Below, one piece after another: positions 1 through 64,000 of a stretch of 64,000 nt of DNA. How positions within the stretch are numbered: the first letter of the stretch is position 1; each line of letters starts with the position of its first letter. The notes under the pieces are model-generated. The model was not told the DNA's origin, made no database searches, and saw only the letters and a list, made by a program, of their open reading frames with translations. Made by a program: the position numbers and the translations under genes. Source of the stretch: Glycomyces tenuis DSM 44171 (lineage in GTDB: Bacteria > Actinomycetota > Actinomycetes > Mycobacteriales > Micromonosporaceae); NCBI RefSeq assembly GCF_000427885.1, contig NZ_ATYW01000010.1, positions 1-64,000 of the forward strand. The letters are read 5' to 3'.

Positions 1-1846
<1,846 letters not shown>

Positions 1847-1994
1847 GACGACAGTCTAGCCGACTCGGCCTCGGTTCACCAGAGCCTGAGCCAGCGTAGA
1901 CGTCCACAGGCCGGTCGCGCCCATCCGCGCTCGAAAGGAGGACGCCGCCCGATCCGGCCCTCAACCTCTCCAATCTGACGAAAGGCCCTGAAAG

Positions 1995-3407
1995 ATGCCA
2001 TCACGCAGAACCGTTCTGGCGACTGCATTCACCTCGGCGGTGGCTTCGGCGCTGCCGATCCGAGCCGCCTTCGCTCAAGCGCAACCGGGCTACCTCATGG
2101 TCCACTTCACCGGCGAGCAGACCGACGGTGAGCAGATCTACCTGTCGCACAGCGGCGACGGCCTGCACTGGACCGACCTCAACGGCGGCGATCTGATCCT
2201 GCACTCGACACTCGGCACCAAAGGCGTCCGCGATCCCGCCCTGATCCGCTCCCCGCAAGGCGACCGATACTGGATCCTCGCGACCGACCTCCACATCGGC
2301 TCGGGCACCACCTGGTGGGAATCGGAGAACGAAGGCAGCACCGCTTTGGTGGTGTGGGAGTCGACCGACCTGGTCAGCTGGTCGGACCCGTGGCTCCTCG
2401 ACGTGGCCGGCGGGGTCGGCGACGCCGGCTGCGCCTGGGCGCCGGAGGCCATCTGGGATCCGGCCCGCGGCGACTACATCCTCTACTGGACCATCTTCTC
2501 GACGCTCAACGGGATCAAGAAGCACCGCATCTGGTATGCGCGCACCAGCGATTTCACCAGCGTCAGCGCGCCACAGCTCTACATCGACCGGCTCGGTGGG
2601 CAGGGCCTGATCGACACCCAGATCATCGAAGGCCCGGTGGACGGCCCATGGCGTTACTACCGCGCCTCGCGGGACAACGAGATCACCATTGAAGGCTCGG
2701 ACAGCCTCCTCGGCGCGTGGACCCGGCTGGGCGACCTCTCGCACCTGGGCCTCCACGGCGGCAACGTCGAAGGGCCCATATGGACCAAGTTCAACGATCG
2801 GGACGAATGGGCCCTGTGGGTGGACCAGTTCTTCACCGACGGCGGCTACATGCCGGTCACCACCGACGACCTGTCCGACCCCGGAAGCTACGGCACCGTC
2901 GCGGAGTGGGACCTGGGCGGCACCCACAAACGCCACGGCTCGATCCTGAACCTGACCGCGGCCGAGGAGGCCCGGGTCCTCGATCGGTGGCAGCACACGT
3001 CTTCGATGCGCCTCCAGTCGTTCAACTTCCCGGACCGCCGCGTTCGACACTACGACTTCGATCTGCTGCTGGAGCCGAACATCACCCCCGAACAGGACGG
3101 TCGGTTCCGGATGGTCCCGGGCCTGGCCGACCCCGACGGGATCTCGTTCGAGTCGGTCAACTACCCCGGCCACTACCCGCGCCACTGGGACTTCGACTTC
3201 GCACTCGAGGCTGACGACGGCTCCGCCCAGTTCGCGGCCGACGCGACCTTCTACCGCGTGGACGGCCTGGCCGACGGCTCATGGAGTTCGTTCCGGTCGT
3301 ACAACTTCCCCGACCGCTACCTCCGCCACTACGACTACCGGCTGCGACTCGATCCGGTCGCCACCGCGTCTGACCGCGCCGACGCGACCTTCCGAATCAT
3401 CACCTGA
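1995..3407 (+). CDS. Secreted GH43 exo-arabinofuranosidase with CBM42
   Basis: Likely releases L-arabinose from arabinan or arabinoxylan outside the cell. The 470-residue protein begins with a Tat-like signal (SRRTVLA followed by a hydrophobic stretch to about residue 28). A GH43 five-bladed propeller spans about residues 30-330, with candidate catalytic acids in VRDPALI (base) and IIEGPVDG (acid). Residues 337-470 form an AbfB/CBM42 arabinose-binding trefoil with repeated SFNFPDR and LRHYDY motifs. This architecture matches the known Streptomyces GH43 plus CBM42 exo-1,5-alpha-L-arabinofuranosidases. GAAAGG precedes the ATG. It is the first gene of the operon, 41 bp before the GH93-like gene. 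Exact linkage specificity is inferred. Confidence 0.82.
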   Translation: MPSRRTVLATAFTSAVASALPIRAAFAQAQPGYLMVHFTGEQTDGEQIYLSHSGDGLHWTDLNGGDLILHSTLGTKGVRDPALIRSPQGDRYWILATDLHIGSGTTWWESENEGSTALVVWESTDLVSWSDPWLLDVAGGVGDAGCAWAPEAIWDPARGDYILYWTIFSTLNGIKKHRIWYARTSDFTSVSAPQLYIDRLGGQGLIDTQIIEGPVDGPWRYYRASRDNEITIEGSDSLLGAWTRLGDLSHLGLHGGNVEGPIWTKFNDRDEWALWVDQFFTDGGYMPVTTDDLSDPGSYGTVAEWDLGGTHKRHGSILNLTAAEEARVLDRWQHTSSMRLQSFNFPDRRVRHYDFDLLLEPNITPEQDGRFRMVPGLADPDGISFESVNYPGHYPRHWDFDFALEADDGSAQFAADATFYRVDGLADGSWSSFRSYNFPDRYLRHYDYRLRLDPVATASDRADATFRIIT

Positions 3408-3448
3408 GTCATGCGGCCCGAGCCGCAGGAAAAGGACAAGGAGCGCTC

Positions 3449-4981
3449 ATGCACAAGCTGAAGCAACGATGGCGAGTAGGGCTTCTCGCCGCACTCCTCA
3501 CCTTGGCATTCACGCTGGTGGGACAGCCCGCCCAAGCGATGGAAGGCCAGCCGCGCGTCCTGTTCGAACCGCAGGGCGACTGCTCGCGCGACTACTGCGT
3601 GACCTACGCCAGGTCGGCCGAGCTGCCGAGCGGCACACTCGTGGCGACCTTCGAGGACAACAACCAGCCCGCCGAGGGCCAGGTCTTCCCGATCTACTCC
3701 AGCTGGGACGACGGGCAGACCTGGACGAGGACCTCCGAGGTCCCGGACACCTCGCCGCGCGGCTGGGCGCTGTGGGCGAGTCCCCAGCTCTACGTCCTTC
3801 CCGAACCGATCGGCGACATGCCCGCCGGCACGCTCCTGCTCGCCGGCATCGCCTCGCCCGCCGACCATTCCGAGACGGCGCTCGAGCTGTACCGGAGCGA
3901 CGACGAGGGACAGTCGTGGTCGTGGGTCAGCGAGATCACCGTCGGCGGCGGCGAATGGGGCTCGGCCGACCCGACGCCGATCTGGGAGCCGTTCCTGCTG
4001 GCGACCGACGGCAAGCTCATCGTCTACTACTCCGACGAGCGCGACAAGGCGAACCACGACCAGAAGCTCGTCCACCAGACCTCGACCGACGGCGTGAGCT
4101 GGGGGCCGATCGTCGAAGACGTCGCTCTGGCCGATCGGAACCTGCGCCCCGGCATGCCCACGGTGGCGCAGATGTCCGACGGGCGCTACATCATGACCTA
4201 CGAGGTGGTCGGCCGGCCCGACATACCGAACAACTACCAGATCTCCGATGACCCGGAGCAGTGGAACCCACTCGACGAGGGCACCACGATCGACCACGGC
4301 GGCAGCCCCGTCGTGCTCGCCCTGCCGGACGGCAGACTGGCGTACAACTCGGGAGGCTCCCCGGACATCCGGATCAACTCGACCAACGGCGCCGGGGCGT
4401 GGACGCCGGTACAGACGAACATGCCGGCCGGCTACAGCCGCTGGATGCAGCCGGTGTCCGACACCGGGCGGGTGCTCATCCTGTCGGTGGAGTGCTTCTG
4501 CTCGGGCCATCGCAACACCATCTACTACGGCGATGTGGACCTCGGCAATTCGGCAGGCCCCTACTACGAGATCGTCAACCGCAACAGCGGACAGGTCCTC
4601 GACGTGTTCGACGCGAGCATCCAGGACGGCGCCTCAGTCGTGCAGTGGCCGGGCAACGGCGGGGCCAACCAACGCTGGCACGTCAGCGACACCGGCGACG
4701 GGTACGTGAACCTCTTGGCAGGTCACAGCGGCCGCGCACTGGCGATCGGCGGCTCGGACACCGCCGACGGCACCGATGCGCTGACCTGGGTGGAGAACGG
4801 CTTCGACGACCAGGACTGGCGACTCGAGCCGGTCGACGGCGCCTACGTCGAGATCGTGAACCGCAATAGCGGCAAGTGCCTCGAAGTCGAAGGCTTCTCG
4901 ACGGACGACGGCGCACCGGTGCAGCAATGGGACTGTCACGGCGGCCAGAACCAGCAATGGGAGCTCGTTCAGGTCGGATAG
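3449..4981 (+). CDS. Secreted GH93-like exo-arabinanase with CBM13
   Basis: A 510-residue secreted enzyme with a Sec signal (cleavage near AQAM, residue 30). A sialidase-like beta-propeller domain spans about 35-365 and contains repeated Asp-box-like segments such as SSWDDGQTWTR and RSDDEGQSWSW. From about 371 a ricin-type CBM13 trefoil follows, with three QxW repeats (NQRWH, DQDWRL, NQQWEL). GH93 exo-1,5-alpha-L-arabinanases have this propeller, and the arabinan context fits; a sialidase is less likely because I do not see the FRIP-type N-terminal arginine motif. AAGGAG precedes the ATG. It is in the same operon as the GH43 gene. Confidence 0.65.
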   Translation: MHKLKQRWRVGLLAALLTLAFTLVGQPAQAMEGQPRVLFEPQGDCSRDYCVTYARSAELPSGTLVATFEDNNQPAEGQVFPIYSSWDDGQTWTRTSEVPDTSPRGWALWASPQLYVLPEPIGDMPAGTLLLAGIASPADHSETALELYRSDDEGQSWSWVSEITVGGGEWGSADPTPIWEPFLLATDGKLIVYYSDERDKANHDQKLVHQTSTDGVSWGPIVEDVALADRNLRPGMPTVAQMSDGRYIMTYEVVGRPDIPNNYQISDDPEQWNPLDEGTTIDHGGSPVVLALPDGRLAYNSGGSPDIRINSTNGAGAWTPVQTNMPAGYSRWMQPVSDTGRVLILSVECFCSGHRNTIYYGDVDLGNSAGPYYEIVNRNSGQVLDVFDASIQDGASVVQWPGNGGANQRWHVSDTGDGYVNLLAGHSGRALAIGGSDTADGTDALTWVENGFDDQDWRLEPVDGAYVEIVNRNSGKCLEVEGFSTDDGAPVQQWDCHGGQNQQWELVQVG

Positions 4982-4996
4982 GCCGATTCCGGGACC

Positions 4997-5044
4997 TTGA
5001 CAATCCTGTCAGGGGCTCGTAGGTTGAACCTGACTGCGCAGTCA
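4997..5044 (+). promoter_or_regulatory. LacI-gene promoter with autoregulatory operator
   Basis: TTGACA (4997-5002), a 17-base spacer and TAGGTT (5020-5025) form a strong promoter. The perfect palindrome TGACTGCGCAGTCA at 5031-5044 starts five bases after the -10, exactly as at 1833-1846. A second inverted repeat, TGACA-ATCC-TGTCA (4998-5011), overlaps the -35 box. The LacI gene starts at 5066, so this is a plausible autoregulated promoter for lacI and the importer operon. Confidence 0.78.
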
Positions 5045-5065
5045 GAAATTCGACGGGAGCTAGAT

Positions 5066-6178
5066 GTGAACGAACCTTCCCCACCCAGCGAGTCCGCCGG
5101 TCGCCGCAAGGCCCCGGACATGTACGACGTCGCCCGCCTGGCGGGGGTCTCCCAGAAGACCGTGTCGCGGGTGGTCAACAACGAGCGGTACGTCAGTGAC
5201 GCCTCCCGAGAGAAGGTGATGCGGGCCGCGCGCGAGCTCGGGTTCCGCCCCAACACGGCGGCGCGGGCTCTGACCACGGGCCGCTTCCACCGGATCGGCG
5301 TCGTCTCGCTGAGCACCGCCGGCTGGGGTCCGGCTTCGCTGCTGGTCGCGCTCGAACGCGGTGTGCGCGAAGCGGGGTTCTCGTTCTCGGTCGCCCACAC
5401 CACGGAGGGCCGACCGCAGTCGATGCAGGAAGGCATCGACCGGCTGCTGGAGCAGGGGGTCGACGGCATCATCCTGTCCGAACCGATCGACGAGCCGCAA
5501 GGGCGCCGCTTCGAGGCCGACGTCCCCATCGTCAGCCTCGGATACACCGACGGCCTCCCGCCCAAATCGGTCGTCCCGACCGACGCGCACGTCGTCGCCG
5601 ACGGGCGGGAGGCCACCGACCACCTGCTCGACCTCGGCCACGCCAAGGTCTGGCACATAGCCGGACCGCAGAACTGGTGGGCCGCGCGCGAGCGACTCGA
5701 GGGCTGGCGCCAGGCGCATCTCGACCGGGGCATCGAACCGCCGCCCCACATCGAGGGCGACTGGTCGCCGGCCTCCGGGTACGAGATCGGCAAGCAGCTC
5801 GCCGCCGACCCCGAGGTGACGGCCGTCTTCTGCACCAACGACGACACGGCCACCGGCCTGATCCTGGCGCTGACAGAGGCGGGACTGCGCGTCCCCGAGG
5901 ACGTCAGCGTCGTCGGATTCGACGACATCCCGGCCGCCGCCTACCTGCGACCGCCATTGACGACCGTCCGCCAGACCTTCGAGGCCGACGCGAACCAGGC
6001 CATCGCGGCCCTGCTGAGCCGCATCGCCGGAGCGCCCGACTTCGACCTTGAAGGATCAGACGGAGACGGCTCCGACCGTCCCCTGATCATCCGCGCCTCG
6101 ACCGCGCCTCCATGGCGTCACCGGGGCGCGCCCCTCCCAGAGCGCCGTGGCGCTCCGATCGAAAGGACTGATTCGTGA
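5066..6178 (+). CDS. LacI-family transcriptional repressor
   Basis: A 370-residue regulator likely to repress the arabinan genes until an arabino-oligosaccharide or galactoside binds. The N-terminal helix-turn-helix (MYDVARLAGVSQKTVSRVVN, about residues 19-38) and the hinge (RPNTAARAL) are typical of the family, followed by a periplasmic-binding-protein-like sensor domain ending near residue 345. I chose the GTG at 5066, with GGGAG six bases upstream, because the longer in-frame ATG at 4997 falls inside the -35 box of the promoter. Its stop overlaps the permease start (GTGA), so it is co-transcribed with the importer. The inducer is inferred from context only. Confidence 0.88.
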   Translation: MNEPSPPSESAGRRKAPDMYDVARLAGVSQKTVSRVVNNERYVSDASREKVMRAARELGFRPNTAARALTTGRFHRIGVVSLSTAGWGPASLLVALERGVREAGFSFSVAHTTEGRPQSMQEGIDRLLEQGVDGIILSEPIDEPQGRRFEADVPIVSLGYTDGLPPKSVVPTDAHVVADGREATDHLLDLGHAKVWHIAGPQNWWAARERLEGWRQAHLDRGIEPPPHIEGDWSPASGYEIGKQLAADPEVTAVFCTNDDTATGLILALTEAGLRVPEDVSVVGFDDIPAAAYLRPPLTTVRQTFEADANQAIAALLSRIAGAPDFDLEGSDGDGSDRPLIIRASTAPPWRHRGAPLPERRGAPIERTDS

Positions 6179-7113
6179 CCACCGTCCTCACCGAGCCGGC
6201 GGTCGGCGTCGACCGCGCCCGGGCCGCCCGCGGGCGCAGACCCAGACCCCCGCGCGATTGGCGTGGTTGGCAGTTCGCTGGACCGTTCGCGGTGGTGTTC
6301 GTGCTGGTGTTCATCGCGCCGCTCGCCTACGCGCTGTGGTTGAGCCTGTTCCAGACACGCATGATCGGCGGGACCGTGTTCGTCGGTTTCGACAACTACG
6401 CGACCGCGCTGGGCGATGCCCAGTTCTGGGACGGCTTCAGCCGGGTGTTCGTGTTCCTGCTGGTACAGGTGCCGATCATGCTGCTGCTGGCGCTGGTGGC
6501 GGCTCTGGCGATCGATTCGGCGCGGCTGTACGCGAGCGGGTTGTTCCGGCTGGTGATCTTCCTGCCCTATGCGGTCCCGGCCGTGGTGGCGGTCCTGATG
6601 TGGGGGTTCATCTACGGCGACAACTTCGGGCTCGCCGCCGACCTCAACGACCTGTTCGGGACCGATGTCATCCGGCCGTTCGCGCCCGAGTGGATCCTCG
6701 GCTCTATCGGGAACATCGTGACCTGGGAGTTCGTGGGCTACAACATGCTGATCTTCTACTCGGCGTTGAAGACCGTCCCGTATGAGCTGTACGAGGCCGC
6801 CGAGATCGACGGCGCGAGCGGCTTCCAGGTCCTCAAGGCCGTCAAACTCCCGGCCGTGCGCGGCGCGGTCGTGATCGCCACGATCTTCTCCATCATCGGC
6901 AGCTTTCAGCTGTTCAACGAGCCCAACGTGATCGCCCCGCTCGCGGCCAACGTCATCACCAGTGATTACACGCCCAACATGTACGCCTACAACCTCAGCT
7001 TCGCGGGCCAGCAGTACAACTACGCGGCCACCATCGCCATCATCATGGGCCTGATCACCGCCGTGATCGCCTACGCCGTCCAGCTCCGCGGCACCCGCAG
7101 AGAGGACCGCTGA
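6175..7113 (+). CDS. ABC sugar transporter permease, MalF type
   Basis: First of two membrane subunits of a CUT1-type oligosaccharide importer. The 312-residue protein has six predicted membrane segments beginning near residue 37, and the ATPase-contact EAA loop is visible as YEAAEIDGASGFQVLKAVKLP near residues 203-223. The GTG start at 6175 is preceded by GAAAGG and overlaps the LacI stop by four bases; its own stop overlaps the next permease start. No ATPase gene is in the window, as is usual in actinobacteria, where a shared MsiK-type ATPase energises several such importers. Confidence 0.9.
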   Translation: MTTVLTEPAVGVDRARAARGRRPRPPRDWRGWQFAGPFAVVFVLVFIAPLAYALWLSLFQTRMIGGTVFVGFDNYATALGDAQFWDGFSRVFVFLLVQVPIMLLLALVAALAIDSARLYASGLFRLVIFLPYAVPAVVAVLMWGFIYGDNFGLAADLNDLFGTDVIRPFAPEWILGSIGNIVTWEFVGYNMLIFYSALKTVPYELYEAAEIDGASGFQVLKAVKLPAVRGAVVIATIFSIIGSFQLFNEPNVIAPLAANVITSDYTPNMYAYNLSFAGQQYNYAATIAIIMGLITAVIAYAVQLRGTRREDR

Positions 7114-8003
7114 TGCGCACCATCAATCCGAAGGTCCACCGCCGGCCGCACTCGATCACTCACCCGCGCAAGTCGATCGCGCTCACGTTGATCATGATCC
7201 TGTTCCTGGCCTACGCGCTGGTGCCGCTCCTGTGGCTCGTGATCAACGCCAACAAGACCCAGACCGAGCTGTTCACCGTCTCCGGGCTCGCCCCCGGCGG
7301 CTCCTTCGCCCTGTTCGACAACATCGTCGCGACCTTCACCTACCGCGACGGCATCTTCGGGCGCTGGCTGGGCAACACGCTGCTGTACGTCGTCGCCGGC
7401 GCGGGCGGGGCGACGTTCCTGGCCACCCTGGCCGGGTACGGCCTGGCGAAATACGCCATGCCCGGACGCCGGGCCTACTTCGCCGTCGTCCTCGGCGCGA
7501 TCGCCGTGCCCGGCACCGCGCTGGCCGTCCCGACCTTCCTGCTGTTCAGCCGCCTGGGCCTGACCGACACCCCGTGGGCGATCATCATCCCCTCCCTGAT
7601 CAGCCCGTTCGGGCTGTACCTGATCTGGGTGTACACACTCGAATCGGTGCCGAAGGAGCTGCTGGAGGCCGCCCGCATCGACGGCGCCAGCGAGATGCGC
7701 ATCTTCTTCACCATCGCGATCCGGCTGCTGGCGCCAGGGATCGTCACCGTCGCCCTGTTCGCGATCGTGGCGACCTGGAACAACTACTTCCTGCCGCTGA
7801 TCATGCTCAGAGACCCCGACTGGTACCCGCTCACCGTGGGCCTGAACCAGTGGAGCGCCCAAGCCTCCGGGGTCGGCGCCGAACCGATCTACCACCTCGT
7901 CCTGGCCGGATCGGTGATCACGATCGTGCCGATCATCGCGGTCTTCATCCTCCTCCAGCGCTTCTGGCAGTCCGGCCTGAGCACCGGCAGCGTCAAGGGA
8001 TGA
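7113..8003 (+). CDS. ABC sugar transporter permease, MalG type
   Basis: Second membrane subunit of the importer (296 residues, six predicted membrane segments). The EAA loop LEAARIDGASEMRIFFTIAI is clear near residues 186-205. The ATG overlaps the previous stop (ATGA), so translation is coupled. The C-terminal basic end (RFWQSGLSTGSVKG) is typical of MalG-like subunits. With the upstream MalF-like protein and the downstream lipoprotein it forms a three-gene importer, likely for arabino- or galacto-oligosaccharides released by the secreted hydrolases. Confidence 0.9.
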   Translation: MRTINPKVHRRPHSITHPRKSIALTLIMILFLAYALVPLLWLVINANKTQTELFTVSGLAPGGSFALFDNIVATFTYRDGIFGRWLGNTLLYVVAGAGGATFLATLAGYGLAKYAMPGRRAYFAVVLGAIAVPGTALAVPTFLLFSRLGLTDTPWAIIIPSLISPFGLYLIWVYTLESVPKELLEAARIDGASEMRIFFTIAIRLLAPGIVTVALFAIVATWNNYFLPLIMLRDPDWYPLTVGLNQWSAQASGVGAEPIYHLVLAGSVITIVPIIAVFILLQRFWQSGLSTGSVKG

Positions 8004-8074
8004 GCCGTGACCGAACCCCTCGCAAGGCCGGGGGCGCCCAAGCGCCCCGGCAACTTGAAGTGAAAGGAACCACC

Positions 8075-9418
8075 ATGTCGACCTCTCAACCGCAGCGCCT
8101 GGCGCGCCGCACCCTCTTCCTCGCCTCGGGCACCGGGCTGCTCGGCGCGGCCCTGACCGCCTGCGGCGACGACGCAGGCCCCGCCGAGAACGGCGAGCCC
8201 GCCGATCTCGACGCCGCGCTCGAAGAGGGGGGCGAGCTCACCTACTGGACCTGGACGCCCTCCGGCCAGGCCCAAGTCGATGCGTTCATGGCCGCCCACC
8301 CGAACGTCACCGTCGAACTGGTCAACGCCGGCACCGGCACCGACCAGTACACGGCCCTGCAGAACGCCGTCGCCGCCGGCTCCGGGGCGCCCGATGTCGC
8401 CCAGATCGAGTACTACGCGCTCCAGCAGTTCGCGCTCTCCGAGGCCCTGGTCGACCTCACCCAGTACGGCTTCGCCGACTTCGAGGCCGACTACACCGCC
8501 TCCACCTGGTCGGCGGTCAACCTGAACGGCGGCGTCTACGGTCTTCCGCAGGACTCCGGCCCGCTGGTCATGGCCTACAACCAGGCCGTGTTCGACGAGT
8601 TCGGCATCGCCGTGCCCGCCACCTGGGAGGAGTACATCACCGCCGCCGAGGCCCTGCACACCGCCGATGCGGACCGCTACCTCACCAACGACGCCGGCGA
8701 CGCCGGATACGCCCAGCCCCTCATCTGGCAGGCCGACGGCCGCCCCTACGAAGTCGACGGCGAGAACGTCACCATCGACCTCCAGGACGAAGGCACCCGG
8801 CGCTGGGCCGACGCCTGGAACCGCATGCTCGAACCCGGACTGCTCGCACCGATCCCCACCTGGAGCGACGACTGGTGGCAGGCCCTGTCCAACGGGACCA
8901 TCGCCAGCCTCATCACCGGCGCGTGGATCCCCGGCATCCTCCAAGGCTCCGTCCCCGACGGCGCCGGCCACTGGCGCATCGCGCCCGTCCCGTCCTACGA
9001 CGGCAGCCCCGCCACCTCCGAGAACGGCGGCTCGGCGCAATCGGTCCTGCAGCAGTCCAAGAATCCGGCGCTCGCCGCCGCGTTCCTGCGCTGGCTCAAC
9101 CACTCCGAAGACAGCGTCGGCGTCTTCCTCGACAGCGGCGGCTTCCCGGCCACCACCGCCGACCTCGAATCGGAGGAGTTCCTGGGCGCCGCCCCCGAGT
9201 ACTTCGGCGGGCAGCAGATCAACCAGGTCCTGGTCGAGGCGGCCGGGAACGTCGAGCCCGGGTTCCAGTACCTGCCCTTCCAGGTCTACGCCAACAGCAT
9301 CTTCCCCGACACCGTCGGCACCGCCTACGTCGACCGATCCGACCTCAACACCGGCCTCCAGGCATGGCAGGAGCAACTCGTCACCTACGGCAACTCACAA
9401 GGCTTCAAAGTCAACTGA
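8075..9418 (+). CDS. Extracellular sugar-binding lipoprotein, family 1
   Basis: A 447-residue substrate-binding protein for the importer. The N-terminus carries twin arginines (ARRTLFLASG) and a lipobox LTAC with the lipidated cysteine at about residue 30, so it is probably exported and membrane anchored. The mature part has the usual family 1 segments (ELTYWTWTPSGQAQVDAFMA at the start, aromatic-rich WSDDWWQAL in the C-terminal lobe). AAAGGA precedes the ATG at 8075. It follows the MalG gene by 71 bp and ends 111 bp before a terminator hairpin, so it closes the regulator-importer operon. Confidence 0.9.
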   Translation: MSTSQPQRLARRTLFLASGTGLLGAALTACGDDAGPAENGEPADLDAALEEGGELTYWTWTPSGQAQVDAFMAAHPNVTVELVNAGTGTDQYTALQNAVAAGSGAPDVAQIEYYALQQFALSEALVDLTQYGFADFEADYTASTWSAVNLNGGVYGLPQDSGPLVMAYNQAVFDEFGIAVPATWEEYITAAEALHTADADRYLTNDAGDAGYAQPLIWQADGRPYEVDGENVTIDLQDEGTRRWADAWNRMLEPGLLAPIPTWSDDWWQALSNGTIASLITGAWIPGILQGSVPDGAGHWRIAPVPSYDGSPATSENGGSAQSVLQQSKNPALAAAFLRWLNHSEDSVGVFLDSGGFPATTADLESEEFLGAAPEYFGGQQINQVLVEAAGNVEPGFQYLPFQVYANSIFPDTVGTAYVDRSDLNTGLQAWQEQLVTYGNSQGFKVN

Positions 9419-9529
9419 CGGGACAGGTCCGTTGAGAGGGTTTCCAGCCGGGTCGGTGATCGCCATGCCGTTCATGTCATCGCACCCCCGGAACAACTGT
9501 CGGGCCGCCGAACAGTAGACCCCGGTAGC

Positions 9530-9561
9530 GGCCGGGCGCACCCCGAAAAAAGCGCCCGGCC
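9530..9561 (+). terminator. Hairpin terminator after importer operon
   Basis: A 10-bp perfect stem (GGCCGGGCGC, 9530-9539; GCGCCCGGCC, 9552-9561) with an A-rich 12-base loop lies downstream of the binding-protein gene. There is no U tract after it, which is common for actinobacterial terminators. It separates the importer from the next hydrolase gene. Confidence 0.55.
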
Positions 9562-9637
9562 GTCTCCACAAGGGGACATCGGGCCGCAAAGGACCCAAGA
9601 CATTCATATATCGGAATATACAAGTTCAACGAGTTCA

Positions 9638-9683
9638 TCTCCATCACGTGCACTACCGCACGGGAAAGGTCGACACCATGAGA
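9638..9683 (+). repeat. Duplicated 46-bp leader, copy 1
   Basis: These 46 bases, running from upstream of the ribosome-binding site into codon 2 of the GH43 gene, match 11145-11190 at 43 positions. Similarity continues more loosely into the signal-peptide codons (CACCGCGACGGC). It contains the site GAAAGG and the ATG at 9678. Two adjacent glycosidase genes therefore share a duplicated leader plus signal sequence, pointing to tandem duplication or shared translational control. Confidence 0.75.
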
Positions 9684-11111
9684 CTCCCCCCTCGCTCCGA
9701 CGTCCCACGCGCACCGCGACGGCGGCGCACCCTCGCAGGCGGCATCGCCCTGCTGATGACCGTGGCCCTCGCGCTGACCGGACTGCTCGTGACCACTCCG
9801 GCCTCGGCGCTGGAAGGCGAGATCCTCCTGCACGACCCGAGCGTCATCAAGGCCGACGGCTGCTACTACGCCTACACCACCGGCTTCGAGAACGACCCGA
9901 ACAACCGCAGCGGGTCGGTCATGGTCTTCCGCACCTGCCAGGCCACGCCCGCCGGCGGATGGGAGAAGATCGGCAACGTCTGGGAACAGACCCCGCAGTG
10001 GATCACCGACGCCCACGGCGGGACCACCCCGCCCAACATCTGGGCGCCCGACATCAACTACTTCGACGGCGAATACCACCTCTACTACGGCACCGCGATC
10101 TGGGGCATCCCCCACGCGGCCATGGGACTCGCGACCGCCCCCACACCGAACGGGCCCTGGACCGACCAGGGCATGATCACCGACCTGAACTACCCGATCG
10201 ACCCCGACGTCGTGCGCGGCGAGGACGACCGCCTCTACGTCGCCTGGGGCTCCTGGAACGGCATCTACATGCACGCGCTGGACGAGTCCACCGGGAAGTT
10301 CTCGACCACCGACGACGACCTCCATCGCCTGGCCGTCAACGTCGAGGGCACCTCGATCGTCCAGGACGGCGGGTACTTCTACCTGCTGGCCCCCACCGGA
10401 AGCTGCTGCATCGGGACGGACAGCACCTACCACACCGTCGTCGGCCGAGCGACCTCCGTGACCGGCCCCTACTACGACCAGAGCGGACGGAACCTCGTCG
10501 ACGGCGGCAGCTCGACCGTCCTCATGCGCGGCCCCTGGCCTCACGTGGCGGCCGGCGGCGGCGACGTCTACACCGACGGCGATGAACGCTACTTCGCCTA
10601 CCACTACTACGACGCCGACAACTACGGCCGCGGGACGCTCGACATTCGGCAGCTGACCTTCGCGGACGGCTGGCCGATCTTCGACGCGCCCCTGGGCAGG
10701 ACCGACGCGGTCCTGCAAGCGCGGCACTCGAACCTGTGCGCCGACGTCTGGGCCCATAGCACCGCGAACGCGGCCGCGGTCAATCAGGGCGACTGCAACG
10801 GCGGCGACAACCAACTCTGGCAGGTCACCCGCGACGGCGAGGTCTACCAGTTCCAGGCCACCCATTCCGGCCAATGCCTGGAGATCTACGGCGCCTCGAC
10901 CGCCCAAGGGGCGACGGCGAACCAGTGGCCGTGCAACGGCGGCGACAACCAGAAGTGGGAACGGATCCCGGTCATCGGCGCCTACTCCATGCTCCGCAAC
11001 GTCGCCACCGGGCAGTGCCTCGAGGTCTCCGCCTTCAGCACCGCGGTCGGAGCGGCCCTGAGCCAGTGGCCGTGCAACGGCGGCGACAACCAACTCTGGC
11101 TCATGGGATGA
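9678..11111 (+). CDS. Secreted GH43 endo-arabinanase-like enzyme with CBM13
   Basis: Probably cuts the alpha-1,5-arabinan backbone outside the cell. The 477-residue protein has a signal peptide ending near ASALEG (residue 37) and a GH43 propeller with all three catalytic acids in expected contexts: LLHDPSVI (base), YPIDPDVV (pKa modulator) and NVEGTSIV (acid). The segments DSTYHTVVGRA and YHYYDADNYG are also typical of endo-arabinanases. From about residue 344 a CBM13 trefoil follows with three Q-x-W repeats (NQLWQV, NQKWER, NQLWLM). I chose the ATG at 9678, preceded by GAAAGG, over the in-frame ATG at 9648. It lies downstream of the importer terminator and may have its own promoter. Confidence 0.82.
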   Translation: MRLPPRSDVPRAPRRRRTLAGGIALLMTVALALTGLLVTTPASALEGEILLHDPSVIKADGCYYAYTTGFENDPNNRSGSVMVFRTCQATPAGGWEKIGNVWEQTPQWITDAHGGTTPPNIWAPDINYFDGEYHLYYGTAIWGIPHAAMGLATAPTPNGPWTDQGMITDLNYPIDPDVVRGEDDRLYVAWGSWNGIYMHALDESTGKFSTTDDDLHRLAVNVEGTSIVQDGGYFYLLAPTGSCCIGTDSTYHTVVGRATSVTGPYYDQSGRNLVDGGSSTVLMRGPWPHVAAGGGDVYTDGDERYFAYHYYDADNYGRGTLDIRQLTFADGWPIFDAPLGRTDAVLQARHSNLCADVWAHSTANAAAVNQGDCNGGDNQLWQVTRDGEVYQFQATHSGQCLEIYGASTAQGATANQWPCNGGDNQKWERIPVIGAYSMLRNVATGQCLEVSAFSTAVGAALSQWPCNGGDNQLWLMG

Positions 11112-11144
11112 CCACGCCCGGAGCCATGACCGTCCTGCTGTCCC

Positions 11145-11190
11145 TCTCCATCACGTGCACTGCCGCACGAGAAAGGTCGACATCATGAGA
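11145..11190 (+). repeat. Duplicated 46-bp leader, copy 2
   Basis: Second copy of the leader at 9638-9683, differing at three of 46 bases, and placed identically relative to the ATG (11185) of the GH5 gene. Both copies begin TCTCCATCACGTGCACT and include GAAAGG. Confidence 0.75.
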
Positions 11191-12660
11191 TTCCTCCATC
11201 GCCACGACGCACCGCGACGGCGCCGTCGGCGCACCCTCATCAGCGTTCTCGCCGCGCTGGCGCTGGTGCCGGTCACCGTGCTGGCCGGCGCCGGGACCGC
11301 GAACGCCGACACCAGCCAGTTCCGCGGCTTCAACTGGGCCGTCCTCGGCGACAACTTCCAGACCGGACCGCTCGTGCTCGACGGCCTGGACGCGTCGGAC
11401 GACTACGAGACCGTGCGGGCCAAGGCCGACACGGTCTACGACGCCTTCGAGTCCCAGTTCGGCGCCAACACCGTCCGCCTCCCGATCAACACCCACACCG
11501 TCGGCTCGGCGTGGTGGAACGCCTACCGGGCCACCATCGACGCCGCCACCGACCGCGGCTTCAAGGTCATCCTCGCCTACTGGGAGGACGGTGTCGCCTC
11601 CGGCGGGCGCATCACGGACATGGCCGCGTTCAATTCGATGTGGTCCACCGTGACCAGCACATACGGCCCCAACGAACTCATCTACTTCGAGCCGATGAAC
11701 GAGCCCCACGGCTACAGCTCCCAAGAGTGGCGCGACCTCGCGGCCGACTGGCTCGACTACCACTACTCGGCGCCGCCCGGCCGCGTCCTCATCGGCGGGG
11801 TCGGCTTCAGCCAGGACCTGCGCCCGATCTGCGACGACCCCCGGTTCGACGGCACGCTGCTCTCGCTCCACCACTACTCGTTCGACTATGGCGAGAGGAC
11901 ATTCGAAGGCTGGATCGACCACATCGAGTCCCGCCTGGGCGACTGCGCGTCACGAGCGATCCCCACCGAGTTCGGCGCGCCCATGGACAGCGGCCTCGAT
12001 TACGGTGATCCGAACAGCACGAACAACTACGTCCGCTACATCAGGGCGATGACCGAGGTCATGCGCACCAACGACATGGGCGGTGTCTACTGGCCCGCCA
12101 TCGGCGGCAAGACCAACGACACCTACTACGACTTCTACTCGATGTTCGAGCTGACCGGCAGCGGCACCGATCTGCGCCTGACGGTCCGCAACCCGTCCGC
12201 GGCCGACCGGCTGCGCTACGGCTGGGGCGACGACATCGACGGCGGCCGGTTCACCGCCATCGTGAACCGCAACTCCGGAAAGTGCCTCGATGTCGCGGGC
12301 GCCTCGACCGAGGACGGGGCCGAGATCATCCAGTACGACTGCCACGGCGGGTCCAACCAGCAATGGCGCCTGCGGGACCTCGGCGGCGGCTACCACCAGG
12401 TCGTCTCGCAGACGTCGGGCAAATGCCTCGACGTCGACTTGGCCTCGACCGCCGACGGCGCAGCGGCCATCCTGTGGCCGTGCACCGGCGGCCGGAACCA
12501 GCAATGGGAGCTGCGGGAGGTCGGCGGCTTCGTCGAACTGGTCGCCCGCCACTCCGGCAGGTGCCTCGAAGTGCTCGACCAGTCCACCGCCGACGCCGCG
12601 CCGGTGCAGCAGTACTCGTGCTGGGGCGGCGCCAACCAGCAATGGACCATCGCGACATGA
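11185..12660 (+). CDS. Secreted GH5 glycosidase with CBM13
   Basis: A 491-residue secreted enzyme. After an arginine-rich signal peptide (end near ANADTS, residue 37), a GH5 (beta/alpha)8 barrel spans about 42-350 with the acid/base glutamate in EPMNEPHG and the nucleophile in IPTEFGAP. A CBM13 trefoil from about residue 355 has three repeats (NQQWRL, NQQWEL, NQQWTI) closely resembling those of the GH93-like protein. The GH5 subfamily and substrate are not clear from sequence; in this locus a galactan- or arabinogalactan-active enzyme is as likely as a cellulase. The start at 11185 has GAAAGG upstream and the same leader as the preceding gene, 73 bp away. Confidence 0.78.
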   Translation: MRFLHRHDAPRRRRRRTLISVLAALALVPVTVLAGAGTANADTSQFRGFNWAVLGDNFQTGPLVLDGLDASDDYETVRAKADTVYDAFESQFGANTVRLPINTHTVGSAWWNAYRATIDAATDRGFKVILAYWEDGVASGGRITDMAAFNSMWSTVTSTYGPNELIYFEPMNEPHGYSSQEWRDLAADWLDYHYSAPPGRVLIGGVGFSQDLRPICDDPRFDGTLLSLHHYSFDYGERTFEGWIDHIESRLGDCASRAIPTEFGAPMDSGLDYGDPNSTNNYVRYIRAMTEVMRTNDMGGVYWPAIGGKTNDTYYDFYSMFELTGSGTDLRLTVRNPSAADRLRYGWGDDIDGGRFTAIVNRNSGKCLDVAGASTEDGAEIIQYDCHGGSNQQWRLRDLGGGYHQVVSQTSGKCLDVDLASTADGAAAILWPCTGGRNQQWELREVGGFVELVARHSGRCLEVLDQSTADAAPVQQYSCWGGANQQWTIAT

Positions 12661-12682
12661 CGCCGAGCTCGGCTGATCGGGC

Positions 12683-12709
12683 GGGGGCGTCGGTGGCACC
12701 GACGCCCCC
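12683..12709 (+). terminator. Hairpin terminator after GH5 gene
   Basis: A perfect 12-bp stem (GGGGGCGTCGGT / ACCGACGCCCCC) with a three-base loop, followed by GTTTC, 22 bases after the GH5 stop. It separates the hydrolase genes from the ROK regulator. Confidence 0.75.
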
Positions 12710-12794
12710 GTTTCGGCTGCGGAGTGACTTCAGCGGGTCAAGTAAGGTGTTCCGTGCAAGCGTTCGCGCCAGGCGGGTTCCCGAGGAGGATGGG

Positions 12795-13991
12795 TTGAGG
12801 GCGTTCGGGTCGGAGGTTCGCAAACCCACCCTCGTCGCGGTGCTCGACCTGATCCGCGAGCGGGGCACGGTCAGCCGCGTCGAGCTGGCCGAGGCGACCG
12901 GGCTCACGCAGACGTCCATGACGAACGCCATCCGCAAGCTGAGCGAGTTCGGGTTCGTGCGGGATGCGGGGAAGGAGCGGATCAGCCGGGGCACGCCGCG
13001 GCGGCTGCTCGAACTCCAGCCTGAGGCGTGCTACATGGTCGGCGTGCAGTTCGACCGATTCACATCGGTGGGGGTGCTGGTCGACCTGGGCGGACGCATC
13101 GTGATCCGGCGCGAGCTGCCGGTGGCGGGCGAGCGGGACCCGGACGAGGTGCTGCCGGAGCTCACCGAGGCCGTGTCGGCCATGATCGACGCCTCGGGAG
13201 TCCCGCGCTCCAAGGTCCGCGGTATCGGCCTGGCGACCTACGGGCCGCAGGACCGCGGTGCGGGTGTGCTGCTGACACCGCAGCCCACTCCGGCCTGGCG
13301 GGGGTATCCGCTGGCGGCGACGCTCACGGAGGCGACGGGTCTGCCCGTGGTGATCGAGAACGACGCGACCGCCGCCGGGATCGGGGTCGAGGCGCTGGGC
13401 GAGGCGTCGTCGAGCTTCGCGGTCGTGTTCATGGCCGGCGGCATCGGCGGTGGCGTCATCATCGACGGCAATCCCTATCGCGGTGCGAGCTCCAATGGCG
13501 TCGAGCTGGGCCACATCACCGTGGATCCGAACGGTCCGGTCTGCGATTGCGGCAACAACGGCTGCCTGGACAACCTCTCCGGCCCGCGGGCGATCTCGAC
13601 TCGGGCGCTCGAGCACCCGTCATTGGGCTCGCGGCTCGCCCTCGGTGAGGACGAGCTCCAGAACTTCCTGGCGATCGGACGCGCGGGCGTGGCCGGTGAC
13701 GCCGATGCCGCCGCCCTGCTGGAGACCTCGATCCGGTTCCTCGCCATCGGTGCGGTGACGCTGGTGAACATGTTCGACGTCGGCGAGGTGATCCTCGCGG
13801 GGAGTGCCTTCGCCGACTTCGGCTGCCGCTACCGGGACGCCGTCCAGGACCGGCTCGACCGGTCGGTGTTCATGCGTCACGTGCACGACGTGAAGGTGGG
13901 GATCGCCGAGCACGTGGACGACGCTGCGGCCTTCGGCGCGGCGATGGTGCTGCTCCGAGGCCTCCTGGAGACGCCGAGCCCGGCGATCTGA
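12795..13991 (+). CDS. ROK-family transcriptional regulator
   Basis: A 398-residue sugar-responsive regulator. The N-terminal winged helix (RVELAEATGLTQTSMTNAIR, about residues 33-52) is followed by a ROK sugar-kinase-like domain with the structural zinc motif CDCGNNGCLD, the phosphate-binding AGGIGGGVII and an ENDATAA segment. I chose the TTG at 12795 because GAGGAGG lies five bases upstream; the nearby ATG at 12790 runs into a stop at once. It sits after the hydrolases behind a terminator, so it may have its own promoter and add a second layer of sugar control. Its target operator is not identified. Confidence 0.85.
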   Translation: MRAFGSEVRKPTLVAVLDLIRERGTVSRVELAEATGLTQTSMTNAIRKLSEFGFVRDAGKERISRGTPRRLLELQPEACYMVGVQFDRFTSVGVLVDLGGRIVIRRELPVAGERDPDEVLPELTEAVSAMIDASGVPRSKVRGIGLATYGPQDRGAGVLLTPQPTPAWRGYPLAATLTEATGLPVVIENDATAAGIGVEALGEASSSFAVVFMAGGIGGGVIIDGNPYRGASSNGVELGHITVDPNGPVCDCGNNGCLDNLSGPRAISTRALEHPSLGSRLALGEDELQNFLAIGRAGVAGDADAAALLETSIRFLAIGAVTLVNMFDVGEVILAGSAFADFGCRYRDAVQDRLDRSVFMRHVHDVKVGIAEHVDDAAAFGAAMVLLRGLLETPSPAI

Positions 13992-14002
13992 CGAACGACT
14001 GC

Positions 14003-14028
14003 GGGCGGCCGCCGCAAGGCGGCCGCCC
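14003..14028. terminator. Bidirectional hairpin between convergent genes
   Basis: An 11-bp perfect stem (GGGCGGCCGCC / GGCGGCCGCCC) with a GCAA loop lies between the ROK regulator stop and the stop of the convergent cellulase gene. It can serve both strands. Confidence 0.75.
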
Positions 14029-14058
14029 TGTCGTCCTCTCGTTGACGCTTCCTAATTG

Positions 14059-15486
14059 TCAGGGCCGGTTGGCGAGGGCCTCCTTGATCCCTTCGCCGTA
14101 GCCGGTGGGTGTGCCGTCCCAGTCGCTGATCAGGCCTGGCATGTCGCAGTTGGGGTACCAGCTCCAGGCCGTCCAGCCGATGCCGCGGGCATCGGCCCAG
14201 GCGATCAGGCCGTCACTCCAGTCGTGGTCGCAGCCGCCGTCACCGAACTCGCTGAAGACGGTGGGCACCTCGGCGGCGATCGGCGCGATGTCGCGATCCC
14301 AGCAGTCCTGGGTGTTGCATCCGGTCCCCTCGTAGACGTGGACACCGGCGATGAGGTTGCCTTCGGGGTCGGTCGGCATGAAGTCGAGGTAGCCGCCGCA
14401 GCCGTTGCCCCAGCCGTTGCAGGTGACCATCACCGGCTGGGTGGCGCCGGTGGAGCGGACGGCGTCGACCAGGTCCTGCATGCCGGCGGCCTCCCAGCCC
14501 TCGGAGGTGGTGCAGCCGTCCCTCCAGCACTCGTCGGAGATGTCGTGCGGCTCGTTGTACAGGTCGTAGACGACCGCCGGGTTGTCCTTGAACCGCTCGG
14601 CGACCGAGGCCCAGAAGTCGGGGGTGTTGTCGGCGTCGGCCATCAGCCGCTGACCGTCGGCCAGTTCGGTGCCGGGTGAGCTCCAATGCAGATCGAGCAC
14701 GGCGTACATGCCCGCCTCGGTGATCCGATCCACCCAGTCCTCGATGAAGGCCCGGTAGTGCTCGCCGGTCCACTCCGGCGTCGTCTCGCCGTAGCCGAGC
14801 CAGCACTGCTGGTTCATCGGGACGCGGATCGTGTTGGGCTCCCAGGAGGCCATGAGGTCGATCGCCGCGTCGTCGGAGGGCCCGTCGATGAAGCCCCAAC
14901 CGTGGATGCACGGCCATTCGGTGCCGGTGCGGTTGAAACCGTTGAGCACCACCGTCTCGCCTTCGGCGTTGACCAGCCGGTTGCCCTCGGCGTGGAGGGC
15001 GCTGGGCTTGCCCTCGGGAGGTTCGGGTGTCTCGGTCTCAGTGGGGGTCTCCGACGGCTCGCCGTCCTGCTCGCCGCAGACGACGCCGTTGACGGTGAAC
15101 TCCTCGGGGGCCTCGGTGCTGCCCGCGCCGACGAATCCGAACACCTGCCGGGTCTGGCCGGCGGCGATGGAACCGTTCCAGCCGACGTCGGTGCCGGAGA
15201 AGGCGCCGCCGGTCTGGTTCCAGTCGACGTTCCAGGCGCTGGAGACGGTGGTGTCGCCCGGGAACTCCCAGCCCAGGTCCCAGCCGTCGATCGCCTCACC
15301 GGCGGTGATGCTCACATTGGCCTGGAACCCCGAACCCCAGTCGCCGGTCACCTGGTAGTCGACCTCGCAGCCTTCATTCGCTGCGGCCTGCTGGGCGACG
15401 GCGAGGCCGAGTCCCGTCGTCATGATGGCCGCAGCGGCGACCGCGGTCAGTGCCAAGCCCTTTCGCTTGGCTCGGTTGATGTGCAT
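14059..15486 (-). CDS. Secreted GH5 cellulase with N-terminal CBM2
   Basis: A 475-residue secreted endoglucanase-type enzyme. A signal peptide (to about residue 36) is followed by a CBM2 cellulose-binding module (about 39-140, with conserved tryptophans in GWDLGWEFPG and WNVDWNQTGG), a Thr/Glu/Pro linker near 141-160, and a GH5 barrel with acid/base DLYNEPHD and nucleophile VFSEFGDGG. Several cysteine pairs suggest extracellular disulfides. The ATG at 15486 has GAAGGA upstream and begins a proper signal peptide; a longer in-frame start at 15525 gives no better leader. It converges on the ROK gene and is monocistronic. Confidence 0.9.
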   Translation of the reverse strand: MHINRAKRKGLALTAVAAAAIMTTGLGLAVAQQAAANEGCEVDYQVTGDWGSGFQANVSITAGEAIDGWDLGWEFPGDTTVSSAWNVDWNQTGGAFSGTDVGWNGSIAAGQTRQVFGFVGAGSTEAPEEFTVNGVVCGEQDGEPSETPTETETPEPPEGKPSALHAEGNRLVNAEGETVVLNGFNRTGTEWPCIHGWGFIDGPSDDAAIDLMASWEPNTIRVPMNQQCWLGYGETTPEWTGEHYRAFIEDWVDRITEAGMYAVLDLHWSSPGTELADGQRLMADADNTPDFWASVAERFKDNPAVVYDLYNEPHDISDECWRDGCTTSEGWEAAGMQDLVDAVRSTGATQPVMVTCNGWGNGCGGYLDFMPTDPEGNLIAGVHVYEGTGCNTQDCWDRDIAPIAAEVPTVFSEFGDGGCDHDWSDGLIAWADARGIGWTAWSWYPNCDMPGLISDWDGTPTGYGEGIKEALANRP

Positions 15487-15525
15487 GGCGTTGTCCTTCG
15501 GATCGATGTGAGGAATGCTCCACAA

Positions 15526-15545
15526 GAGCAGTAATAACGATGCTC
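15526..15545. promoter_or_regulatory. Inverted repeat upstream of cellulase gene
   Basis: GAGCA and TGCTC separated by ten AT-rich bases lie 40-60 bp before the cellulase start. TTGACA occurs on the minus strand at 15568-15563 but no clear -10 is correctly spaced. The whole stretch 15540-15570 is unusually AT-rich for this genome. It may be the cellulase control region. It is not the TGGGAGCGCTCCCA site of CebR. Confidence 0.3.
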
Positions 15546-15675
15546 ATCTATATTTGATATTTTGTCAACCAGCTTTAGAAAAGATTCGCGGATGCGTTCA
15601 CCGCACGCGAAGGAGCCGCCCGCCTCATCATGGTCCAGACCCTGCGCACACCTCCGAGCGGAACAGTCGGGCGGC

Positions 15676-16950
15676 TCAGGAATCCGCCGCCCCCACGCTC
15701 ACCGACTCGTGGGCCCGCTTTCGGCTCTCGATCCGCTTCGCCGCCGTCGTAGCGCCCAGCGCTCCCAGGACGAAGAGGACGCCCAGGACCAGCCAGCCGA
15801 TGTCCCCGGCGGTGAGGACGAACGCGCCGATCAGTATGGGTCCGACGGATTCCTGAGCCGACCGGCCCAGGTTGAACACCGTCAGGTAGGCGCTCCGCGA
15901 CCGCTCGGGCGCCAGCACATACGACAGTTCCCACGCGCCCACCGCCTGCCACAGTTCGCCGCACGTCAGGAGCAGGCAGGCGAGGAAGACCACCGCGATG
16001 GCCGCGACCGCGCCGTCGAGACGCCCGCCCGCGGCCAGGACCGCGCAGCAGCCCGCCAGCGACGCGGCCGCCCGCCACAGTGCGCTCCTGGCCCGCGACG
16101 CGCCGGTGACGCCCTTGGAGAACGGCACCTGCGCGAAGATCACGGTCACCGTGTTCACGAACAGCAGCACCGACACGAAGCCGTCGCTCACGTCGGGATC
16201 GGCGGCGACGTACAGCGGCAGCCCGACGGTCAGGAGTGTCAGGTGCATGGCGAGGACCCCGTTGGCTCCGGCCATCGCCAGGTACCGCCAATCGGCGACC
16301 GCCCGGAGCCCGGCGAAGGGGCGCCTCGCCTCCACCTCCGGCTCGGTCTCCGGAACGGTCACCAGACACAGGATGAGGCCTCCGGCGAGGAACGCCGCCC
16401 CGGTGCCGATCAGCAGGGATCTGTTGAGCCACAGGTGATCCGAGACGATCAGGGGAGCTGCCGCGAGTGCGCCGATCGAGAACCCGGCGTTGCGGAGCGA
16501 ACGGATCTGGGCCATCGTGCGCGTCCGCGTCCGGTCGTCCATGACCGACCCGACCAGGGCTTGCGTGATGGGACTGGCGGACTGCTGCGCGGCGGCCTGC
16601 GCCGACGCTACGAGGACCAGCCCCGCCACATCGCCGACGAACGCGAGCGCGGCGAAGCAGACGGCGCGCCAGACGAAGATGAGGACGAGCATGCGCTTGG
16701 CCCCGACCCAGTCGGCGATCGAGCCGATCGGCAGCGAGGCCGCAAAGCCGATCGCGGCGGCGATGCCGAGCCCGAAGCCGAGCTCGGACTCGGACAGGCC
16801 GACCGTCCTGGTGAAGAAGATCGCCGAACCGGCCAGGAACATGCCCGTGCCGAAGGAGCTGACGAGCATCGCGGCACACAGGATCGCCGCATCGCGGCCG
16901 GCCGGAATCCACTGCTTCAGGTCCAATCGGGGCAAACGCTCGCTCCTCAC
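15676..16950 (-). CDS. MFS exporter of the phosphonate cluster
   Basis: A 424-residue, 12-segment major facilitator protein, last gene of the phosphonate operon. The loop between segments 2 and 3 carries GSIADWVGAKRM, the usual MFS signature, and LRNAGFSIGALAAAP resembles drug-efflux motif C. Start GTG at 16950 overlaps the stop of the preceding ATP-grasp gene (GTGA), so it is translationally coupled and probably exports the cluster product or protects the producer. Substrate is inferred from position only. Confidence 0.8.
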   Translation of the reverse strand: MRSERLPRLDLKQWIPAGRDAAILCAAMLVSSFGTGMFLAGSAIFFTRTVGLSESELGFGLGIAAAIGFAASLPIGSIADWVGAKRMLVLIFVWRAVCFAALAFVGDVAGLVLVASAQAAAQQSASPITQALVGSVMDDRTRTRTMAQIRSLRNAGFSIGALAAAPLIVSDHLWLNRSLLIGTGAAFLAGGLILCLVTVPETEPEVEARRPFAGLRAVADWRYLAMAGANGVLAMHLTLLTVGLPLYVAADPDVSDGFVSVLLFVNTVTVIFAQVPFSKGVTGASRARSALWRAAASLAGCCAVLAAGGRLDGAVAAIAVVFLACLLLTCGELWQAVGAWELSYVLAPERSRSAYLTVFNLGRSAQESVGPILIGAFVLTAGDIGWLVLGVLFVLGALGATTAAKRIESRKRAHESVSVGAADS

Positions 16951-18212
16951 TGCTCGGTGGTGATCCGGATCAGCTCAGCCGCGGCCCTGGCGCGCCGGTC
17001 CGCCTGTCCCGGCGTCTCGCCGGTGGCGATCACGTGGCCCGAACGCTCCCAGGAGTTGGTGACGGTCCCGGTTTCCGAGCCGACTGCGACGGACACGTCG
17101 CCTTCGACGACGCCCGGCGCGAGGCGGGCGCGTTCGAGGCCGTCGACAGCGCTCACCCGTCCGGTCGGGGCGGTGAGGAACCGGATCGCGGCCGCCCCCT
17201 TGGGACTCGCCGGGACGGAGGGCCGCCCGCCCTCGAGGACGCGCAGGTACTCGCCTGTCAGATCGCAGGGGCGCGACAGGTCGATGAGCTGGACGATGGC
17301 GTCGCCCGGCAGCCTTCCGGCGCACTCGACCAGGTGCGGGCGCCCGCCGAAGCGTATCCATTCGGCGTGCACGACGCCTGTGCGGAACCCGGTGACCTCC
17401 ACCAACCGCCGGGTGGCCGCGATCAGCTCCTCGGCCGGTGCTTCGGGCAGGTCGGCCGGCACGACGTGACCGGCCTCGACCGGGCTCGGCCCATGGCGGA
17501 CCGACTTGGCCGTGACATTCGCGAACTCGAGCGTCCCGTCCGCCACCAGCGCCTCGACGCTGTACTCGGGCCCGTCCAGGCGCTGCTCCACCAGGTATTT
17601 GGGCGGCAGGGCATACCCGGCTCGCTGCCGCGGCTCGTCGGCGGCCGTCGTCGCGGCCCAGACCTCGGCGGCGTCGTCGGTGGCGCCGACAAGGCGGACG
17701 CCGACGCTGGCCTGGCGGTTGGCGGGCTTGACCACGCAGCGACGGCCGTACCGCTCGCGGAACCGCTCGATGCCGTCGGAGCCGCTCACGACCTCCCATT
17801 CGGGCTGGTCGATGCCGCCCGCCGCGGCCCGCTCGCGAAGGAGCGCCTTGTCCCGCAAGAGCCTCGCGGCGGGAATCCCGGCTCCCGGCACCCGCCACGC
17901 CTCGGCCAACGCGGCCGCGGCGACGACGCCGTACTCGAGCAGCGGGACCACCGCCCGGAGCCGGTCGGGCCGGGGCAGCAGGCCGCTCAACCGCTCGGCC
18001 CGCCGTTCGTCCTGTGTGGGCGCTTCGAGGATGCCGGCCAGGCAGGCCAGATGAGCGGTCCGCTCGCGACCGCGCCGGGCCCGGAGCGTGTCGGGCTCGT
18101 CGAGGACGAGGACGCTGCGCGCGGGTAGGAGCCGATCGATGCCGGTCAGGAACACGACGCTCAGCCCGACGGCGACGTGGGTGACGGCACTGAGGTCCGG
18201 TTGCTCTTCCAT
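16947..18212 (-). CDS. ATP-grasp amide/peptide ligase (third copy)
   Basis: A 421-residue ATP-grasp enzyme that likely activates a carboxylate with ATP and joins it to an amine. Characteristic parts are RRCVVKPANRQASVGVRLVG (nucleotide-binding lysine region), KYLVEQRLDGPEYSVEALV, and the metal-binding end HLVECAGRLPGDAIVQLID. The C-terminal tail resembles the biotin-carboxylase-like domain of L-amino acid ligases. It resembles the ligase at 20060-21259 more than the one at 18233-19381. I prefer the ATG at 18212 (GGAG seven bases upstream), though GTG at 18236 would overlap the preceding stop. It is likely to add one residue of a phosphonopeptide. Confidence 0.8.
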   Translation of the reverse strand: MEEQPDLSAVTHVAVGLSVVFLTGIDRLLPARSVLVLDEPDTLRARRGRERTAHLACLAGILEAPTQDERRAERLSGLLPRPDRLRAVVPLLEYGVVAAAALAEAWRVPGAGIPAARLLRDKALLRERAAAGGIDQPEWEVVSGSDGIERFRERYGRRCVVKPANRQASVGVRLVGATDDAAEVWAATTAADEPRQRAGYALPPKYLVEQRLDGPEYSVEALVADGTLEFANVTAKSVRHGPSPVEAGHVVPADLPEAPAEELIAATRRLVEVTGFRTGVVHAEWIRFGGRPHLVECAGRLPGDAIVQLIDLSRPCDLTGEYLRVLEGGRPSVPASPKGAAAIRFLTAPTGRVSAVDGLERARLAPGVVEGDVSVAVGSETGTVTNSWERSGHVIATGETPGQADRRARAAAELIRITTEQ

Positions 18213-18232
18213 GGTCTCGCTCCGATCCGGGT

Positions 18233-19381
18233 TCACCGCTCCGCCGCGCCGAGGCGCCGCAGCCGCTCCCAAGTGCGCTGCGCGGCCTCCTCGTCCGCGG
18301 CGGTGAAGTGGACCTCGCTGTAGGGGCGGTCGGCCGGGTCGACGAGCTCGGCGAACCCGGGGAGGTCACCGAGTCGTTCGCGCAGACCCGGAACGTCGGG
18401 TATCTGCGACCAGCCGAGGATCGGCGGCCGCAATCGCCCACCGGACGCGGCGGGCGTCTCGCCGAGCGCGGCCCGGACGAACTCGTCCCACAGGTCGATA
18501 CCACAGGCGCGCTGGATCATCCTGGCGATGCCGAGCCCGCCCGGTCGCATGGCGATCTCGCCGATCAGCGGCCCGTCGGCCGTCACGAAGACCTCCATGT
18601 GGGTCACGGCGTCTGCCAGGCCGAGGGCCGCGGCGGCCCGCCGATGCAGGTCGAGCAGTTCGCGAGCGACCGGTGAGGCCTGGTCGACGAGGTGGCCGCC
18701 GTAGACGCCGCCGGCGGCGTCGAGCGGCGCGACCGCGTAGCGCGAGACGAGGGCCTGATGGACCGCGCCGTCCCGAACGATGCCGTCGCAGTGGTACTCG
18801 CGCGCACCGGTGACCTGGTGTTCGGCGAGGACCGGTATGCCGCGAGCGGCGAGGCCGTCGAACGCGCCCTCCCTTCGGCGCCTGGCGAAGTCTTCGGCCG
18901 AGGCCACGCGGTGAGTGGTGGCCGCGAGGGCGCCGAAAACCGGTTTGAGCACGATCGGCCAGCCGACGAGCTCGGCGGACCGCGGCACGTCTTCGAGCGT
19001 CGCGGCCTGGACGTAGGGGGTGACGGGCAGCCCGGCCGCGCTCAGCCGATCTTTCATGACGCGCTTGTGGGTCAACGCCAGGGACTGGTCGAAGGTCGCT
19101 CCCGGGACGCCGAGGAGGGCGCGGACGAGTCCGGCTGCGGGAATGCTCTTCTCGGTGGAGGCGATGACGCGTTCCGGGCTCTCGTGCCCGGCGAGCGCGT
19201 AAGCGGCCTCTCTGACCTGCGTGAAGTCCTCGAAGCTGTCGACCAGCTCGGTGCGGCACCCTTCGTAGAGCCCGGCGTACTTCGCTCTGGTGACCACTTG
19301 GAGCCGCACGTCGGGGCGCGAGCGGAGCGCCGCTATGACGTCGGGTTTGTCGGAGTTCATCAGCAGCACGGTTCGGCTCAT
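18233..19381 (-). CDS. ATP-grasp ligase (second copy)
   Basis: A 382-residue ATP-grasp protein of a different subtype from its two neighbours. The N-terminal preATP-grasp part (TVLLMNSDKPDVIAALRSRP) leads to GWPIVLKPVFGALAATTHRV (ATP-binding lysine), VLAEHQVTGAREYHCDGIV and the metal-binding IGEIAMRPGGLGIARMIQ. This C-terminal pattern resembles enzymes that ligate amino acids or peptides. The ATG at 19381 has GGAG six bases upstream and follows the phosphoesterase stop by 19 bp, the largest gap in the operon. It probably forms one amide bond of the product; the substrate is unknown. Confidence 0.78.
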   Translation of the reverse strand: MSRTVLLMNSDKPDVIAALRSRPDVRLQVVTRAKYAGLYEGCRTELVDSFEDFTQVREAAYALAGHESPERVIASTEKSIPAAGLVRALLGVPGATFDQSLALTHKRVMKDRLSAAGLPVTPYVQAATLEDVPRSAELVGWPIVLKPVFGALAATTHRVASAEDFARRRREGAFDGLAARGIPVLAEHQVTGAREYHCDGIVRDGAVHQALVSRYAVAPLDAAGGVYGGHLVDQASPVARELLDLHRRAAAALGLADAVTHMEVFVTADGPLIGEIAMRPGGLGIARMIQRACGIDLWDEFVRAALGETPAASGGRLRPPILGWSQIPDVPGLRERLGDLPGFAELVDPADRPYSEVHFTAADEEAAQRTWERLRRLGAAER

Positions 19382-19400
19382 CGGTGGCTCCAATCGGCGT

Positions 19401-20057
19401 TCACGTGCGGCCCGGGCAGTGGTAGGTGACGGTGGCGGCGGCCTCGTCGACGACCGCCCACGCCGGTGAGGGCCCGCGCCCGGGCGCGGGCTCGGTGACC
19501 GAGCCGACGTTGACGACGTAGCGCGCCCCGGCTTCGAGCTCGAACGGTTCTCCGAAGCGGGGCACGGTCGTCCGCGGTCCGGACAGGTCGGGGCCGAGCC
19601 GGTGGACGGCGCTGCGGTGGTGGTGGCCGTGGACGAGGACCCTGCCGCTGAACGACGCTTCGGCGGGAGACCACATGCCCGGTTCGACCTCCTTCCACGG
19701 CAGGTGGTGTCCGTGGCAGTAGGTGGCGAAGCCGGTGCGGCGCTCGAGCGGCGCGTCCAGCAGCCGATGCGTCCATCGGGGAAGGTCCGAGTCGGGGACG
19801 AGCGAGACGATCCGCTCTTCCTGATTGCCCCGCAGCACGAACGCGCCGTCGACGAGTTCGGCGAGTTCGGGGTCGGCGTCGAAGACCTCGGTGGCGGCCC
19901 GGTATCTGAACGCGTCGACGCTGGACTTGCCGATCTTGCATTCGAAGAGGTCGCCGAGGCTGATGACGTGGTCGACGCCCTCGCGGCCCACCTGTTCCAT
20001 GACGTCGCGGAGCCGGGCGGCATCGCCATGGACATCGGTCACGACCGCGTAGCGCAT
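19401..20057 (-). CDS. Calcineurin-like metallophosphoesterase
   Basis: A 218-residue two-metal phosphoesterase of the YfcE-like type. Metal ligands are visible in TDVHGD (DxH), SLGDLFE (GD), FVLRGNQEE (GNx[DE]), TYCHGHH and VLVHGHHHRS. The third motif has Gln in place of the usual His of GNH[DE], which may alter catalysis. It lies two bases after the first ATP-grasp gene stop. In a biosynthetic operon it could remove a phosphate added by the HPr-kinase-like protein, either finishing the product or acting in self-protection. That role is inference. Confidence 0.75.
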   Translation of the reverse strand: MRYAVVTDVHGDAARLRDVMEQVGREGVDHVISLGDLFECKIGKSSVDAFRYRAATEVFDADPELAELVDGAFVLRGNQEERIVSLVPDSDLPRWTHRLLDAPLERRTGFATYCHGHHLPWKEVEPGMWSPAEASFSGRVLVHGHHHRSAVHRLGPDLSGPRTTVPRFGEPFELEAGARYVVNVGSVTEPAPGRGPSPAWAVVDEAAATVTYHCPGRT

Positions 20058-20059
20058 GC

Positions 20060-21259
20060 TCACCGCCCCGTCTCGATCACGACGCGGGCCGCGAGCGCGT
20101 CTGCTCGGGCGGCGGCGTCGGACGCGTCCTCGCCGGTCACGAGGACGTACCCTGCCCGGTCCTCGGACTGGCGCACGGGCCGGACGGTCTCGCCGACCTC
20201 GACGTTCAGTCGGACGACGTCGTCCGGGTGAGCGGGTTCGGGAACCTCGATACGGCGGACGGTCCCCGGCTCGGGCGCGAGGAAGCGGATGGCGGCCCCG
20301 GCCGCGGGCGGCGGCACCTCGGCGGGCGGCTCGGCCAAGCCGAGTGCGCAGGCCACCGTCAGAGCCGGGAGGTCGAGCCCGTAGCAGCGGCGGACGAGCT
20401 CCCGGATCTTGTCTCCGCCGATTCGATTGTGCGACTCGATGATTCGCGGCCCGTCCGCGGTGAGCCGCAGTTCGGTGTGGGCGGGGCCCTCTCGGAGCCC
20501 GACGAGGTCGAGGAAGTCGCGGACCAGCGTCTCGGCCCGTTCGCGCTCGGCCGGCTCCAGTGCGGCCGGCATCGTGTGGCCGGCTTCGACGAACGAGGGC
20601 CACACCGCCTTGCCGGTCACGGCGACGACGAGGTGCCGCCCCGCGTGGGTGAAGGTCTCGACGCTGACCTCCGGCCCGTCGAGGTACTGCTCGGCGAGCG
20701 GGTCGGCCCCGCCGAGTCGGACGAACCGGTTCCACGCGCGCTCGGCGTCGTCGGCTCCGTCGACGCGGACCACTGCCCGGCTCGCGGATCCGTTCGCGGG
20801 CTTGAGGACGGCCGGTCCGCCGATGGTGCGGCAGAACGCCGCCAGCGCCGCCGCGTCGCCGGGCGCGCTCACCGCGGTGGGGCTGAGCCCGGCGCCGTTC
20901 AGCAGCTCCCGCATCCGCCGTTTGTCCTTGAGCAGCACCACTGTGGCGAGGGGGTTGCCCCGCAGCGCGAGCTGTTCGGCGGCTTCCGCGGCCGGGACCA
21001 GGCCGGGCTCGGTCAGCGACAGGACCCGGTCGAACGGGTCCTCCGCGTGCGCGGCGGCCAGTCGGCGGTGCAGGTCCTCGGGGTCGGCGAGGTCGACCGG
21101 GATCGTCTCGTCGGCCTCCTTCGCGCACTCGGGGACCGGCGCGGCCGCGTCGTGCACGAGCGCTGTCCGGACCCCGAGGTCGCGGGCGGCGCGCACCAGC
21201 GCGGGCGTGCCCGCGACGACGGCGACCCGCGGGGCACCCGAGGGCGCTGCTGCTGTCAC
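20060..21259 (-). CDS. ATP-grasp amide/peptide ligase (first copy)
   Basis: A 399-residue ATP-grasp enzyme likely to form an amide bond with ATP hydrolysis. It contains GGPAVLKPANGSASRAVVRV (ATP-binding lysine), PLAEQYLDGPEVSVETFTH and RIIESHNRIGGDKIRELVRR (metal-binding Glu/Asn), followed by an L-amino acid ligase-like C-terminal domain (GAAIRFLAPEPGTV). The same C-terminal pattern occurs in the gene at 16947, so the two are probably paralogues. The GTG start at 21259 overlaps the glutaredoxin-like stop (GTGA). It is a candidate for linking an amino acid to the phosphono amine. Confidence 0.8.
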   Translation of the reverse strand: MTAAAPSGAPRVAVVAGTPALVRAARDLGVRTALVHDAAAPVPECAKEADETIPVDLADPEDLHRRLAAAHAEDPFDRVLSLTEPGLVPAAEAAEQLALRGNPLATVVLLKDKRRMRELLNGAGLSPTAVSAPGDAAALAAFCRTIGGPAVLKPANGSASRAVVRVDGADDAERAWNRFVRLGGADPLAEQYLDGPEVSVETFTHAGRHLVVAVTGKAVWPSFVEAGHTMPAALEPAERERAETLVRDFLDLVGLREGPAHTELRLTADGPRIIESHNRIGGDKIRELVRRCYGLDLPALTVACALGLAEPPAEVPPPAAGAAIRFLAPEPGTVRRIEVPEPAHPDDVVRLNVEVGETVRPVRQSEDRAGYVLVTGEDASDAAARADALAARVVIETGR

Positions 21260-21525
21260 TCCGGGTCCTCCGGCGCGACCGATCGCCCGTAGCGCTCATT
21301 GAGGTAGGCGATGATCTCGGCGTTCTGCTTGAGCTTGCCGGGGATCACCGTGTCGCCGTCGACGAGCGCGGGGATGTACTTGGAGCCGGTGACCCGGATC
21401 AGTTCGTGCCGCTCCTCGCGGATCTTGGGCACGTTGACGTTCATGTACGAGATCTGGAGTTCGGTGAGCAGCTCCCGGACGGGTCGGCAGTCCGGGCACG
21501 GCTCGCGTTGGAACAGGACGAGCAT
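21256..21525 (-). CDS. Glutaredoxin-like thioredoxin-fold protein
   Basis: An 89-residue protein with a CPDC dithiol near its N-terminus (FQREPCPDCRPVRELL), the cis-proline segment KYIPALVDGD and a C-terminal helix, as in glutaredoxins and GST N-terminal domains. It could reduce a thiol partner or an enzyme of the pathway. Its ATG overlaps the aminotransferase stop (TGATG) and its own stop overlaps the following ATP-grasp start, so it is firmly part of the operon. A specific role in phosphonate synthesis is not known. Confidence 0.78.
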   Translation of the reverse strand: MLVLFQREPCPDCRPVRELLTELQISYMNVNVPKIREERHELIRVTGSKYIPALVDGDTVIPGKLKQNAEIIAYLNERYGRSVAPEDPE

Positions 21526-22670
21526 CAGTTTCCCTCCTCGTGGACGGTGCGGATGATCGCGCCGGCGGCCGTTCCCGGCTCCATGTCGTGACCGCAGCCG
21601 AGCAACGCGAGCTCCAGGGCGCCGAAGACCGCGCACAGGTCGAGCGCGTCGACCGCCCCGACGTGCCCGATCCGGATGAGCCTGCCTTTGAGATGCGCTT
21701 GGCCGCCTGTGACGGTGACGCCCCAGTCGGCCGACATGGATTTCAGCAGGCGCCCCGAGTCGATCCCTTCGGGCGCCAGCGCGGCGGTGATGACGTTGCT
21801 GCGCCGATGCGGCGGTTCGATGAAGGTGCGGAATCCGAGGTCGAGCAGGGCCTGTTCGGCGGCCCTGCCGAGCAGCGCGTGCCTTGCCCGGAAGGCCTCG
21901 ACGCCCTCCTCGCGGAGCATCTCCAGTGATTCGCGGAGCGCCAGCATGAGCGAGACCGCCGGTGAGGACGAGGACATCGGGTAGAACTTCCGCAGGCGCT
22001 CGAACGACCAGTAGTAGCTCGGCCCGCCGCCGCGTTCGACGGCGGCCCAGGCCTTGTCGGAGACGGCGATGAACGCCAGGCCGGGCGGCAGCATGAAGCC
22101 CTTGTGGGATGCGGCGAGCACCACGTCGAGGCCCCATTCGTCCATGTCGAGCGGGTGCACCAGCAGGCCGCTGATCGCGTCGACCACGACGACGACGTCG
22201 GTGCCGCGGAACAGCTCCCCGATCGCCCGCACGTCGTTGAGCGCCCCGGTGGAGGTCTCGGAGTAGACGACGAGCACGCCGCGGGCACTCGGGTGCTCCC
22301 GGTGTGCCGCGGCGACGGCCTCGGCAGGGACGCTGGTCCCCCAGGGGCTCTCGACGAGGTGAGCGGTGAGCCCGTATGCCGATGCCATGTCGGCGAACCG
22401 CTCGCCGAAGTACCCGTTGGAGACGACCAGGACCTCGTCGCCCGGCGCGAAGCAGTTCGCGACGGCGGCCTCCATGGCGCCGGTCCCCGAGGAGGCGATG
22501 CTGTAGACCGGTGACGCGGTGCCGAACAGCGGCGGCAGCGCGGAGCCCACTTCGTGGTTGAGCTGCTCCATTTCGGTCGACCGGTGGTGGACGATCTCCT
22601 GGGCTCCGGCCAGGAGCAGCCGCTGCGGGACCTCGGTCGGTCCGGGTGTGGCCAATCGGAGTCGCTTCAC
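21525..22670 (-). CDS. Class V aminotransferase, likely phosphonate amine-forming
   Basis: A 381-residue PLP enzyme of the alanine-glyoxylate / 2-aminoethylphosphonate (PhnW-like) transaminase group. PLP contacts include SSGTGAMEAAV, the aspartate in VVVDAISGLL (D164) and the Schiff-base lysine in AASHKGFMLPPG (K190). In a cluster with PEP mutase and phosphonopyruvate decarboxylase it most simply converts phosphonoacetaldehyde to 2-aminoethylphosphonate. It could instead aminate a larger 2-oxo phosphonate made by the aldolase. The GTG start at 22670 has GGAGG upstream and overlaps the preceding stop. Family assignment is firm; the substrate is inferred. Confidence 0.85.
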   Translation of the reverse strand: MKRLRLATPGPTEVPQRLLLAGAQEIVHHRSTEMEQLNHEVGSALPPLFGTASPVYSIASSGTGAMEAAVANCFAPGDEVLVVSNGYFGERFADMASAYGLTAHLVESPWGTSVPAEAVAAAHREHPSARGVLVVYSETSTGALNDVRAIGELFRGTDVVVVVDAISGLLVHPLDMDEWGLDVVLAASHKGFMLPPGLAFIAVSDKAWAAVERGGGPSYYWSFERLRKFYPMSSSSPAVSLMLALRESLEMLREEGVEAFRARHALLGRAAEQALLDLGFRTFIEPPHRRSNVITAALAPEGIDSGRLLKSMSADWGVTVTGGQAHLKGRLIRIGHVGAVDALDLCAVFGALELALLGCGHDMEPGTAAGAIIRTVHEEGN

Positions 22671-23104
22671 CGTTCCTCCTCGTCGGTGGCCGGCCGCGGC
22701 GGGTCGATGAGGACCCGGCGGGTGGCCGGTTTCAGGTCGAAGTCGAACAGGACGACCCGATGGGTCGCCGACATGCCCATTTCGCCACCGACCCAGGGCA
22801 CCAGGAGACTGGTGCCGAGCAGCGAGCATTTGAGGTGCGCGAAACCGTTCGGGTCGCCGGTGGTCAGCTCGTGCAGGTATCGTCCGCCGCCAGGGCTGGT
22901 CGGGGCGAGGGCGTCGAGCGCGGCGAGCAGGTCCTGAGCGGCGCCGGGCTCGTAGCGCATCACCGTGAGCCCGACGGTGCTGCCGCGCGCGAACACCCCC
23001 GCGAGGCCGTCGCCGGCGCGGTGCTCGGCGAGGACGCGGGCGATCTCGTCGGTCAGGTCGTAATGCGAGTTCAGTCCGGTGCTGGACACGGTCAGTTCGA
23101 TCAT
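22667..23104 (-). CDS. YjbQ / UPF0047-family protein
   Basis: A 145-residue protein with the hallmark of the YjbQ family: TVGLTVMRYEPGAAQDLL, the YLHELTTGDPNGFAHLKCSL block with conserved His and Asn, and the final LFDFDLKPATRRVLI. Members have weak thiamine-phosphate synthase activity in vitro but their natural role is unclear. Finding one translationally coupled between an HPr-kinase-like gene and an aminotransferase is unusual. The usual GN[SD]xAH block is slightly changed here (GDPNGFAHLK). It may bind a phosphorylated small molecule of the pathway, which is inference. Confidence 0.8.
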   Translation of the reverse strand: MIELTVSSTGLNSHYDLTDEIARVLAEHRAGDGLAGVFARGSTVGLTVMRYEPGAAQDLLAALDALAPTSPGGGRYLHELTTGDPNGFAHLKCSLLGTSLLVPWVGGEMGMSATHRVVLFDFDLKPATRRVLIDPPRPATDEEER

Positions 23105-24195
23105 CGTGCCGCCACCCCTTCGAGTTCGGCGATCACGTCGGCGAAATCGCCGGAGGTCAGGTCCCCCGGCCCGGACACGTCCCAGGCCGGGACGCGCGCG
23201 AGCGCGGCGACCGCGGCCGAGCGGTCGGACTCGACGCGGGCCCGCTCGTCGTCGAGGTAGGCGTGCCAGCCGGCCCCGTCGAAGGCCGATTCGAGGTTGG
23301 CGTGCAGCACTTCGGCCTCGGCGTCCACGCTCGCCCGCCGCGCCGTGACCTCGGTCCGCTCGCCGGGTCCGATCGCCGGGTGCAGCACGGCCGCGACCGG
23401 CGCGAGGGCCCCCGCCGGCGCGTCCGGGAAGCGGCGGCGGAAGCGGCTCGGGTCGACCGCGAACTTCCCGTACGGGGAGAACTCGTGGTCCGGCGGCGGC
23501 CGGTGGTCGGCCGCGATGCCGGCGATCTCGGGGAGCCCGGGGTACTTCGCGACCGTGGCGTAGCCCAGGTGCGGGTAGTCCGGGGTCCCGGCGGCCGCGA
23601 CCGCGCCGTCGGCCCGGAGCCGCAGCACCGTCTTGTCGCCGCTGAGCACGCGGTAGCCGTAGTGCTCGACCAGTTCGAGCAGGAGTGTGCTCTTGCCGGC
23701 GCCCTTCACGCCGGTGACCAGGACGGCTCGGCCGTCGCGCCAGGCGGCGCTGGCGTGCAGGACGGCGGCGCCGGTGTTCTCCTGGTGTTTGAGGACGAGG
23801 TCGCGCAGGAGGTGGACCAGGTCCATGCGCGCGTCGCGACCGGGCGCGATCTCGATCCGGGACGAGGCCCGGTCGAAGACGAACCTGGTGCCGGTTTTGA
23901 CGCACTGGACGTACTGGCGGCCGTGCGACTCCGCCCGCCGAGCCGGGATGCTGAAGAAGTCGTTGGCGCTCTTGCGGACGTAGATCTCCTCGGTGGCCTC
24001 GTCCGGGGGCGGGAGGTGCCGCTCGTCGGCTTCGGCGGCGATCCGCAGCGTCGCTATCGGGCCGCCGTGGTCGTGCTCGGACCGCGCGGTGTAGTGGGTG
24101 CCGACGAACTCCAGGACGTCCTGGATCTCGGCTCCCGTCTCGACCTCGAGGTCGAGACGGGAGCCGAGGAACGCGAGGTGCAGCAGCCGGGTCAT
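23101..24195 (-). CDS. HPr-kinase-like P-loop kinase
   Basis: A 364-residue protein of the HprK-related family. The C-terminal half carries the Walker A loop GVKGAGKSTLL (residues 162-172), preceded by AAVLHASAAW and followed by YRVLSGDKTVLRL, as in HPr kinases and related serine or small-molecule kinases. The N-terminal 140 residues are not recognised. There is no HPr or PTS gene in the window, so it probably phosphorylates a pathway intermediate or carrier rather than HPr. A precedent is the phosphorylation of a hydroxyl before elimination in APPA-type phosphonate pathways, where a different kinase family is used. Its start overlaps the PEP mutase stop (ATGA). Confidence 0.75.
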   Translation of the reverse strand: MTRLLHLAFLGSRLDLEVETGAEIQDVLEFVGTHYTARSEHDHGGPIATLRIAAEADERHLPPPDEATEEIYVRKSANDFFSIPARRAESHGRQYVQCVKTGTRFVFDRASSRIEIAPGRDARMDLVHLLRDLVLKHQENTGAAVLHASAAWRDGRAVLVTGVKGAGKSTLLLELVEHYGYRVLSGDKTVLRLRADGAVAAAGTPDYPHLGYATVAKYPGLPEIAGIAADHRPPPDHEFSPYGKFAVDPSRFRRRFPDAPAGALAPVAAVLHPAIGPGERTEVTARRASVDAEAEVLHANLESAFDGAGWHAYLDDERARVESDRSAAVAALARVPAWDVSGPGDLTSGDFADVIAELEGVAAR

Positions 24196-25100
24196 TGACC
24201 GGCCTCGGTGAGCTCGCGGCCCAGGTCCTCGTAGCGATCCTGTTGCTGGAGCATCTGCGGCACCCGTTGGAGGTCGAAGACCTCCTTGAGCGGGGCCAGT
24301 TCGCTCTCGACGTGGCAGCTGGTGCCCTCCCGGTGGATGCGGGTCAGCACCTCTCGCATGGCCCGGATCGAGCTGCGCAGCGCCTGGTTGGCGTAGATCG
24401 CCATCGCGAAGCCGCGCTGCTCGAGCTCGTCGGCGGTGACGTTGTTGTAGGTGGTCGGCACGACGATCACCGGCAGGTCGCCTTCGTAGGCCTCCCGGAA
24501 GGCGTACACCTCGCCGGGGTCGGTCTTCTTGGAGTGGATGAGGATCGCGTCGGCGCCGGCGCGCTCGTAAGCGTCGGCGCGGCGCAGCGCTTCGTCCATC
24601 CCGAGCCCGGAGATGAGCGCTTCGAGGCGGGCCACGACGACCAGTTCCTTCCGCACTTCGGTGGCCGCCCTGATCTTCCCGGCGAAGTCGTCGATGGGGG
24701 CCAGGTCCTGGTTGCCCTCGACGAAGCTGTTCAGCTTCGGGAACTGCTTGTCCTCGATGCACACGCCCGCGATGCCGCGGGCCTCGTAGCTGCGCACCAT
24801 GTGGATGACGTTGTTGACATTGCCGAAGCCCGAGTCGCAGTCGGCGAGCACCGGGATGTCGACGGAGGCGGCCATTGCGGCGGCCGCGTCCAGGCATTCG
24901 GACATGGTGAGGAGGTTGGCGTCGGGTACGCCGGCGGCGGCGGAGATCTCCAGTCCGCTCGACCAGACGACGTCGAAGCCGACCTCTTCGGCGAGGCGGG
25001 CGCCGAGCGGGGTGTGCGCGCCGATCGCGCGGACGAGTCGGGGCCCGCGGAGGGCGTCGAGGAGTCTTCCGGCTGGGGTGTTCGCGGCGGGTCGGGTCAT
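24192..25100 (-). CDS. pepM: Phosphoenolpyruvate mutase
   Basis: Rearranges phosphoenolpyruvate to phosphonopyruvate, creating the C-P bond and committing carbon to phosphonate synthesis. The 302-residue protein has the diagnostic motif EDKQFPKLNS (residues 116-125, EDKx5NS), which separates PEP mutases from isocitrate-lyase relatives, and metal-binding LADCDSGFGN (about 85-94). VWSSGLEISAAAGVPD and DAILIHSKKTDP also fit the family. It overlaps both neighbours by four bases. Because the equilibrium strongly favours PEP, a coupled decarboxylase is needed, and both halves of one lie just upstream in the operon. Confidence 0.95.
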   Translation of the reverse strand: MTRPAANTPAGRLLDALRGPRLVRAIGAHTPLGARLAEEVGFDVVWSSGLEISAAAGVPDANLLTMSECLDAAAAMAASVDIPVLADCDSGFGNVNNVIHMVRSYEARGIAGVCIEDKQFPKLNSFVEGNQDLAPIDDFAGKIRAATEVRKELVVVARLEALISGLGMDEALRRADAYERAGADAILIHSKKTDPGEVYAFREAYEGDLPVIVVPTTYNNVTADELEQRGFAMAIYANQALRSSIRAMREVLTRIHREGTSCHVESELAPLKEVFDLQRVPQMLQQQDRYEDLGRELTEAGQ

Positions 25101-26104
25101 GACGAGGCCTCTTCCATGAGTTCACGGCACACGTGCTCGACCTCGTCGTCGAGTACCTTGTGCGGCTGCTTCGCGCCGATCCGGCGCCCGACCTCCCAGG
25201 GGTCGAGCCCGAAGCGGGCGCTGATCTTGTCGATGCGGCTCTGAAAGTAGAAATGGTGGTCGTTGACCCCCGCGGCGATCTCCGCCCGGCGCACCGTCAT
25301 GGGACGTGGTAGGACCTGCTCTGCCACGTATTCCGAGGCCTTGCACACCATTGGCAGGTCGGAGTGGGTCTGGTGCTCCGGCATGGCCTGGAGGAAGGCG
25401 GCGGCCTGCTCGGTGGCGAGGTTGCCCGCTCCGCGGGCCATCGCGCCGAGCGAGGCGTCGAGCCAGGTCGCTCCGGCGTCGAGGGCGGCGAGCGCGTTGG
25501 TGACGGCGAGGCCGAGGTTGTTGTGGGCGTGGATGCCCACGGGGATCGGGAGCCGCTCGGTGATCAGGCGCATCCGCTTCGACACGTCGTCGGGTGTGAG
25601 GGCGCCGAAGGAGTCCGCGATGTAGAACACGTCGGGCGTCTCGTCCCGGACCTGTTCGACGATCTCGGCGAGTTGGTCGATCGTGGTGTAGCTGACGGCC
25701 ATCAGGTTGACGCCGGCCTTGAGGCCGAGCCGGTGCACGGCGCGGACGTAGTCGCCGACGGCGGCGATGTTCCACGGGTAGGAGGCGATGCGGACCAGAG
25801 CGATCGGGCTGTCGGCGAGGTCGGCGAGCGCGTCGATGGGGCACACCGACGGGACGACCATGACGGCAAGTTCGGCGTGCCGGGTCTCGGGTAGGGCCGA
25901 GAGATACTCAGGCGAGCAGTCCGCCGAGGGCCCGGCGGTGTCGCTGGCCCGGCTTCCGGAGCCTCCGCGGTAGCCGACTTCGATGACGTCGATCTTCGCG
26001 GCGTCGAGCGTGCCGACGATGGTGCGGACGTCGGTCGGGGTGAACTGCCAGTCGTTCTGGTTGCCCCCGTCGCGGAGGGTGCAATCCAGCAGTGTGGGTT
26101 TCAT
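25097..26104 (-). CDS. DRE-TIM metallolyase, 4-hydroxy-2-oxovalerate aldolase-like
   Basis: A 335-residue TIM-barrel aldolase or Claisen-type enzyme. The N-terminal LLDCTLRDGGNQND holds the divalent-metal aspartate and catalytic Arg (DRE-like), and GIHAHNNLGLAVTNALAALD supplies the metal-binding histidines. It is closest in pattern to 4-hydroxy-2-oxovalerate aldolases rather than isopropylmalate synthases. In rhizocticin biosynthesis an aldolase joins phosphonoacetaldehyde to oxaloacetate, so this enzyme may make 4-hydroxy-2-oxo-5-phosphonopentanoate from pyruvate or oxaloacetate. Alternatively it condenses phosphonopyruvate with another acyl donor. It overlaps the decarboxylase beta gene and the PEP mutase gene. 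Confidence 0.82.
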   Translation of the reverse strand: MKPTLLDCTLRDGGNQNDWQFTPTDVRTIVGTLDAAKIDVIEVGYRGGSGSRASDTAGPSADCSPEYLSALPETRHAELAVMVVPSVCPIDALADLADSPIALVRIASYPWNIAAVGDYVRAVHRLGLKAGVNLMAVSYTTIDQLAEIVEQVRDETPDVFYIADSFGALTPDDVSKRMRLITERLPIPVGIHAHNNLGLAVTNALAALDAGATWLDASLGAMARGAGNLATEQAAAFLQAMPEHQTHSDLPMVCKASEYVAEQVLPRPMTVRRAEIAAGVNDHHFYFQSRIDKISARFGLDPWEVGRRIGAKQPHKVLDDEVEHVCRELMEEASS

Positions 26105-26670
26105 CCGGTCGGGGTCTCCTCGTTCTTACGTGCCAGTTCGGTCTGGAAGCGGGCGACGAGCTGCTGCGGGGAGGGCTCCACGCGGCGGCCGGCCCGGTGG
26201 CTGCGCGGCGCGCAGGGGATGTGGAGCAGGGTGGGCGCGCGGGTGAGTTCGACGGCTGCGATCCGGTCGGCGGTCTCGATTCGGTGTGCGGCGGCGTACC
26301 CGCAGGCGAGCGCCATGGCGACGGGGTCGCCGAGGGCGGCGGTGCGCTGCCCGCCGGTGCTCTCGTGAGCGCCGTTGTCGAGAACAGCGTGGACGAGGTC
26401 TGGGCGCTGCTCGCCGATCATCGGCAGGCAGCCGGGGTTCATCGCGAAGGAGCCGTCTCCGTCGAGAACGAGGACGCGCCGTCCGGGTTCGGCGACGGCG
26501 ATGCCGAGTCCGAGGGGGGCGGCGATGCCCATGGTGCCGACCAGGTAGAGGTGTTGCGGGCGGTCTTCGAGGTTGTACAGGTCGCGTGTGATGTAGCCGC
26601 AGGTGCTGACGACGAGAGCGGAACGGTCGCGGTCGAGCAGCGCGCGTATGGCGTCGCGGATGTCGAGCAT
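26101..26670 (-). CDS. ppd: Phosphonopyruvate decarboxylase, C-terminal (TPP-binding) subunit
   Basis: A 189-residue half of a thiamine-diphosphate decarboxylase. The cofactor motif runs from LDGDGSFAMNPG to VLDNGAHESTGGQ, and the latter block is characteristic of phosphonopyruvate and sulfopyruvate decarboxylases. With the upstream subunit it would convert phosphonopyruvate to phosphonoacetaldehyde and CO2, pulling the mutase reaction forward. The ATG follows the alpha-subunit stop immediately (TGAATG). Most phosphonate clusters carry one fused chain of about 370 residues; here the enzyme is split into two genes. Sulfopyruvate decarboxylase is excluded mainly by the adjacent PEP mutase. Confidence 0.9.
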   Translation of the reverse strand: MLDIRDAIRALLDRDRSALVVSTCGYITRDLYNLEDRPQHLYLVGTMGIAAPLGLGIAVAEPGRRVLVLDGDGSFAMNPGCLPMIGEQRPDLVHAVLDNGAHESTGGQRTAALGDPVAMALACGYAAAHRIETADRIAAVELTRAPTLLHIPCAPRSHRAGRRVEPSPQQLVARFQTELARKNEETPTG

Positions 26671-27192
26671 TCAGATCCCGTCGGGTACCAGCAGGACCGA
26701 GGTCCTGGCGTGAACGTCGTGGTCGTCGAGGAACCGCTGGGTGCATTCGGCCGGGCGGTCGCGGTCGAGGACGGTCCAGGCGAGGCCGAAGACGTCGAGG
26801 AGCCTGGTCAGCTCGCGGCCGATCACGTCGTGCTCGACCGCGTCGTTGTCGTCGTGTCCGCGCCAGCTCACGATGAGCGGCAGGTGGACGTCGTAGATGA
26901 GGTTGAACGAGGTCACGACGTTCAGTGAGTAGCCGAGGCCGGAGTTCTGCATGAGGACGACGGGCCGGGCTCCGGCGACGGCCAGTCCGGAGGCGACTCC
27001 GAGCGCACTGTCCTCGCGGGGCGCCGGAAGGTACCGTGCGGGGCACTCGGGGTCCTCGAGCAATCGGAACAGGCCTTTAAGGAGCGAGCACGGCACACCG
27101 GTGAAGTGGGTGGTTCCATTAGCCAGTAGGGTGTCCATGATTATTTCGGCGGCATTCATCTTGAGTTCCGGCGATAGCGCTGGAGGCGGCAT
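26671..27192 (-). CDS. ppd: Phosphonopyruvate decarboxylase, N-terminal (pyrimidine) subunit
   Basis: A 173-residue subunit that contributes the catalytic glutamate activating thiamine diphosphate (PREDSALGVASG, E60) and the block VVLMQNSGLGYSLNVVTSF, which is typical of phosphonopyruvate decarboxylases. I chose the ATG at 27192 because GAAAGGG lies seven bases upstream; the longer frame to 27366 runs through the presumed operator region. It is the first gene of the phosphonate operon and is followed without a gap by its partner subunit. An internal ATG (residue 12) is a possible alternative start. Confidence 0.9.
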   Translation of the reverse strand: MPPPALSPELKMNAAEIIMDTLLANGTTHFTGVPCSLLKGLFRLLEDPECPARYLPAPREDSALGVASGLAVAGARPVVLMQNSGLGYSLNVVTSFNLIYDVHLPLIVSWRGHDDNDAVEHDVIGRELTRLLDVFGLAWTVLDRDRPAECTQRFLDDHDVHARTSVLLVPDGI

Positions 27193-27316
27193 CGGTTCCC
27201 TTTCTCGCCTGGGATGGCGTGCCTCGGCTTTCGCCGACGCGGTTCCGGTTCCTGGCGTAAACGTTTGAGAACGTACCGGTGAAACCGTGCGGTGAACAAG
27301 AGATGAAGACCTGGTT

Positions 27317-27351
27317 GTCGGGATTCCGACCAACTTTGTCGGAATCACGAC
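27317..27351. promoter_or_regulatory. Tandem operator-like repeats upstream of phosphonate operon
   Basis: GTCGGGATTCCGAC (27317-27330) and GTCGGAATCACGAC (27338-27351) are two near-palindromic 14-mers whose centres are exactly 21 bp (two helical turns) apart, about 125-160 bp before the first phosphonate gene. This geometry suits cooperative binding of a dimeric regulator. The neighbouring LuxR-type protein is a candidate. Confidence 0.5.
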
Positions 27352-27614
27352 ATGATGGGATGCCATGTGCCGGAACGGCTTCGACTCTCCTTAGCGGTCC
27401 AAGCTGCACTTTCCGCTGTGTGACGAGGCTCGATTCCCTTCCTCGGCAACCTGTCCCTCAGCGGTCACCGCAGCCTCTGGAGCCACAGCCCATATCGAGC
27501 CCCTGCACCGCGAGATGCCCGACGGCATCGGCCCGCTCGCCGATCCGAAGGCCCCCGACAGGCCGCCGACGTGTGGTTCGATGCCCACCAGCGGACTCCG
27601 GAGTCCGTTTCGTC

Positions 27615-27632
27615 AAGTATGTACTCATACTT
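27615..27632. promoter_or_regulatory. Perfect inverted repeat AAGTATG-TACT-CATACTT
   Basis: Seven-base arms around a four-base centre in an AT-rich patch, about 215 bp before the LuxR gene. A related half-site, ATACTTG, follows near 27658. It looks like an operator, but no cognate regulator is evident. Confidence 0.4.
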
Positions 27633-27769
27633 CACAGTGACCAGTTGAATAGCCAGGAATACTTGTCCTCAACCGGCCACCCACAAGCAAGAACACGCCC
27701 ACAAGACGACTTTCAACATGCACTGCAACAGAATATGGGACACCGCTCAAGCCAAATCGCAAGCTAAGA

Positions 27770-27799
27770 TTGACGACGGTGTGAACACCTCCATACGAT
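27770..27799 (+). promoter_or_regulatory. Promoter for LuxR-type regulator
   Basis: TTGACG (27770-27775), an 18-base spacer and TACGAT (27794-27799) lie about 50 bp before the regulator start. The spacer contains the small inverted repeat GGTGT-GA-ACACC (27778-27789), a possible operator. Confidence 0.5.
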
Positions 27800-27847
27800 C
27801 CCGATCTTCTCTGAGAAACGACGTCGACTTTGGAAAGTTGTTGAGGC

Positions 27848-28105
27848 ATGACTAGCGCTGATCAGGTCACCGCCAACAGGTCCGAACCACTCGCGGCGAT
27901 CACTTCCCGGCAACAGGAGATCCTGATCGGCATGGCCAAGGGACTCAGCTACCGGCAGATCGCGGCACGGATGTTCCTATCGGATCGAACCGTCGAGCGG
28001 GAGGCGGCCAGGATCGCCAAGACGCTCGGGGCGCAGAGTCAGGTGGCGGCCGGCGCACTGGCCTATGCGTACGGTCTGCTCAGCATGGAGGACTGCAGGC
28101 CCTGA
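27848..28105 (+). CDS. Stand-alone LuxR/GerE-type DNA-binding regulator
   Basis: An 85-residue protein consisting almost only of a GerE-type helix-turn-helix: ITSRQQEILIGMAKGLSYRQ, then IAARMFLSDRTVEREAARIA. The order (LT-x-RE-like start, GLSYRQIAARMFLSDRTVE recognition region) is that of the LuxR family, but there is no sensor or receiver domain. It is divergent from the phosphonate operon and is the only regulator near it, so it is a candidate pathway regulator. Small orphan LuxR proteins of this size often control actinobacterial natural-product clusters. No strong ribosome-binding site is seen (GAGG close to the ATG). Confidence 0.78.
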   Translation: MTSADQVTANRSEPLAAITSRQQEILIGMAKGLSYRQIAARMFLSDRTVEREAARIAKTLGAQSQVAAGALAYAYGLLSMEDCRP

Positions 28106-28560
28106 AGCGAACACGAATCGGCGACGCCCCAGTTCGCAACGCCGGAGCGATCACTTGGCCAAGCGACCTGACGCTCCCAAGTCTTGGTCGACCGTGGAGC
28201 GCCGGCGGAATTCGACGGCTCAGCCAATCGCGACGCCGCTCGTCATGAGTGAGATGACCGAACTCGGAAGCACCTCGGCGCCGTCGACGCTGAGTACGGA
28301 CTCGGGGTGGAAAGGCTGGCAAGCCGCCGAGATGCTCCGCTGGCTCGGGGCCGGCCCCGCCCGCCCCAAGGCCGTCTCCGCGACCTCACGGTCGTAAATG
28401 GGTCCGCCGATCCATCTATGGTCGATGCTGGAGTGGCCGCGCAGCCTGGTGGCGGCGATGCCGAACCGCCATGAGCCGCGAACATTCGGGGCCGGTGCAG
28501 CAACCGGAGCGTCCAGCCGATGGCGAGGCGGTCCACGATGAGCACGGGCGTGGTTTGGTC
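28106..28560. other. No recognisable gene
   Basis: About 450 bp between the LuxR gene and the secreted protein's terminator. I see no convincing reading frame, RNA gene or repeat here. Confidence 0.5.
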
Positions 28561-28579
28561 GAACCGAGGAGCTCGGTTC
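28561..28579 (-). terminator. Hairpin after small secreted protein gene
   Basis: An eight-base perfect stem (GAACCGAG / CTCGGTTC) with a three-base loop directly after the stop codon of the minus-strand gene at 28582. Confidence 0.5.
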
Positions 28580-28581
28580 CG

Positions 28582-29007
28582 CTAGGCGGTGATGGGATCG
28601 CTGTAGTTGTGGTAGGCGGTGGTCCCGCTCTGGGAGGCCCAGATGTGGATCCGGAACGTCTTGCCTTCGGCCACATTGCGGTTGCAGATGGTCTCACCGC
28701 TGGTGGAGGTGTCATCGAAGCACACGCCGCCGTGGTTCGCCCAGTACTGGTATCCGGAGGAAGACCACTCCAGCGTCTGCAGCTGGGCCCGCGTGCCCAG
28801 GCCGTCCCCGAAATAGTCGATGACGTTGAGGTTCTCGCCGCTGCTGCGGGTGTCGGCGAATCCTCCCGCCTGCCCGGAAGGCTTGAACCAGCTGATGCCG
28901 GTGTATGCGGCTTGCGCGGGGGTGGCGGTCAACCCCACCAGGACGAGGATCGAGGTGGCGGCGATGACGAGGCCTCGCACGGCGGTCCTGCGCAGTCGTG
29001 TCGACAT
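28582..29007 (-). CDS. Small secreted protein, function unknown
   Basis: A 141-residue protein with a clear Sec signal (basic start MSTRLRRTAVRG, hydrophobic core, cleavage near AQAAYT, residue 34). The mature part of about 108 residues is rich in Gly, Ser, Tyr and Trp (SWFKPSGQAGG, QYWANHGGVCFDD, IHIWASQSGTTAYHN) and has two cysteines that could form a disulfide. I do not recognise a family. AGGAGA precedes the ATG at 29007. It stands alone, followed by a hairpin and next to decayed transposase sequence. Confidence 0.65.
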   Translation of the reverse strand: MSTRLRRTAVRGLVIAATSILVLVGLTATPAQAAYTGISWFKPSGQAGGFADTRSSGENLNVIDYFGDGLGTRAQLQTLEWSSSGYQYWANHGGVCFDDTSTSGETICNRNVAEGKTFRIHIWASQSGTTAYHNYSDPITA

Positions 29008-29379
29008 TGGTTCTCCTGACTCGGCATGCCGCACTTGCGACTTTGAACGGGGGCACGAAGGGGACCTGCAGTATTCTACGCCGCAGAAGTGGGAGCGGTT
29101 GCACCCTGGAACGAAATTTTCCATGGATTCGCGGCGCGCCGGACTCAGTGCGTGAGGAACCGCACGCGGGCGGCGACGGTCTCGGACAGTCGCAATCGGA
29201 TTGCGATCGCCGCCGGCGCCGTCGAGATCCACCCGCAGCCGACCGAACGTGCGGTCAAGGCCCGGTTCGCTGCGGCGATGCATCTTGTGGCTGAACGCAT
29301 TGGCGTCCAGGTCGATGAATGAATCGACACCGAGAGCGAGGTGCGGGAGGAGCTCAGTGAGCTTGTTTCCTCCTGTCCG
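29008..29379. other. No recognisable gene; possible decayed coding sequence
   Basis: Upstream region of the secreted-protein gene. A reading frame continues on the minus strand from the transposase remnant (LTELLPHLALGVDSFIDLDA) but lacks a start and a recognised family. I see no strong promoter. Confidence 0.35.
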
Positions 29380-29545
29380 GGCTTCGTAGTCGTCGAGAAC
29401 CTGGACGGCTTTGGCGATCTCGGTGGCCCGGTCCGGGTACAGCGGAACAGGTCGAAGACCGACCATTTCTTGAGCTGCGCGAACGCCCGTTCGCCGGGTG
29501 TGCGTAGCCGGGTCACCGCCGATGTGCTCGACCTCGCCATCAAGC
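29380..29545 (-). pseudogene. Transposase remnant (IS5-like C-terminus), frameshifted
   Basis: The translated fragment TRLRTPGERAFAQLKKWSVF continuing to DLFRC, then in another frame YPDRATEIAKAVQVLDDYEA, is the typical C-terminal end of an IS5-type DDE transposase. One base missing at the codon after FRC breaks the frame near 29435. The N-terminal and catalytic parts are absent. It marks an old insertion. Confidence 0.6.
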
Positions 29546-29892
29546 TCTTGAACCTCGCCTTGCCCGAGCCGAGTCAATGGTCACCCTACGTTGACGAATT
29601 CGACCGGTATGGCGCCGGGCCCACGCTTCAGGCCGCGCTCTGCAACCAGATCGCTGCGCAGCTGCGTAGTCAACGGCATCATGAGCCAGTCGAGACCTTC
29701 GGTTTGACGAAGGGGTCTTCGGTCCGGGCGGCGAGTTGTTCGGTTGCACTGCTCATCGCTGCTCCAACGGAGTGAGGCGGGCCTGACGCCTCCGACGCTA
29801 TAGTCTGCCCCCGCGGTGAGAGCCGAGCCCGAATTCGGAACCGTCGTGCTCGACCGGACCTTGCGAGCCCCACAGGTTATGGAGAGCCGCTG
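29546..29892. other. No intact gene
   Basis: About 350 bp between the transposase remnant and the membrane-protein gene. Minus-strand fragments (for example MMPLTTQLRSDLVAERGLK) look coding but are broken by stops and frameshifts; they may be more decayed insertion-sequence DNA. Confidence 0.35.
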
Positions 29893-30387
29893 ATGCCCAG
29901 ACCCTCTAGGGATTCGAGTAGGCGACGGCTAGCATTGCGGCGTATGAGCGAACAGGACGATCTACCGTCGTGGTGGGGCCGTGGGCTTCCCGAGCCTCCC
30001 CCGCCGAGTCGGTCGCGGGCAGCTGCGGCGACCTCGTTGGTTTCGCTGGCGCAGCTACTGGCGGCGGTCGGCGTGTTCGCCGTCTTCTACGCCATTGGCA
30101 CCAACGCCGCCGGGGGCTCGGACGATCCCTTCGCCGGGTTCGGGTTCTTCATGTTCGCGGTGTTCGGAGCCCCGCTGGCCGCCCTCGTGGCCGGTCCGAT
30201 GACGGCGAAGATCCTGCGGCTCCCCTTGCCCGCGCTGTATCTGCTGCCGGTGGTCGTCGGCACCGTGCTCGCCCTGGTCGTATTCCTCACGCTGCTCGGC
30301 ATCATCGCGACTCTGCTCGCGGCCGTCGCCGCCCCGGCCGTCGGCGATCTGCTGATCGGTCTGGCGACCTTCGACCGCATGCGGTGA
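29893..30387 (+). CDS. Small integral membrane protein, function unknown
   Basis: Up to 164 residues with a proline-rich cytoplasmic start (DLPSWWGRGLPEPPPPSRSR) and about four hydrophobic segments (SLAQLLAAVGVFAVFYAIG, FFMFAVFGAPLAALVAGP, ALYLLPVVVGTVLALVVF, LGIIATLLAAVAAPAVGDLL). The ATG at 29893 has GGAG eight bases upstream; the in-frame ATG at 29944 (MSEQDDLPSWW) is an equally likely start. I do not recognise a family. Codon usage is normal for this genome, so it is probably real. Confidence 0.55.
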   Translation: MPRPSRDSSRRRLALRRMSEQDDLPSWWGRGLPEPPPPSRSRAAAATSLVSLAQLLAAVGVFAVFYAIGTNAAGGSDDPFAGFGFFMFAVFGAPLAALVAGPMTAKILRLPLPALYLLPVVVGTVLALVVFLTLLGIIATLLAAVAAPAVGDLLIGLATFDRMR

Positions 30388-30876
30388 GGCTCACGGATTC
30401 GAACACCCCTGGTCCTCAGGTGAATTCGCTCGGAACGAATCTCCGCTGCCATCTGACCGACGAACCAAGATTCTGCGCGCGGCCGGACCCACCACCGGAG
30501 CGCAGCCGGCGCTCTTGGTTCGAGTACAAGAATCGCCATGCAGACCTGCATGGGGTTCATACCCGACTCGAACGGGAAGGCCGGTTCCTCAAATGCGTCG
30601 GCCATCGCCGCACCGGCGTGCGGAAGCATCGCCGTCAGACGTCGATGTATCCGAATCGCAGCCATGGTGGCAACTGAAATGCCCGGCGGCCTGCATCCAC
30701 GCCACTCCGACGGCCACGAGAACCAGCACAAACCGCAAGAGGAGGCGGTACCACGTCGCCATGTGCGCCCCAGCCACCCGATGCTCACCGGTCGCCACAG
30801 CTTAGGGGTGTGACCGAGGTTCCCATATCCAGCGACACGTGGGCTTCCGGCCCTCGCTGCGATGAACGGCCGTCTC
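30388..30876. other. Mostly non-coding; one doubtful small gene
   Basis: Between two convergent genes. Apart from the possible small membrane protein listed at 30589-30765, I see no supported feature. GC content is lower than average around 30420-30560. Confidence 0.4.
30589..30765 (-). CDS. Possible small single-pass membrane protein
   Basis: A 58-residue frame (MATWYRLLLRFVLVLVAVGV start) with one good transmembrane helix and a short Cys/His-containing tail (HFSCHHGCD). The Cys-His cluster next to a copper gene set is suggestive of metal binding. The ribosome-binding site is weak, so the call is tentative. Confidence 0.3.
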   Translation of the reverse strand, partial: HMATWYRLLLRFVLVLVAVGVAWMQAAGHFSCHHGCDSDTSTSDGDASARRCGDGRRI

Positions 30877-32040
30877 TTACCGGTTCGCGTCGTGAAGTTG
30901 GGCACTCCATGCGAGGATCTCGCGGGTGGCATCGATCCCCACGGCACCGGTCGGCTCGCCGTCAGCATTCGCGAAGGCGGTCACAGCAGGCTCGCGGGAG
31001 ACGAGGCGCTCGGTGCCGTCGGGGATCGCGGTCCCGACGCCGGTGACGGTCGTGCCGTAGAGGTTCACCGAATAGCGGCTGCGCGGCCGGTACGGGCCCG
31101 GGTCGTCGCCGTCACCGAGGTCGTGCAGCAGCGAGCGGGCGACGTGGGTGCCCTGAGCTGCGGCGTCGTCCCAGTGGTCGATGCGGAACCTCCTGGCCCC
31201 CATCGGGAAGAGGGCCACACCTCCTGCGACGTACAGTCTCGTGTCGGCGGTGCTTCGCAGCCGGTCGTCGACCTCGACGCCCGGGGTGGCCCATCCCATG
31301 CCGGGCGGCGCGGGGACCGTGCCGTGCGCGGTGATCGTCAGGTCGGACTCGATGACCGTGCCGTCGTCGAGATGCACGTCGAGCACGTCCGAGCGATGGT
31401 GGAACGCCGCCACCGTCCTCCCGAACAACGCGGTGACATGGTCGCGGTGGAGGGCGGCGACGTGTTCGGCCACAACCTGGCCGAGGGTCGGCACCAGTGG
31501 GGTCTGGGACCGGGCCACGAGGGTGACCTGGTGGCCTGCCCGGTGGAGCAGGCTCGCGGTCTCGGACCCGACGAGCCCTGCGCCAAGGACGGTGATCCGC
31601 GCGGTGCCGGCTTCGAGTCGGTCGTGGACCCGGCGGCCGTCGCGCGCCGAGTGCAGGGTGACCAGCCGCCCAGTGGTGAGGGCTCGCCCGAGCCCCGGAA
31701 GGCCGTCAGGCAGTGGTCGGGGACGGCTGCCGGTGGCGATGATCGCAGCGTCGAACCGCAGCTTGTCCCCCGAGTCGAGCGAGACGTACGACCGAGCCGT
31801 GTCGAGGCCGCGGACGGTATCGAGCAGGCGATCGACTCCTTCGGCCGGCGGCAGTGCCATCTGCTCGTCGGTGAGGAGCCCGGTCATCAGCCCCTTGTTC
31901 ACCAGGGTGCGGTTGTAGGGCGGCGTGCCGTTCTCGCCGATCACCCGGACCCGGCCGTCGAAGCAGAGCCGGGTGAGGGTGCTCGCGGCGGACGACCCGG
32001 CAGCGCCGCCGCCGATGATGACGACCTCGCGTGTGCGCAT
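30877..32040 (-). CDS. FAD/NAD(P)-dependent pyridine nucleotide-disulfide-type oxidoreductase
   Basis: A 387-residue flavoprotein resembling ferredoxin or rubredoxin reductases and NirB-type modules. FAD-binding GGGAAGSSAASTL is near the N-terminus, NAD(P)-binding VLGAGLVGSETASLLHRAGH near residue 150, and the second FAD contact VAGGVALFPM near 275. There is no redox-active CxxC pair. GGAAGG precedes the ATG at 32040. It is divergent from the copper operon and shares a control region holding two CsoR-type boxes, so it is probably copper-induced; its electron acceptor is unknown. Confidence 0.82.
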   Translation of the reverse strand: MRTREVVIIGGGAAGSSAASTLTRLCFDGRVRVIGENGTPPYNRTLVNKGLMTGLLTDEQMALPPAEGVDRLLDTVRGLDTARSYVSLDSGDKLRFDAAIIATGSRPRPLPDGLPGLGRALTTGRLVTLHSARDGRRVHDRLEAGTARITVLGAGLVGSETASLLHRAGHQVTLVARSQTPLVPTLGQVVAEHVAALHRDHVTALFGRTVAAFHHRSDVLDVHLDDGTVIESDLTITAHGTVPAPPGMGWATPGVEVDDRLRSTADTRLYVAGGVALFPMGARRFRIDHWDDAAAQGTHVARSLLHDLGDGDDPGPYRPRSRYSVNLYGTTVTGVGTAIPDGTERLVSREPAVTAFANADGEPTGAVGIDATREILAWSAQLHDANR

Positions 32041-32063
32041 CGGTGTTTCCTTCCGGGGTGGCC

Positions 32064-32131
32064 TTGCATCTGATACCCCTATAGGGTATACATGTCTCCA
32101 AGAGATACCCCTGAGGGGTACCGAATTGAAG
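32064..32131. promoter_or_regulatory. Divergent copper promoters with two CsoR-type boxes
   Basis: Box 1, ATACCC-CTATA-GGGTAT (32073-32089), sits in the spacer of a plus-strand promoter TTGCAT-17-TATACA (32064-32092) that reads toward copZ. Box 2, TACCCC-TGA-GGGGTA (32106-32120), sits in the spacer of a possible minus-strand promoter TTCAAT-17-TATCTC reading toward the oxidoreductase. Such palindromes between -35 and -10 are typical CsoR operators, at which Cu(I) releases the repressor. The csoR gene itself is not in the window. Confidence 0.75.
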
Positions 32132-32140
32132 GGAATGACC

Positions 32141-32350
32141 ATGACCGCCAACGAGTTCACCGTGACGGGTATGACCTGCGGACACTGCGAGATGTCCGTT
32201 CGCCAAGAGGTCGACCGCATCGCCGGCGTGAAGCAGATCGACGTGAGCGCCGCCACCGGTCGCCTGGTCGTGACGACGAGCGAGCCGGTGGCCGACCAGG
32301 CGGTCATCGACGCCGTCGACGAGGCCGGCTACCAAGCCGTGCGGGCCTGA
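32141..32350 (+). CDS. copZ: Copper chaperone CopZ (heavy-metal-associated domain)
   Basis: A 69-residue HMA-fold protein that binds Cu(I) through MTCGHC and would pass it to the CopA ATPase encoded two genes downstream. The length and the beta-alpha-beta pattern (TVTGMTCGHCEMSVRQEVDR) are those of stand-alone CopZ. I chose the ATG at 32141, seven bases after GAAGGG, over the ATG at 32135, which is too close to that site. It is the first gene of the copper operon. Confidence 0.92.
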   Translation: MTANEFTVTGMTCGHCEMSVRQEVDRIAGVKQIDVSAATGRLVVTTSEPVADQAVIDAVDEAGYQAVRA

Positions 32351-32351
32351 C

Positions 32352-33245
32352 ATGGGCGCTTCACGACGGATCGGCCTCTACGGCGCGGGGCTCGCGGCGG
32401 TCTTCGCCGCGGCCCTCGCCGTCGGAGGCGCGGTGATCCCCGAACAGACCGTCCAAGACTGGAACCAGACGCCAGAGGAACACGACATGGAAGCAGCACC
32501 GGAGCACGGCGGGCACGCACCCGCGGCCACCGAGCCACGCGGGCTCGGGATTGAGCAGGACGGCTACCTGCTCGGCGCGGTGACCGCTCCGACCGGCACC
32601 GGCACGCCGGGTACCTTGGCGTTCACCGTCACCGACGCCGAAGGCGCGCCGGTCACCGAGTACGAGCGCTCGCATGAGAAGGACCTGCACCTGATCGTGG
32701 TGCGCACCGACGGCACCGGCTTCCAGCACGTGCACCCCCACATCGACGCCGACGGCGTCTGGTCACTGCCGTGGGAATGGGAGACGGCGGGAAGCTACCG
32801 CGTCTTCGCCGACTTCGTCCCCGCCGCCACCGGCGAGGACATGACCCTCACGCGCACCGTCGAGGTCTCCGGCGAGACCACGGCGACCGAACCGGTCGCG
32901 CCTTCACTCACCGACACGGTCGACGGTTTCGACGTCGCCCTGGAAGGAGAGCTCCACACCGGCGAGTCCTCACCGCTCACGTTGACCGTCTCGCGCGGCG
33001 GTGAGCCGGTCACCTCGCTGGAGCCGTACTTGGGCGCCTGGGGGCACCTGGTCGCGCTCCGCGAAGGCGACCTGGCCTATCTGCACGTCCATCCCGAAGG
33101 CGCTGAACCGGAACCGGGCGAGACGTCCGGGCCCGAGATCGCGTTCGCGACCACCGCGCCCACACCGGGCAGGTACCTGCTGTACCTCGACTTCCAAGTC
33201 GACGGCCAGGTCCACACCGCGCAGTTCACCGTCGAAGCCCACTGA
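32352..33245 (+). CDS. Exported copper-associated protein
   Basis: A 297-residue protein with an N-terminal signal or anchor helix ([20 protein letters not shown]) and His/Met-rich patches ([34 protein letters not shown]) suited to binding copper outside the membrane. Two similar beta-sandwich halves (about 50-170 and 180-297) recall YtkA-like domains. Proteins of this kind often sit between copZ and copA in actinobacteria. It starts two bases after the copZ stop and lies 17 bp before copA. Its exact role is unknown. Confidence 0.75.
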
Positions 33246-33262
33246 TCCACGAAGGAGTCCCC

Positions 33263-35599
33263 ATGGCCACCTCACCGGCCGAACCAGGCATCCACCTTCC
33301 GACCGCCGAAGGCGCCGTCATCGAGCTGGAGATCGGCGGCATGACCTGCGCCTCGTGCGCCATGCGCATCGAGAAGAAGCTGAACAAGCTCGACGGGGTC
33401 AGCGCGAGCGTCAACTACGCCACCGAGAAGGCCAAGGTCTCGGCCCCCGCCGGGACCGACACGTCCGAGCTCATCGCCGTGGTCGAGCAGACCGGCTACA
33501 CCGCGGCCGTCCCGCGCGCCGCCGAGCCCGAGACCGCCGAGACCGGCGAGGCCGAGCGGCCCGATCCCGCCCTGACCGGCCTGCGCGACCGGCTGATCGG
33601 CGCGGTCGTGCTGTCGGTGCCGGTCATCGCGATGGCGATGGCACCGGTCCTGCAGTTCGACTACTGGCAGTGGGCGTCGCTGGCGCTGGCCTCGCCGGTG
33701 ATCTTGTGGGCGGCCTGGCCGTTCCACAAGGCCGCGTGGGCGAATCTGCGCCACGGCGCGGCCACGATGGACACACTGGTGTCGGTCGGCGCCTTGTCCG
33801 CATTCCTGTGGTCGCTCTACGCGCTGTTCCTCGGCACCGCCGGGGTACCTGGCATGACGCACCCGTTCGAGCTGACCGTGGCCCCTTCCGACGGGACGGC
33901 GAACATCTACCTCGAGGTCGCCGCCGGGGTGACGATGTTCGTCCTGGCCGGACGCTACTTCGAGAAGCGCTCGAAGCGGCGGGCGGGTGCGGCGCTGCGA
34001 GCGCTGCTCCAGATGGGCGCCAAGGACGTCGCCGTCATCAGAGATGGCGTCGAGACGCGCGTACCGGTCGCAGAGCTGGCCGTGGGCGAGGAGTTCGTGG
34101 TGCGCCCCGGCGAGAAGATCGCCACCGACGGCGTCATCACCTCGGGCACCTCAGCGATCGACGCCTCGATGCTGACCGGTGAATCGGTTCCCGTCGAGGT
34201 CGCCGAGGGCGACGAGGTCACCGGCGCCACCGTCAACGCCGGTGGCCGCCTGGTCGTGCGCGCCACTCGCGTCGGCGCCGACACGCAGCTGGCACAGATG
34301 GCGAGGCTCGTCGAGGACGCCCAGTCCGGCAAGGCCGAGGTCCAGCGCCTGGCCGACAGGGTCTCGGGGATCTTCGTGCCGATCGTCATCGCGATCGCCG
34401 TCGGCACGCTCGGGTTCTGGCTCGGCGCGGGGTTCGGCGCCACCGCCGCGTTCACCGTCGCCGTCGCGGTGCTCATCATCGCCTGCCCGTGCGCCCTGGG
34501 CCTGGCCACCCCGACCGCGCTGCTGGTCGGCACCGGTCGGGGCGCGCAGCTGGGCGTCCTCATCAAGGGCCCCGAGATCCTGGAGTCGACCCGCAAGGTC
34601 GACACGATCGTGCTGGACAAGACCGGCACTGTCACCACCGGGAAGATGACCCTGACCGAGGTCGTAGCAGGTGAGGGCGCTGACCGCGCCGAGCTGCTGC
34701 GCCTGGCCGGTGCCTTGGAGAACGCTTCGGAGCATCCGATCGCCCAGGCGATCGCCAAGGGCGCCACCGAAGAGGTCGGCGAACTGCCGACGCCCGAGGA
34801 CTTCGCCAATGTCGAAGGCAAAGGCGTCCAAGGCGTCGTCGACGGGCACTTCGTGGTCGTCGGCCGCGGGTCGCTGCTCGCCGACTGGTCCCAAGAGCTG
34901 GGCCTGGATCTGGCCGAGGCGAAGGCGAAGGCCGAACGCGAGGGCAAGACCGCCGTCGCAGTCGGCTGGGACGGCAAGGCGCGCGGCGTCCTGGTCGTGG
35001 CCGACACCGTCAAGCCCACCAGTCGCGAGGCGATCGGCCAGTTCAAGGCGCTCGGCTTGACCCCGGTGTTGCTGACCGGCGACAACAAGACCGTGGCCGA
35101 GCAGATCGCGACCGAGGTCGGCATCGACCGGGTCATCGCCGAGGTCCTGCCGAAGGACAAGGCCGACATCGTCGAACGGCTCCAGGCCGAGGGCAAGGTG
35201 GTGGCCATGGTCGGCGACGGCGTCAACGACGCCGCGGCCCTGGCGAGGGCCGATCTCGGCCTGGCGATGGGCACCGGCACGGACGTGGCGATCGAGGCCG
35301 CCGACATCACGCTGGTGCGCGGTGACCTGCGGGCCGCCGCCGACGCGATCCGGCTGTCGCGCCGGACACTGGGCACGATCAAGACGAACCTGTTCTGGGC
35401 CTTCGCCTACAACACCGCCGCGATCCCGCTGGCCGCGCTCGGCCTGCTCAACCCGATGCTCGCCGGAGCCGCCATGGTGTTCTCCAGCGTCTTCGTGGTC
35501 GGCAACAGCCTCCGCCTGCGGACCTTCAAGTCCAAAGCGCACTCAGGACTCGAGCGCTCCGCATCATTGTCGGAAACGCGCGCCGACCACTACGTGTAA
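33263..35599 (+). CDS. copA: P1B-type Cu(I)-exporting ATPase
   Basis: A 778-residue copper pump. The N-terminal HMA domain has GMTCASC near residue 28. Membrane signature CPC is C408-P-C410 in [13 protein letters not shown], the phosphorylated aspartate is D452 in [10 protein letters not shown], the actuator TGES and hinge [11 protein letters not shown] are present, and the nucleotide-binding His-Pro is in [10 protein letters not shown]-terminal [13 protein letters not shown] is typical of Cu(I) pumps. AAGGAG precedes the ATG at 33263. It exports Cu(I) from the cytoplasm, fed by CopZ, and is the third gene of the copper operon. Confidence 0.95.
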
Positions 35600-35626
35600 T
35601 CGATCCGATTGAAAGGAAGACCGTTC

Positions 35627-35893
35627 ATGACAACGCACGACCACCACGGACACCGGCACACCGAGGAATCCGGCCGCTGCCGCGGCCATGGAGCATCCGA
35701 GGAGCAGCTCGCCGGGGCGGGCGCCGAAGAGGTCGCCGAGTGCCCCGTCATGCCCGGCAGCACCGTTGTCAAGGCCGACGCCGAGGCGCAGGGTCTGTTC
35801 CGCGACTACGCGGGCGCCAGGTACTGGCTGTGCTGCGACTCGTGCGGCCCGCTGTTCGACGCCGACCCGGCCAAGTACGCGGCCGCGGCATAA
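35627..35893 (+). CDS. YHS-domain metal-binding protein
   Basis: An 88-residue protein with a His-rich start (THDHHGHRHTEESGRCRGHG) followed by a YHS domain: ECPVMPGSTVVKADA, YAGARYWLCCDSC, and the closing FDADPAKYA. YHS proteins bind metals and commonly accompany copper ATPases, where they may trap copper in the cytoplasm. The ATG at 35627 follows GAAAGGAAG, 27 bp after the copA stop, so it ends the copper operon. Confidence 0.85.
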   Translation: MTTHDHHGHRHTEESGRCRGHGASEEQLAGAGAEEVAECPVMPGSTVVKADAEAQGLFRDYAGARYWLCCDSCGPLFDADPAKYAAAA

Positions 35894-35974
35894 GCGAGCG
35901 ACCAGGGCCTGCGGCACGTCGAGGACGTGCCGCGGACCTGTGTCGTGGCCGGTACATGGGCCGCAGGCTGAACG

Positions 35975-36290
35975 ACAGGACGTCCGGGCCTCGTCGGCGG
36001 CGGCGTGGACCAGGCTGTACAGCGCGGTGGCCATCTACAACAGGGGCAGGTCGGTGCGGAACGCCCCATCTTCCCCGCCTCGGGCGATCAGCTGCTCGAC
36101 CCGTTGCAGGATCGGGTCATGTCGTTGCCGCAGCCACTGTGGATCTAGATCACCGACCACGTTGTTCCGCAGACTGCGGTTCCGTTCCATCAGGTACCAC
36201 TGCTCGCGCAGGAGCCGGTCGAGCGCTTCGTCGGCGGGACTGCGGTCTCGGCGGAGGCCCATGCGGCCTCGGTCTCCTCGAAGGCGCGTC
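35975..36290 (-). pseudogene. Decayed TetR-family regulator (C-terminal part)
   Basis: A TetR ligand-domain fragment is readable on the minus strand (ADEALDRLLREQWYLMERNR, later ARGGEDGAFRTDLPLL). At 36035-36037 a TAG replaces the expected TGG codon, and the frame then continues as MATALYSLVHAAADEA before losing similarity. Upstream, a frameshift near 36240 separates it from another fragment (FEETEAAWASAETAV). The DNA-binding domain is not found. It is a dead gene. Confidence 0.6.
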
Positions 36291-36384
36291 CCCCGAGGAA
36301 ACCCGGACGAATCGCTACTGCGGCGGCGCGGGCGAATGATCGGCATGCGACGACGCTATGCGCCGACCGTGCTGACCACAATGC

Positions 36385-37025
36385 GATATGAGGCCATTTC
36401 GCGTCGCATTGAGGACATAGGGTGGATCCATGGTCGAGGCCGTCGTGGGCGCCGTCCCGCCCGGGCATTGTGCCTGCCCGCAGGAGTCGTCCACCGCACC
36501 GGCGCGACCAGCGACGCGGCGCTGTGCAGTCTCTACCTCGAGCCGGACCGATGCGGCCTGGACTGATCGAGCTGAAGCCAGTCGGCGTCAACGGACTGCT
36601 GTCCCACTTGATCAGCCACCTCAACCGTGATGACCTCGCCGACGCGGCGCGGCTGCGCACTGAGGCGGTCGTGCTTGACCTGCTGCAGCCGTTGCCGACC
36701 ATGCCCATCGATGTGCCGCGTCCGGTCGACGAACGCGCATGCTCCGTGGCCGATGTGCTCCTGGCCGATCCGGCGGACCAACGGAGCCTCGACGCCCACG
36801 CGCGATCCGTCGGCGCAAGCCGCCGCACCCCGACCCGGCTGTTCGTCGGCGACACGGGCATGAGTTTCGATCACTGGCGCACCCATGTGCGGCTCCGAGC
36901 CGGCCTGGCACTGCTCGCCGAAGGCCGGCCCGTATCCCGTGTCGCGCGCCGTGGGGCACGCGACGCCGAGCGCGTTCCTCGCGACGTTCCGCCGAACCGC
37001 CGGCACCACGTCATGTGGAGCGTCG
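36385..37025 (+). pseudogene. Decayed AraC-family regulator
   Basis: An AraC-type protein can be read only by changing frame twice. The cupin-like end LPAGVVHRTGATSDAALCSL, then YLEPDRC, is followed in the next frame by IELKPVGVNGLLSHLISHL. The helix-turn-helix region RSLDAHARSVGASRRTPTRL and HWRTHVRLRAGLALLAEGRP then shifts again to RAVGHATPSAFLATFRRTAG. Frameshifts fall near 36555 and 36950. The protein cannot be made as one chain. Confidence 0.65.
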
Positions 37026-37210
37026 ACGATGGCCGCCTCCCAGTCGTAGACGAGCATGCGGACCGGCACGATGGGCGTGGCCTTGACCCGCACGCCCAGT
37101 TTGAGCTTCTTCGGCAGGTAGTCGCGCATGGGGCCGTGCCGCAACCCTTTCTGGGAATACAAGAGCCTGTAGACCCGTTGCATCGCTTGGTCTTCAGTGA
37201 TGTCGATCAT
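37026..37210 (-). pseudogene. Truncated gene of unknown family (N-terminus only)
   Basis: A well-formed start (ATG at 37210 with AAAGGAAG upstream) begins MIDITEDQAMQRVYRLLYSQ and continues KGLRHGPMRDYLPKKLK and PVRMLVYDWEAAIVDA for about 62 residues. It then runs into the antisense of the AraC remnant, so the rest of the gene seems to have been lost by a rearrangement. I do not recognise the family. Confidence 0.45.
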
Positions 37211-37320
37211 GGACTTCCTTTCATCTCGGTGTCTGATTTCAGCCATGGGGGCACTGGACACGCCAATTCGTGGACACGTACGCGCCATGCGGTCATGCTT
37301 TGGACAGACACCCGAGGACA

Positions 37321-37335
37321 TACCCGACAGGGGTA
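37321..37335. promoter_or_regulatory. Isolated CsoR-like palindrome
   Basis: TACCC-GACAG-GGGTA resembles the boxes at 32073, 32106, 37592 and 37691. No well-spaced promoter is seen around it. It may be a leftover from rearrangement. Confidence 0.4.
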
Positions 37336-37373
37336 CCAGGCTCATCGGGCGAGCCCATGGGGAGGAGATGTTT

Positions 37374-37615
37374 TGATCACCGTTGACTACAGCTTCGTCG
37401 CATTCCGCCACTGCATCGCTGGCCTCAAAGCCGAGCCAACCGAATTGCCAGGCGCCCTGGGCGCCGACATCGCGCCTGGCCAGGAGAAGGTAAGCGTGCT
37501 CGTCGACGATCTGACCGCCGCTGACGCGCTCTGGGACGTCGGCCGGGATGCCGTCGACGCCACTTCGGGCAGCGGGCACAACACTATTGATATACCCCCT
37601 ACGGGTATGCTATAA
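37374..37615 (+). CDS. Doubtful small protein, function unknown
   Basis: An 80-residue frame from TTG at 37374, with GAGGAG five bases upstream. It reads LITVDYSFVAFRHCIAGLKA, then LGADIAPGQEKVSVLVDDL. No family is recognised. Its last codons overlap the copper box and promoter at 37587-37616, which argues that the C-terminus is accidental or that the gene is a fragment. Confidence 0.25.
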
Positions 37616-37616
37616 C
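37587..37616 (+). promoter_or_regulatory. Copper-type promoter of DHA2 pump, box in spacer
   Basis: TTGATA (37587-37592), an 18-base spacer and TATAAC (37611-37616). The palindrome ATACCC-CCTAC-GGGTAT (37592-37608) occupies the spacer, the same layout as at the cop operon promoter. A nine-base-pair hairpin follows at 37619-37642 at the presumed transcript start. Confidence 0.7.
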
Positions 37617-37618
37617 TG

Positions 37619-37642
37619 ACCGGCGGCCTTCAAGCCGCCGGT
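37619..37642 (+). terminator. Leader hairpin, possible attenuator
   Basis: ACCGGCGGC / GCCGCCGGT with a six-base loop, followed by CTTCTGG, between the copper promoter and the pump gene. It lies at the extreme 5' end of the expected transcript and may be a stabilising or attenuating structure rather than a true terminator. Confidence 0.35.
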
Positions 37643-37690
37643 CTTCTGGCTTCAGGAGACCGAAGCCCAGCGGAGTAGTGCCTCCATGGC

Positions 37691-37707
37691 ATACCCCCTA
37701 CCGGTAT
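37691..37707 (+). promoter_or_regulatory. Second CsoR-like box, adjacent to ribosome-binding site
   Basis: ATACC-CCCTACC-GGTAT directly abuts the ribosome-binding site (AAGGAG, 37708-37713) of the MFS gene. It would be a downstream operator acting as a roadblock or second binding site. Confidence 0.55.
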
Positions 37708-37721
37708 AAGGAGTGAGTGTC

Positions 37722-39143
37722 ATGTCGCAATCGACGACACCACCGGCCTCACGGCGCTGGATCGCACTCGCGCTCATCGCCTTGGCCCAGTTCATGGTCA
37801 TCATGGACACCTCGATCATCGGTGTCGCTCTACCGAAGATGCAAGCATCACTCGGATTCACCCAGGAGAACCTGTCGTGGGTGTTCAACGCCTACGTCGT
37901 CGTCTTCGGCGGCCTGCTGCTGCTCGGCGGACGACTGTCCGACCTGGTCGGCGCGCGCCGCATCTTCAGCTTCGGCTGGGTCATCCTGGCTGCCGGATCG
38001 CTCGTCGCCGGCCTCGCCCCGAACGTCGCCGTCGAACTGACCGGCCGTGGCGTCCAAGGCATCGGTGCGGCGCTGATCGCCCCCTCGGCCCTGACGCTGC
38101 TCATGATGCTGTTCGGCGCCAACCCCAAAGAGCTGACCAAAGCATTCGCGTTCTATGGGGCCGCAGCACCCGCAGGCGGCACCGCCGGCGTGTTCCTCGG
38201 CGGCCTGATCACCGAATACGCCTCCTGGCCATGGGTGTTCTACATCAACATCCCTGTCGCCGTCCTCGCACTCGCCACCGCCCCCGCGCTGCTGCCCGGC
38301 GGGCGGGCCCAGCGTGGCTCGATCGACCTCCTCGGCGCGGCCATGGCGACCCTCGGGCTGGCCGGCGCGGTGTTCGCGATCGTCCGGGCCCCAGATGTCG
38401 GTTGGGCCGATCCAGCCACCTGGGGCGTCCTGCTCGCCGCCACGGCACTGCTCGTCGGCTTCGTCGCATTGCAGGGCAAGCGACGCCAGCCGCTGATGCC
38501 GCTGTCGATCTTCCGCGCGCCGAGCCTCGGCGCGGCCAACCTGGCGCAGCTGCTGCTGGGCGCGGCGTGGGTGCCGATGTGGTTCTTCCTCAACCTCTAC
38601 CTGCAGCAGGTGCTCGGCTTCTCAGCGTTCCCCTCGGGGGCGGCGCTGGTGCCGATGACACTGCTCATCATGGTGGGAATGGTGGCTCTCGCACCCAGGC
38701 TCATGGCGCGCTTCGGCGCCAAGGCGATGATCGTGACCGGCCTGGTCCTGCTGGCCGGCGGCCTGTACTGGCTCTCGTTCATCCGAGTCGAGGGCACGTT
38801 CTGGGCCGATGTCCTCCCCGCCTCACTGCTGGCGGCGCTGGGCATGTCCCTGGCGTTCGTCCCCTCGCTCCAGACGGCGATCTCCAGCGCCAAACCTGAG
38901 GAGGGTGGTCTGGCCTCGGGCATCGTCAACACCGGCTACCAGATCGGCTCCGCGCTCGGCCTGGCCGTGGTGACGGCCGTGGCGGTCTCCTACGGCGCAG
39001 GTCAGGTCGGTGACCCGGCCGCGTTGACCGACGGGTTCTCCGTCGCCTTCATCGCGGCGGCCGTCATCGCCCTCGCAGCGGCCGTTCTGGCCGCTGTGGT
39101 CATGCGACCGGCCAAGGCCGCCCAACTGACCAAAGCCGCCTGA
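37722..39143 (+). CDS. DHA2-type 14-segment MFS efflux pump, copper-box controlled
   Basis: A 473-residue EmrB/QacA-type drug or metal exporter. Motif D1 appears as ALAQFMVIMDTSIIGVALPK in segment 1, motif A as GGRLSDLVGARRIF, and motif C as GAAAPAGGTAGVFLGGLI. About 14 hydrophobic segments are predicted. The ATG at 37722 is eight bases after AAGGAG. Two CsoR-like boxes precede it, one inside its promoter spacer, so it is probably part of the copper response, perhaps exporting a copper-binding molecule. Substrate is unknown. A terminator follows. Confidence 0.88.
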   Translation: MSQSTTPPASRRWIALALIALAQFMVIMDTSIIGVALPKMQASLGFTQENLSWVFNAYVVVFGGLLLLGGRLSDLVGARRIFSFGWVILAAGSLVAGLAPNVAVELTGRGVQGIGAALIAPSALTLLMMLFGANPKELTKAFAFYGAAAPAGGTAGVFLGGLITEYASWPWVFYINIPVAVLALATAPALLPGGRAQRGSIDLLGAAMATLGLAGAVFAIVRAPDVGWADPATWGVLLAATALLVGFVALQGKRRQPLMPLSIFRAPSLGAANLAQLLLGAAWVPMWFFLNLYLQQVLGFSAFPSGAALVPMTLLIMVGMVALAPRLMARFGAKAMIVTGLVLLAGGLYWLSFIRVEGTFWADVLPASLLAALGMSLAFVPSLQTAISSAKPEEGGLASGIVNTGYQIGSALGLAVVTAVAVSYGAGQVGDPAALTDGFSVAFIAAAVIALAAAVLAAVVMRPAKAAQLTKAA

Positions 39144-39174
39144 ACAGGAGGTGAGCGAACACTCTGCAAATCAC

Positions 39175-39204
39175 GGCGGGTCCGGGGCGTGCCCCGGACC
39201 CGCC
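39175..39204 (+). terminator. Strong hairpin after MFS pump
   Basis: GGCGGGTCCGGGGC / GCCCCGGACCCGCC, a perfect 13-14 bp stem with a tiny loop, followed by GACTCATTTC. It ends the pump transcript. Confidence 0.8.
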
Positions 39205-39319
39205 GACTCATTTCATTCCAATATCGGGTTATAGCGCCATATGGCGTCCTGGCCGCCACCGATCACGACGTGGCCCTGTGCCCGGTCTACGACCCCGGGG
39301 CGGCCGGGAAGGTCGCGTC

Positions 39320-39532
39320 ATGTCGGCGCCGACCACCGACCGCCGCGCAAGACTCGACCAGCACAGCCTCCGCCTCGCCTATGTCACCGCCGGATACAGC
39401 CTCATCGAAGGCATTGTCGCCATCGCACTCCGCGAAGGCATGAAGGCATGGCGCGGCGAACACTGCGCCGTCCCGACCGTCGCATCCAATCAGACCGGCA
39501 CCTGCTACGCCGACACCACCGCCGAGGACTGA
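39320..39532 (+). pseudogene. Cation-efflux (CDF) gene with large internal deletion
   Basis: The 70-residue frame fuses the start of a cation diffusion facilitator-like protein (RRARLDQHSLRLAYVTAGYS, LIEGIVAIA) directly to its C-terminal tail (ALREGMKAWRGEHC). Everything between, including all remaining membrane helices and the metal site, is missing, so about 190 codons were lost in frame. It cannot transport. GGAAGG precedes the ATG at 39320. This reading rests on recognising the two ends only. Confidence 0.5.
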
Positions 39533-39600
39533 TCCGGACCTCTTCGGCCGTGGCAGAGAGTGTCGGAACCTTGGCTCTGTCGCACTTTCGGGGGTGGCGG

Positions 39601-40515
39601 TCAGTGAGTGGATCCGAGCAGGATTCGGTGGCGGAGGAGCCGGAAGCCTGCCCGCCCGTACATCTGGCGCATGATCTGCTTGGTCTTGGTGTTGACGCCC
39701 TCGGTGCGGCCGTTGTGGAACGGGAGGGTGATGCCGGTGGTGACGGCGGCCCGGTCCTGTTCGAGGCCGCGGGTGAACGAGTGCAGGTGGGGCAGGTCCT
39801 CGTCGCGGACGGCGGCGATCCACGCTTCGAGTTGATCAGCATTGGATTTCTTGGGGCGCAACAGCATCGCGAAGTCGTAGACGTGTCCAGTCAGGGCCTT
39901 CATCTGGGGACAGCGGCCGGTGAGCTCGTCGACCAGTTCGCGCTGCTTGTCACTGCGGTGCGCCGGATTGGTGAGGATCAGGGTGGCCAAGGTGCGTACG
40001 GAGATCGGGCGTCGGACGGCTTCGACGCGGCCTTGGTTGATGTAGCGGTGGAGCAGGTTCGAAGTGCCTGTGTAGCCGAGCTCGGTGATCTCGCGCAGCA
40101 GCTGCGCCACCGGCACTCCGGGCTCGGATTCTCGGCGTGCGCGCGGGTAGTCGCGGTAAGGGTCGACCAGAGTGGTCCGGTACTGCAGGGCCGAGCGCAG
40201 TCGTTCGGGTGTGGGCGCCCTGGCGTACCGCTTGACGGTGTTCAGCGACAGTTGCAGGCGCCGGGCGCAGTCGAGAAGCCCTACACCCTGGTCGAGCAGG
40301 TCGTGGACAGCGTGCCAGCGTTCAAGGGTGGTCTGGGCCCGTTTGGTCGCGGTTGAGGCTGGCCCGCCCTTGGACCAGCAGGATCCATGCGCGGCGACCT
40401 CCTTGAGCGCGGCCTCGCCGAAGTTGTTGGGTCGGGTCGGGGCGCCCTGCCGGGATTGCTCCCGGTGGGTTTCCCCGACCCGACCCAACAACCTGCGACG
40501 CCGTCGACCGTGCAC
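39601..40515 (-). mobile_element. ISL3-family transposase, N-terminally truncated
   Basis: About 304 residues remain of a family usually over 400. The C-terminal half of an ISL3 transposase is clear: HAVHDLLDQGVGLLDCARRL, LILTNPAHRSDKQRELVDEL, and the terminal catalytic block LPFHNGRTEGVNTKTKQIMR followed by GRAGFRLLRHRILLG. The zinc-finger and the first part of the DDE core are missing, and the N-terminal residues overlap a 19-bp inverted repeat at 40424-40491, so the start is probably not native. It is likely inactive. Confidence 0.75.
40424..40491. repeat. 19-bp inverted repeat with nested hairpin
   Basis: TTGTTGGGTCGGGTCGGGG (40424-40442) and its exact complement (40473-40491) flank a second hairpin, CCGGGA-TTGC-TCCCGG (40450-40465). 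The whole 68-bp unit can form a long cruciform. It lies at the truncated end of the ISL3 transposase and may be a mobile-element end, a miniature element or a strong terminator. Confidence 0.65.
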
Positions 40516-40548
40516 CCCACCCTGACCCCGGAGGAGTGAGTGCTCTCG

Positions 40549-41079
40549 TCAGAGCTTGCCGCCTTCGATGGCAGGGCCGGAGACCGTCCCTGGGGCGTGG
40601 AGCAGGGCCAGCGCTTCGTCCTCCTTGAGGACCTTGGGCTCCGAGATGTCGAGGCCCCCTTCGGTGCGGATGCGGTCGATGCTGCGGCGCATCGACAGGG
40701 GCGTGAACATCACGCCCGCGACGCCGACCACCAGGACCGGGATCGAGGTGACGCGCAGGATCGGCGTCCAGTTGCCATCGAGGCCGATCGTGGGGAGGAC
40801 GAGCCAGCCGACGAGCATTGCGGCCAGCCCGAGCACGCCCGTGAGGGCCACCGCCCGCGCCACGCGTTCGTAGCGCGCGGCAGACTCGTCGAGGGCGTCC
40901 TCGACGGCGTACAAGTCCGCAAGCGCCAGGCGCCGCGTGGTGGCGTAGCGGAGGTACTTCAGGCCTTTCGGCGCCTCCTGCTGCGGGTTCGAGTGATCCA
41001 GTGCCTTCGGGTACGTCTTGATCGCCGTGCCGTCTGTGGCGAGGTGCCACTGGTAAGTCCGGGGCCGCTGCCGTGTCAT
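40549..41079 (-). CDS. Two-helix membrane protein, function unknown
   Basis: A 176-residue protein with two hydrophobic segments (VALTGVLGLAAMLVGWLVLP and ILRVTSIPVLVVGVAGVMF) flanked by charged cytoplasmic parts. The N-terminus (YQWHLATDGTAIKTYPKALD) and C-terminus (EPKVLKEDEALALLHAPG) are not recognised. AGGGAA precedes the ATG at 41079. Codon bias is normal, so I take it as a real gene surviving among insertion-sequence debris. Confidence 0.6.
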   Translation of the reverse strand: MTRQRPRTYQWHLATDGTAIKTYPKALDHSNPQQEAPKGLKYLRYATTRRLALADLYAVEDALDESAARYERVARAVALTGVLGLAAMLVGWLVLPTIGLDGNWTPILRVTSIPVLVVGVAGVMFTPLSMRRSIDRIRTEGGLDISEPKVLKEDEALALLHAPGTVSGPAIEGGKL

Positions 41080-41351
41080 GTTCCCTGCCTCGCCGTCGAT
41101 TCGTCGTGCCTCGCCGACGAGTATGGCCCTCCACCGCCCACCGCACCAGGGGGACCCGCGTGCGCGGGACGCCAGTCGCCGCCATGCCCCATCTCGGCAA
41201 GTGAAGGATTCAGCCTCAGTGACCCGAGATCTACTTTCGCGACGATCGGGAAATCCTCACAGTCGGGCGGGCAGTCGTGGAGGTGGTATGCCCAGCTCAG
41301 GCCGCTAGGGCCTGCCCTGGTGAATGATTTCGCCTGAGGCACAATCGCCTT

Positions 41352-41603
41352 GTGCTTGGTCGTGGTGGGTTGACTGAGTCCGCGTGGCGGCAGATCGAGC
41401 CGCTGCTGCCCGCTAACGGCGGCCCTGGCGTGCAGTGGTGCGGTCACTGGACGGTGATCAACGCGATTCGTTGGAAGCTGCGGACTGGTGCGCCCTGACG
41501 GGATCTGGCCACCCGCTGGGCGAAGCGGGCGACCCTCTACCGCGCGAGCCTGGTCATCGCCGCAGCCATGATCTGGCTCAACCATTCGCAGGACAGGCTC
41601 TAG
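41352..41603 (+). pseudogene. IS5-family transposase remnant, stop and internal deletion
   Basis: The frame starts like an IS5-type transposase (LTESAWRQIEPLLPANGG, HWTVINAIRWKLRTGAP). A TGA then stands where the family has TGG (GAPWRDL). After a few codons it jumps to the C-terminal end RWAKRATLYRASLVIAAAMI. The catalytic core is absent. It is a dead fragment. Confidence 0.7.
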
Positions 41604-41688
41604 GCGATCCCAATGGCGGTCTTTTTGGCTGCTCGCGGCCCCGGCGGTATCCCCCGGGGACCGCGCCCGTCTGCAAACGGTACGAAAA

Positions 41689-41710
41689 AAGGCCCTGTGA
41701 CCAGGGCCTT
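41689..41710 (-). terminator. Rho-independent terminator of tRNA-Leu
   Basis: On the minus strand AAGGCCCTG-GTCA-CAGGGCCTT is followed by TTTT, just after the 3' end of the tRNA gene. It is a classic terminator with a U tract. Confidence 0.85.
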
Positions 41711-41716
41711 CGTCTG

Positions 41717-41802
41717 TGCGCGAGGGGGGACTTGAACCCCCACGTCCGTTAATAGGACACTAGCACCTCAAGCTAGCGCGTCTGCCATTCCGCCACTCGC
41801 GC
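41717..41802 (-). tRNA. tRNA-Leu, anticodon GAG
   Basis: An 86-base tRNA with a long variable arm, as expected for leucine. The acceptor stem pairs GCGCGAG with CTCGCGC and the discriminator is A. The anticodon stem-loop CTAGC-TTGAGGT-GCTAG gives anticodon GAG, and GGTTCAAGTCC forms the T loop. The CCA end is not encoded. It borders the insertion-sequence-rich region, a common integration point for mobile DNA. Confidence 0.95.
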
Positions 41803-41958
41803 GGGCACACAGAGAGTGTATATGGAGTTTGTTTTGCCTGCCAGTGAGGTGTTTCGACCTCCCCGGCGCGCGAGATGAAACTTTACACGACGTCTGAGGT
41901 GTCGTCACAGGGGGGTTCGCGGTCGGCCGCCCGGGCGCGGGGCGGTTACGCTTGTGCC

Positions 41959-42972
41959 ATGACCGTGACCGCGCCTCGACTCCCTGACGCGGCGCTGGCA
42001 CATTGGGACCTCGGCCAGATCTACCGCATGCAGCGGGTCCAGACCGGTCTGATGAACCGGAGTTGGCGCGTCGATGCTTCATCGGGGTCGTACCTGCTGA
42101 AGCTCTTCCGGGATGTCACCGGCTCTGAGCTGCAATTCCAGTTCCATGTGCTGCACACCTTGGGGGCCTCCGGGGTGCCGGTGGTGCTGCCGACGCCGAG
42201 CCGGACGGGGATGTCGACCATCCTGCTCGAAGGCGAGGAGTTCGGGGTCTTCCCGTGGGTCGGCGGCCGGCACCGGTCCGGCCTGTCGATGTCGAAGGAC
42301 TCGTGCCGGGAGCTCGGCTCGGTCATCGGGCGGCTGCATCGGACGCTGCACACCGCCATTCCCGCCGATCGGCCGCCCAAGGTCGAGACGCCGCCGACGA
42401 CCGAGGCCGCGTTGCAGAAGGTCGACCGGCTGCTGGATCTGGTGGCCGCCGGGCGCGGGGACAAGACCGGCTTCGAGGCCACCGCCGAGCAGACGCTCCG
42501 GCTGAAGCGAGGTCTTCTGGTGCGCCTGGGCGATCGGCGCCCCCCGGACATGGCGCCGCAGTATGTGGGCTATACGCACGGAGACCTGCACCCGCACAAC
42601 GTGCTCCACGGGCCGGACGACGCGGTCTCGGCGATCCTGGACTGGGACCGGTTGACGGTCGCCTCCTATGCCCGGGAGATGGCCCGGGCCGCCGTGTTCT
42701 ATTTCACGTACGGTGACGAGCGGGGCCTGGACTGCGACCGGATCCGGGCCTTCGCCGGCGGATACCGCTCGGTGTTCGACGTGGGCGAGCCCGAGATCGG
42801 GCTCGCCACCCATCAGCTGTGGTGGGACCGGCTGACGGACAACTGGGTCATCGAGTGGCATTACGTGCGTCACAATTCCGCGTGCGACCATCTGCTGCCG
42901 GGGCAGACGGGGCTGGTCAAGTGGTGGACGGTCCACTACTCGCAGGTCGAACAGGCGCTCATGGGACGCTGA
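41959..42972 (+). CDS. APH/choline-kinase-family phosphotransferase
   Basis: A 337-residue protein-kinase-fold enzyme. It has a lysine in SYLLKLFRD, the catalytic Brenner-type motif YTHGDLHPHNVLHG and the metal aspartate in AILDWDRLT. This group includes homoserine kinase type II and aminoglycoside phosphotransferases; the natural substrate is not clear. TACGCT at 41947-41952 lies six bases before the ATG, so the mRNA is probably leaderless with transcription starting at the ATG. It is followed after 43 bp by the C45-like gene, which has its own promoter. Confidence 0.82.
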   Translation: MTVTAPRLPDAALAHWDLGQIYRMQRVQTGLMNRSWRVDASSGSYLLKLFRDVTGSELQFQFHVLHTLGASGVPVVLPTPSRTGMSTILLEGEEFGVFPWVGGRHRSGLSMSKDSCRELGSVIGRLHRTLHTAIPADRPPKVETPPTTEAALQKVDRLLDLVAAGRGDKTGFEATAEQTLRLKRGLLVRLGDRRPPDMAPQYVGYTHGDLHPHNVLHGPDDAVSAILDWDRLTVASYAREMARAAVFYFTYGDERGLDCDRIRAFAGGYRSVFDVGEPEIGLATHQLWWDRLTDNWVIEWHYVRHNSACDHLLPGQTGLVKWWTVHYSQVEQALMGR

Positions 42973-42979
42973 ATGGCGA

Positions 42980-43008
42980 GTGACATACAGTGTCGCTTCT
43001 GCCACAAT
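42980..43008 (+). promoter_or_regulatory. Promoter for leaderless C45-like gene
   Basis: GTGACA (42980-42985), a 17-base spacer and CACAAT (43003-43008), seven bases before the ATG at 43016. The spacing fits a leaderless transcript. A longer in-frame ATG at 42982 lies inside the -35 region and is unlikely to be used. Confidence 0.55.
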
Positions 43009-43015
43009 GACTGCC

Positions 43016-44113
43016 ATGAGTGAACTTCCCCTCCTCCATCTCCAGGGCAGCCCCTATCGCCAAGGCGTGCAACACGGGCGGCAGCTGAAGGGCCAGATCG
43101 CGAGCAACGTCGAGGTCTACCGTTCCCGGATGCTCACCTCGGGGCTCAAGGAGGACGAGCTCGCCGAGCGCTCGCAGCGGTATCTCGGGCTGTTCACCAG
43201 GGAGGACGCCGCCTACCGGGCGATCATGGACGGCATCGCGGAGGGCTCGGGCCAGGCGCTGCTCGACATCGCGCTGCTCAACGCCAGGTACGAGCTGCTC
43301 TACAGCGCGTGGAGCGAGTTCGGCAAGCCCACGGCCGAGAGCATTCGCAGTGAATGCACTTCTTTCGGCGGGCGGGAGGCGTTCGAAGGCGGCGGGGTCC
43401 AGCTCGGCCAGAACTGGGACTGGTTCACCGGCATCGAGGGCGCGCTCCTCCAATGGAAGAGCGGCGAGACGACAGTGCTCGGCTTCACCGAGGCCGGCGT
43501 CGCGGGCGCGAAGATCGGCCTCAACAGCGCCGGGTTGGGCCTGTGCGTCAACGGCCTGGGAGCGAGCGCCGACGACTGGAGGATCGACTCCGTGCCGTTC
43601 CACCTCAGGACGTGGCGGATATTGCAGTCGACGAGCCTGGAGCAGGCCGTCGGGTACGCCGCCGCCCCAAGGCCGGCGTGTTCGGCGAACTTCTTCGTCG
43701 GGAGCGTCGACGGCGGGGTCGCGACGGTCGAGACCTCGCCGCTCGGCTCGCGGGTGATCTACCAGGGCGGCTCCGCGCCGCTGGTGCACGCCAACCACTT
43801 CCGCTCCCCCGAGGCGCTCGGGGTGTACCAGAGCTGGCTCGAGACCGGACGGGTCTCCACGTACCACCGCTGCGAGCGCATGGAGACGCTGCTGGAGAAG
43901 GAGGCCGCGCCGGTGTCGGCCGAGCGGCTGCACGCGGCAATGCGCGACCACGACGGCGGCCCCATAGCGATCTGCCGCCACCCGGTCGAGAGCGACCCGG
44001 TGGAGCTGCGGACGCACACCGCGCTGGCGGTCCACCTGGAGCTCGACGCCCGCCGCTTCCACTACACGTGGGGCCCGCCCTGCGAGTCCGAGTTCACGAC
44101 GGTCGGGCTCTAG
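43016..44113 (+). CDS. C45-type (isopenicillin N acyltransferase-like) amidohydrolase
   Basis: A 365-residue Ntn-hydrolase-like protein resembling acyl-CoA:6-aminopenicillanate acyltransferases. The probable nucleophile is C114 in RSECTSFGGR, exposed by self-cleavage in the family, followed by the conserved QLGQNWDWF and AGVAGAKIGLNSAGLGLCVN. The N-terminal HLQGSPYRQGVQHGRQLKGQ is also typical. Such enzymes cleave or form amide bonds in small molecules or peptides; the substrate here is unknown. Its 3' end overlaps the convergent methyltransferase gene by 20 bp. Confidence 0.8.
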   Translation: MSELPLLHLQGSPYRQGVQHGRQLKGQIASNVEVYRSRMLTSGLKEDELAERSQRYLGLFTREDAAYRAIMDGIAEGSGQALLDIALLNARYELLYSAWSEFGKPTAESIRSECTSFGGREAFEGGGVQLGQNWDWFTGIEGALLQWKSGETTVLGFTEAGVAGAKIGLNSAGLGLCVNGLGASADDWRIDSVPFHLRTWRILQSTSLEQAVGYAAAPRPACSANFFVGSVDGGVATVETSPLGSRVIYQGGSAPLVHANHFRSPEALGVYQSWLETGRVSTYHRCERMETLLEKEAAPVSAERLHAAMRDHDGGPIAICRHPVESDPVELRTHTALAVHLELDARRFHYTWGPPCESEFTTVGL

Positions 44114-44918
44114 GTTCGGGCTGCGACAGTTCCCAGCAGGCCACCGAGGTCGCGGCGGCCACGTTGAGCGAGTCCACGCCCGCGTGCATCGGGATGACGA
44201 CGGTCCGGTCGCACGCCTCCAGCGCCGCGGCCGTCAGGCCGGGCCCTTCGGCGCCGAACATCAGGGCCGGGCGGCGCCGATCGGCCTCGCTCACGCTGCG
44301 GAGGTCGATCGCGCCCGCCGAGGGGCTGAGACCGATGAGGGTGAACCCCGCCTGCCTGATCTCCTTGAGTCCTTCGGGCCACGGGTCGAGGTAGGTGTAG
44401 GGGATCGCGAAGACCTCCCCCATGCTCACGCGCACGCTGCGCCGGTACAGCGGGTCGGCGCAGCCGGGGGCGAGGAGGACGCCGTCGAAGCCGAGCCCGG
44501 CCACGACGCGGAAGATCGCGCCGATGTTGGTGTGGTTGTTGATCCCTTCGAGGACGACCAGGCGGCGCGAGCGCTCCAGGATCGCAGCGGGCTCGGGCAG
44601 GGGTTTGCGGTGGAAGGACGCCAAAGCGCCGCGGTGGACGTGGAAGCCGGTGACCGACTCCAGGACCTCGGGCCCGGCGGTGTAGCACGGCGCGCCCTCG
44701 GCCAGGCCGGCGAGCTGGTCCGCGCGTTTGGCGTCGATGAGCATGGAGCGCATCCGGTAGCCGGCCCGCAGGGCCCGGGTGACGACCTGTCTGCCTTCGG
44801 CGATGAACAGCCCGTGGGGCTGCTCGAAGCGGGTGCGCAGGGCGAGGTCGGTCAGGGCTCGGTAGTCGCCGAGCCGCTCGTCTTCTGGATCGTCGATCGG
44901 GATCACGTGGTCGGGCAC
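44094..44918 (-). CDS. SpoU/TrmH-family RNA 2'-O-methyltransferase
   Basis: A 274-residue SPOUT methyltransferase that methylates ribose in rRNA or tRNA using S-adenosylmethionine. The three family motifs are present: LEGINNHTNIGAIFRVVAGL (motif 1), LMFGAEGPGLTAAALEACDR (motif 2) and MHAGVDSLNVAAATSVACWE (motif 3, SAM knot). An N-terminal substrate-binding region precedes them. GTG at 44918 with GGAGG upstream is the start. It lies just downstream of the SPFH gene's terminator. Confidence 0.9.
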   Translation of the reverse strand: MPDHVIPIDDPEDERLGDYRALTDLALRTRFEQPHGLFIAEGRQVVTRALRAGYRMRSMLIDAKRADQLAGLAEGAPCYTAGPEVLESVTGFHVHRGALASFHRKPLPEPAAILERSRRLVVLEGINNHTNIGAIFRVVAGLGFDGVLLAPGCADPLYRRSVRVSMGEVFAIPYTYLDPWPEGLKEIRQAGFTLIGLSPSAGAIDLRSVSEADRRRPALMFGAEGPGLTAAALEACDRTVVIPMHAGVDSLNVAAATSVACWELSQPEPRARPS

Positions 44919-44950
44919 CCTCCGATTGTGCCCGAGGTGCTCGAAACGGA

Positions 44951-44981
44951 GGCGCCCCGGACCTGGCCGGTCCGGGGCGCC
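44951..44981 (-). terminator. Hairpin between SPFH and SpoU genes
   Basis: GGCGCCCCGGACC pairs with GGTCCGGGGCGCC around a five-base loop, ten bases after the SPFH stop. It ends the nfeD-SPFH transcript. Confidence 0.8.
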
Positions 44982-44991
44982 TCGATCGTCG

Positions 44992-46032
44992 CTACGCGGG
45001 GTTCGGCGGGGGCGGGAGCTCGTTGTCCCGCATCTTGCCTTCGCCGATGTCCTTCACCTCGCTGGCGGCCTGCTGGGCGGCCTCCAGCGCCTGGGCGGCG
45101 GACTCGTCGAGTTCGAGGGCGCTGGTGTCGACCTCGATGTGCTCCTCCTCCTCGGGCACCTCGATGTTGCCTCCGAAGGCGTTGCCGAGCGCGCCGAGGC
45201 TCTTGGTGAGCTCGGCGGGGATGACCCATACCTTGTTGGCGTCGCCGGCGGCGATCTGCGGGAGGGTCTGGAGGTACTGGTAGGCCAAGAGCTTCTCGGT
45301 GGGCTTGGCGTTGTGGATGGCCGCGAAGACGGTCTGGATGGCCTTGGCCTGGCCGTCGGCGCGGAGCACCTCGGCGTCGCGCTCGCCCTTGGCGCGGAGG
45401 ACGGCGGACTGCTGCTCGCCTTCGGCCATGAGGATCGCCGAGCGCTTGGTGCCCTCGGCGTTGAGGATCGCGGCGCGCCGGTCGCGCTCGGCCCGCATCT
45501 GCTTCTCCATGGCGTCGCGGATGCTCATCGGCGGCTCGATCGAGCGCAGCTCGACGCGGGTGACCTTGAGGCCCCACTTGTCGGTGGCCTTGTCGAGCTC
45601 GGTGGCCAGGCGGGAGTTGATCTCCTCGCGGCTGGTGAGGGTCCGCTCCAGGTCCATCGCGCCGACGACGTTGCGCAGCGTGGTGGTCGTCAGCTGCTCG
45701 ACGCCGGCGAGGTAGTCGTCGATGTTGTAGACCGCGGCGGTGGGCTGGGTGATGATGTAGTACAGCACCGTGTCGATCTGGACGCCGAGGTTGTCGGCGG
45801 TGATGACCGGCTGCGGGGGGAAGTTGACGACGCGTTCGCGCAGGTCGACCTTGGCGCGGACGGAGTCGACGAAGGGCACGAGCAGTCGCGGGCCGGGTTC
45901 GAGCGTGCGGCGGTAGCGGCCGAGGCGCTCGATGATGTAGTTCCACTGCTGAGGGACGATCCTGATCGATCGTGCGAGCACGATGACCATGAATACCACC
46001 ACAACGAGCAGGAGTATGCCGAGCGGGTCCAT
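44992..46032 (-). CDS. SPFH/band 7 membrane protein
   Basis: A 346-residue stomatin-type protein. One N-terminal membrane helix (ILLLVVVVFMVIVLA) is followed by the SPFH domain (VPQQWNYIIERLGRYRRTLE) and a long Ala/Glu-rich coiled coil (RAERDRRAAILNAEGTKRSA), with an acidic tail. It likely forms membrane-associated ring oligomers together with the NfeD partner encoded 48 bp upstream. The pair corresponds in position to Rv1487-Rv1488 of Mycobacterium tuberculosis. Confidence 0.88.
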   Translation of the reverse strand: MDPLGILLLVVVVFMVIVLARSIRIVPQQWNYIIERLGRYRRTLEPGPRLLVPFVDSVRAKVDLRERVVNFPPQPVITADNLGVQIDTVLYYIITQPTAAVYNIDDYLAGVEQLTTTTLRNVVGAMDLERTLTSREEINSRLATELDKATDKWGLKVTRVELRSIEPPMSIRDAMEKQMRAERDRRAAILNAEGTKRSAILMAEGEQQSAVLRAKGERDAEVLRADGQAKAIQTVFAAIHNAKPTEKLLAYQYLQTLPQIAAGDANKVWVIPAELTKSLGALGNAFGGNIEVPEEEEHIEVDTSALELDESAAQALEAAQQAASEVKDIGEGKMRDNELPPPPNPA

Positions 46033-46080
46033 GGTTGAGTTCTGCCTCCAGAGTTCGCCGGTATGTTGACGGGTTTCCTG

Positions 46081-46539
46081 TTACGTCTGTCGCCAGACGA
46101 TGACGGTGGCTCCCTTGATTTCTACCACTGTCACTCGGTCGCCGGGTTCCAGCACCTGGTCGGGCTCCAGGGGGTAGGCGGTCCAGTTGTCGCCGGAGAT
46201 CTCGACCAGGCCGCCGCTGGCGTCGACCTGCTCGAGGACGAGGGCCTCTTTGCCCTGGATGGCCTTGGTGCCCATCGTCTGGTCGTCGTTTCCGGAGTCG
46301 AGGGCCTGCTTGAGGAAGGGGCGCAGGCCCCAGATCGAGGCGGCCGAGCCTGCGGCGAAGAGGATCGCCTGGACCCACAGGGGCGCGCCGAGCCCGGCGC
46401 CGATGGCGGCGAGGACGGCGCCGCCGGCGACCATGGCGAGTACGAGGGTGCCGGTGAACAGTTCGGCCACGCCGAGGATCACGGCGACGATGATCCAGAT
46501 GAATGCGGGTTCCACGAGTACAAGGATGTCACGAGTCAC
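46081..46539 (-). CDS. NfeD-family membrane protein
   Basis: A 152-residue short NfeD protein. Three or four membrane helices (AFIWIIVAVILGVAELFTGT, LAMVAGGAVLAAIGAGL, VQAILFAAGSAASIW) precede a C-terminal OB-fold (GKEALVLEQVDASGGLVEIS, GATVIVWRQ). It partners the SPFH protein. The GTG at 46539 has no clear ribosome-binding site; a GTG eight codons later is an alternative. Confidence 0.85.
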   Translation of the reverse strand: MTRDILVLVEPAFIWIIVAVILGVAELFTGTLVLAMVAGGAVLAAIGAGLGAPLWVQAILFAAGSAASIWGLRPFLKQALDSGNDDQTMGTKAIQGKEALVLEQVDASGGLVEISGDNWTAYPLEPDQVLEPGDRVTVVEIKGATVIVWRQT

Positions 46540-46618
46540 GATCCGCGAGTGACCCGGTTGTAAGCCGGAAAAGACGGTCGGCGCCCGGGCGGGACAAAAC
46601 GGCCGCCCGGGCTCACCG

Positions 46619-47659
46619 CTAACGTCCTCGGTGCTTCTCGGGCGCCGGGGGGCGGCGGGCGGGGCAGCAGCCCTCGACCATGGGGTCCCACACCGGCAGC
46701 TTGCCGAGGCGCCGCACGGGCGCCCCGGCGACCCGCTCGGCGACCAGGTCGCGGAACATGCCGACGAGGTCGGCGCCGATCTCGGGCGTTCCGGCGCGCA
46801 GGTAGCGCAGGCCCAGGCCGGCGGCGGTCTCGGCGGCCTCGTTGTCGAGGTCCCACAGCACCTCGATGTGGTCCGAGAGGAAGCCGACGGGGCTGACCAC
46901 GACGGTGTCGACGCCGTCGGCGGCGAGGACCTTGAGGTGGTCGTTGATGTCGGGTTCGAGCCACGGCATCGCGGGCGGGCCCGAGCGGGACTGCCACACC
47001 ACGTCGAACGGGCCGGTCCATCCGGCGTGCTCGGCGACGAGCGCGGCGGCCTCGGAGACCTGGTCGGAGTAGCGGGCGCCGACGGGCCCGGAGCAGTCCT
47101 CCATGGCCGCCGGGATCGAGTGGGCGGTGAAGACCACGCGGGTGCGGGACTGGTCGGCGATCTGGTCGAGGCTGCCGCGCAGCTGCCCCGCGAAGCCGCC
47201 GATGAAACCGGGGTGGTCGAAGAAGTGGCGGACCTTGTCGATGACCGGGGCCGACTCGCCGACGGCGGCGCGGGCGGCGTTGATGTCCTCGACGTACTGG
47301 CGGCACGAGGAGTACGAGCCGTAGGCGCTGGTGCACACGGCCAGCGCGCGGCGCACCCCGTCGGCGGTCATCTGGGTGACGGCGTCGACCAGCATCGGCG
47401 GCCAGTTGCGGTTGCCCCAGTAGATCGGCAGGTCGATGCCGCTGGAGCGGAACTCGGCGCGCAGGGCGTCGATGACCTCGCGGCACCACTGGTTGATCGG
47501 CGAGACGCCGCCGAAGTGGTGGTAGTGCTCGGCGACCTCTTCGAGGCGCTCTTCCGGGATGCCGCGCCCGCGCGTGACGTTGCGCAGGAACGGCAGGACG
47601 TCGGCCGGTCCTTCGGGTCCGCCGAAGGAGACCAGGATGACTGCGTCGTATTCAGGCAT
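46619..47659 (-). CDS. hemH: Ferrochelatase (coproporphyrin type)
   Basis: A 346-residue chelatase inserting iron into the porphyrin ring in heme synthesis; in actinobacteria the substrate is coproporphyrin III. Family blocks include VILVSFGGPEGPADVLPFLR, GVSPINQW, FTAHSIPAAM (active-site His) and VVVSPVGFLSDHIEVLWDLD (active-site Glu). Cysteines at CTSAYGSYSSCRQY and the C-terminal GCCP suggest the [2Fe-2S] cluster seen in this lineage. It is 11 bp after fabI, so fabG, fabI and hemH likely form one operon. Confidence 0.93.
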   Translation of the reverse strand: MPEYDAVILVSFGGPEGPADVLPFLRNVTRGRGIPEERLEEVAEHYHHFGGVSPINQWCREVIDALRAEFRSSGIDLPIYWGNRNWPPMLVDAVTQMTADGVRRALAVCTSAYGSYSSCRQYVEDINAARAAVGESAPVIDKVRHFFDHPGFIGGFAGQLRGSLDQIADQSRTRVVFTAHSIPAAMEDCSGPVGARYSDQVSEAAALVAEHAGWTGPFDVVWQSRSGPPAMPWLEPDINDHLKVLAADGVDTVVVSPVGFLSDHIEVLWDLDNEAAETAAGLGLRYLRAGTPEIGADLVGMFRDLVAERVAGAPVRRLGKLPVWDPMVEGCCPARRPPAPEKHRGR

Positions 47660-47670
47660 GGATCGGCCCG

Positions 47671-48453
47671 TCAGTTCTCGGTGCGTTCGACTCCGACGGC
47701 GTGGAAGCCGCCGTCGACGTGGACGATCTCGCCCGAGGTCGCGGGGAACAGGTCGGACAGGAGCACCGCGCAGGCCTTGGCGACCGGCTCGGAGTCGGTC
47801 AGCGACCAGCCGAGCGGGGCGCGCTTGGTCCAGGCCTCTTCGAAGGCTTCGAAGCCGGGGATGGACTTGGCGGCCATGGTGCGCTGCGGGCCGGCCGAGA
47901 CGAGGTTGACGCGGATGCCCTTGGGTCCGAGGTCGCGGGCGAGGTAGCGGTTGGCGGACTCCAGGCCGGCCTTGGCGACGCCCATCCAGTCGTAGACGGG
48001 CCAGGCCTGGGTCGCGTCGAAGGTCAGGCCGACGATGGAGCCTCCGCTCCCCATCAGCGGCAGGCAGGCGACGGCCAGGGACTTGTAGGAGAAGGTCGAG
48101 ACCTGGACGGCCTGGGCGACGTCCTCCCACGGGGTGTTCAGGAAGTTCCCGCCGAGCGCCGAGGGCGGCGCGTAGGCGATGGAGTGGAGGACGCCGTCGA
48201 TGCCGTCGACGTGCTCGCGGACCTTTCCGGCGAGGGCGTCGAGCTGCTCGGTGTCGGTCACGTCGAGTTCGATGACGGGCGCGGGCTTCGGCAGCTTGCC
48301 GGCGATCCGCTCGACCAGGGACATGCGTCCGAAGCCGGTGAGGACGACTTCGGCCCCCTGCTCTTGGGCGTACTTGGCCGCCCCGAACCCGAGGGACTGC
48401 TCGGTGATGACACCGGTGATGAGCAGTCGTTTGCCGTCCAAGATTCCAGACAT
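47671..48453 (-). CDS. fabI: Enoyl-[acyl-carrier-protein] reductase (InhA type)
   Basis: Reduces enoyl-ACP with NADH in type II fatty acid synthesis. The 260-residue protein has the InhA-like nucleotide segment LITGVITEQSLGFGAAKYAQ, SIAYAPPSALGG and the catalytic Tyr/Lys pair in YDWMGVAKAGLES. VSAGPQRTMAAKSIPGF is the substrate-loop region. I chose the ATG at 48453, six bases after GGAGG; a TTG lies one codon earlier. It follows fabG by 74 bp, as inhA follows fabG1 in mycobacteria. Confidence 0.95.
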   Translation of the reverse strand: MSGILDGKRLLITGVITEQSLGFGAAKYAQEQGAEVVLTGFGRMSLVERIAGKLPKPAPVIELDVTDTEQLDALAGKVREHVDGIDGVLHSIAYAPPSALGGNFLNTPWEDVAQAVQVSTFSYKSLAVACLPLMGSGGSIVGLTFDATQAWPVYDWMGVAKAGLESANRYLARDLGPKGIRVNLVSAGPQRTMAAKSIPGFEAFEEAWTKRAPLGWSLTDSEPVAKACAVLLSDLFPATSGEIVHVDGGFHAVGVERTEN

Positions 48454-48527
48454 CAAGTTCCTCCGTCAAAAACTATTGCACTTGTTCGAGTGTGGGGCGA
48501 GGCGTCAAGGCGCGAGGGGCCCGGGGC

Positions 48528-49310
<783 letters not shown>

Positions 49311-49372
49311 TCACGCACCGTGTGTCGGTTGGCACAGTCCGGCCGGTGCCCGCCTCGGCCGGACCGGGCCGG

Positions 49373-50323
49373 TCACGGCAGGCGCGAGGTCCAGGCGAGA
49401 CTGAGTCCGGCGGCGGTGAACAGCAGGACGAGCGCGATGCCGATGAACCACTGCCCGATCTCCTCGGCGATGGTGCGGTAGCCGAGCGAGGAGCCCATGT
49501 CCTCGTAGACGGCGCGCAGCTCCTCGATGGAGGCGGCCTCGTAGTAGCCGCCGCCGGTCTCCTCGGCGAGGCCGGAGAGGGCCTCGCGGTCGACCGGGAC
49601 GGGCACGATCTGCTCTTCGAGCTCGATGACGCCCTCGTCGGTGCCGAAGGCGACCGTGGAGACGGGCACTTCGGCCGCGGCTGCGGCCTCGGCGGCCTCG
49701 CCGATGCTGCGACCGGCGGTGCGGTAGCCGTCGGACAGCAGCAGGACGTGGGCGGGCGCGAGCTCGTCCGAGCCGTCGTTGGGGACCTGCTGGACGGCCT
49801 GGAGCGAGGCGAAGACGGCGTCGCCGGTGGCGGTGGCCTCGGCCATCGACAGCCCTCGGATCGCGGTGGTGAGCTGGGCGCGGTCCTTGGTGGGCGGCAC
49901 CACGATCGAGGCGTAGCCGGCGAAGGAGACCAGGCCGACGTTGTACTGCTCGGGCAGGTCCTCGACGAAGTCGACGGCGGCGGTCTTGGCCGCGTCGAAG
50001 CGGTTGGGCGACACGTCGGTGGCCATCATGGACAGTGAGACGTCGATGCCGAGGATGATCGTCGCCCGCTCCTGGGGTTCCTCGACGTCCACGGCCGGCC
50101 GGGTCATGCCGCCGACCAGGACGGCCAGCGCGATGACCATGAGCCCGGCGGGCAGGTGGCGCCGCCAGCCGGGGATCCTGGGGACGAGTTTGGCCAGCAG
50201 CGCGGTGTTGGCGAATCGCACGGCGGTCCGCTGGCGCGCGTACTGCGCCCAGACGTAGACGCCGGCGAGCGCGGCCACCGGGATCAGCGCCAAGAGCCAT
50301 GCCGGTTCGAGCAGGCGGATCAA
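49373..50323 (-). CDS. VWA-domain membrane protein (BatA-like)
   Basis: A 316-residue protein with two N-terminal membrane helices (LLALIPVAALAGVYVWAQYA, LMVIALAVLVGG), a von Willebrand A domain with intact metal-ion-dependent site (GIDVSLSMM, later SDGYRTAG), and a C-terminal helix (WFIGIALVLLFTAAGLSLAW). It starts with TTG at 50323 after GAAGGAG. It works with the adjacent DUF58 and MoxR proteins, probably as a chaperone-like complex in envelope maturation. Confidence 0.9.
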   Translation of the reverse strand: MIRLLEPAWLLALIPVAALAGVYVWAQYARQRTAVRFANTALLAKLVPRIPGWRRHLPAGLMVIALAVLVGGMTRPAVDVEEPQERATIILGIDVSLSMMATDVSPNRFDAAKTAAVDFVEDLPEQYNVGLVSFAGYASIVVPPTKDRAQLTTAIRGLSMAEATATGDAVFASLQAVQQVPNDGSDELAPAHVLLLSDGYRTAGRSIGEAAEAAAAAEVPVSTVAFGTDEGVIELEEQIVPVPVDREALSGLAEETGGGYYEAASIEELRAVYEDMGSSLGYRTIAEEIGQWFIGIALVLLFTAAGLSLAWTSRLP

Positions 50324-50341
50324 CGGGTCTCCTTCTGATGT

Positions 50342-51259
50342 CTAGCGGTAGGCGGCGAGGTGGCGGCGCTCGGCGACGAACGCGGCGATGTCGCGCAGCC
50401 AGTCGGCGCCGGTGGACAGGCGCAGGTGCGAGGCGCCGGCGCCGCGGATGCCGGCGGCGATGCGCTCGCGCTGCTCGGCGGCGGCGGCCTCGTATCGGGC
50501 GCGGAAGCGGGCGTTGCCGGTCTGGACCTCGACGTGGTCGCCGGTCTCGGGGTCGATGAGGTCGAGGACGCCGACGTCGGGGAGCTTCAGCTCGGCGGGG
50601 TCGACGATCTCGACGCACAGCACCTGCTGGCGGACGCTGAGGCGGCGCAGCTCGCGGGGCCAGTCGCCTTCGTCGATGAAGTCTGAGACGACCACGGCCA
50701 TGCCGCGCCGCCGGGTGTGGCGGCGGGTGGTGTCGAGCAGTTCGGGCAGGTTGCCGGGGCCGGTGCCTCTGGGGAGCTCGGTGACCGCGCGCAGCAGCGA
50801 GCGCGAGCCGGCGCGGCCGGGGCGCGGCGGGATCGTCCTCACGGCGACGCCTGCGGAGCCGTAAGTTGGCTCGGCCGGGCCGCCTTCGGTGACGACGGCG
50901 CCGACGCGGTTGCCGCCCCTGCCGGCGAGGTAGGAGAAGGCGGCGACGGCGTTGACCGCGAGCTCGCGTTTGAGCATGCCCACGGTGCCGAAGTCGAGAC
51001 TGGGCGAGAGGTCGACGGCGAGCCAGGCCTCGAGTTCGCGGTCGGCGACGGTCGTGCGGACGTGCGGGAGGGTGGTGCGGGCGGTGACCGGCCAGTCCAT
51101 GTGGCGCACGTCGTCGCCGGGCCGGTACTCGCGCGCCTCGCCGGGTTCGGAGCCGGGACCGGGCAGCAGGCCGAGGTAGTCGCCGTGGAGCAGCCCGTCC
51201 AGGCGGCGGGTGATGAGCAGCTGGAGCCGGTCGAGGGTGCGCAGGTCCGCGGCGTTCAC
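50342..51259 (-). CDS. DUF58 protein
   Basis: A 305-residue DUF58 protein, the usual partner of MoxR ATPases. The defining block EYRPGDDVRHMDWPVTARTT is near residue 45, and a VWA-like part follows (VDLSPSLDFG, VVVSDFIDEGDW). There are no membrane helices. GTG at 51259 overlaps the MoxR stop by one base, so translation is coupled. The order MoxR-DUF58-VWA is conserved in actinobacteria. Confidence 0.92.
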   Translation of the reverse strand: MNAADLRTLDRLQLLITRRLDGLLHGDYLGLLPGPGSEPGEAREYRPGDDVRHMDWPVTARTTLPHVRTTVADRELEAWLAVDLSPSLDFGTVGMLKRELAVNAVAAFSYLAGRGGNRVGAVVTEGGPAEPTYGSAGVAVRTIPPRPGRAGSRSLLRAVTELPRGTGPGNLPELLDTTRRHTRRRGMAVVVSDFIDEGDWPRELRRLSVRQQVLCVEIVDPAELKLPDVGVLDLIDPETGDHVEVQTGNARFRARYEAAAAEQRERIAAGIRGAGASHLRLSTGADWLRDIAAFVAERRHLAAYR

Positions 51260-52320
51260 TACCAGGCCCCTGGCCGCTGCGGGCTCGGCGTGGCGCGCGG
51301 GGCCGCGTCCTGGCGCGGTGTGACGGTGGGCGCGGGGACCGCGGCGAGGAGCTGGCCGACGATCTGGTCGGCGGCGATGCCGTCGGCCATGGCGTCGTAG
51401 GACAGCACGAGGCGGTGGCGCAGGACTTCGGGCGCGATGTCGTCGAGGTCCTGGGGCAGCGCGTAGTCGCGGCCGCGCAGCAGTGCGATGGCGCGGGTGG
51501 CGCGGATGAGGCCGAGCGAGGCGCGGGGGCTGGCGCCGTATTGGATGTGCTGGGCCAGGCCGCCGAGTCCGGCGGCGGCGGGGGCGCGGGTGGCCATGAC
51601 GATCCGCACCGCGTAGTCGACCAGGGCGTTGTGGATGAACACGCCGTCGGCGGCCTGCTGGAGGCGGAGGATGTCGTCGGCGTCGAGGACCCGGTCGGGC
51701 ACGGGGGTGTCGACGCCCATGCGGAAGACGATCTCGCGCTCTTCGGCGTCGGTGGGGTAGCCGACGTTGATCTTGAACAGGAAGCGGTCGCGCTGCGCCT
51801 CGGGCAGCGGGTAGACGCCCTCCTGCTCGATCGGGTTCTGGGTGGCCATGACCAGGAACGGTTTGGGGAGCCGATGGGTCTCGCCGCCGATGGAGATGTG
51901 CTGCTCGGCCATGACCTCGAGCATCGCGGACTGGACCTTGGCGGGGGCGCGGTTGATCTCGTCGGCGAGCACGAAGTTGGTGTAGACCGGGCCGAGCTCG
52001 ACGTCGAAGGTCTCCGAGGACTGGCGGTAGATGCGGGTGCCGATGATGTCGGCGGGCACCAGGTCGGGGGTGAACTGGATGCGCTGGAACTCGGCGCCGA
52101 CGACCTTGGCCATGGTCTCGACGGCGAGGGTCTTGGCCACGCCGGGGACGCCTTCGATGAGGCAGTGGCCTCGGGCGAGGAGCGCGGCGAACATCCGCTC
52201 GACCAGGCCGTCCTGCCCGACGATCACCTTCTTGATCTCGAACAGCGCCTTCTCGAGCAAGGCGGCGTTCTCCGCCGGCGTCGGACGGTCAGTCGAACGG
52301 TCGGCCTCGGGTGATCCCAT
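51259..52320 (-). CDS. moxR: MoxR-family AAA+ ATPase
   Basis: A 353-residue AAA+ ATPase. Walker A is GVPGVAKT, Walker B VLADEINRAPAK, sensor 1 VMATQNPIEQEG and the arginine finger region PEAQRDRFLFKINVGYP. It powers remodelling of partner proteins together with the DUF58 and VWA proteins. GGGAG lies nine bases before the ATG at 52320; a longer frame to 52602 covers a poorly coding leader. Confidence 0.93.
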   Translation of the reverse strand: MGSPEADRSTDRPTPAENAALLEKALFEIKKVIVGQDGLVERMFAALLARGHCLIEGVPGVAKTLAVETMAKVVGAEFQRIQFTPDLVPADIIGTRIYRQSSETFDVELGPVYTNFVLADEINRAPAKVQSAMLEVMAEQHISIGGETHRLPKPFLVMATQNPIEQEGVYPLPEAQRDRFLFKINVGYPTDAEEREIVFRMGVDTPVPDRVLDADDILRLQQAADGVFIHNALVDYAVRIVMATRAPAAAGLGGLAQHIQYGASPRASLGLIRATRAIALLRGRDYALPQDLDDIAPEVLRHRLVLSYDAMADGIAADQIVGQLLAAVPAPTVTPRQDAAPRATPSPQRPGAW

Positions 52321-52735
52321 GGACTGCTGCTCCCTGCTGCTTCGGACTGGTGCTGTCGATACTAATTCGCCCGTACGAGGACCGTGAGCGTGGCGGAGGA
52401 TCGCCGCGCGACCCGGCGCGGGGCGTCCTCGAGCGACACGCCGGTCCGCTTTGAGTCGGCTATCCGACACTAACCGGTGGTGTCCTTGGGCCGCTTCAGG
52501 TTCGCGGAGGGTCGTGAGGAACACTTGTCCGGACCGTCGCAGATGGAAACGTGTTTTGCCCTCAAGAGTGACGCGCCGCGCCGATTCAATCCGTTGCTGC
52601 AATATGTCGGAGCGCTATGCTGTGAGCAAGCCGCACGGCTTCCCCCGTGGCCGTGCGGCTCCCCCAGTCTCTCCGTACCCTCGCCACAGCAGTCGGCACC
52701 CGCCTCCCTCGCCGCACGGAACTAGAATTCTCTTC
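52321..52735. other. Divergent intergenic region with hairpin
   Basis: About 415 bp between moxR and the hydrolase gene. A hairpin AGCCGCACGG / CCGTGCGGCT (52629-52660) with a 12-base loop is the only clear structure. TAGAAT at 52723-52728, seven bases before the next ATG, is a likely -10 for that gene. I see no gene here. Confidence 0.5.
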
Positions 52736-53329
52736 ATGCCTCGTCGTCGACAGGCCCTCCTCCTTCCCGGACGCAACTACGGAGTGCAAGGGCCGCTGCT
52801 GATGTTCGCCCACGTCGCCCTCCAATCGCGCGGCGCCCACACCTACCCGGTGGAGTGGAAGGGCGCCGACCGGCTCGCCTCCGACGAGCGGACCATGGTC
52901 GACGGCGTGTGCGACCAGGTCGAGGCCGTCCTCGACCGCGTCCACGACGACGGCCCGCCCGACCGAACCGGAGCGAACGCCGATCCCGTGCTGCTGGTCG
53001 GCAAGTCGCTGGGCACGGCCGCCGCCGTCCTGGCCGCCCACCACGGGCTCCCGGCGATCTGGTTCACCCCGATGCTCCAGCACTACTCGGTCCTCCAGGC
53101 GCTGCGCCGGGCCACCGCCCCCTACCTCATGGTCGGCGGCACCGACGACCCGTCGTGGAACCGCTCGCTCGCGCGCGAGCTGCCCGGCGAGGTCTGCGAG
53201 ATCCCCGGCGCCGACACCGGCATGTTCGTGCGCGGACGGCCGCTGGTCGACTCGGTGCACGTGCTGGCCGACATCGTGGAGGCCGTCGAGACGTTCATCG
53301 ACACGGCGGTGTGGCCCCGGCACGGCTAG
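52736..53329 (+). CDS. Small alpha/beta hydrolase-fold protein
   Basis: A 197-residue hydrolase-like protein. The nucleophile elbow is VGKSLGTAAAVL (GxSxG), with an acid in VGGTDDPSWN; the last part, VRGRPLVDSVHVLADIVEAV, may supply the histidine. Substrate is unknown. TAGAAT seven bases before the ATG and the lack of a Shine-Dalgarno sequence point to a leaderless mRNA starting at 52736. Confidence 0.75.
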   Translation: MPRRRQALLLPGRNYGVQGPLLMFAHVALQSRGAHTYPVEWKGADRLASDERTMVDGVCDQVEAVLDRVHDDGPPDRTGANADPVLLVGKSLGTAAAVLAAHHGLPAIWFTPMLQHYSVLQALRRATAPYLMVGGTDDPSWNRSLARELPGEVCEIPGADTGMFVRGRPLVDSVHVLADIVEAVETFIDTAVWPRHG

Positions 53330-53355
53330 CATCCGCTTGCCGCAGAATCGGGGGC

Positions 53356-53559
53356 GTGACCGAGAACGCCGAGACGCCAGTCTGCTCCTCGCGGGGCTGC
53401 CGACACACCGCCGCGTGGATGCTCAAGTGGCGCAACCCCCGCCTGCACGGCCCCGAGCGCGTCAAGCGGTGGGCCGCCTGCGACGAGCACCTGGAGGCCC
53501 TCCGGAGCTTCCTCACCTCACGCGGGTTCCCGTGCGAGACGGTGAAGCTGGATGATTGA
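53356..53559 (+). CDS. Small Cys-rich conserved actinobacterial protein
   Basis: A 67-residue protein with four possible zinc ligands (VCSSRGCRHTA and AACDEHLEAL). Similar short proteins (annotated variously, some wrongly as acetone carboxylase) commonly precede PH-domain membrane genes in actinobacteria. CAGAAT at 53343-53348, seven bases before the GTG at 53356, suggests a leaderless start. It lies three bases before the PH-domain gene, so they share a transcript. Confidence 0.65.
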   Translation: MTENAETPVCSSRGCRHTAAWMLKWRNPRLHGPERVKRWAACDEHLEALRSFLTSRGFPCETVKLDD

Positions 53560-53562
53560 GCC

Positions 53563-54081
53563 ATGAGCCGACGCGATCCCCGGGGGCCCAGCCTCCCGTT
53601 CGACCACTGGCCGACCGATCTGGACTGGCAGCCGATGGCCGGCGAGCTGCGCACGGTCCGGCTCCTGGGCATGGGCGTCCGGATCCTGCTCCTGGCGGTG
53701 GTCCTGTCCGTGCCGCTGGCGCTCTGGCTGGGGCCGGTCGGTCTCCTCTACGCGTTCGGGGCCGCCGCGGCCTTCGCGGCGCTGCGCTCGTGGATCATCG
53801 TCCGCGCCGTCCGCGCCTGGGGCTTCGCCGAGCGGGAGAAGGACCTGCTGGTCAAGCACGGGCTGCTGTTCCGCGAGCTCAGCATCGTCCCCTACGGCCG
53901 GATCCAGCTGGTCGACCTCAAGGCCGGCCCGATCGAGCGGGTGTTCAGCCTGACGACCGTGCAGATCCGCACCGCCGCGCTCGGCGCGGTCACCGAGATC
54001 CCCGGGCTCGACCCGCAGGTCGCCGAGGGGCTGCGCGACCGGCTGTCGGCGCGCGCCGCCGAAGTGCGGGAGGGCCTGTGA
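53563..54081 (+). CDS. PH-domain membrane protein (DUF304/bPH2)
   Basis: A 172-residue protein with two membrane helices (ILLLAVVLSVPLALWLGPVG and YAFGAAAAFAALRSWIIV) and a bacterial PH domain (VKHGLLFRELSIVPYGRIQL, VDLKAGPIERVFSLTTVQI). It pairs with the larger PH-domain protein whose GTG start overlaps its stop. The role is unknown; such pairs (YdbS/YdbT) influence resistance to membrane-active compounds in Bacillus. Confidence 0.88.
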   Translation: MSRRDPRGPSLPFDHWPTDLDWQPMAGELRTVRLLGMGVRILLLAVVLSVPLALWLGPVGLLYAFGAAAAFAALRSWIIVRAVRAWGFAEREKDLLVKHGLLFRELSIVPYGRIQLVDLKAGPIERVFSLTTVQIRTAALGAVTEIPGLDPQVAEGLRDRLSARAAEVREGL

Positions 54082-55550
54082 GCGGCGGGGCTCGGCCGCC
54101 GGGCCGGGACGAGACCGGCGAGGCGCCGCCCGAGGAGTGGCCGGCGCCCTCGATCGCGCCGGTGCCGATCGGGCCGGGCATGGCCTCGGTGGCGCCGGTG
54201 GAGATCCCGGGGCGCCGCCTGCATCCGCTCACGCCGCTGCTCGAGAGCTTCCGGCTGCTCATCGCCGTCGTCCTGGCCTCGTCGTGGCAGATGTACGTGC
54301 AGGAGAACATTCGCGTCGGCGTCGTCATCGCGATTCTCGCCGGGACCTTCGGGGCGGTCAGCGGGCTGCTGTCGTGGCTGTTCACCGGCTACCGCGTCGT
54401 CGGCGGCGAACTCCAGATCAGCGAGGGCGTCCTCATCCGCAAGAGCCGCACCCTGCCGTTGGAGCGGCTCCAGGGCATTGAGGTCGCCCAGCCGCTCCGC
54501 GCCAGGATCTTCGGCCTCGCGCAGCTGCGCATCGAGGTCGCCGGGGCCTCCGAGACAGAAGCGCCGCTGTCCTATCTCAAGCTCGGCGAGGCCCGGGAGC
54601 TGCGTGAACAGCTCTTGGCGCTGTCGGGGCGGGGCGGCGCTCCGGTCGCCGAAGCGGCGGCCGAGGCGGCGCCGGAGACCGCGGAGGGGACGCCGATCGC
54701 GCGCGTCGGCGCGGCACGCCTGGCCGCCGGGACGGTCCTGGAGTCACTGCCGCCGACGCTCATCGCCGTGGCCCTGCTCGTCGGTCTCGGTGCGGTCCTG
54801 AACACGGTGCTCAACGCCTACGGGGTCGAGTCCGAGGTGTGGCAGGCCGCGGGCGTGCCGTTCCTGTTCGGCCTGCTGACCGCGGCGCTCCAGACCGGTT
54901 CGGGGATCCTGCGCAACTGGGGCTTCACGCTCTCCCGCGTCGACGGGCGGCTGCGCGTCGAGCGCGGCCTGACCGAGAAGAACAGCAACACCGTCCCGCT
55001 CGGGCGGGTCACCGCCGTCAGCGTCCAGACGCCGGTGATGTGGCGGCTCAAGGACTGGCGGCGCGTCCAGGTCTCGACCGCCTCGATCGCCCAGCAGGGC
55101 GCGGAGGGCATCGTGCACGGCAGCGCGCTGCTGCCGGTCGGCACCGTCGCCGAGGCCGAGCTCGTCGCGGGCACCGCTCTGCCGGGGATCACCTGGCCGG
55201 CGGTGACCGCGACGCTCACCAGGCCGCCGCGGCGGGCGCGGTGGCGCACGCCGCTGACGTGGCGCCTGCGCGGCGCCGGGCTCGGCGAGGACGTCTTCGC
55301 GGTCCGCTACGGGCTGGTCAAGACCGTCACCGTGGCCGTGCCGTACGCGCGCATCCAGCAGGTCGAGGTCACGCAGGGGCCGCTCCAGCGCGCGCAGCGC
55401 CTGGCGACGGTCCGCGCCAGGATCGCCGGGAGCGTCTCCCACGACCCGGTGGCGCTCCACCGGGACGCGGCCGAGGCCGTGGCGATGGCCGCCGAGCTGC
55501 GCCGGCGGGCCGACGCCGCCGCGGCGGCCGAGCAGCCGCGGCTGAGCTGA
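54078..55550 (+). CDS. Multi-PH-domain membrane protein (YdbT-like)
   Basis: A 490-residue partner of the upstream PH protein. It has three PH (DUF304) units, visible as VLIRKSRTLPLERLQGIEVA, RGLTEKNSNTVPLGRVTAVS and RYGLVKTVTVAVPYARIQQV, interspersed with hydrophobic helices near residues 55-100 and 225-275. An Ala/Glu-rich linker lies near 190-210. GTG at 54078 overlaps the previous stop (GTGA). Confidence 0.88.
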   Translation: MSGGARPPGRDETGEAPPEEWPAPSIAPVPIGPGMASVAPVEIPGRRLHPLTPLLESFRLLIAVVLASSWQMYVQENIRVGVVIAILAGTFGAVSGLLSWLFTGYRVVGGELQISEGVLIRKSRTLPLERLQGIEVAQPLRARIFGLAQLRIEVAGASETEAPLSYLKLGEARELREQLLALSGRGGAPVAEAAAEAAPETAEGTPIARVGAARLAAGTVLESLPPTLIAVALLVGLGAVLNTVLNAYGVESEVWQAAGVPFLFGLLTAALQTGSGILRNWGFTLSRVDGRLRVERGLTEKNSNTVPLGRVTAVSVQTPVMWRLKDWRRVQVSTASIAQQGAEGIVHGSALLPVGTVAEAELVAGTALPGITWPAVTATLTRPPRRARWRTPLTWRLRGAGLGEDVFAVRYGLVKTVTVAVPYARIQQVEVTQGPLQRAQRLATVRARIAGSVSHDPVALHRDAAEAVAMAAELRRRADAAAAAEQPRLS

Positions 55551-55560
55551 ACGACCGCGT

Positions 55561-56247
55561 TCAAGCCGGCTCGGCCCTGAGCACCTGCCACATGGTGGGA
55601 ATGCCCTCGGTGGTCCAGACGGCGACCCGGTTGCGGACCCACGCCGGGTCGGTCGCCTGGGCGAGCAGGCATGCGGCCAGGTCGTTGCGGCTGGTGTAGA
55701 CGCCGTCCGCGTAGCGCTCCCGCAAGGCGTAGTCGCTCACCGCGTCGGTGTCGAACAGTCTGGAGGGGCGCAGGACGGTCCATTCGAGCCCGCTCGCCGC
55801 GAGGCGCTCCTCCATCTCCCGCATGTCGGTGTAGGTCGTCTTCCCGATCGTCCCGGTCACCAGCGGCTGGATGACGCGGTTGAGCAGGAAGCCGCCGTCG
55901 GCGTGGAGGTGCGGCTCCACGGCGCTGGAGGAGACCGCGACGATGCGGGCCACGCCGTGGGTCCGCATCCCGGCGATGATGTTGGCGACGCCGGTGCTGT
56001 AGGTGGTGATCGGCTTGCGGCTGAAGGCGACCCCGAGCGTGGAGAGCACCGCGTCGGCGCCGTCCACGGCCGCGGCGACCGCGTCGGCGTCGTAGACGTC
56101 GCCGGCGAGGACGTCGAGTCGCCGGTGGGTGATCGGGAACGCCCGGGGGCGGCGCGTCACCGCCCGCACGCGGTGCCCCGCGTCCAGCGCCTGCCGGGTG
56201 AGGTGGCGGCCGGTGCCGCCGTTCGCTCCGAAGATGACGAGTCGCAT
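55561..56247 (-). CDS. NAD(P)-binding NmrA/SDR-type protein
   Basis: A 228-residue Rossmann protein of the atypical short-chain group. VIFGANGGTGRHLTRQALDA binds the cofactor, and VAVSSSAVEP, KTTYTDMREMEERLAASGLE and WTVLRPSRLF are typical. There is no full YxxxK active site, so it may be a redox sensor or reductase of unknown substrate. The ATG at 56247 is its start; it converges on the PH-domain gene. Confidence 0.8.
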   Translation of the reverse strand: MRLVIFGANGGTGRHLTRQALDAGHRVRAVTRRPRAFPITHRRLDVLAGDVYDADAVAAAVDGADAVLSTLGVAFSRKPITTYSTGVANIIAGMRTHGVARIVAVSSSAVEPHLHADGGFLLNRVIQPLVTGTIGKTTYTDMREMEERLAASGLEWTVLRPSRLFDTDAVSDYALRERYADGVYTSRNDLAACLLAQATDPAWVRNRVAVWTTEGIPTMWQVLRAEPA

Positions 56248-56403
56248 GCGCGTCGGCCTCTCTGTGGTGAGTGTGTCGTTCGACCTGTCACCGATCAGAG
56301 AGTGAACGCGCGCCTCGAATGTGCCGGGAACGTGGTGTGAGTCTCCTCACCGGCCGCATGCGCTTGCGGCGGTGGCGCGTGGGGCGCCCGCGGGGGCGGC
56401 TCC

Positions 56404-57249
56404 TCAGAGGCGGCAGGCGTCGATGTTGGAGGCCAGGATGCCGCGGGCGCCGAGTTCGTAGAGCGCGTCCATCACGCGGTGCAGGTCGCTTCGCTCGGTC
56501 ATCGACTGGACGGCCACCCAGCCTTCCCGATGCAGCGGCGAGACCGTCGGCGACTCGATGCCGGGGGTGAGCTCGACGGCCTGCTCCAGGATCTCGGCGC
56601 GCACGTCGTAGGCGAGCATGACGTAGGAGCGGGCCACCAGCACGCCGCGCAGGCGGCGCAGCAGCTGGTCGACCGCGGCGGCGTCGCCGTTGCCGCTCTT
56701 GCGGACCAGGATGGCCTCGGAGCGCATGATCGGTTCGCCGAAGACGGCCAGTCCCGCCTGCTTGAGGGTGGTGCCGGTCTCGACGACGTCGGCGATCGCG
56801 TCGGCCACGCCGAGGGCGATGGCGTTCTCGACCGCGCCGGCGAGCTTGATGATCTCGGCCTCGACGCCGTGCGCTTCGAGGTCGCGGCGCACCACGCCCG
56901 GGTAGGAGGTGGCGATGCGGCGGCCGTCGAGCCCGGCGACCGAGTCGACGGCGCCGGAGCGGGCGGCGTAGCGGAACGTGGAGCGGCCGAAGCCGAGGGC
57001 GAGGACCTCCTCGACCTCGGCGCCGGAGTCGACGGAGAGGTCGCGGCCGGTGATGCCGAGGTCGAGGTCGCCGGAGGCGACGTAGGTGGCGATGTCGCCG
57101 GGGCGCAGGTAGAAGAACTCGACCTCGTTGTCGGCGTCGAGGACCTGGAGGTCGCGGCTGGACCGGCGCTGGCGGTAGCCCGCCTCGGTGAGCATGTCGA
57201 TGGCGCCTTGGGACAGCGAGCCCTTGTTGGGCACGGCTATGCGGAGCAT
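56404..57249 (-). CDS. hisG: ATP phosphoribosyltransferase, long form
   Basis: Catalyses the first step of histidine synthesis, joining ATP and PRPP. The 281-residue length and the C-terminal ACT-like domain (GIESPTVSPLHREGWVAVQS) identify the long, histidine-inhibited form that needs no HisZ. LRIAVPNKGSLS, ITGRDLSVDSGAEVEE and DAIADVVETGTTLKQAGL (PRPP loop) are present. It follows hisE by 27 bp. Confidence 0.96.
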   Translation of the reverse strand: MLRIAVPNKGSLSQGAIDMLTEAGYRQRRSSRDLQVLDADNEVEFFYLRPGDIATYVASGDLDLGITGRDLSVDSGAEVEEVLALGFGRSTFRYAARSGAVDSVAGLDGRRIATSYPGVVRRDLEAHGVEAEIIKLAGAVENAIALGVADAIADVVETGTTLKQAGLAVFGEPIMRSEAILVRKSGNGDAAAVDQLLRRLRGVLVARSYVMLAYDVRAEILEQAVELTPGIESPTVSPLHREGWVAVQSMTERSDLHRVMDALYELGARGILASNIDACRL

Positions 57250-57276
57250 GTGATGGGCCTTTCGGAGACGGACTGC

Positions 57277-57540
57277 TTAGAGGTGCTCGTAGACGTCGTC
57301 GAGGCTGACGCCGCGGGCGATCATCATGACCTGCAAGTGGTAGAGCAGCTGGGAGATCTCCTCTGCGGCGGCGTCGTCCGACTCGTACTCGGCGGCCATC
57401 CAGACCTCGGCGGCTTCTTCCACGATCTTCTTGCCGATGGCATGGACGCCCGCGTCGAGGGCGGCGACGGTCGCCGATCCCTCGGGTCGGGTGAGTGCTT
57501 TCTCGGCGAGTTCGGCGTAGAGCTGCTCGAAGGTCTTCAC
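57277..57540 (-). CDS. hisE: Phosphoribosyl-ATP pyrophosphatase
   Basis: An 87-residue MazG-like enzyme for the second histidine step, hydrolysing phosphoribosyl-[23 protein letters not shown] carries the metal-binding glutamates and [14 protein letters not shown] the helix that follows. TAGAAT lies eight bases before the GTG at 57540 with no ribosome-binding site, so translation is probably leaderless. hisE-hisG is the usual order in actinobacteria. Confidence 0.94.
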
Positions 57541-57620
57541 GGATCGGAATTCTACGTGCCCGGCCGGGCGTGGCGACGCCGACAGTTGCGGGGACCGTCA
57601 GGCGGGACGGACAAGGGTAT

Positions 57621-57650
57621 TGATGATCTTAACTATCGGGATATATGATG
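57621..57650 (+). promoter_or_regulatory. Promoter for GH12 gene
   Basis: TTGATG (57621-57626), 18 bases, TATGAT (57645-57650), in a noticeably AT-rich patch about 140 bp before the GH12 start. Confidence 0.45.
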
Positions 57651-57791
57651 GATCGCGCAACTAGGCGTCCGATTTGTCACTTTTGTTGGACGCCAGGTCG
57701 ACAGGCGGCCCGCGGGCCGCGACGAGGACGGCGGCGGAGCCGGCGCGGCGAGCGCCGCGGCACCGCCGCCCCGACAGGAAGGCAGGACGAC

Positions 57792-58526
57792 ATGCGACGC
57801 AGATCGCTCTTCACCGCCGGCGCGGCGGCCACGGTGGCCGGCGCGGCGGCGGTCGGCGCCCTCCCGGCATGGGCGCGCACCGGCGACGGCTCCGAGGCGG
57901 GGACGGCCCAGGTCTGGGAGTCCGAGGAGCAGTGGGGCCAGTGGCAGGACGGCGACTTCACGCTCTACAACAACCTGTGGGGCCAGGGCTGGGGACACCA
58001 GCGGATCTGGGCCAACTCCCACGCGAACTGGGGCGTGAACGCCGACCACCCGAACACCGGCGGGATCAAGTCCTACCCGAACGTGTCCTACACGCTCGGG
58101 CGCAACGTCTGGGAGATGGGCGACGTCCAGAGCTCGTTCCAGCTGACGGTGCCGGGAGGGGCCGACGGGCTGGCGTACAACACCGCCTACGACATCTGGG
58201 GCGACGGCCACGCGCACGAGATCATGCTGTGGGTGAACTGGTCGGGGCCGGTCGGCCCGATCGGCTCGCAGATCACGACGGTCGACGTCGGCGGGCACTC
58301 CTGGGACTACTACCAGGGTTCGAACGGGGCCAACGACGTCTACAGCTTCCTCATCCACGACCACACCTCGGCGGCGACGATCGAGCTCACGCCGATCGCG
58401 CAGTGGCTGGTGGAGCAGGGCTACATGCCTGAGGTGCGGATCGACCAGATCCAGCTGGGCTGGGAGATCACCTCGGCCGCGGGCGGCTTCGACTTCACCG
58501 TCGACGACTACTCGCTGTCCGTCTAG
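57792..58526 (+). CDS. Secreted GH12 endoglucanase
   Basis: A 244-residue beta-jelly-roll glucanase. The Tat-type signal (MRRRSLFTAGAAATVAGAAA) ends near AWART. GH12 features are YNNLWGQGWGHQ, the nucleophile glutamate in AHEIMLWVNW, and the acid/base glutamate in LGWEITSAAGG. The length is typical of a catalytic domain alone, with no binding module. It probably cuts beta-1,4-glucan or xyloglucan outside the cell, complementing the GH5-CBM2 cellulase. GGAAGG precedes the ATG at 57792. Confidence 0.87.
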   Translation: MRRRSLFTAGAAATVAGAAAVGALPAWARTGDGSEAGTAQVWESEEQWGQWQDGDFTLYNNLWGQGWGHQRIWANSHANWGVNADHPNTGGIKSYPNVSYTLGRNVWEMGDVQSSFQLTVPGGADGLAYNTAYDIWGDGHAHEIMLWVNWSGPVGPIGSQITTVDVGGHSWDYYQGSNGANDVYSFLIHDHTSAATIELTPIAQWLVEQGYMPEVRIDQIQLGWEITSAAGGFDFTVDDYSLSV

Positions 58527-58550
58527 CGGATCGCGAACCGGCCGCGGCCC

Positions 58551-59351
58551 TCACGCCTTGGCGGGCGCCGCCGTGGGGGCCGCGGTCTTGCGCTTCTCCC
58601 GGAATGCCTTCTGGCGACAGGCCGCCGAGCAGTATTTGGGCGGGCGGCCGGCGCCGGCGGCCTCGATCGGATCGCCGCACTGCCGGCAGCGCCGCTCGGT
58701 TTCGTCGCCGGAAACGGTCCAGTTTTCGTTACGTTTCTCGGCAGCCGGCCAAGTTTCGTTACTGATTTCGGTGTTTCGTTCCATCGTCGGGCGCAGGCCT
58801 TCCCACAGCATGTCGGCCAGGCGGTGGGCCCGCTCAGAAGAGCCGAGCGCCGTCGCCATCGCCACGAAACCGGGCAGCAGCGCCATGACGTCCCTGTGCG
58901 TCACGTCGGCGCGGACGGCGCCGGCCCGCTGGGCGCGGGCGAGCAGCTCGGCGAACGGTGCGTCGATCACGCACTTCCCCTCCAGCTTCGACGGCTCGGT
59001 CCACTCCCCCCTGCCCGCCAGCGCCTCGCACAGCGCGCGGTTCTCCAATGCCTGGTCGGCGGCGTAGCGGAGGAAGTCGAAGAAGGCCTCGCCGGGCTCG
59101 GCGCGGCGTCCCGCGGCCCAGGCGCGCTCGCCCAGGTCGACCAGCCTCCGATCCAGGACCGTCGCCATGAGCGCGTCCTTGGTCGGGAAGTGCCGGTAGA
59201 CCGTCCCGGCCCCGAGGCCCGCGGCGGCGGCGATCTCCCCCAGCGTCACCGCGGTCCCGCGCTCGGCCACCAGCCGGTCGGCCGTGTCCAGGACGTTCTG
59301 CCGGTTGCGCTGGGCATCGATGCGCTCACCGCGTTGAGTGACCGACGGCAC
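58551..59351 (-). CDS. TetR-family regulator fused to C-terminal zinc ribbon
   Basis: A 266-residue regulator. The TetR DNA-binding domain is VLDTADRLVAERGTAVTLGE then IAAAAGLGAGTVYRHF; a ligand domain reaches about residue 195. The last 45 residues hold a separate zinc-finger-like module, CRQCGDP with YCSAACRQKAFREKRK, a form found as small stand-alone or C-terminal domains in actinobacteria but unusual after TetR. A low-GC linker (ERNTEISNETWPAAEKRNEN) joins the parts. GGAGGT precedes the GTG at 59351. It is divergent from an NmrA-type reductase, its likely target. Confidence 0.85.
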   Translation of the reverse strand: MPSVTQRGERIDAQRNRQNVLDTADRLVAERGTAVTLGEIAAAAGLGAGTVYRHFPTKDALMATVLDRRLVDLGERAWAAGRRAEPGEAFFDFLRYAADQALENRALCEALAGRGEWTEPSKLEGKCVIDAPFAELLARAQRAGAVRADVTHRDVMALLPGFVAMATALGSSERAHRLADMLWEGLRPTMERNTEISNETWPAAEKRNENWTVSGDETERRCRQCGDPIEAAGAGRPPKYCSAACRQKAFREKRKTAAPTAAPAKA

Positions 59352-59372
59352 TTTTCCACCTCCTTGGGTTCG

Positions 59373-59406
59373 ACAATTAAGCGGGTGTAGTGTTCCGTTT
59401 AATTAT
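59373..59406. promoter_or_regulatory. Inverted repeat between TetR and NmrA genes
   Basis: ACAATTAAGCGG and CCGTTTAATTAT are inverted copies matching at 10 of 12 positions with a ten-base spacer. It lies 21 bp before the regulator start and 41 bp before the reductase start, the expected place for a TetR operator. Confidence 0.6.
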
Positions 59407-59447
59407 CCGGGTCGCAAAACCCGATTCTATCCTGGAAGGAATCCCCC

Positions 59448-60368
59448 ATGCACTCCACCGATCGAACCATCCTCGTCACCGGCGCCACCGGCCGCCAGGG
59501 AGGCGCCGTCGCCGCGCGACTCCTGGCCGAGGGGTGGAAGGTCCGAGCGCTCACCCGCGATCCCGAGGGGAAGCGCGCACTGCAGCTGAGCGAGGCCGGC
59601 GCCGAGGTCGTCGGCGGCGACCTCGACGACCGCGACTCGCTCGACAAGGCCGTCGAAGGGGCCTGGGGCGTCTTCGGCGTCCATGCGGGCGGCTACGAGG
59701 GCGGCCCGTACAGCCACGACCCCGACCACGAGGCCCGCACCACCGCCAAGCTCGCCGCAGCCGCCGCGGCCGCCGGCGTCCGGCACGTCGTGCACTCCTC
59801 GGGTGTGGGCACCGACACCCCGCTCGCCGCGGAGATGCCCATGCTCCAGTACAAGGCGGCGGCCGAGACGCGCTGGCGCGAGAGCGGACTGTCACTGACC
59901 GTCCTGCGCCCCACGGCGTTCATGGAGAACAATTTCGACTCCCCCCGGGAGCTGCGGGACGGCAGGCTGGTCACGGCGCTCCTGGAGGACACGTACGAGC
60001 CGCTCATCGCCGCGGCCGACATCGCCGCGTTCGCGGCGTTGGCCTTCGCCGATCCCGAACGGCACCGCGGCGAGTCCTACACGCTGGCCGGGGACAACCT
60101 GACGCAGGGCGGCAAGGCCGAGCTGATCGGCCGGGTCGTCGGACGCGAGGTGCCCTACGTCGGCATCCCGATCGAGCAGGTGCGCGAGGCCGATCCCGGA
60201 TCGGCGAGGATGCTCACGGCGATCAACGAGCACGTGATCGAGGTCGACATCCCGGCACTGCGGAAGATCCACCCGGGCCTGCTCACCTTCGAGGAGTGGA
60301 TGCGCGGCATCGGCAAGCCCATGGTCGACGCCTACTTCGCCCGCGTGGACGCGGCACAGGGCGCCTAG
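59448..60368 (+). CDS. NmrA-type NAD(P)-binding reductase
   Basis: A 306-residue atypical short-chain dehydrogenase related to NmrA and isoflavone reductase-like proteins. TILVTGATGRQGGAVAARLL binds the cofactor; HVVHSSGVGTDT, QYKAAAETRWRESGLSLTVL and RPTAFMENN are typical. It is divergent from the TetR-zinc ribbon regulator and probably controlled by it, perhaps in a stress or detoxification response. It ends at a TAG shared with the convergent gene's stop. Confidence 0.82.
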   Translation: MHSTDRTILVTGATGRQGGAVAARLLAEGWKVRALTRDPEGKRALQLSEAGAEVVGGDLDDRDSLDKAVEGAWGVFGVHAGGYEGGPYSHDPDHEARTTAKLAAAAAAAGVRHVVHSSGVGTDTPLAAEMPMLQYKAAAETRWRESGLSLTVLRPTAFMENNFDSPRELRDGRLVTALLEDTYEPLIAAADIAAFAALAFADPERHRGESYTLAGDNLTQGGKAELIGRVVGREVPYVGIPIEQVREADPGSARMLTAINEHVIEVDIPALRKIHPGLLTFEEWMRGIGKPMVDAYFARVDAAQGA

Positions 60369-62515
60369 TCGCGACCGGCATCGTCCAAAATCCAGTCCGA
60401 GGGCAGGCCGCGCACGTCGGCCTGGTCGCCTTCGGCGGTGATCTGGACCTTCGCCGTGCCGAGCCGCAGTTCGGACAGGGTGAGCCGCCCCCACCGCTCG
60501 GGCAGGTGCGGCGCCAGGCGCAGGCTGCGCCCGGGCACGTGCGGCTCCAGGCCCAGGGTCGAGCGGACCAGGAGCAGCGGCGTCGCGGCGGCCCAGGCCT
60601 GCGGCGAGCACGAGGACGGGTACGGCAGCGGCGGGGCGAACTGGTTGCGCCCGAATCCGCAGAACAGCTCGGGCAGCCGGTCGCCGAAGGCGGTGGCGGC
60701 GTCGAGCAGGCCGTTGATCAGCCGGTGCGCGAGCTTGACCGCGCCGGGCAGGTGGGCGTAGCGCAGCAGCCCGGCCGTAGCGATCGCGGTGTCGTGGGGC
60801 CAGACCGAGCCGTTGTGGTAGCTCATCGGGTTGTACGAGGTCATCGCCTTCGACATGGTCCGCAGCCCGTAGCCGGTGTCCATGTCGTCGGTCGACAGGT
60901 GCGCGATCAGCGCCTCGGCGTGTGCGTCGTCGGCGATGCCGGTCCACAGCGCGTGCGCGGTGTTGCTGGTGAGCGAGTCGACCGGCCGCTTGGCGCCGTC
61001 CAGCGCCAGGGCGTACCAGCCGTGCTCGGGCAGCCAGAACCGCTCGGCGAAGGCCTCCCGCAGCTGCTCGGCCCGCGCGCGGCAGTGGCGCGCGGTCTCG
61101 GGGTCCTCGAAGGCGTCGGCCAGTTCGGCCCGCGCCGTCCAGGCCGCGTAGGCGTAGCCCTGGACCTCGCACAGCGCTATCGGCGTGTTCCCCGGGCTGC
61201 CGTCGGCGAAGCTGATCGCGTCGAAGCTGTCCTTCCAGCCCTGGTTGGCCAGGCCCTGGTCGGTGGCCCGCTGGTACTCGATGAACCCGTCGCCGTCGCG
61301 GTCGCCGTACTGCTCCATCCACTCCAGGGCCGCGTCGGCGGCGGGCAGGAGCCGGCGCACCGTCTCGGGGTCGGCGCCCCAGCGCCACGCCTCGACCAGG
61401 AGCATCACGAACAGCGGCGTGGCGTCGACGCTGCCGTAGTAGTGGTTGCCGCCGAGCGCGTGCTTGCTCTCGGGGCCGAGCCGCAGCTCGTGCAGGATCC
61501 GTCCGGGCTCCTCCTCGGTGCAGGGGTTGATCCGCTGCCCTTGGGTGGCGGCGAGGATCTCCAGCGTGCCCATCGCGAGGTTGGCGTCGAGCGGCAGCGA
61601 CATCCAGGCCGTCAGCAGGCTGTCGCGGCCGAACAGGGTCATGAACCACGGCGCCCCGGCGGCCACGAACGGCGTGCCGGTGCGCTCGTCGGCTATCTGG
61701 AGCGCGCCGAGGTCGGTCTCGGTCTGGGACAGGATCGCCGCCGAGGCCGGGTCGTCGACCTCGATGGGGGTGCTCCCCTGGCGCCAGGCCCGCATCTTGC
61801 GGGCCGCGGCGCTGGAGTCGATGCGCTCGCCGCGCTCGAAGCCCGGCGTGAGCTTGCGGCCGGCCACGACCGGTTCGGCCACGATCTCCGAGCTCCAGCG
61901 CTCCCGGGGGCCCACCACGACCTCCCAGCTGAGCGCGCCCGGCGTGGCGTCGGGGTCGGCCGTGGCACTGATGCGCAGCTGGCGGCCGATGTCGGAGTGG
62001 GCGGTGAGCCACAGTTCCGAGCCGTTCGCGGCCCCGTCGGCGCCGCCGGTGGAGGCGCGGCCCTCCTTGACGGCGAACAGGTCGGCGAAGTCGGCGTCGA
62101 TGAGGAGCGTGACCGAGCAGGAGGTGGCCTCGCGCCCGAGGTTCTCGATGGTGATCGTCTCGCGCAGCCCGTCGCCGACGAGGCGCTCGCGGATCACCAG
62201 GAGGGTGCTGTCGGCCTTGCCGGGCAGGGGCGGGCGGCGCAGGACGAACCTGCCCGCGAAGGCGTCCATGCCGAGCACGGTCAGCGGCTGGAGGCGGCGC
62301 CCGTCCAGGTGCAGCTGCCAGCGCGAGAGCACCCGGGCGTCGCGCACGAACAGGCCCTGCGCCGCCCCGGGGGTGACGTCGCCGTTGCGGTCCGACAGGC
62401 AGAAGGTGGCCCCCTCGACGAGGGTGACCACCTCCGTGGTCCCTTGGGTCGGCACCGGCTCGGTGGTGTTGAACGCCTGCGGCCGGGCCGACCCGGGATC
62501 GTTGCTCGGGCTCAT
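60365..62515 (-). CDS. Amylo-alpha-1,6-glucosidase-type enzyme (GDE_N_bis)
   Basis: A 716-residue cytoplasmic protein. The N-terminal GDE_N_bis domain (GDVTPGAAQGLFVRDARVLS) precedes an (alpha/alpha)6 glucosidase barrel with WFMTLFGRDSLLTAWMS, the acid candidates in EYQRATDQGLANQGWKDSFD and the C-terminal YNPMSYHNGSVWPHDTAI. Relatives are annotated as glycogen-debranching enzymes, although many act on other oligosaccharides. Its ATG overlaps the GT4 stop (ATGA), so the two form an operon. It converges on the NmrA gene, both stops lying in CTAG. Confidence 0.87.
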   Translation of the reverse strand: MSPSNDPGSARPQAFNTTEPVPTQGTTEVVTLVEGATFCLSDRNGDVTPGAAQGLFVRDARVLSRWQLHLDGRRLQPLTVLGMDAFAGRFVLRRPPLPGKADSTLLVIRERLVGDGLRETITIENLGREATSCSVTLLIDADFADLFAVKEGRASTGGADGAANGSELWLTAHSDIGRQLRISATADPDATPGALSWEVVVGPRERWSSEIVAEPVVAGRKLTPGFERGERIDSSAAARKMRAWRQGSTPIEVDDPASAAILSQTETDLGALQIADERTGTPFVAAGAPWFMTLFGRDSLLTAWMSLPLDANLAMGTLEILAATQGQRINPCTEEEPGRILHELRLGPESKHALGGNHYYGSVDATPLFVMLLVEAWRWGADPETVRRLLPAADAALEWMEQYGDRDGDGFIEYQRATDQGLANQGWKDSFDAISFADGSPGNTPIALCEVQGYAYAAWTARAELADAFEDPETARHCRARAEQLREAFAERFWLPEHGWYALALDGAKRPVDSLTSNTAHALWTGIADDAHAEALIAHLSTDDMDTGYGLRTMSKAMTSYNPMSYHNGSVWPHDTAIATAGLLRYAHLPGAVKLAHRLINGLLDAATAFGDRLPELFCGFGRNQFAPPLPYPSSCSPQAWAAATPLLLVRSTLGLEPHVPGRSLRLAPHLPERWGRLTLSELRLGTAKVQITAEGDQADVRGLPSDWILDDAGRD

Positions 62516-63813
62516 GCGGCGCCCGCCGAGCGCGGACGTTCGGCCACGCGGCTGCTCAGCGGCGGGCGGCTGCCGCGCGCCACCGACTGGCGTTCGCGAC
62601 CGTGGCGCCGGTCGAGCCCGGCCTCCAGGTCGACGTAGGCGCGGCCGCGCCGCGGCTGCGGCTCGGCGACCGGGCGCCTGGCCTGCAGGACGCGCCGGTA
62701 GACCTCTTCGTAGGCCGTGCCGAGGCCGGAGATGTCGAAGTGCTCGGCGACGCGTCTGCGGCACTGGTAGGGATCGATGCGGTCGAGGCGGCGCAGCGCG
62801 TCGGCCAGTTCGGACGGTTCATCGCAGATGTATCCCGTGCGGCCGTCGACGACGACCTCGGGGACGGCGCCGCCACGGAGTGCGACCACCGGAGTACCGC
62901 ATGCCATGGCTTCGATCATAACCATGCCGAACGGCTCTTCCCACTGCACCGGGAACAGCAGGCAGCGCGCTTCGGAGAACAGCCGCCGCTTGTCCTGGGA
63001 GTCGGCCTCGCCGAAGACGATGTCCTCGGGTGTCAAGCGCGGCTTGACCTCCCGCTCGAAGTAGTCCTTTTCGATCGCTTCGGCGCACTTGCCGGCGAGG
63101 ATCAGCGGCATCCCGACCGCGTGCGCCGCGTCCAGCGCCAGGTGCGGCGCCTTGTTGGGGTGGAACCGCCCCAGGAAGAGGCCGTACCGTCCCTTGTCGC
63201 GCCGGAACGGGAAGGTCTCGGTGCTGATCGCGTTGTGGACTCTGCCGGCCCAGTTGAGGCCCGGCGCGAGCTCGCGCTGCCGCTCCGAGATGGCAACGAG
63301 CTCGATCTCCTTGCCGATCGCCTGGTAGAAGGTGTGCAGGTCCTCGTCGACGGGGCCGTGCATGGTGACCACCGTGGGCAGACCCAGGGCCTGGTAGGCG
63401 ATCGCGTTGAGCGGCCCGGCGCCGGTGTGCTCGTGGACGACGTCCAGGCCCGGTCCGGCGGCGAGCTCGCGGATGGCATTGCGGGCCAGCGCCGCCTGGA
63501 GGATCTCGGGCATCGGCTCGCCCAGGCGCTCGGGGATCGGGCGCGGCCAGACCGAGACGAAGTCGGCCTTCGTGCCGTTCTCGCCGACGCCGATCAGCGT
63601 CACGTGGTGGCCCCGCTTGACCAGGGCGTCGGTCAGGTCGGCGACGACGGACTCGACGCCGCCGTAACCGCCGGGCGGGACCGAGAAGTACGGCGGCACC
63701 ACCATCGCCACGCGCAGCGGCCGGCCGTCGGGCTCCCCCGTCATGTGCTCGCCGGTGCCGAGCACCCCCCGTGCGCCCTCGTCGGCCGTCAGTTCGCGAA
63801 TGCCTGTGAACAC
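62512..63813 (-). CDS. GT4-family glycosyltransferase
   Basis: A 433-residue GT-B retaining transferase. The N-terminal acceptor domain starts RVAMVVPPYFSVPPGGYGGV; the nucleotide-sugar site shows GLFLGRFHPNKAPHLALDAA and the EX7E motif in EEPFGMVMIEAMACGTPVVA. A basic tail follows residue 390. GTG at 63813 has GGAGG five bases upstream; the ATG at 63744 is less well supported. It is coupled to the debranching-type gene, suggesting a shared role in an alpha-glucan or other storage oligosaccharide. Confidence 0.86.
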   Translation of the reverse strand: MFTGIRELTADEGARGVLGTGEHMTGEPDGRPLRVAMVVPPYFSVPPGGYGGVESVVADLTDALVKRGHHVTLIGVGENGTKADFVSVWPRPIPERLGEPMPEILQAALARNAIRELAAGPGLDVVHEHTGAGPLNAIAYQALGLPTVVTMHGPVDEDLHTFYQAIGKEIELVAISERQRELAPGLNWAGRVHNAISTETFPFRRDKGRYGLFLGRFHPNKAPHLALDAAHAVGMPLILAGKCAEAIEKDYFEREVKPRLTPEDIVFGEADSQDKRRLFSEARCLLFPVQWEEPFGMVMIEAMACGTPVVALRGGAVPEVVVDGRTGYICDEPSELADALRRLDRIDPYQCRRRVAEHFDISGLGTAYEEVYRRVLQARRPVAEPQPRRGRAYVDLEAGLDRRHGRERQSVARGSRPPLSSRVAERPRSAGAA

Positions 63814-64000
63814 AGCTTCCTCCCACCTCTGAGTCGTCTTGCCGCCAGGCCGCTCATGAGTGGTGTCTCCGCTCGATCGGTCCCTGAGTTGGACTGACGC
63901 CGGCCCGGCCAGCACCCATGCACACAGAGTGAGGATTTCACTACTGCGTTCGGGGCAACTCTACAACGAGGCGACGTAGATCACACTTTTTCGGGGTTTC

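What the first reader, a model, noticed from the sequence alone, without database searches (positions are those of the whole stretch)
15676..27192. Thirteen-gene phosphonate (probably phosphonopeptide) biosynthetic operon
The sequence shows a PEP mutase with EDKQFPKLNS, both halves of a phosphonopyruvate decarboxylase, a class V aminotransferase, an aldolase, three ATP-grasp ligases and an exporter, nearly all overlapping by one to four bases. Established chemistry gives PEP to phosphonopyruvate to phosphonoacetaldehyde; amination and amide-bond formation follow by inference. I know of no characterised cluster combining these with an HPr-kinase-like protein, a YjbQ protein, a glutaredoxin-like protein and a metallophosphoesterase. 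The product is likely a new phosphonate.
Basis: partly seen in the sequence, partly recalled or inferred. Interest (0 to 1): 0.93.

Follow-up and report, generated by a model that had tools for sequence, protein, structure and literature searches.

The report
Rhizocticin-type phosphonopeptide operon in Glycomyces
This 13-gene operon, in a bacterium that is likely a Glycomyces, has the same ten core genes in the same order as a Bacillus cluster of the type that makes the antifungal rhizocticins, so it is predicted to make a related phosphonate peptide that would block threonine synthesis in competitors; its set of peptide-joining enzymes differs from the Bacillus one.

Summary
In detail: 13 co-directional genes (27192-15676, minus strand), 10 of 12 junctions overlapping by 1-4 bases. 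The claim that no characterised cluster combines them is wrong. Its decarboxylase halves match RhiE/RhiF of the rhizocticin pathway (PDB 9iz3) far better than any other solved structure; one ligase best matches 4wd3, the RizA-type ligase. A genome scan with the HPr-kinase-like protein gave 28 loci; 20 carry pepM, and 19 of those keep ppdA-ppdB-aldolase-pepM-hprK-yjbQ-aminotransferase-grx-mpe-ligase in one order, in Streptomyces, Nocardiopsis, Bacillus, Paenibacillus, Virgibacillus and Enterococcus. The likely product is a peptide of APPA, the warhead of rhizocticins and plumbemycins. New here: the likely host genus (Glycomyces; the only carrier among 22 genomes), the ligase set, and a comparative result: the threonine-synthase-like RhiB sits in only 4 of the 20 loci, so the APPA double bond is more likely made by the conserved kinase/YjbQ pair. 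That step is inferred and testable. An informative variant of a known kind, not a new class.

The parts
26671..27192 (-). ppdA: phosphonopyruvate decarboxylase alpha half, RhiE type
   Evidence: best solved structure 9iz3_A (RhiE), E 5.7e-45, next best 5.5e-10; TPP_enzyme_N
26101..26670 (-). ppdB: phosphonopyruvate decarboxylase beta half, RhiF type
   Evidence: best solved structure 9iz3_B (RhiF), E 7.4e-51, next best 1.9e-09; TPP_enzyme_C
25097..26104 (-). HMGL-family aldolase, RhiG type by position and similarity
   Evidence: HMGL-like; TLRDGGN motif in 21 of 21 loci incl. window; best solved relatives are 4-hydroxy-2-oxovalerate aldolases
24192..25100 (-). pepM: PEP mutase
   Evidence: PEP_mutase 180.6 bits over cut-off; NCBIfam TIGR02320 306.5 bits, just under its cut-off 319.55; EDK.FPK[LM]NS in 21 of 21
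23101..24195 (-). HprK/PEPCK-fold protein, predicted kinase
22667..23104 (-). divergent YjbQ/UPF0047 protein, candidate phosphate-eliminating enzyme
   Evidence: UPF0047 75.5 bits; tight subfamily; present in all 20 pepM-bearing loci
21525..22670 (-). class V aminotransferase
   Evidence: Aminotran_5; best NCBIfam BhcA 245.6 bits, under cut-off 650; SHKG in 21 of 21
21256..21525 (-). glutaredoxin-like protein with CPxC, step not assigned
   Evidence: Glutaredoxin E 8e-11; CP.C in 21 of 21
20060..21259 (-). LIG1: ATP-grasp L-amino-acid-ligase-like protein
   Evidence: ATPgrasp_N, ATP-grasp_4, LAL_C2; in all 14 actinobacterial pepM-bearing loci, in pieces in L009
19401..20063 (-). metallophosphoesterase, step not assigned
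   Evidence: Metallophos_2 E 4e-10 (scanned from the later start 20057); metal-site pattern in 19 of 21
18233..19381 (-). LIG2: RizA-type ATP-grasp ligase
   Evidence: best solved structure 4wd3, E 3.4e-47 (searched from the later start 19360); T81 and K83 of RizA kept in 20 of 20 copies
16947..18236 (-). LIG3: ATP-grasp L-amino-acid-ligase-like protein
   Evidence: LAL_C2, ATP-grasp_4; otherwise only in the 2 Nocardiopsis loci
15676..16950 (-). MFS protein, predicted exporter
   Evidence: MFS_1 E 1.5e-19

Best explanation
[quoted passage not shown] Predicted route: PepM turns PEP into phosphonopyruvate; PpdAB (RhiEF type) decarboxylates it to phosphonoacetaldehyde; the aldolase adds a three-carbon unit from oxaloacetate to give 2-keto-4-hydroxy-5-phosphonopentanoate (RhiG chemistry, recalled). 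Inferred here: the HprK/PEPCK-fold kinase phosphorylates the 4-hydroxyl, the YjbQ-family protein eliminates that phosphate (the C3 hydrogen is acidic next to the ketone) and so makes the 3,4-double bond, and the aminotransferase then installs the amine. LIG2 (RizA type) would couple an amino acid onto APPA, LIG1 and LIG3 would extend the peptide or supply variants, and the MFS protein would export it. Grx and the phosphoesterase belong to the conserved core but their steps are not assigned.
For: RhiEF is the best solved match of both decarboxylase halves by 35 and 41 orders of magnitude. Ten genes in one order in 19 of 20 pepM-bearing loci of two phyla, among them L023, whose ppdA is nearly identical to RhiE 9iz3 (346 bits over 167 residues) and whose last ligase is nearly identical to 4wd3 (866 bits over 408). 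LIG2 best matches 4wd3 and keeps RizA T81 and K83 in 20 of 20 copies. Motifs of PepM, aldolase, Grx, aminotransferase and P-loop in 21 of 21. antiSMASH labels of rhizocticin in two species that hold relatives of the window's HprK or YjbQ proteins. Aspartate kinase and homoserine dehydrogenase genes beside the cluster in 2 of 20 loci fit a threonine-branch target. Kinase fold.
Against: No chemistry of this operon was seen. RhiB and RhiA, part of the Bacillus locus, are absent and RhiC has no orthologue. PepM, YjbQ, HprK and aminotransferase score below their NCBIfam cut-offs. RizA position 376 is not kept outside Bacillus as D, and positions 156 and 158 vary. My strict patterns failed in part: YjbQ 16 of 21, ppdA RED motif 16 of 21, phosphoesterase 19 of 21. 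L026 lacks LIG2 and has its phosphoesterase elsewhere. HprK-like genes also occur without pepM, in 8 of 28 loci. Roles of HprK, YjbQ, Grx and the phosphoesterase are untested.
Confidence: 0.82

Rival explanations
1. The product is plumbemycin itself (Ala-Asp-APPA or Ala-Asn-APPA, structures recalled), so the compound is already known and only its genes are new.
For: Plumbemycin is an actinobacterial (Streptomyces plumbeus) APPA peptide (PMC13302981, passages); the actinobacterial loci lack the arginine-ligase residue D376.
Against: The window has three ligases, while the Streptomyces loci have LIG1 and LIG2 only; no plumbemycin gene cluster was seen to compare with.
Confidence: 0.15
2. The double bond is made by a PLP enzyme of the threonine-synthase type (RhiB or a housekeeping copy) from a phosphorylated amino-hydroxy intermediate, and YjbQ does something else.
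For: Threonine synthase chemistry eliminates a gamma-phosphate (established chemistry, recalled); RhiB lies within the operon between pepM and hprK in the two Paenibacillus loci.
Against: RhiB is absent from 16 of 20 pepM-bearing loci within the 18-21 kb fetched and from the window, in a search that found both housekeeping copies as controls.
Confidence: 0.2
3. The warhead is not APPA but the hydroxylated or another C5 phosphonate, because Grx, phosphoesterase or YjbQ do something different in actinobacteria.
For: The steps of four core proteins are unproven; the actinobacterial proteins are only 29-57% identical to the Firmicute ones in eight core genes.
Against: All of the core is retained in order, including every gene of unknown step.
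Confidence: 0.12
4. Aminoethylphosphonate for a phosphonolipid or phosphonoglycan.
For: The aminotransferase also hits PhnW-type models; Glycomyces phosphonoglycans are in print (title in a reference list, PMC8931226).
Against: Three ligases, aldolase and the rhi core; among 19 neighbouring ORFs scanned, 12 had a family and none was a glycosyl-, cytidylyl- or lipid transferase.
Confidence: 0.02
5. A sulfonate pathway with sulfopyruvate decarboxylase.
For: The top NCBIfam match of ppdA is sulfopyruvate decarboxylase alpha.
Against: That match is below its cut-off; RhiEF is far better; PepM carries EDKQFPKLNS.
Confidence: 0.02

Closest known systems
Rhizocticin (rhi) cluster of Bacillus subtilis ATCC 6633 (Borisova 2010, recalled, not held), seen here through the near-identical proteins of L023, B. 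tequilensis
   Same: ppdA, ppdB, aldolase, pepM, hprK, yjbQ, aminotransferase, grx, mpe and a RizA-type ligase, same order; 33-57% identity to L023 in eight core proteins
   Different: no LysR (RhiA), no threonine-synthase-like RhiB, no RhiC orthologue; LIG1 inside the core and LIG3 added; only a 25% MFS match
Plumbemycin (Streptomyces plumbeus)
   Same: an actinobacterial APPA peptide (PMC13302981, passages), the expected product class
   Different: no gene cluster seen to compare with; the product here is unknown
RizA, L-amino acid ligase (4wd3; name recalled, supported by residue numbers)
   Same: LIG2's closest solved relative (E 3.4e-47); T81, K83, S84 kept
   Different: D376 kept only in the two Bacillus copies (E in L006 and L022, other residues elsewhere; the alignment is gapped there), so arginine is an unlikely partner by inference
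Phosphonoalamide cluster (PMC11867202)
   Same: phosphonopeptide made by ATP-grasp ligases (abstract)
   Different: there phosphonopyruvate is transaminated directly; here a decarboxylase and an aldolase follow PepM
HPr kinase/phosphorylase and ATP-dependent PEP carboxykinase
   Same: fold of the HprK-like protein
   Different: GDK instead of the paired aspartates after the P-loop (motif of the known enzymes recalled); only 10-17% identity

Membership tests
Rhizocticin-type (APPA) phosphonopeptide cluster | PEP mutase with EDK.FPK.NS | tested here: met
   21 of 21 loci incl. window; Pfam over cut-off, NCBIfam just under
Rhizocticin-type (APPA) phosphonopeptide cluster | split RhiEF-type decarboxylase | tested here: met
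   9iz3 best
Rhizocticin-type (APPA) phosphonopeptide cluster | RhiG-type aldolase next to pepM | tested here: met
   41% identical to the L023 aldolase, TLRDGGN in 21 of 21; activity not testable
Rhizocticin-type (APPA) phosphonopeptide cluster | hprK-yjbQ-aminotransferase-grx-mpe run in this order | tested here: met
   in the window LIG1 lies between grx and mpe
Rhizocticin-type (APPA) phosphonopeptide cluster | RizA-type ligase | tested here: met
Rhizocticin-type (APPA) phosphonopeptide cluster | RhiA, RhiB and RhiC as in Bacillus | tested here: not met
   but RhiB is present in only 4 of 20 pepM-bearing loci, so I treat these three as accessory
Rhizocticin-type (APPA) phosphonopeptide cluster | product contains APPA | not testable with these tools
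   needs NMR and mass spectrometry
Rhizocticins proper (Arg-APPA) | RizA D376 kept in the ligase | tested here: not met
   (gapped alignment there); that D376 serves arginine is an inference
HPr kinase/phosphorylase | P-loop kinase fold | tested here: met
HPr kinase/phosphorylase | phosphorylates HPr | not testable with these tools
   a small-molecule substrate is my inference
YjbQ (secondary thiamine-phosphate synthase) | TIGR00149 score over cut-off | tested here: not met
   55.4 bits against 67.75; Pfam UPF0047 is met (75.5 against 27): a divergent UPF0047 subfamily

The most novel reading that the evidence does not exclude
The conserved HprK/PEPCK-fold kinase and the YjbQ-family protein form a two-protein dehydration module: the kinase phosphorylates the 4-hydroxyl of the keto-hydroxy-phosphonate and the YjbQ protein expels the phosphate to make the Z-alkene of APPA. 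This gives a UPF0047 protein a defined biosynthetic step, and makes the Glycomyces operon the source of a new three-ligase APPA peptide.
Probability: 0.35. Interest if true: 0.75.

Novelty: new variant of a known kind. Interest (0 to 1): 0.5.

Why it matters
It turns an apparently unique operon into a member of a widespread, syntenic family running from Enterococcus to a likely Glycomyces, so warhead, target and self-protection can be predicted and tested. Comparing 20 loci separates the invariant core from the parts that swap (ligases, transporter, threonine-synthase-like RhiB), which bears on how the double bond of APPA is formed: the conserved kinase/YjbQ pair is left as the best candidate. 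The actinobacterial ligase sets point to APPA peptides with other uptake, and so other target ranges, than rhizocticins.

Tried and rejected
Sulfonate route: rejected by the RhiEF matches and PepM. Phosphonolipid or glycan: no such transferase among the 12 of 19 neighbouring ORFs that had a family. A special resistance threonine synthase: the own genome has two over the cut-off, but 22 of 22 genus genomes (own included) have two, and neither lies on the operon's contig. Another PepM in congeners: 20 of 22 genus genomes (own included) match PepM at E <= 0.001, but of seven congener copies inspected four read LEDQVNPKRCGH (methylisocitrate-lyase-like, recalled reading) and three (L059-L061) EDKEGLKRNS. 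HprK without pepM: in the seven loci examined (L016, L017, L018, L020, L024, L028, L029; L030 is cut at a contig end and was left out) none of the other window proteins had a convincing match, only two 35-residue ppdB hits at E 0.008-0.016; what else these loci share was not tested. RNA families: none at gathering score in 12000-30000. Promoter and terminator scans were near chance (1 against 0.4, 3 against 3.6). Shared flanks between window and other loci: one 30% hit. The PepM tree has long branches and open forks and mixes three congener PepMs in, so I drew no history from it; the trees are quick ones. A coarse linkage check: 23 of 64 YjbQ entries share the longest-contig length with one of 67 HprK entries (left out: the own YjbQ entry, two without contig and three distant ones, and the last two HprK entries). 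Literature: nine searches showed, in their listings and the passages I opened, no description of this operon, of a plumbemycin gene cluster or of a YjbQ role in phosphonate synthesis; PMC11867202 does say that rhizocticin and plumbemycin pathways encode ATP-grasp ligases. The library lacks most subscription papers, including Borisova 2010. The DSMZ genome-mining paper PMC12723261 (outline and passages) does not contain the words rhizocticin, YjbQ or aldolase.
Full report
OBSERVATION. The 13 genes are there, on the minus strand, 27192 to 15676. With the starts I prefer (mpe 20063, LIG2 19381), 10 of 12 junctions overlap by 1-4 bases, ppdA and ppdB abut, and mpe and LIG2 are 19 bases apart. The flanks look unrelated: cellulase, GH43, arabinofuranosidase-domain, LacI and sugar-ABC genes on one side; a LuxR-type HTH, an FAD/NAD oxidoreductase and a heavy-metal ATPase on the other.

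HOST. The genome has 5.7 Mb in 44 contigs. The nearest named relatives of its threonine synthase are Glycomyces (87-93%), so the host is likely a Glycomyces. The operon is patchy: the HprK protein finds a full match in 1 of 22 genus genomes (its own) and in 1 of 200 family genomes. The family search had 22 genomes with some match at E <= 0.001; the best besides the own is 33% identical, and its 4.0-kb locus (L040) holds no other operon gene.

WHAT IT IS. A protein search with the HprK-like protein gave 69 relatives; the window protein aligned with 23 of them (A1) was used to scan one genome per species, giving 28 loci. Mapping the window proteins on these shows 20 loci with pepM and 8 without. 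Of the 20, 19 carry ppdA, ppdB, aldolase, pepM, hprK, yjbQ, aminotransferase, grx, mpe and LIG2 in this order; L026 lacks LIG2 and has its mpe elsewhere. The 20 are 12 Streptomyces, 2 Nocardiopsis, 2 Bacillus, 2 Paenibacillus, 1 Virgibacillus and 1 Enterococcus. Over eight core proteins the window is 57-81% identical to the actinobacterial and 29-57% to the Firmicute loci (L019 left out).

The Bacillus tequilensis locus L023 identifies the family. Its ppdA matches PDB 9iz3 chain A with 346 bits over 167 residues, and its last ligase matches 4wd3 with 866 bits over 408. 9IZ3 is RhiEF of the rhizocticin pathway (PMC12141560, passages). The residue letters and numbers published for RizA (PMC9321006, passages) fall on the L023 ligase with no offset; that 4wd3 is RizA is recalled. 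L023 reads LysR, threonine-synthase-like, ligase, MFS, ppdA, ppdB, aldolase, pepM, hprK, yjbQ, aminotransferase, grx, mpe, ligase (names; LysR and MFS by eye). Counted from A, the decarboxylase halves are E and F, as in RhiEF, and the aldolase is G, as in RhiG (RhiG recalled from the Borisova 2010 abstract; paper not held). Independent labels agree: antiSMASH called a rhizocticin cluster in Rathayibacter toxicus (PMC7143919, passages) and in Bacillus cabrialesii (PMC11769180, passages); the first appears among relatives of the window's HprK and YjbQ proteins, the second of its YjbQ protein. The window's own ppdA and ppdB pick RhiE and RhiF by 35 and 41 orders of magnitude over the next solved structure, and its LIG2 picks 4wd3.

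A COMPARATIVE TEST. The threonine-synthase-like RhiB could be the enzyme that makes the alkene, or a resistant target. It is present in 4 of 20 pepM-bearing loci (2 Bacillus, 2 Paenibacillus) and absent from the other 16 within the 18-21 kb fetched, among them all 14 actinobacterial ones, and from the window; the same search found both housekeeping copies of the host as controls. It is therefore not a required part of the cluster, though a copy elsewhere in those genomes is not excluded. The host's two threonine synthases occur in 22 of 22 genus genomes, so no resistance copy stands out. S. natalensis (L007) and S. lilacinus (L009), 2 of the 20, carry aspartate kinase, permease and homoserine dehydrogenase genes just upstream of their clusters, which fits a threonine-branch target.

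LIGASES. LIG2 keeps RizA T81 and K83 in 20 of 20 copies and S84 in 18 of 20; positions 156 and 158 vary; D376 is kept in the two Bacillus copies, is E in L006 and L022 and something else in the other 16, in a gapped stretch. The RizA paper places all studied positions but D376 in the C-terminal-substrate pocket. I read this as the same C-terminal partner (APPA) with another N-terminal amino acid than arginine. LIG1 is in all 14 actinobacterial loci (in pieces in L009), with weak hits (26-29%) in L025 and L027; LIG3 is otherwise only in the 2 Nocardiopsis loci. A quick tree keeps LIG1, LIG2 and LIG3 apart. A three-ligase operon may make a longer peptide or a mixture.

VERDICT. Ordinary in class, useful in detail: an actinobacterial variant of the rhizocticin cluster in a likely new host genus. 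The literature searches cover an open-licence library only, so print outside it is not excluded.

Noticed in passing
L007:2309-6200; L009:1610-5855: Aspartate kinase, amino-acid permease and homoserine dehydrogenase genes directly upstream of the rhi-type cluster in S. natalensis and S. lilacinus (the last in two pieces in L009): likely self-protection in the threonine branch.
   Followed up: partly
L016, L017, L018, L020, L024, L028, L029, L030: HprK/PEPCK-fold genes without pepM within the fetched DNA (Nocardiopsis, Streptomyces, Paenibacillus, two metagenome bins); L029 and L030 lie on contigs under 7 kb.
   Followed up: partly
L044:350-2286: A distant HprK-like gene (28%) beside a class V aminotransferase (29%) in another genome of the host's family; the locus is only 3.8 kb.
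   Followed up: no
L026:11076-13938 (Paenibacillus roseus): Extra genes between hprK and the mpe/yjbQ part, by eye an amidohydrolase-like and a Rieske-like protein; the first had no NCBIfam match at 1e-5.
   Followed up: no
L059, L060, L061: Three congeners carry a different PepM-like protein (EDKEGLKRNS, 36-37% identical), probably other phosphonate pathways.
   Followed up: no
window 1995-15525: A run of plant cell-wall degradation genes (arabinofuranosidase-domain, GH43, two GH5 proteins, ricin-type lectin domains, LacI, sugar ABC permeases) next to the operon's 3' end.
   Followed up: no
window 27848-28105 (+): An 85-residue LuxR-type HTH protein divergent from ppdA, possibly a regulator.
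   Followed up: no
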